Part shown: one piece after another, positions 1 to 16,257 of the stretch
Numbering within the stretch: position 1 is the stretch's first letter
Layout of the letters: every line of letters begins with the position of its first letter
Origin: Acidiferrobacteraceae bacterium
GTDB taxonomy: Bacteria; Pseudomonadota; Gammaproteobacteria; Arenicellales; UBA868
Length of the DNA stretch: 16,257 nucleotides
Assembly: GCA_002713825.1 (NCBI GenBank)
Contig: PAUU01000037.1
Coordinates: 1-16,257 of the forward strand
Reading direction: 5' to 3'
Made by a program: the position numbers and the translations under genes
Notes under the pieces: generated by a model
Databases searched by the model: none
What the model was told of the DNA's origin: nothing
The model's input: the letters and a program-made list of their open reading frames with translations, nothing else

Positions 1-442
1 TCATCACGTAGTCTGCTTCCGCGAAGTTCATCGTCCCGCAATCAAGAGTACAGATCTCCGGCACGCACTCTGCAACATGAGCCACACGCTCCGTTGCACC
101 TGCCATGTCAGTTCCTTCTTCGTTCAAGGGCAATGGACTTTCGGCATCCCCAAAAACCATATCGCCGCCCATTCCGGCGGTCAGGTTGATCACCACATCG
201 GTGTCGGCATCGCGGATACGATCCACCACTTCACGAAAAAGTTCTTTTTGCCGGCCAGGCTTTCCGGTCTCGGGATCACGCACATGACAATGCACGATGG
301 CCGCACCCGCCCTAGCCGCATCGATAGCGCTGGCCGCGATCTGTTCTGGCGAGCGCGGCACGTGTGGCGACCGGTCTTGTGTTCCCCCCGAACCTGTCAC
401 GGCACAGGTAATAAACGGCTTAAGATTCATCTCTAAAGGCAT
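1..442 (-). CDS. BKACE family beta-keto acid cleavage enzyme (DUF849), partial
   Basis: The visible 147 residues are the N-terminal half of a beta-keto acid cleavage enzyme. This zinc-dependent TIM-barrel family condenses a beta-keto acid with acetyl-CoA to give a CoA ester plus a new keto acid or amine product; the founding member is Kce of lysine fermentation, and other members cleave dehydrocarnitine. What can be seen: an opening ITCAVTGS strand, the SPEQIA helix, the zinc motif HCHVRDP with His51 and His53, and a later LDCGTMNF segment typical of the family. The ATG at 442 is chosen because a strong TTAGGAGGTG ribosome site lies 6 bases upstream; a second Met four codons later has no such site. 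The gene runs off the left edge, so the C-terminal half and the third zinc ligand cannot be checked. It is divergent from the 662-3123 genes. The substrate cannot be told; a quaternary amine such as dehydrocarnitine is one option. Confidence 0.9.
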
Positions 443-446
443 GTCA

Positions 447-456
447 CACCTCCTAA
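447..456 (-). promoter_or_regulatory. Strong Shine-Dalgarno site of the BKACE gene
   Basis: On the minus strand this reads TTAGGAGGTG, an almost complete match to the anti-Shine-Dalgarno sequence, with 6 bases between AGGAGG and the ATG at 442. It decides the start codon of the partial BKACE gene. Confidence 0.8.
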
Positions 457-520
457 GTGGACGGAACATATTGTCATATCTGATGCTCCTCCAATTGTAA
501 AAAAACGCACAATACTTAAC

Positions 521-538
521 GATTTGCGATCGCAAATC
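521..538. promoter_or_regulatory. Perfect 18-bp palindrome, candidate operator
   Basis: The sequence GATTTGCGATCGCAAATC is identical to its own reverse complement. It sits in the 219-base gap between the divergent BKACE gene (start 442) and the recombinase-like gene (start 662), about 80 bases upstream of the BKACE start, which suits a regulator binding site. The half-site TTTGC/GCAAA recurs in a looser form at 3247-3261. The cognate regulator is not identifiable. The central GCGATCGC also equals the HIP1 core known from cyanobacteria, but a single copy is not informative. Confidence 0.5.
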
Positions 539-661
539 CATTAACTCAAAATCTGACACACTTGGTGGCTCATCCCGCTTAACGCAGAAATTGGCTACCC
601 ACAGCCATTCAAGATTAATATCCCGCCTTGTCGGATAAAAGTTAACTTTTGAGGTTTTTTG

Positions 662-1246
662 GTGATAACTGAACAAACTCTATCCCGTGATCTCATGGAT
701 GCGGAGATTCTTGCCCTGTGGCCCGACTTACCTTTGGTGCATAGGTTCCTGCTAGCAACTGGACAGCCGCTCAAAGACATAGTCGAAATGGACTGGTCTG
801 ACATCGATGAAGAGACCGGGGTGTGGACGAGAACCAAAAAACAATCTTCAACGGCCTGGGATCTGACCATTCCTGAGTGGGTGTTAACGTGGATTCCTAA
901 ATCAACCCTGGGGAGCGGCGTCTTTCTCGACCCGGATGGCAAACTCCTGACGCCAAACACTGTCTCTATACAACTTGACCAACATGTGTCTTCTATTGGT
1001 ATGGAGGCTGTCACGGCCGAGGATATAAGGAACTATGTCCGGGAGCAGATGACTGAGCTTGGCAATAACGAACTTGCCGCACAGGTCGTGGATCAGGCTG
1101 AGGCTATTCCCACAAGTCGTGTCTCTTTAGAAGACCAGGTGGTAGCCCAGGCCACGCTAATGGAGCGTTGGAGTTATCGCCTACAGGAAATCGTTCTAGA
1201 GGGGGGCACTACGTTGGGTGACACTCCGCTCAGTAATTCCCACTAG
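662..1246 (+). CDS. Degenerate tyrosine-recombinase (integrase) catalytic-domain protein
   Basis: This protein of about 194 residues resembles the catalytic domain of P4-type phage integrases in outline. The segment [20 protein letters not shown] matches the box I region, where integrases have a TGQR..E....W.DID pattern. [15 protein letters not shown] matches the HDLRRT..T.L..LG box [15 protein letters not shown] matches the C-terminal ERWA..L..IV helix. The catalytic residues are altered: the box I Arg is Pro, the box II His is Glu, and no Tyr occurs between the box II region and the final helix where the nucleophile should be; only the box II Arg is kept. The N-terminal arm-binding and core-binding domains are absent. 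GTG at 662 is preferred over TTG at 659 because GAGG lies 7 bases upstream. It is either a decayed remnant or a repurposed DNA-binding protein. The intact reading frame argues for some selection. The remote similarity is judged by eye. Confidence 0.55.
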
Positions 1247-1287
1247 TGGTGCTGCCTTAAAAGTGGGCTAAAGGAGACAAGGTAAGG

Positions 1288-2184
1288 ATGGCAACAAAGC
1301 GCTATCAGGCGATTTGGGATCGGATATGCCGAGGCGAGCGAATTCTGCTGGATGGCGCTACCGGTACCGAGTGTGAACGCCGAGGCGTACCTCAGGTCGT
1401 GAACACCTGGAACAGCGGCGCTGCCCTCTCTCACCCCGAGATCGTCCGCGCGATCCATGAAGAGTACATCGAATGCGGCGCAGAGATCATTATCACCAAC
1501 ACCTTCAGCTCATCGCGTCATTGCCTTCGTTCAGCTGGGATCGAAGATCAATTCGAAGAACTCACCAAAGCTGCTGTCCGGCTTGCCAATGAGGCAAGGA
1601 GCGCTTCCAGCCAGTCCGGGCTGTTGATTGCAGGAGGAATTACGCATTGGATATGGACCAAGGATATACCGTCTATAGAAGAGCTTGAAACCAATACCCG
1701 TGATCAGGCCATGCTGATGGCAAGCGGGGGATGCGATCTCATCATGCTTGAGATGCTGAGCCACATCGACCGCTTGCTTGCCTGCGTTGACGGAGCCAAG
1801 GCAAGTGGATTGCCGGTCTGGGCGGGTGTGTCGGCAAAACCGATAGATGGGAGGATGTGCCTTTTGGGCGGCGAACCTTTAGAAGACGCGCTTGTCGCGC
1901 TTAAAGAAAAAGACGTTCCTCTTATCAATATCATGCACACTGAAGTCGACCATATAGACGCGTGTCTCGATATCCTAAAAACTCACTGGCAGGGCGCAGT
2001 CGGGATCTACGCACACGTCTGTCAATTTAGTAAAGACGATACGACGGCGAAATTCGACGATATGATCTCTCCCTCAGACTATGCCCAAGTATCCAAACGT
2101 TGGATGGATCAGGGTGTGCAGCTGATCGGCGGCTGCTGTGGCGTTCGCAAGGAGCACATCTGCGAACTGCGGCAGGTCGTCTGA
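1288..2184 (+). CDS. Homocysteine S-methyltransferase family protein
   Basis: Enzymes of this family move a methyl group from a donor (S-methylmethionine, betaine or a corrinoid) to a zinc-bound thiol such as homocysteine. The 298-residue protein is full length for a single-domain member. It opens with the glycine-rich LLDGATGTECERRG motif, has the TNTF strand at 70-73, and ends in GGCCG (281-285), whose two Cys are zinc ligands. The third zinc ligand, normally the Cys of an NC motif near residue 217, is not there: the segment reads INIMHTEV, and His217 lies at the expected position, so the site may be His-Cys-Cys. An AAGGAG sequence lies shortly upstream of the ATG. It lies 41 bases after the recombinase-like gene and 54 bases before the oxygenase gene, probably in one transcript. 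Because of the altered ligand, the substrate should not be assumed to be homocysteine. Confidence 0.85.
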   Translation: MATKRYQAIWDRICRGERILLDGATGTECERRGVPQVVNTWNSGAALSHPEIVRAIHEEYIECGAEIIITNTFSSSRHCLRSAGIEDQFEELTKAAVRLANEARSASSQSGLLIAGGITHWIWTKDIPSIEELETNTRDQAMLMASGGCDLIMLEMLSHIDRLLACVDGAKASGLPVWAGVSAKPIDGRMCLLGGEPLEDALVALKEKDVPLINIMHTEVDHIDACLDILKTHWQGAVGIYAHVCQFSKDDTTAKFDDMISPSDYAQVSKRWMDQGVQLIGGCCGVRKEHICELRQVV

Positions 2185-2238
2185 ATACTGATAGCGCGCC
2201 GACACTCCAGGTTACTTAAGCCTCAGAAAAAGCGGTCC

Positions 2239-3123
2239 ATGTTTAGACTGAGCACACAACAAAAATCAGATTTTGATCGAGATGGATTCATCATTGTCGA
2301 ACGGTTGATCGATGATGATACCCTCGAAAGATTGAGAGACAGCTTCGAGGCGCTTTTTCGGGGCGAGTTTGAAACCGGGGTATGCCCTGATGAGGTCAAC
2401 TGGCAGGAAGGCACCGGAGACCCCTCCCTGACCCGACAGATCTGTAATGGCTGGAAAGCGAATATCGCTATCGCCAGCGTGATTACCCGCCCGGATATTG
2501 GTGAGGCTATCGCATCGCTTGGTAACTGGCCCGGCACTCGGGTGATGTCAGATAATGTCCTTTGGAAACCCCCACAAAGCCGACCGCTTGGATATCATCA
2601 GGACAATTCGTTCCTCAGCTGGTATCGCCCCTCTGAGCTCCTGAGCTGCTGGATTGCCTTGGACGAAACCGCCCGGGCCGGCGGTACGGTTGAATTCGTA
2701 CGCGGCTCCCACCGTTGGCATCACACCGAGCCCGAGGGAGAATTCCACGGACCAGAAGATTACCGACGCTATATGGAGATGGCCGCTGACCGACAAGGAG
2801 TTGAGCCCGAGATCGTTTACGTCGAGGTACCGAAAGGCGGTGGCTCATTTCACCATGGATGGACCTGGCATGGCTCAGGCTTCAATCACTCCCAAAACTC
2901 CAGGCGCTCTTTGGTGATGCACGGCATGCGGAGCGATGCGACCTACGACCCTGCGCATTTCCACGAAGGCACGGGGCCGATTTATAGCCGCTATAAAAGG
3001 CTTGGAGACAACACCATGGACGAGAATTACTTTCCCATCACCTGGCGGGCCGATGGCTACCGAACTCCCGCAATCGAGGATTTCTTAAATGAGCAATCAA
3101 CTGATCATAGACAGTTAGGCTAG
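2239..3123 (+). CDS. Phytanoyl-CoA dioxygenase (PhyH) family Fe(II)/2-oxoglutarate oxygenase
   Basis: This 294-residue protein belongs to the PhyH-like non-haem iron, 2-oxoglutarate-dependent oxygenases, which hydroxylate small molecules. The N-terminus (FDRDGFIIVERLIDDDTLERLR) is the typical PhyH opening. The iron facial triad is visible: H120 and D122 in YHQDNSFLSW, and H211 in TWHGSG. The 2-oxoglutarate-binding Arg follows in the NSRRSLVMHG segment (R222/R223). The GTVEFVRGSHRW stretch is the conserved core strand before the distal His. Members act on ectoine, acyl-CoAs, halogenation substrates and quaternary or methylated amines, so the substrate is open. It follows the methyltransferase gene on the same strand and converges on the glutamine-synthetase-like gene. 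A role in demethylating or hydroxylating a methylated amine made available by the BKACE next door is a guess from context. Confidence 0.87.
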   Translation: MFRLSTQQKSDFDRDGFIIVERLIDDDTLERLRDSFEALFRGEFETGVCPDEVNWQEGTGDPSLTRQICNGWKANIAIASVITRPDIGEAIASLGNWPGTRVMSDNVLWKPPQSRPLGYHQDNSFLSWYRPSELLSCWIALDETARAGGTVEFVRGSHRWHHTEPEGEFHGPEDYRRYMEMAADRQGVEPEIVYVEVPKGGGSFHHGWTWHGSGFNHSQNSRRSLVMHGMRSDATYDPAHFHEGTGPIYSRYKRLGDNTMDENYFPITWRADGYRTPAIEDFLNEQSTDHRQLG

Positions 3124-3246
3124 CGACACTTAGTCTTATCGAAGACAACGATTCATCATGCTCATTCTCAATATGGAGATCGGTCTACAGTCTATGTTGA
3201 TGATGAAAGAGATTTTTCAAGAGGACTTACGAGCACAGACTGATAA

Positions 3247-3294
3247 TTTGCAATCCGCAAACTCCGCTAGTTTACGATTGTGTTTAAAACTAGC
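3247..3294. repeat. Two small inverted repeats in the convergent gap
   Basis: The 180-base gap between two convergent genes (3124-3303) holds TTTGC-5-GCAAA at about 3247-3261 and an 8-bp perfect stem GCTAGTTT/AAACTAGC (3266-3273 and 3287-3294, 13-base loop). The stem lies 9 bases past the stop of the glutamine-synthetase-like gene and 143 bases past the oxygenase stop. No T-run follows on either strand, so an intrinsic terminator is possible but not convincing. No gene is seen in the gap. Confidence 0.35.
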
Positions 3295-3303
3295 AAGATC
3301 CTC

Positions 3304-4722
3304 TCAGTAGAGTCGGAGGTACTCGGTAACCTCCCAATCCGTTACTGTCTGATGGTATCTTTCCCATTCGTCGAACTTATACTGAAGGAAAGAGTTTCGC
3401 AGGGGCTCACCTAAAACCTTTAGGGCCAATTCATCGGTTTGAAGCGTCTCCAGCGCTTCCAGCAGATTTCGCGGCAATCGCTGCGCGCCAGATTTTCTGA
3501 TTGCCTCAGAATCCATGTTGTAGAGGTCCGAATTCAACGGTTCGCCTGGCGAATATTTGTTTACAACTCCTTCGGTCATCGCCGCTGACGTCATGGCAAG
3601 AGAGAGATATGGATTCATGCACATATCAGCAGCCCGATTCTCGATACAGAACCTTGTCTGGGGCAACCGCAACATCGCTGAGCGGTTATTGTAGCCATAG
3701 GTCATGTGCGTAGGCGCCCACGTTACCGTGCCACCTTCAAAGCCCCCCACTCGCGGAACCAGCCCGTTATAAGAGTTAACCGTTGGGCAAGCAAGAGCGG
3801 TAAGTGCGCCGCCATGACGCAATAGACCTCCAACAGCGCCATAAACAGGGTCTGCCCACGACCCCTCTGATCCCTCAAATAGGTTCTTATCTGGTTCATT
3901 TATTGGACGCATCGAAGTATTAAGGTGCGCTCCCGAGCGCCAATCTCCAGTCGTTGGTTTAGGCATGAACGTCACAAACATTCCGTGGCGTTTGGCAATC
4001 TCTTTTAGTATTACTCTTAAAAATATGAACCGGTCTGCCATTTGAAGGACATCGGTGTAATGAAAATCAAGCTCAAACTGAGAGTACGCTCCTTCACAAA
4101 CCACATCGTGCATGTTCCAACCTAGATTCTCAACAATATCAATCATTTCTCCAAGGAAGCCCATTGAATCTATTGAGTATTCAACGTCGTAACCAAATGC
4201 CTGCCTACGGGGTCTTAAGCCCGTTCCGCGGGGGTCATCATCAATCGCCTTAACCGGTTGACCATCTTCCCACTTCATCACGATGAACTCAGGCTCGATA
4301 CCTGCATAAACCGAATACCCTTGCTCCGCAATATCAGCGACAGCCCGCTTCAAAAGACTTCGGGGACAAATGTTATATGGACTACCCTCCCACCAAAGAT
4401 CAGCAAACACCCACGCACAACTTGTATCCCACGGGCAAATTACCAGACTATCAAGGTCCGGCAACGGAATCTGATCGGAATCGGCTGGACTGAGTTCAGG
4501 AACAAAGGAGACCGAGTGCACAGCGAATTGTGGTCCTTTACCCATACATAGCAATTCAAAATCACTTATCGGCACAGGTTTTGTCTTTGGACTTCCCAAA
4601 AGGTCAATCCAACAGGAAAAGATATACTTGACGCCCGCTGCTTCTAGCCTTTTTTTCTCTTCTTTAACCCGCTTTGGATCAGGAAGTGCCTGGATAAATC
4701 TCTCTTCAGAATTCTTGTTCAT
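3304..4722 (-). CDS. Glutamine-synthetase-family ligase, GlnT / gamma-glutamylmethylamide synthetase type
   Basis: This 472-residue ATP-dependent ligase joins ammonia or an amine to the gamma-carboxyl of glutamate. The overall pattern, including the WEVTEYLRLY C-terminus, resembles the type III/GlnT branch that contains gamma-glutamylmethylamide synthetase of methylamine users. Visible motifs in order: the N-terminal TKPVPISDFE loop, the metal-binding GIEPEF, a second metal segment CEGAYSQFELDFHYTD, FMPKPTTG, GAHLNTSM (first His of the usual GMHxHxS kept, second replaced by Asn), NNRSAMLRLP for ATP, and the ENR glutamate/arginine pair before NPYLSLA. The ATG at 4722 has only a weak ribosome site. 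It starts 42 bases after the stop of the Lrp-type regulator gene and is probably co-transcribed with it. Next to a guanidine-type hydrolase, a role in capturing released alkylamine as a gamma-glutamyl amide is attractive but inferred; a glutamine synthetase or gamma-glutamylpolyamine synthetase is the alternative. Confidence 0.87.
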   Translation of the reverse strand: MNKNSEERFIQALPDPKRVKEEKKRLEAAGVKYIFSCWIDLLGSPKTKPVPISDFELLCMGKGPQFAVHSVSFVPELSPADSDQIPLPDLDSLVICPWDTSCAWVFADLWWEGSPYNICPRSLLKRAVADIAEQGYSVYAGIEPEFIVMKWEDGQPVKAIDDDPRGTGLRPRRQAFGYDVEYSIDSMGFLGEMIDIVENLGWNMHDVVCEGAYSQFELDFHYTDVLQMADRFIFLRVILKEIAKRHGMFVTFMPKPTTGDWRSGAHLNTSMRPINEPDKNLFEGSEGSWADPVYGAVGGLLRHGGALTALACPTVNSYNGLVPRVGGFEGGTVTWAPTHMTYGYNNRSAMLRLPQTRFCIENRAADMCMNPYLSLAMTSAAMTEGVVNKYSPGEPLNSDLYNMDSEAIRKSGAQRLPRNLLEALETLQTDELALKVLGEPLRNSFLQYKFDEWERYHQTVTDWEVTEYLRLY

Positions 4723-4764
4723 GACGTTACCGTTAAGTGTTTGTAGGAACTGACGAATTAATTC

Positions 4765-5361
4765 TCATCTTAATGCGTCTCGCAATATGAACTGGTTTTT
4801 AAACATCTCGATACCTGACATCACTTCAAATTCTGCAACATCCACCCGGCCGTAAAGTTCATCTTCAATAAATTGGCGAAACTCTCCGTCCGTACCGCAA
4901 ACAACTTCCACTAGCAGATCGAAGCGACCTGCAACCCAAAATATAAACGTAATCTGATCTAACTCAGCAAGACGCTTAGCTACCTGGCGCGGTAGGCTTT
5001 GGGGTGCTACTTTTAGGCCGATCATGGCGTCAACCTTGTAATGAATAGCCATTGGATCGATGATCGCGGCAATCTGAAGAGCCCCTGCCTGTTTCATTCT
5101 TTGCACACGGTTTCTTATTGTCCCTTCAGAAATCTTGAGATGTTTTGCTATTGTCGAAAACGCGATCCGGCCATCTTGTTGTAGGTATTCGAGTATTTTT
5201 CGATTGAGTTCATCAAAAATGGGGTGCTCTGAATCTACCTGGTTGTCATACTCTGACACATCCTCGCCCTGGCCTTTTTGCCTCAAGGCTTTGCTCGACC
5301 GAACCCTTTCCCCACGAAATAACGTGGCATTGTTAGTCGTCAACTTCTCGTCCTCGCGCAA
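4765..5361 (-). CDS. Lrp/AsnC family transcriptional regulator
   Basis: This is a feast/famine-type regulator. An N-terminal AsnC helix-turn-helix is seen at FDELNRKILEYLQQDGRIAFSTIAKHLKISEGTIRNRVQRM, followed by a RAM/AsnC ligand-binding half (IGLKVAPQSLPRQVAKRL, then AGRFDLLVEVVCGT). No ATG precedes the domain, so the start is uncertain. TTG 5361 gives the longest form (198 residues). TTG 5343 has a GAGGA 8 bases upstream. GTG 5259 gives 164 residues, close to the usual family length of about 150-165. The extra 35-residue N-terminal stretch of the longer forms is polar and low-conservation in appearance. The gene is divergent from hypB and lies upstream of the glutamine-synthetase-like gene, so it probably controls both operons in response to an amino acid or amine. 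Two TTTCGCA direct repeats, 20 bases apart (5364-5370, 5384-5390), sit just upstream and could be binding sites. Confidence 0.88.
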   Translation of the reverse strand: MREDEKLTTNNATLFRGERVRSSKALRQKGQGEDVSEYDNQVDSEHPIFDELNRKILEYLQQDGRIAFSTIAKHLKISEGTIRNRVQRMKQAGALQIAAIIDPMAIHYKVDAMIGLKVAPQSLPRQVAKRLAELDQITFIFWVAGRFDLLVEVVCGTDGEFRQFIEDELYGRVDVAEFEVMSGIEMFKNQFILRDALR

Positions 5362-5363
5362 AT

Positions 5364-5390
5364 TTTCGCACCATCGCTACGAATTTCGCA
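5364..5390. promoter_or_regulatory. Direct repeat TTTCGCA in the Lrp-hypB intergenic region
   Basis: TTTCGCA occurs at 5364-5370 and again at 5384-5390, exactly 20 bases apart, about two helical turns. It lies in or just upstream of the regulator start, within the gap of about 190 bases to hypB. Lrp-type proteins often bind phased sites and repress their own genes, so this is a candidate site. The rest of the gap is AT-rich around 5401-5475. No clear promoter hexamers stand out. Confidence 0.25.
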
Positions 5391-5549
5391 GTCATATACC
5401 CTGATAGATTGTTTTTTCAACATAACTGTAGCATATGCCTTGCAGTTTTCATAAACCAAAACTAAAGTGCGTTACAACATTATCAGCCAATCTTGGTCGG
5501 CTTCCTTGAGGTGATCGAGACCGAACAACGAAACAAAGTGGAGAGTCCC

Positions 5550-6491
5550 ATGTGTGGAGTGTGTGGTTGTAGCAGTGAGAATCTAACCGTGGAAAGTTCA
5601 GCAGTCACCAATGGCAAAGGGAATTCCTCTAACCGGAATCACCATCATCGCCCTGAAACCCAGCACAACCATGCCGATCTACGAAGTCATTCTCATTCGG
5701 GGGCACCATCAACCGATGAGGAAGACCCCTCTCGCAGCGAACATATTCATGTAACGCGACACCAGAACTTAGGGCATGGAGATCCAGCACTTATCGAGAT
5801 CGAGCAGGATATTCTTCATCGCAATTCACAATACGCCGAAGCGAATCGAGTCCTCCTCAATCAGAAACGAGTTCTGTGCCTTAACTTAGTCTCTAGTCCA
5901 GGGTCGGGTAAAACCACTTTATTAGAGAAAACAATAAATGCTTTAAATGACTCCGGACAGATCTACGTTATTGAGGGCGACCAACAGACCTCGAATGATG
6001 CAGACAGGATTCGGCAGACTGGGGCCGTTGCTGTACAAATCAATACGGGCAAGGGGTGTCATCTTGACGCACATACCATCGGACATGCTTTGGATGACTT
6101 GAGAATCGAGCCCGGCGCTTTGTTATTTATTGAAAATGTCGGTAACCTGGTATGTCCTGCCAGTTTCGATCTCGGTGAGCGACATAAAGTGGCGCTTCTA
6201 TCAGTCACTGAAGGAGAAGATAAGCCAGAAAAATATCCCGATATGTTCGCCGCTGCGAGCGTTATGCTTGTAAACAAGATTGATCTGCTTCCCTACGTTG
6301 ATTTTGATCTAGATCGATGCATCCAACATGCTCGTGAAATCAATCCGGGCATTCATGTGATCACATTGTCTGCCCGAGACGGTGAAGGAATGAATGAATG
6401 GTTGGACTGGATTTCTGCCGAGCAGGGATCAATTACGGATCAAGTCTTACCTCAACCCCAATCTACATTGTCGCAACGACAGCACGCATAG
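5550..6491 (+). CDS. hypB: Nickel insertion GTPase HypB
   Basis: HypB is a SIMIBI-class GTPase that delivers nickel with HypA to a target enzyme. The ATG at 5550 is chosen because the protein then begins with the HypB signature MCGVCGC (nickel-binding CxxCxC) and a GTGGAG/GGAGAG ribosome site lies just upstream; a longer in-frame start at 5493 adds 19 residues with no family match. From Met 5550 (313 residues) the features are: the Cys motif at 2-7; a His-rich stretch at about 31-75 for nickel storage; Walker [10 protein letters not shown] at about 115-123; EGDQQT; the metal-site GKGCHLDA at about 167-174; ENVGNLVCP at about 195-203; NKID at 242-245 and SARDGEG for guanine recognition. It is followed 41 bases later by hypA and then two ureohydrolase genes. 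No hydrogenase or urease gene is in view, so the nickel client is most likely the ureohydrolase. Confidence 0.95.
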
Positions 6492-6532
6492 TCCGGAGCC
6501 AACAACACAATTACTCATCAGGCATATGTGAA

Positions 6533-6904
6533 ATGCATGAACTCACAATAGCGCGGAGTTTGATCGACTTGGCTTCCGAATACGCCGAAGAAAACCAAGC
6601 CCGAGCCATTGATCACATCTTTGTACGACTTGGAGTCCTATCTGGAATGCTAAGGCCACTGCATTTTTGTTTCACATCAGCAGCTAGAGGGACTATTTGC
6701 GAAGGGGCAAAACTTGATATTGAAGAGGTGGCGGTGACCGTCGAGTGCTCCCACTGTGGCCAGGTAGGCTCTCCAGTAAACCAATATAGTCTGCGGTGTC
6801 CTAATTGTTTTTCCAATACGGTCAAGATTGTGACGGGTAATGAAATGCAGTTGGTCAGCATCAAGGTCATAGAAAACTCGGATGATCATCGACCCCTTTC
6901 TTGA
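6533..6904 (+). CDS. hypA: Nickel metallochaperone HypA
   Basis: HypA binds one nickel through its N-terminal MHE motif and works with HypB in nickel transfer. The 123-residue protein starts MHELTIARSLIDLA, with His2 and Glu3 as the nickel site, and carries a zinc ribbon of two CxxC pairs (CSHC and CPNC) in the C-terminal half. The length is that of ordinary HypA (about 113-120) with a short polar tail. The ATG at 6533 is forced by the MHE motif, because nickel is bound by the free N-terminus; the longer in-frame start at 6398 overlaps hypB and has no family match. The ribosome site is weak, so translation may be coupled to hypB, which ends 41 bases upstream. Confidence 0.95.
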   Translation: MHELTIARSLIDLASEYAEENQARAIDHIFVRLGVLSGMLRPLHFCFTSAARGTICEGAKLDIEEVAVTVECSHCGQVGSPVNQYSLRCPNCFSNTVKIVTGNEMQLVSIKVIENSDDHRPLS

Positions 6905-7005
6905 GTAACAGCGTTTTGTAGGAAATTATCGAAAAAACGGTTGGAGAGCGGGCAGTGGGATTTCTCTCCTCATAACCCATCATCACCCAATAGACAGGCA
7001 ACCCA

Positions 7006-8067
7006 ATGGCAGATCAACCCAAATGGGAATTCGTACCACATCAACACAAGGGCCCGGTCCAGCAGAGCGGGAAAGACGATCATATTGTTTCACCAAAATT
7101 ACATAACGGTGCATTCAAGTCAGCCGGGCTAACAACCTTTATGGGTGCTCCTTATTGCCCGCCTGAGCGAGAGGCAATCCGCGCCATGGATGCCCATGTC
7201 TGTTTTCTCGGCGTACCCTGGGACCAAGGACAAATGGTACGGGCTGGCACCTCACAAGGTCCGCAGGGTTTGAGAGAGGCAACGACACAGTACTTTCCAT
7301 ACATGTTCGAATATGATGTTGATCTAATGGAATTTTTCCGGCCAGTGGATTGTGGCGACATTCCTGTTGTTCCTGGTAATAACGAAAAAAGTCACGACTA
7401 CATCTATCAATACATAACTGAATGTTTGGAAGGCGGAGCTAAAGTCATTCTCTGTGGGGGTGACCACTCGGTACCAATACCAGGCTCACGAGCACTTTCT
7501 GACTTCCATAAGTCAGGAAAGATCGGCTACCTCCATGTCGACTGTCACTTGGACTCTGCACCAGACTGGGACGGGAATCCAAATACCAACTGCTCCGGAC
7601 CCGCACGGGCTTTTGATCTTCCCAACTGCGATGGCAGTAACATGGCTCATATGGGCTCACGTAATGGGCTTAACCCTAAAGACTGGGTTGATTTTTGGGT
7701 CGATAACAATGTCCGCATGGTGCCGATGCAGGAGATAGTCGATCGAGGAATAGACGCATGCACCAATGAAATTTTTGACATTGCGTGGAAAGGTACGAAC
7801 GGAATTTATTGGTCCTGGGACACCGATTCGCTTGACGCCAGTTGTATGCCAGGAACTACTGCACCTGAAACCTTTGGGATCAAACCGCGTGAAGCTCTGG
7901 AACTGGCCCGAATTGCTGGAACATTCGGGGCAGATGTTTTTGAGATATCAGAATTATGTCCTCAATACGACGTTAGCGACATGAGCACAAAATTAGTTTG
8001 CTGCATGATTTATCACTATTTGGGTAGTCGAGCAGAAACCCTCCGAAACAGCGGTCAGCGTCCGTAG
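7006..8067 (+). CDS. Ureohydrolase (arginase/agmatinase fold), catalytic alpha-type subunit, likely Ni-dependent guanidine-type hydrolase
   Basis: This 353-residue protein belongs to the ureohydrolase superfamily, which hydrolyses a C-N bond of a guanidino group to release urea and an amine. All six ligands for a dinuclear metal site are present: His154 in CGGDHS, Asp179, His181 and Asp183 in VDCHLD, and Asp272 and Asp274 in SWDTDSLD. The usual DAHxD motif is DCHLD here. The long N-terminal segment (about 60 residues before the first core strand) and FPYMFEYDVDL suit guanidine/alkylguanidine hydrolases better than arginase. It follows hypB-hypA and precedes a paralogue lacking metal ligands, the arrangement reported for metformin hydrolase and its dimethylguanidine-hydrolase relative (nickel, alpha/beta complex). 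By that analogy this is the alpha subunit. Substrate choice (guanidine, methylguanidine, dimethylguanidine, metformin) cannot be read from the sequence. The ribosome site is weak (AGG upstream of ATG). Confidence 0.9.
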   Translation: MADQPKWEFVPHQHKGPVQQSGKDDHIVSPKLHNGAFKSAGLTTFMGAPYCPPEREAIRAMDAHVCFLGVPWDQGQMVRAGTSQGPQGLREATTQYFPYMFEYDVDLMEFFRPVDCGDIPVVPGNNEKSHDYIYQYITECLEGGAKVILCGGDHSVPIPGSRALSDFHKSGKIGYLHVDCHLDSAPDWDGNPNTNCSGPARAFDLPNCDGSNMAHMGSRNGLNPKDWVDFWVDNNVRMVPMQEIVDRGIDACTNEIFDIAWKGTNGIYWSWDTDSLDASCMPGTTAPETFGIKPREALELARIAGTFGADVFEISELCPQYDVSDMSTKLVCCMIYHYLGSRAETLRNSGQRP

Positions 8068-8112
8068 TTCAGGCCGAATCGTCATTTAATCTTATTCACT
8101 CACGGTATTCAC

Positions 8113-9138
8113 ATGAACCCAGCAAAAAACTACGATCACCTTTTCTCTCCCCTGGGTGATCCTGAAGATTTCAAAACTCTCGGAGTCATTACTTTCCTTC
8201 GTTCTCCACAGGTATCTATGGAGACAGACGCGTTAAAACACTCTGGCGCCCGGTATGCATTCATGGGCATTCCTTATGACGAAGGCAATGTTGGAAAGCC
8301 GGGCTCCGAAGATGGCGCCCAGGCATTTCGCATGGCGAGTTATGAGTACTTTCCCTACTGGTTTGAGTATCAAGTCGACCTCGAAGGCCACTGTGTAGAC
8401 TGCGGCAATGTGAGGATACCGAAAGTTTCTCCCGAATTAGCACACGAGCGGATCTATCGAGCAGTTAGAGAGGTGCTTCGATCTGGGCTGATCCCCATCA
8501 TTTGTGGAGGCGACCATTCAATTTCGATCCCGGCGTCGCGCGCACTCTCTGATCATATCGGCGAGAATGCTCGGATGGGATATCTTCACCTTGGCGCACA
8601 CCTGGACATGGCAGATTCCTGGGCCGGGGAAAAAATGACAAGCCCTTGCAGCATGGCCCGGATCACTGAGTTACCGAACGTCCATTCGGACAATGTTGCC
8701 CATATTGGTGCGCGGAATTCGATGAATCCAAAAGATCATGTTGAGCTCGCGGAGTCTAGAGGGATTCGCTACTACTCCATGCGAGAGGTTTTAGATCGTG
8801 GCATCGCTCCTGTCGTCGGAGAAGCTGCCGAAAAAATCTGGGACAACACAGCGGGGCAATATCTCAGCATCAACATGAACGTCATGGATGCCTCAGCTGC
8901 TCCGGGAGTCACCGCGCCCGAACCTGGTGGTTTGGAATCGAGAGAAGTCATGCAGCTCGCTACTCTACTTGGCGAAAAAGGAACGCCCAGCGTTATCGAG
9001 ATTTCTGAACTGAGTCCAGTCTATGATGTTAGCGATACAACTTCAAAACTTGCTGCTTGCATCATCCTGAGACTGATGGCCGCTAACTGCAAGGAACGCG
9101 GGGAGATCGTCGAGCAATCGATCCGAAGGGGTGATTGA
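8113..9138 (+). CDS. Ureohydrolase paralogue lacking metal ligands, probable non-catalytic beta subunit
   Basis: This 341-residue protein is a clear paralogue of the preceding gene: shared segments include CGGDHS with SRALSD, YLHxxxHLD, PKD, MREVLDRG, ISELxPxYDVSD and APE. Three of six metal ligands are lost: the first Asp of the DxHxD motif is Gly161 (GAHLD, keeping His163 and Asp165), and both Asp of the SxDxD motif are Asn254 and Asn256 (SINMN). His135 is retained. Such a protein should not hold a dinuclear centre. The rest of the fold is intact, with no frameshift or stop, so it looks selected for structure rather than decaying. It lies 45 bases after the alpha-type gene and is probably co-translated. 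The known parallel is the metformin/dimethylguanidine hydrolases, where only alpha subunits carry metal ligands and beta subunits complete the oligomer; a regulatory role is the alternative. Confidence 0.9.
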   Translation: MNPAKNYDHLFSPLGDPEDFKTLGVITFLRSPQVSMETDALKHSGARYAFMGIPYDEGNVGKPGSEDGAQAFRMASYEYFPYWFEYQVDLEGHCVDCGNVRIPKVSPELAHERIYRAVREVLRSGLIPIICGGDHSISIPASRALSDHIGENARMGYLHLGAHLDMADSWAGEKMTSPCSMARITELPNVHSDNVAHIGARNSMNPKDHVELAESRGIRYYSMREVLDRGIAPVVGEAAEKIWDNTAGQYLSINMNVMDASAAPGVTAPEPGGLESREVMQLATLLGEKGTPSVIEISELSPVYDVSDTTSKLAACIILRLMAANCKERGEIVEQSIRRGD

Positions 9139-9348
9139 TTCGCTTAGCACTTCTACTGTGCTCTATCCTTAGCGAGATTTAGAAGATCCGCCCACTCGGC
9201 CGAATTTTTCATGTTCCTGGAACTGAGGGGCAATGCGCGCTTATTCCTTTACCACACAAGTGGCCCCTCAGTTCCGAGCTCATCAGGCCTTTTTTCAAAA
9301 TACGAAAAGACCTAGTACACGAATAACTCAGCGATCTTAATCCCCTGA
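9139..9348. other. Convergent intergenic region with hairpins
   Basis: This 210-base gap separates the ureohydrolase operon from the convergent monooxygenase/RidA/NodB operon. It holds a small AGCAC/GTGCT hairpin (9146-9162), the 12-bp inverted repeat at 9219-9275 described separately, and a run of six T at 9290-9295. I see no open reading frame with a ribosome site. Confidence 0.6.
9219..9275. terminator. 12-bp perfect inverted repeat, candidate bidirectional terminator
   Basis: GGAACTGAGGGG (9219-9230) is matched exactly by its reverse complement at 9264-9275, with a 33-base spacer; one inner C-G pair extends the stem. It is midway between two convergent operons, where a bidirectional terminator is expected. 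A run of six T begins 14 bases after the stem on the plus strand, so it is not a textbook intrinsic terminator. The long spacer also allows a mobile-repeat remnant as an alternative. Confidence 0.45.
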
Positions 9349-10254
9349 CTAGGCCAAACCGGCGTCTTTCAGCTCAGGGATGGGGCCATCGTAGTACGGT
9401 AATTTATCTACTCTAGGCGTCCAGCTGCCGTCATCGATGCACTTCTGGATGTGCGCGGTGATTTCTTCCATTTTGGCAAACCATACATTTCCTTCAGATC
9501 GGATGTCTTCGATCATCTGAGCCATACGATCACACCTCGCCAGCCGACCGCTAACAAAAGGATGCCACACAGTTACCCACAGTCCTCCGTACTTATGCAT
9601 AGCCCTGAACTCCGACATAAAGACGTTCATGGCCTCGTCTGGAGACTTGATCGGCATCATATAGTGCATATCCGGGGCATGGGTGTAATGCGGCCAATCA
9701 TCCATTCCCCAGTGGCTGGGTAATTCGATCACGCTACCTTTTTCTGTTTCCAGAATATATGGCACGTCGTCACCCATCAAACTTGCGTCATACGAAAAAC
9801 CCTGCTCAATCATGTAATCGATTGAATACTTCGAGTAGTTGTATAGGGGCGCTCTCCATCCTCGAGGTTTTTGACCAGTCATTTTCTCAATAACCGCAAT
9901 CTGCCTCTCGAACCAATAAAGCTCGTCCTCCGGGGAGAGTTTATTGGGGTTCTCATGAAGGTATCCATGCGCCGCGATCTCGTGACCTCCTTCCAGAATC
10001 ATCTCGACAAGATGCGGATATCTTTCCATGCACCAAGCTGGATAGAAAAATGTCTGCTTGATCTCCGCGCGCTTATAGACTTCAAGAATACGAGGTATTG
10101 CGATCTCGTCATACTTCAGCCAAGACATGGTTGAGAGCATCGTCGGAGCCCGCTCACGATGCTCAAGGTGCAAAATGCTGTCTGTATCAATATCAAAAGT
10201 TATGGCACAAGCGCACTTAGCGCCATCTGGCCAGGGGACAGGGTTACTGATCAT
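9349..10254 (-). CDS. NodB-type polysaccharide deacetylase family hydrolase (PgdA/PuuE-like)
   Basis: The 301-residue protein has the NodB deacetylase fold and no signal peptide, so it should be cytoplasmic. Motif 1 is TFDIDTD (Asp21, Asp23, Asp25 region) in place of TFDDG. Motif 2 is HGYLHENP, with His96 and His100 as metal ligands. Motif 3 is GWRAP (Arg134). Motif 5 is VWHPFVSGR with His231. The HGYxHENP form is shared with the Helicobacter PgdA-like and allantoinase PuuE-like subfamily, in which several members cut cyclic imides, ureides or amides rather than peptidoglycan. AAAAGGAGGA lies just upstream of the ATG at 10254. It follows the triple-RidA gene by 46 bases and is the last gene of the diiron monooxygenase operon. 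Context therefore suggests hydrolysis of an amide or ureide made from the oxygenated substrate. Confidence 0.88.
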   Translation of the reverse strand: MISNPVPWPDGAKCACAITFDIDTDSILHLEHRERAPTMLSTMSWLKYDEIAIPRILEVYKRAEIKQTFFYPAWCMERYPHLVEMILEGGHEIAAHGYLHENPNKLSPEDELYWFERQIAVIEKMTGQKPRGWRAPLYNYSKYSIDYMIEQGFSYDASLMGDDVPYILETEKGSVIELPSHWGMDDWPHYTHAPDMHYMMPIKSPDEAMNVFMSEFRAMHKYGGLWVTVWHPFVSGRLARCDRMAQMIEDIRSEGNVWFAKMEEITAHIQKCIDDGSWTPRVDKLPYYDGPIPELKDAGLA

Positions 10255-10300
10255 TTTTCCTCCTTTTAATTAGAAACATGCTCTGATCGTGAATAATGGA

Positions 10301-11542
10301 TTATTTAACTGCAACACAATCGGCTTGAAACAACAGTCCGGATTTTGGCAATTCATGGACTCGCACTGGAGTAATTGCTGGGTGACTATTTGGACAGATC
10401 TGGGCCCAGGCCTGACACGCCTGATGGAAACGGCCCTCAACTTCACTATCCTCAGCGACAATAAACAGGTTCAACTTAACTACATCATCTAAGGAGGCAT
10501 CTGCTTCCGCCAATACCTTTTCCAGTCTGTGGAATACTTCCTTGACCTGCTCCGGGAAGTCGTCTGGGAACAGAACCAGACCATCAGATCCCAACGCAGT
10601 CTGGCCCCCCACGTAAATCTCCCCATCAGCCATGACGCCATCTGAGAACACAGAAGGCTGATAGCGGCCGCCCAGCTCTCTCGGTGCCAGGACCTTAGTG
10701 TCTGAATCGACAATTGCCATTGCGTCAATTTCGAGATCCAATCCCGGATACAGAAGATCAACTGCAAACGCCGTGATTACTGGTGCAGGCCCCTTTATGT
10801 AATCCTGCGCGACCTCCATGATCCTATCGACGAATGCCTGACCGGTACTAGGATCTGCGCTGTCATATTTAAAACAAATCTTGATCCGTAGGAGATCCGC
10901 AAATGACGCACCGGCGTCAGACAGTATCTGGCCGATGTAGTCATAAATATTCCGGGTCTGAGCATCAAGGTCCCCAACATGGACCGGGCTACCGGCCTTG
11001 TCCGCGGAAATCTGTCCGCCAACAAAGATGCGCCTACCAATTTTCCATCCCTGGGAGAGTGGTACAGCAATACTCCAGTCCCAACTGCCCTCCGGCATGA
11101 TCCGTTGACGGCATCGTCTTGACTCTCCTCTGAGCGCTACACCCTCTATCTGGATCAGCTGGCCTTCGTAAGGCATGCCCTTTGCCCGGACCGCCGTGGC
11201 GGCCGGACCCGGATCGGGAAAATACTCCAGACGCACCCTGGTCATATCTTCCCAGAATTTGGTGGCGTCCTGATCCTCTCCATCAAATACATAGTAGGTA
11301 TTGAGTCGAACAAGATCCTCCAGTCCCATGTTTAACGAGGATAAGCTCGCTGCCATGTTCTCAAAGACATTGCGTGTCTGGGCCGCAATATCTCCGCGAT
11401 TCAGTACGGCACCATCTTTATCCAGCGTTTGCTGACCGCTGATAAACACCTGATCCCCAACCGCGACCGTATTTGAAAATACCTGCTCACCTCTCCAGCG
11501 CCACATTCCATCAGATGGCAAGTGATTTTCTCTATTTGTCAT
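10301..11542 (-). CDS. Triple-domain RidA/YjgF fusion protein
   Basis: RidA proteins are about 130-residue homotrimers that hydrolyse imines/enamines or act in N-compound catabolism. This 413-residue chain holds three tandem RidA units at about 22-137, 157-278 and 297-412, each with an (I/V)(S/G)GQ strand (FISGQQT, FVGGQIS, YVGGQTA) and a following amphipathic helix (AAQTRNVFENM, DAQTRNIYDYI, PEQVKEVFHRL). The trimeric Rid state could thus be built from one chain. The Arg that marks canonical imine deaminases (ARS before the VxVxxLP segment) is absent in all three: the aligned segments read GPAATAV, GPAPVITAF and HPAITPV. Canonical 2-aminoacrylate deaminase activity is therefore unlikely, and the protein fits the catabolic Rid branches better. 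GAGGA precedes the ATG by about 11 bases. It follows the tmoF-like gene after 109 bases and probably acts on the product of that monooxygenase. Confidence 0.88.
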   Translation of the reverse strand: MTNRENHLPSDGMWRWRGEQVFSNTVAVGDQVFISGQQTLDKDGAVLNRGDIAAQTRNVFENMAASLSSLNMGLEDLVRLNTYYVFDGEDQDATKFWEDMTRVRLEYFPDPGPAATAVRAKGMPYEGQLIQIEGVALRGESRRCRQRIMPEGSWDWSIAVPLSQGWKIGRRIFVGGQISADKAGSPVHVGDLDAQTRNIYDYIGQILSDAGASFADLLRIKICFKYDSADPSTGQAFVDRIMEVAQDYIKGPAPVITAFAVDLLYPGLDLEIDAMAIVDSDTKVLAPRELGGRYQPSVFSDGVMADGEIYVGGQTALGSDGLVLFPDDFPEQVKEVFHRLEKVLAEADASLDDVVKLNLFIVAEDSEVEGRFHQACQAWAQICPNSHPAITPVRVHELPKSGLLFQADCVAVK

Positions 11543-11651
11543 CTCTATTTTTCCTCATTTGGATTAGTCGCCAGCTAACGAATTGCCGTCGATCGAGCCG
11601 GACTCTTTTTTCATCACTTATAACTCTCAAAGAAAATCAGTAATGAGTAAA

Positions 11652-12674
11652 TCAAAAAAAGCGATCGTAGTGAAGTTGTTCGACCGGAACCCCTCTTTCG
11701 AGCACAAGGTGCCGCCTTACCGCGTCGACCATAGGTGGGGGACCAGCTAGGTAATACTCGTAATCGCACACCGCATCTTCTAGTTGAGTTTTCAAAAAGT
11801 CATGCACCATTCCCGTCGCGCCAGCCCAGTTGTCGCTCTGCGCAGGCTCAGACACAACCGGAATGTATTGATCATCCGGACGGAATCCACTAATCGTATT
11901 GAAATAGCTCTTATCCACAACATCTCTACAGTTGCGGGCACCATAGTAAAGAATTGGGTCAGGTTTTACGTGTTCGAGTTGCGTTATTCCGTGCAGGATC
12001 GAGACCATAGGCGCCAACCCTGAGCCTCCCGCAATACAAATGGCCTGCCGTTGAGACTCCGACTTGAGATGCGCAATACTGTACGGTGCATCAATCGTGA
12101 TGTTGAGGTTTTTCAATGAATCTTTGAACAATACTTCTGAAACTGCGCCGCCCACTACCTTCTTTATTTGAAATAACCACTTTCCTTCATCGTTCGCTAC
12201 ATTGCTCATCGAGTAACTACGAGGTCCATGAACGTCGGGCAGACTGATCTTTGCATACTGACCAGGAAGAAAATGGGCCGGCCCAACCGAATCGAAACGA
12301 AATTCCCACAGATCATGCGTGAGCTTTTCAAATGAGTGAAGTGTTGCCGGAGTGTTCCCCGGGATGTTTTTGGGTGTGTATTGGGGATCCAGTTTGAAAT
12401 CGACGACGCAGTCCGACTGGGGTCGACTAATGCAAGCAAGATGTTTGTTCTTTCTTTTATCAGAAACGCGAAGACCAGCCGTGTCCTCAAGATCATCGGC
12501 CACTATTCCCTGCACTAGCTTGTACTTACAACTTCCACAACCCCCCGCGTTACACTCATAAGGCACTCCGATACCGGCGCGCAGAATTCCCCCGAGCAGC
12601 GTGTCGCCGCAATCAATCTTGATACTCAGGTCTGTGTTTGCAAAGGAAACCTGGTGCGTGCTCGAGCTCTTCAA
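11652..12674 (-). CDS. tmoF-like: Diiron monooxygenase NADH reductase, TmoF-like (2Fe-2S/FAD)
   Basis: This 340-residue flavoprotein passes electrons from NAD(P)H to the Rieske ferredoxin of the monooxygenase. The N-terminal plant-type 2Fe-2S domain has Cys41, Cys46, Cys49 and Cys81 (ECNAGGCGSCKYKL ... LAC). The FAD-binding RSYSMSN is at 152-158. The nucleotide domain has AGGSGLAPM around 215-223 and AGPPPMVDA around 310-318. The protein ends in YDRFF, typical for this reductase class. The start is TTG at 12674, since an in-frame stop lies two codons upstream and no ATG is available before the ferredoxin domain. No clear ribosome site is visible, so translation may be coupled or weak. It follows tmoE after 89 bases. 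Confidence 0.92.
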   Translation of the reverse strand: MKSSSTHQVSFANTDLSIKIDCGDTLLGGILRAGIGVPYECNAGGCGSCKYKLVQGIVADDLEDTAGLRVSDKRKNKHLACISRPQSDCVVDFKLDPQYTPKNIPGNTPATLHSFEKLTHDLWEFRFDSVGPAHFLPGQYAKISLPDVHGPRSYSMSNVANDEGKWLFQIKKVVGGAVSEVLFKDSLKNLNITIDAPYSIAHLKSESQRQAICIAGGSGLAPMVSILHGITQLEHVKPDPILYYGARNCRDVVDKSYFNTISGFRPDDQYIPVVSEPAQSDNWAGATGMVHDFLKTQLEDAVCDYEYYLAGPPPMVDAVRRHLVLERGVPVEQLHYDRFF

Positions 12675-12763
12675 GGTTTAGTGCTCTTAAACTAGATTTA
12701 GTATAGTTTTTGCGTGCGGATCTTTCCTGCTCGCCCTTCCGAAATGGCAGTCTCAACCCTACC

Positions 12764-13750
12764 CTAAAGTTCCAGACTACGATGGAATGCTTCCATTCTT
12801 GAGATTGCCGCATCGGAAGCGCCCTGACTCTCGGGGAGGGCAGCGCAGTAGGCGGTGATCGATTTAGTAGCTAATGGCGTCCAGTCGTCAATCCACGATC
12901 GAATAACCGCTTTGTTTTCTTCGCGGGCATCCGTACAGAATTTAACAAGGCTAGTGCTCCAGCGTCGCGAACGGTCGCTGTCGCGAAGCTGGTTGTCTGC
13001 AAGTGCAGCAAGCAGAGGATCGCGAAAAGTTCGCGCAGTACTAGCAAGTTCTCTAAGGGTTTCATCTGCGGCTACCTTCGCGACCAAATTGTTGGCAACG
13101 AAGCTTTCCCCCCAATCGTAAGAAATCAGGGTTTTCTCCATCAACTCGCGCAGACCCTGCAGAGGAGCAGCACTCTCCCAGTGCTTTCGCTCGTTTTGAC
13201 CGAAGGCTCGACCCGGGTGCGCGATCTGTAGCTCCCGAGTCCTATAAGCAACGCGTTGCAGCCAGCGAAACTCATCCCCCTCCTGAAATCCCGCGCAGGC
13301 CGTGATGGTGCTTGCCGGGGCAATTTGCAAGATATATGCGGCTGTCATCTGCAAGGTAACCTGGAGATAGCGCCTTGGGGTATACAGCGTTTCAAGCGTA
13401 TCCAACCACTCTGGCGCGAGATCGGCGTCATGCCCAATCTCATTGTGCTCGTTCAGAACGCCGTCTATATATTCCTCCTGACTGTCCTGACTTCTTGTGT
13501 AAACACGGTAAATCAACGCGTCTGGGTCTCGGAATTCCTCCCAATCATCATGCTGTAGAGGACTATCGAAAACATGCTTGCGATACCACTCATTCATCGA
13601 CAAATCAGGCGCAGGGGATAATTCATATGCCGAGTCACGATGGCGATTTCGCGTCTGTAGATTGGTCGTTACAATCTCGTACTCGCTAGGCCTTCTCTTA
13701 TTCTTGGCGAGCTTGCTCCAGGTCTTCATTCCTGTCACTTTGTTACTCAT
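12764..13750 (-). CDS. tmoE-like: Diiron monooxygenase hydroxylase beta subunit, TmoE-like
   Basis: The 328-residue protein is the beta subunit of the (alpha-beta-gamma)2 hydroxylase of toluene-4-monooxygenase-type enzymes. It matches TmoE from memory over most of its length, with landmarks KTWSKLAKNKRRPSEYEIVTTNL at the start, FDSPLQHDDWEEFRDPD, LYTPRRYLQVTLQM, IAPASTITACA, YRTRELQ, SYDWGESFVANNLVAK and RRWSTSLVKF. It keeps the structural fold but has no diiron site of its own, as usual. An AAGAAGAG sequence lies 8 bases upstream of the ATG at 13750. It follows tmoD by 80 bases. Confidence 0.95.
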   Translation of the reverse strand: MSNKVTGMKTWSKLAKNKRRPSEYEIVTTNLQTRNRHRDSAYELSPAPDLSMNEWYRKHVFDSPLQHDDWEEFRDPDALIYRVYTRSQDSQEEYIDGVLNEHNEIGHDADLAPEWLDTLETLYTPRRYLQVTLQMTAAYILQIAPASTITACAGFQEGDEFRWLQRVAYRTRELQIAHPGRAFGQNERKHWESAAPLQGLRELMEKTLISYDWGESFVANNLVAKVAADETLRELASTARTFRDPLLAALADNQLRDSDRSRRWSTSLVKFCTDAREENKAVIRSWIDDWTPLATKSITAYCAALPESQGASDAAISRMEAFHRSLEL

Positions 13751-13830
13751 AACTAAACTCTTCTTCTAGTCCGATGGTTTCAATGGATGCAGTATCTAAG
13801 TTCCATAACTCAAAGCATGCGCCCCGATCT

Positions 13831-14127
13831 CTAGCTAGGAGTCGCAATAAAACGAATCTGATCTGATTCAACTCGAATAAACCCTTCCATTGAGGGCATA
13901 TTTGCTTCGATATCCGCCCGAGTAACATCCCTTCCGAGCATCTCTGAGACGGTTTCAAATCTAATGACACACTCTTTTTCGACCTTGATTCGAAAATAAG
14001 ATGCGTGCTCTTCCACTTCGATTTTTCGACTACTGTTGTCTTCGTAGACAGCTTCCACAACCGCTTCGCCAACCTCGCTATTTTTAATTACTGGTCCGAC
14101 AAAGCGGTTCTCTTGAGCATTTGACAT
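13831..14127 (-). CDS. tmoD-like: Diiron monooxygenase effector protein, TmoD-like
   Basis: This 98-residue protein is the cofactor-less regulatory (effector) component that docks on the hydroxylase and tunes oxygen activation. It carries the typical NRFVGPVIKNSEVGEAVVEAV opening and the EMLGRDVTRADIEANMPSMEGFI helix. The usual length is about 100 residues. ATG at 14127 is chosen because AGGAGG lies 7 bases upstream; the longer in-frame form starting at 14190 has no such site and adds residues unlike the family. The start overlaps the tail of the tmoC-like gene by 44 bases. Confidence 0.93.
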   Translation of the reverse strand: MSNAQENRFVGPVIKNSEVGEAVVEAVYEDNSSRKIEVEEHASYFRIKVEKECVIRFETVSEMLGRDVTRADIEANMPSMEGFIRVESDQIRFIATPS

Positions 14128-14476
14128 GAAACAACCTCCTAAGATTTTTTTCCCGTTCTGGAAGCGCCACCAAGATTGACTCTCCCTCAATCTTGATTGG
14201 ATAACTGATCAAAGATGTCCCCGTCGGGTTCACCCCATCGCCAGTTAAAACATTAAATTGCCAAAGATGAGCTGAACAGGTTAGTACACAGTTCTCTAAC
14301 TCACCATCTGCAAGGGAAAACTCCTGATGTGGACAAGTAGGATCAAATGCCCGAATCTCTTGACCGGGGGAATGAACGATCAAGACTTCGGTATCACCAA
14401 CATCAAAGACCTCCATCTCTCCTTCCCAAACGTCATCCAAATCACAGACTTTAAGGTACTCAAGATCTTCGCCCAC
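14084..14476 (-). CDS. tmoC-like: Diiron monooxygenase Rieske ferredoxin, TmoC-like
   Basis: This Rieske 2Fe-2S protein carries electrons between the TmoF reductase and the hydroxylase. The Rieske ligands are Cys48 and His50 (CPHQE) and Cys67 and His70 (CSAHLW), with the usual spacing. VCDLDDVWEGEMEVFDV near the N-terminus matches TmoC. The start GTG at 14476 has GGAAAG 6 bases upstream and lies 2 bases after the tmoB stop. At 130 residues it is longer than the roughly 112 of TmoC: the last 14 or so residues lie in the 44-base overlap with tmoD and look unrelated to the family, which suggests that an earlier stop was lost. They include two extra Cys. Confidence 0.93.
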   Translation of the reverse strand: MGEDLEYLKVCDLDDVWEGEMEVFDVGDTEVLIVHSPGQEIRAFDPTCPHQEFSLADGELENCVLTCSAHLWQFNVLTGDGVNPTGTSLISYPIKIEGESILVALPEREKNLRRLFHVKCSREPLCRTSN

Positions 14477-14478
14477 AG

Positions 14479-14739
14479 CTAACTTTCCGCATAAATCTGC
14501 AGCGCTTCCATTTGGATAAACTTTGCGTCGGCTACCGTCAGACTGCTCTCCAACGGCTCCCGGGCTCCATGGACTTTGGCTCGCAAGGTGGTTCCTTCAG
14601 GAAAAGGAGCCACGAGCACTCCTACGATTTGATCAACTGCGACCTGAATAACTTCTTCTATCGTATTTTCATCCTCGACGACGATAACTTTATAGCCGTA
14701 ATCACCCTGCACGTTGACGGCGAGCGGAAACTGCGCCAT
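14479..14739 (-). CDS. tmoB-like: Diiron monooxygenase hydroxylase gamma subunit, TmoB-like
   Basis: The 86-residue protein has the size, operon position and general pattern of TmoB, the ubiquitin-like gamma subunit of toluene-type hydroxylases: a short FPLAV start, a VIVVEDENTIEEV strand-helix, a VAPFPEGTTLRAKVH core and an AD..F..ME.L end. Sequence identity is visibly low, as usual for gamma subunits, so the call rests largely on position between A and C. The ATG at 14739 has GGGAGAAAG shortly upstream. The gap to the tmoA stop is 40 bases. Confidence 0.88.
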   Translation of the reverse strand: MAQFPLAVNVQGDYGYKVIVVEDENTIEEVIQVAVDQIVGVLVAPFPEGTTLRAKVHGAREPLESSLTVADAKFIQMEALQIYAES

Positions 14740-14779
14740 ATCTTTCTCCCACGATAGTTATGCTTCGAAACTAAACGGC

Positions 14780-16257
14780 TTATCCCGTTGCGTAAAGTTT
14801 TTCATCTTCTTCATCGTCGTCATATCCATCCACCCAACGGTATTCGTAGCCGTCGGTTCCTCGTTCCGCAGGACTCTGACCCATGTAATTGTAGAAATCG
14901 TCAGGTTCCGGACCGATAGTGCCATCGAAAACCCGGTCAATAATGCTTGCATGGCCCTTGTAACGCGCCGGCTCAAGTTCAAAGATCCATTTACAGGGCT
15001 CAGAGCAGAAGTGATATCTTCGATCATCGATGTCTACGCTATGGTTAACAGGCTCCCATTTATCCCCAGCAACTCCGGTGACCTCCAGTCCACACATGTT
15101 ACAAATCAATGGAGGTGCCACAGGGGTCGTCTTCTCATAGTCACCATTACGGATGTTATCTGCGATCACGTCCCAGCATTTTCCCCAAGTCTCGTTCCAG
15201 CCGGGATACTTTTCCTCAAGCCACTCCCGCTCCTCCGGAGAAGTACTCGCTATCGGGCGCCACCATTCGGTTGCGCGGTAAACATAAACACCAATTTGGT
15301 TAGCATGGTGAAATCTAGATATGTCTTCTTTAAGGATGTCCCAATACCATGGAAGGTCTAAACCTAGAGCTTCCATGGTCCGGCCAAACTGTCCGATCAC
15401 CCACTCTTCCATGAAATCCTTCAACGAGTTTTCACGATGCTCCAAAGGCGTGTAGTAATCCATTCCAATACCGCTTAGGGCTGAAAACTGCTTCCACATG
15501 CGCCAGAAGGCAATCTCAACCATTTGCTGCGCTTCTTTCTTTTTGCCGTTCTCTACCATGATTCGAACGATTGGCTCTCCGATCTGAGCATGTCGTGCTT
15601 CATCGGACTGGATGCTTTGCAGCATAGTTGCAAATGTGTGATCACCGCACTTGGCAGCATCAGCAGACAATGCAACAAACTGTAGGTTAGTGAACGCAAG
15701 CTCCAAACCCATATTCAGCATGATTGCCGCGCTATTGGAATCACGAGTGTGCGCAATGTCGTCTAGCGCGTGACGGAGGCTAATAATGATCCAGTTTTCC
15801 GTCTTTGAAGATTTGTGGCACCAATCGAAGACCGCATCATGTTTTAAAAACTCATAGGCAAAGTAAATCTGGATCTGCCCGTGGCGGATCTCGTCTAAAG
15901 TTCCCATGGTTGCCATATTTCGCATACCGGGACTCCGTGAGAACCGAGTCATCCGAGCAAAAGCTGATGCCGAGTGGAACTCCGCCCAACAGACAGCGCT
16001 AAAATGCAACGCCAATAAAGCCTTCCAATGCGGCGAAGCATTTTTAAAAAAATCTGCCCTGGCAAGTGCAGCTTTGACTGAATAAGCGCCGACATCCTTA
16101 TCGCGCTGGGCTTTCACATAGTCCCGATAAGTTGACTTGTAAGGCTCGTCAAAGGTTTCCCATGCTTCCACTGCGATACCGTGGCTATCTGCCATCGGCG
16201 CAGGATACATTTCTTCTTCGCTTACGAAGCTTGGCGTCCAGTTTGTCTCGCGAGCCA
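14780..16257 (-). CDS. tmoA-like: Diiron monooxygenase hydroxylase alpha subunit, TmoA-like, partial at the right edge
   Basis: This is the catalytic subunit with the carboxylate-bridged diiron site that hydroxylates hydrocarbons or other small substrates. Counting from an internal Met at 16210, the ligands are Glu77, Glu107/His110 (DEIRH), Glu170 and Glu204/His207 (DEARH); their spacing (30, 3, 60, 34, 3) equals that of toluene-4-monooxygenase TmoA. The frame stays open beyond that Met to the edge and reads ARETNWTPSFVSEEE, matching the TmoA N-terminal region, so the real start is off the window, by about 12 codons if it is like TmoA. Near the C-terminus a YHS-type module has Cys370, Cys373, Cys402 and Cys406 (CNMC, FCSEPC). 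TmoA itself lacks most of these Cys. Six linked components point to a group 2 soluble diiron monooxygenase; the substrate is unknown. Confidence 0.94.
   Translation of the reverse strand, partial: ARETNWTPSFVSEEEMYPAPMADSHGIAVEAWETFDEPYKSTYRDYVKAQRDKDVGAYSVKAALARADFFKNASPHWKALLALHFSAVCWAEFHSASAFARMTRFSRSPGMRNMATMGTLDEIRHGQIQIYFAYEFLKHDAVFDWCHKSSKTENWIIISLRHALDDIAHTRDSNSAAIMLNMGLELAFTNLQFVALSADAAKCGDHTFATMLQSIQSDEARHAQIGEPIVRIMVENGKKKEAQQMVEIAFWRMWKQFSALSGIGMDYYTPLEHRENSLKDFMEEWVIGQFGRTMEALGLDLPWYWDILKEDISRFHHANQIGVYVYRATEWWRPIASTSPEEREWLEEKYPGWNETWGKCWDVIADNIRNGDYEKTTPVAPPLICNMCGLEVTGVAGDKWEPVNHSVDIDDRRYHFCSEPCKWIFELEPARYKGHASIIDRVFDGTIGPEPDDFYNYMGQSPAERGTDGYEYRWVDGYDDDEEDEKLYATG

Follow-up and report, generated by a model that had tools for sequence, protein, structure and literature searches.

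A tandem ureohydrolase pair with a degenerate but maintained beta copy, a probable heteromeric nickel hydrolase of the DmgH/MefH type

Why should a bacterium keep, beside a ureohydrolase with a complete metal site, a second copy in which that site has been broken, and what would such a pair hydrolyse? The window, by which we mean the whole stretch of 16,257 nucleotides analysed here, raises this question with two tandem ureohydrolase genes separated by 45 bases, which have hypB and hypA directly upstream (101 bases lie between the end of hypA and the start of the alpha gene) and, downstream, a convergent row of monooxygenase genes on the opposite strand. Both reading frames of the two adjacent paralogues that the first-pass annotation had described are present, and both match the Pfam Arginase family. 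The features are the following:

3304..4722, minus strand: glutamine-synthetase-like (GS-like) ligase, nearest solved relative glutamate-methylamine ligase
4765..5361, minus strand: Lrp/AsnC-type regulator, divergent from hypB
5493..6491, plus strand: HypB nickel-incorporation GTPase, TIGR00073 over cut-off
6533..6904, plus strand: HypA nickel metallochaperone, TIGR00100 over cut-off
7006..8067, plus strand: alpha subunit, catalytic ureohydrolase, 353 aa, Pfam Arginase E 2.5e-51
8113..9138, plus strand: beta subunit, metal-site-degenerate ureohydrolase, 341 aa, Pfam Arginase E 3.4e-62
9349..10254, minus strand: polysaccharide-deacetylase/PuuE-like hydrolase, nearest solved relative 3rxz, last gene of the convergent row
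10301..11542, minus strand: triple-domain Rid (YjgF) protein of the monooxygenase gene row
11652..12674, minus strand: 2Fe-2S/FAD reductase of the monooxygenase gene row
12764..16210, minus strand: toluene-monooxygenase-type diiron system, five subunit genes, continuing past the window
12764-13750, minus strand: diiron system beta
13831-14115, minus strand: diiron system effector
14084-14476, minus strand: diiron system Rieske ferredoxin
14479-14739, minus strand: diiron system gamma
14780-16210, minus strand: diiron system alpha, extending beyond the window

The start of HypB is likely at about 5550, the 20th codon (the PRK10463 match begins at residue 20), and HypA starts inside the open frame that begins at 6398, its TIGR00100 match running from residue 46 of this longer frame.

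Alignment with MetCa, the alpha subunit of the metformin hydrolase MefH, placed all six metal ligands in alpha (H154, D179, H181, D183, D272 and D274, HDHDDD) opposite H158, D183, H185, D187, D276 and D278, the published ligands of that protein (PMC11399263, PMC11271267). The corresponding places in beta are occupied by H135, G161, H163, D165, N254 and N256, so that three ligands are lost and three kept; the residues named earlier, the six of alpha as well as Gly161, Asn254 and Asn256 of beta, proved exact. The pocket of alpha is formed by Q76, C180, T284-T285-A286, N195, W188 and E316, and at MetCa position 199, where arginases usually have His, alpha aligns with Asn, a residue whose role is described in PMC11271267. 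Beta presents the conserved N-terminal segment MNPAK-x-(Y/F)-x-HLFSP.

The best solved relative of alpha is the MefH/MetCa alpha chain (E 4.8e-175, 585 bits, against 168 bits for GdmH) and that of beta is the MefH/MetCb beta chain (E 8.8e-146, 488 bits, against 142 bits for GdmH). MefH, also called MetCaCb or MfmAB (8ryi, 8x3g, 8snf; P. mendocina plasmid pMET-2, our locus L097), has by homology the same architecture as the window pair and is its best match in both fold and sequence. A quick tree covered 92 rows and flagged long-branch joins around P0114, L057_x13 and P0115/P0118; alpha rows and beta rows formed two clades joining at a support of 98, and the GdmH-like row L006_x2 fell outside them together with the two rows that group with it (L012_x4 and L024_x9). 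Alpha grouped with the alpha of DmgH (L014) in this tree and in the careful tree described below, where it also grouped with the alpha of P. mendocina MefH, and beta grouped with the beta of DmgH in the quick tree; a tree had been proposed as the check on family membership, and it placed both proteins inside the nickel guanidine-hydrolase clade. Among predicted folds, modelled as single chains (mean pLDDT 80.3 each, with 22 sequences for beta and 25 for alpha), the six best Foldseek matches of alpha were alpha chains of 8snf, 8x3g, 8ryi, 8snk and 8sp2, and the ten best of beta were beta chains of the same five entries. Both N-termini had pLDDT below 50 in these single-chain models; in the MefH-type structure both N-terminal segments sit at subunit contacts (PMC11271267). 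Sequence, trees, single-chain folds and the adjacent hypB-hypA thus support the alpha/beta nickel guanidine-type hydrolase first suggested for this locus, and the pair is very probably a heteromeric nickel ureohydrolase of the DmgH/MefH type, its complex and its nickel being predicted. This kind of enzyme has been known since 2024, when it was characterised from metformin-degrading Aminobacter and Pseudomonas (PMC11399263, PMC11271267), and the window pair is a new member.

We propose that HypB and HypA would load two Ni2+ into alpha only, and that beta, unable to hold metals, would use its N-terminal segment to cap the pocket of alpha and would keep alpha in the complex, an alpha2beta4 hexamer by analogy. 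The likeliest reaction would convert N,N-dimethylguanidine to urea and dimethylamine, and the released urea would pass to urease, which this genome encodes on a different contig from the pair. Taken as a whole, this explanation, a nickel alpha/beta complex with dimethylguanidine as the likeliest substrate, seems to us probable, with complex, stoichiometry, nickel and substrate all predicted.

The substrate is best approached through the alpha pocket. Specificity is set by alpha, where residue 184 and residues 288-290 (MetCa numbering) matter; DmgH has S and STS at these places, MefH has C and NSA, and the four residues together conferred some metformin activity on DmgH (PMC11399263). Our alpha alignment comprised 158 rows (the window, 37 locus proteins and 120 further proteins), in which some loci represent the same gene twice and six proteins are of the beta type. 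At positions 80/184/288-290 the state Q/C/TTA was found in 47 rows, the window included, T/C/TSC in 36, N/C/TTA in 16, Q/S/STS in 14 and Q/A/STS in 5, the other 40 being rarer, beta-type or partial. At these published specificity positions the alphas form three main pocket types, mostly accompanied by different transporters. The gene context was surveyed by tblastn of reference genes (E up to 1e-20, with a minimum of 40% identity for ABC components) in flanks whose lengths vary among loci, some contigs being short. Nine of the 12 Q/C/TTA loci have at least one Tau/NMT1-type ABC component and none has a Pot-type ABC; a GS-like ligase lies near the pair in six of the 12, as do urease genes, and hypB is beside the pair in eight, the exceptions being L007, L013, L073 and L042 (the hypB copy of L042 belongs to a second pair). 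PotD, of the Pot-type ABC, is present in 15 of the 17 T/C/TSC loci, none of which has a Tau/NMT1-type ABC or urease and one of which has a GS-like gene (39%); the two lacking PotD, L031 and L032, break off within alpha and have their type from just two positions. The six STS loci (Q/S-A/STS) include five, all from Aminobacter, with NCS1 permease, HupE and GcvT, and one, L012, with none of them. The metformin plasmid L097 carries NCS1 and HupE, and metformin import has been proven for the NCS1 permease of Aminobacter NyZ550 (PMC13390362). We did not find this split between pocket types and transporters described in the literature text available to us, the supplementary trees of PMC11399263 and PMC11271267 aside.

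Alphas of the Q/C/TTA and T/C/TSC types occur together in at least four genomes, namely OFTM97 (L011 and L025), CO36386bin_3 (L006 and L029), G066 (L046 and L055) and G050 (L035 and L038, whose alphas are separated by about 5 kb). In OFTM97 and CO36386bin_3 both pairs lie close to an importer of their respective kind; no importer was seen near the Q/C/TTA pair of G050, and one is present in L007, a longer stretch of the G066 pair. Because two paralogous complexes with different pockets coexist in one genome, their sequences suggest that the Q/C/TTA and T/C/TSC complexes use different substrates. The pocket types and their transporters offer a small, testable set of enzymes for finding the other substrates of the family.

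The types were placed by a careful tree of 49 rows from which the pocket columns and ligands had been removed, with three betas as the root. One clade (100/100) combined the T/C/TSC rows with two N/C/TTY rows, and another (96/98) the STS rows with MefH. The window, L033, L034 and L042 made up a branch of their own (98/97), hereafter the window subclade; the other Q/C/TTA rows were a grade of unsettled order, with four N/C/TTA rows at the base, and the position of the window alpha among the Q/C/TTA lines was unsettled in both trees. In the quick tree the betas of the window subclade, with P0116 and P0120, split off before the other 24 core-clade beta rows (98).

DmgH, from Aminobacter niigataensis DSM 7050, was described together with a Hyphomicrobium homologue (Sinn et al. 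2024, PMC11399263). It resembles the window pair in its six-ligand alpha, degenerate beta, upstream hypBA, beta N-terminal segment and Asn199, at identities of 66.8% for alpha and 61.6% for beta. The two differ in the pocket (C/TTA in the window, S/STS in DmgH at 184/288-290) and in the surroundings, the window pair having an ABC transporter, a GS-like ligase and an Lrp regulator whereas DmgH has an NCS1 permease, TetR, HupE and GcvT. With 70% and 68% identity to DmgH, the Hyphomicrobium pair is a hydrolase of dimethylguanidine, not of metformin (PMC11399263). All four full-length alphas with 69.5-71.5% identity to DmgH are Q/C/TTA (L010, P0009, P0020 and P0026), L010 standing at 71.2% and 68.3% for its two subunits; three more proteins in the same band (P0091, P0092 and P0096) are partial or disrupted, with Q and C present and 288-290 unreadable. 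The STS rows are all at least 74.4% identical to DmgH, and the TSC rows, partial ones included, at most 68.0%. The exact Hyphomicrobium sequence was not found, only L010's own genome matching among eight genomes of its genus, and it is from the identity figures that we infer the tested enzyme to be of the window's pocket type. Since it would share that type, N,N-dimethylguanidine is our best guess, and a reasonably likely one, for the main substrate of the window pair.

The strongest alternative keeps the same nickel alpha/beta complex and tunes it to an N,N-disubstituted guanidine other than dimethylguanidine, which the adjacent oxygenase cluster might produce; we consider this possible but rather unlikely. 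In its favour, the window subclade stands on its own branch and has residues of its own, Trp269 beside the ligand strand and Thr289 in alpha, and in the beta lid a Phe in place of Tyr22 with a loop two residues shorter, so that a somewhat different substrate is possible on the sequence of pocket and lid. In three of the four window-subclade loci the pair adjoins the cluster of diiron monooxygenase, triple-Rid and PuuE-like genes, and elsewhere in the family different pocket types come with different transporters. Against it, at positions 184, 288-290 and 80 the window does not differ from the other Q/C/TTA proteins, the type that would include the tested dimethylguanidine hydrolase, and L042, of the same subclade and with the same lid, has the pair but no oxygenase cluster.

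Past the window edge the diiron genes are followed by an Lrp gene and then by a Tau/NMT1-type ABC transporter. The order of the cluster is kept in L005, up to the point where that stretch ends, and in L006/L044, where the reductase did not score; no such cluster was found in nine of the 12 Q/C/TTA loci, some of which lie on short contigs. Across the order, 109 genomes were searched: five contain the triple-Rid gene (E up to 1e-60), 11 contain alpha (E up to 1e-100) and three contain both. Genome G017 (93% complete) has the whole cluster and the ABC transporter with no alpha and no GS-like gene (E up to 1e-100); G002 is likewise without alpha, but here the Rid gene is cut off by the end of the contig, and a GS-like gene is present elsewhere in the genome. 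The large monooxygenase subunit occurred in six of 14 chosen genomes, with identities of just 52% and 49% in G067. A wider search for the triple-Rid gene at E up to 1e-100 found it in one of 398 genomes of the phylum and one of 369 of the class, each being the window's own; because at least 506 proteins match at E up to 1e-60 in a protein search, the triple-Rid protein is, judged by such matches, not rare in metagenomes. An obligate partnership between cluster and pair is ruled out by G017, which has the cluster without alpha, and by L042, which has the pair without the cluster. A pathway common to both is a lead rather than a result, because two of the three co-occurring genomes share one genus and because the cluster also occurs without the pair. 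In its fullest form, which we regard as improbable, the diiron enzyme, the triple-Rid protein and the PuuE-like hydrolase would degrade a larger natural nitrogen compound imported by the ABC transporter and deliver N,N-dimethylguanidine, or a closely related N,N-disubstituted guanidine, to the pair. If true, this would name the natural source of dimethylguanidine, which has been said to have remained elusive (PMC12508155), and to which the neighbouring oxygenase cluster gives a concrete lead.

Returning to the complex that we favour, the first part of the opening question turns on whether beta matters at all. Beta might be a decaying copy, with alpha working alone or as a homo-oligomer, a reading to which the loss of three of the six ligands lends itself and to which L013 adds an alpha with no beta found on its 10.8 kb contig. 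We nevertheless consider it very improbable. The earlier observation that the beta frame is intact holds for all of its 341 aa, and the comparison with the nearest relative (L005, with some ambiguous bases and with synonymous sites near saturation) gave proportions of 0.040 for nonsynonymous and 0.751 for synonymous differences in beta, and of 0.061 and 0.786 in alpha. Because of the former values beta is not decaying: as far as sequence can tell, this degenerate copy is maintained as a protein and is no pseudogene. The wider family agrees with this. The beta alignment held 125 rows (the window beta and 124 proteins), of which P0115 and P0118, with all six ligands present, are not betas; in each of the remaining 123 the residues matching window positions 161 and 256 are lost while the remainder of the sequence is conserved. 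Thirteen of these rows still have Asp at position 254, the window's pattern HGHDNN occurs in 16, and two (P0113 and P0114) have lost only 161 and 256. Three to five of the six ligands are reported lost in betas across the clade (PMC11271267), a range that includes the three replaced in the window. The Aminobacter beta, which reads R-G/S-Q-D-N-N in our alignment, has lost five (four according to PMC11399263, five according to PMC11271267), whereas the window beta keeps His135 and His163; its losses are fewer than those of the betas with solved structures. Neither subunit of the tested homologues was active by itself (PMC11399263).

That the pair is itself a metformin hydrolase is exceedingly improbable, even though the window's enzyme family is a small one from which bacteria recently evolved metformin hydrolase. 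Of the four residues of the DmgH switch, alpha does share two, Cys at MetCa position 184 and Ala at position 290; the metformin-type Asn288-Ser289-Ala290 with Cys184, however, was not found, the window having Thr-Thr at 288-289 (QCTTA, against QCNSA in MefH). Moreover, Cys and Ala are what the surrounding grade commonly has at these places and give no sign of metformin use, and in a pair with 71.2% identity to MetCa the activity on metformin was lower by a factor of about 20,000 (PMC11271267). We saw no tie between the window pair and metformin. Because these two switch residues are already common in the surrounding grade, positions 288-289 look like the newer part of the MefH pocket, to judge from the aligned sequences.

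We give hardly any credence to a duplicated GdmH-type guanidine hydrolase or agmatinase/guanidinobutyrase, which belongs to the same superfamily and to which the best NCBIfam matches (agmatinase, all below cut-offs) would point, against the GdmH-like row and its two companions lying outside the alpha+beta clade and the much weaker match of alpha to GdmH than to MefH alpha given above. GdmH/guanidinase (7esr, 7oi1, 9fek) is likewise a nickel ureohydrolase and is activated by nickel chaperones (PMC11399263), but it forms a separate clade and is, according to the literature, encoded by a single gene, compared with two in the window.

Some minor observations concern the surroundings of the pair. 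No guanidine riboswitch was detected: at E up to 1 the window gave no match in Rfam, and in seven further loci (L041, which lies on the window's own contig, L006 and L044, which come from one contig, L007, L008, L011 and L021) only two tRNAs reached gathering scores. The GS-like protein cannot be called outright a gamma-glutamylmethylamide synthetase, its TIGR03105 score of 360.7 being below the cut-off of 469.6; its solved matches are glutamate-methylamine ligase at 240.6 bits and a type III ligase and glutamine synthetases at 226.4 and 211.8. Finally, a GdmH-like gene sits in the cluster of the relative L006.

Examination of the alpha subunit of the P. mendocina metformin hydrolase (plasmid locus L097) showed that its Cys184 and Ala290 match the residues usually found in the surrounding grade of alpha subunits with the pocket Q/C/TTA (positions 80, 184 and 288-290), the pocket type of the window. 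Because of this match, among the four residues of the metformin switch (positions 184 and 288-290) those at positions 288-289 look newer. The alpha subfamily with the pocket T/C/TSC was well supported and includes L019, L020, L022-L029, L036, L038, L039, L055 and L058-L060. A Pot-type ABC transporter was present at 15 of 17 loci of this type, the contigs of the remaining two stopping inside alpha, and no substrate test of this subfamily was found in the portion of the literature on the family that was covered.

Two groups of genes lie to either side of the alpha/beta pair:

2-3123: BKACE-family gene (partial), homocysteine S-methyltransferase and PhyH dioxygenase

9349-16210, continuing to about 16327 of the contig: toluene-monooxygenase-type diiron system, triple-Rid protein and PuuE-like hydrolase

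The first group was found in the same order in L005, the nearest relative, and a weak phage-integrase-like frame falling under the Pfam cut-off was observed at 659-1246. With regard to the second, the triple-Rid gene is carried by 5 of the 109 genomes of the order and many metagenome proteins match its product. In genome G017 (locus L068) the diiron/triple-Rid/PuuE-like cluster is present without the nickel enzyme. Past the window on the same contig, the ABC transporter is followed at L041:6532-8612 by genes for a VanA-type Rieske oxygenase and for a copper amine oxidase, possibly pointing to amine or demethylation chemistry tied to the same nutrient.

Among the relatives, L013 has an intact Q/C/TTA alpha (4733-5800) near a Rieske oxygenase frame. 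Its 10.8 kb contig yielded neither a beta gene nor hypA or hypB; the same MAG also has a complete alpha/beta pair (L009). In L007, alpha (9989-11056) and beta (12920-13954) stand about 1.86 kb apart. Urease genes follow downstream of them, whose vicinity showed no detectable hypBA. In the Methyloceanibacter marginalis contig (L021) beta (8959-9985) aligned as two pieces in tblastn and may therefore be broken or misassembled. A GdmH-like guanidine hydrolase gene (L006:1484-2677) shares a cluster with an alpha/beta pair and oxygenase genes, and one genome (G050:C45:84198-91522; L042 and L043) carries two alpha/beta pairs differing in pocket type, their alphas being about 5 kb apart.
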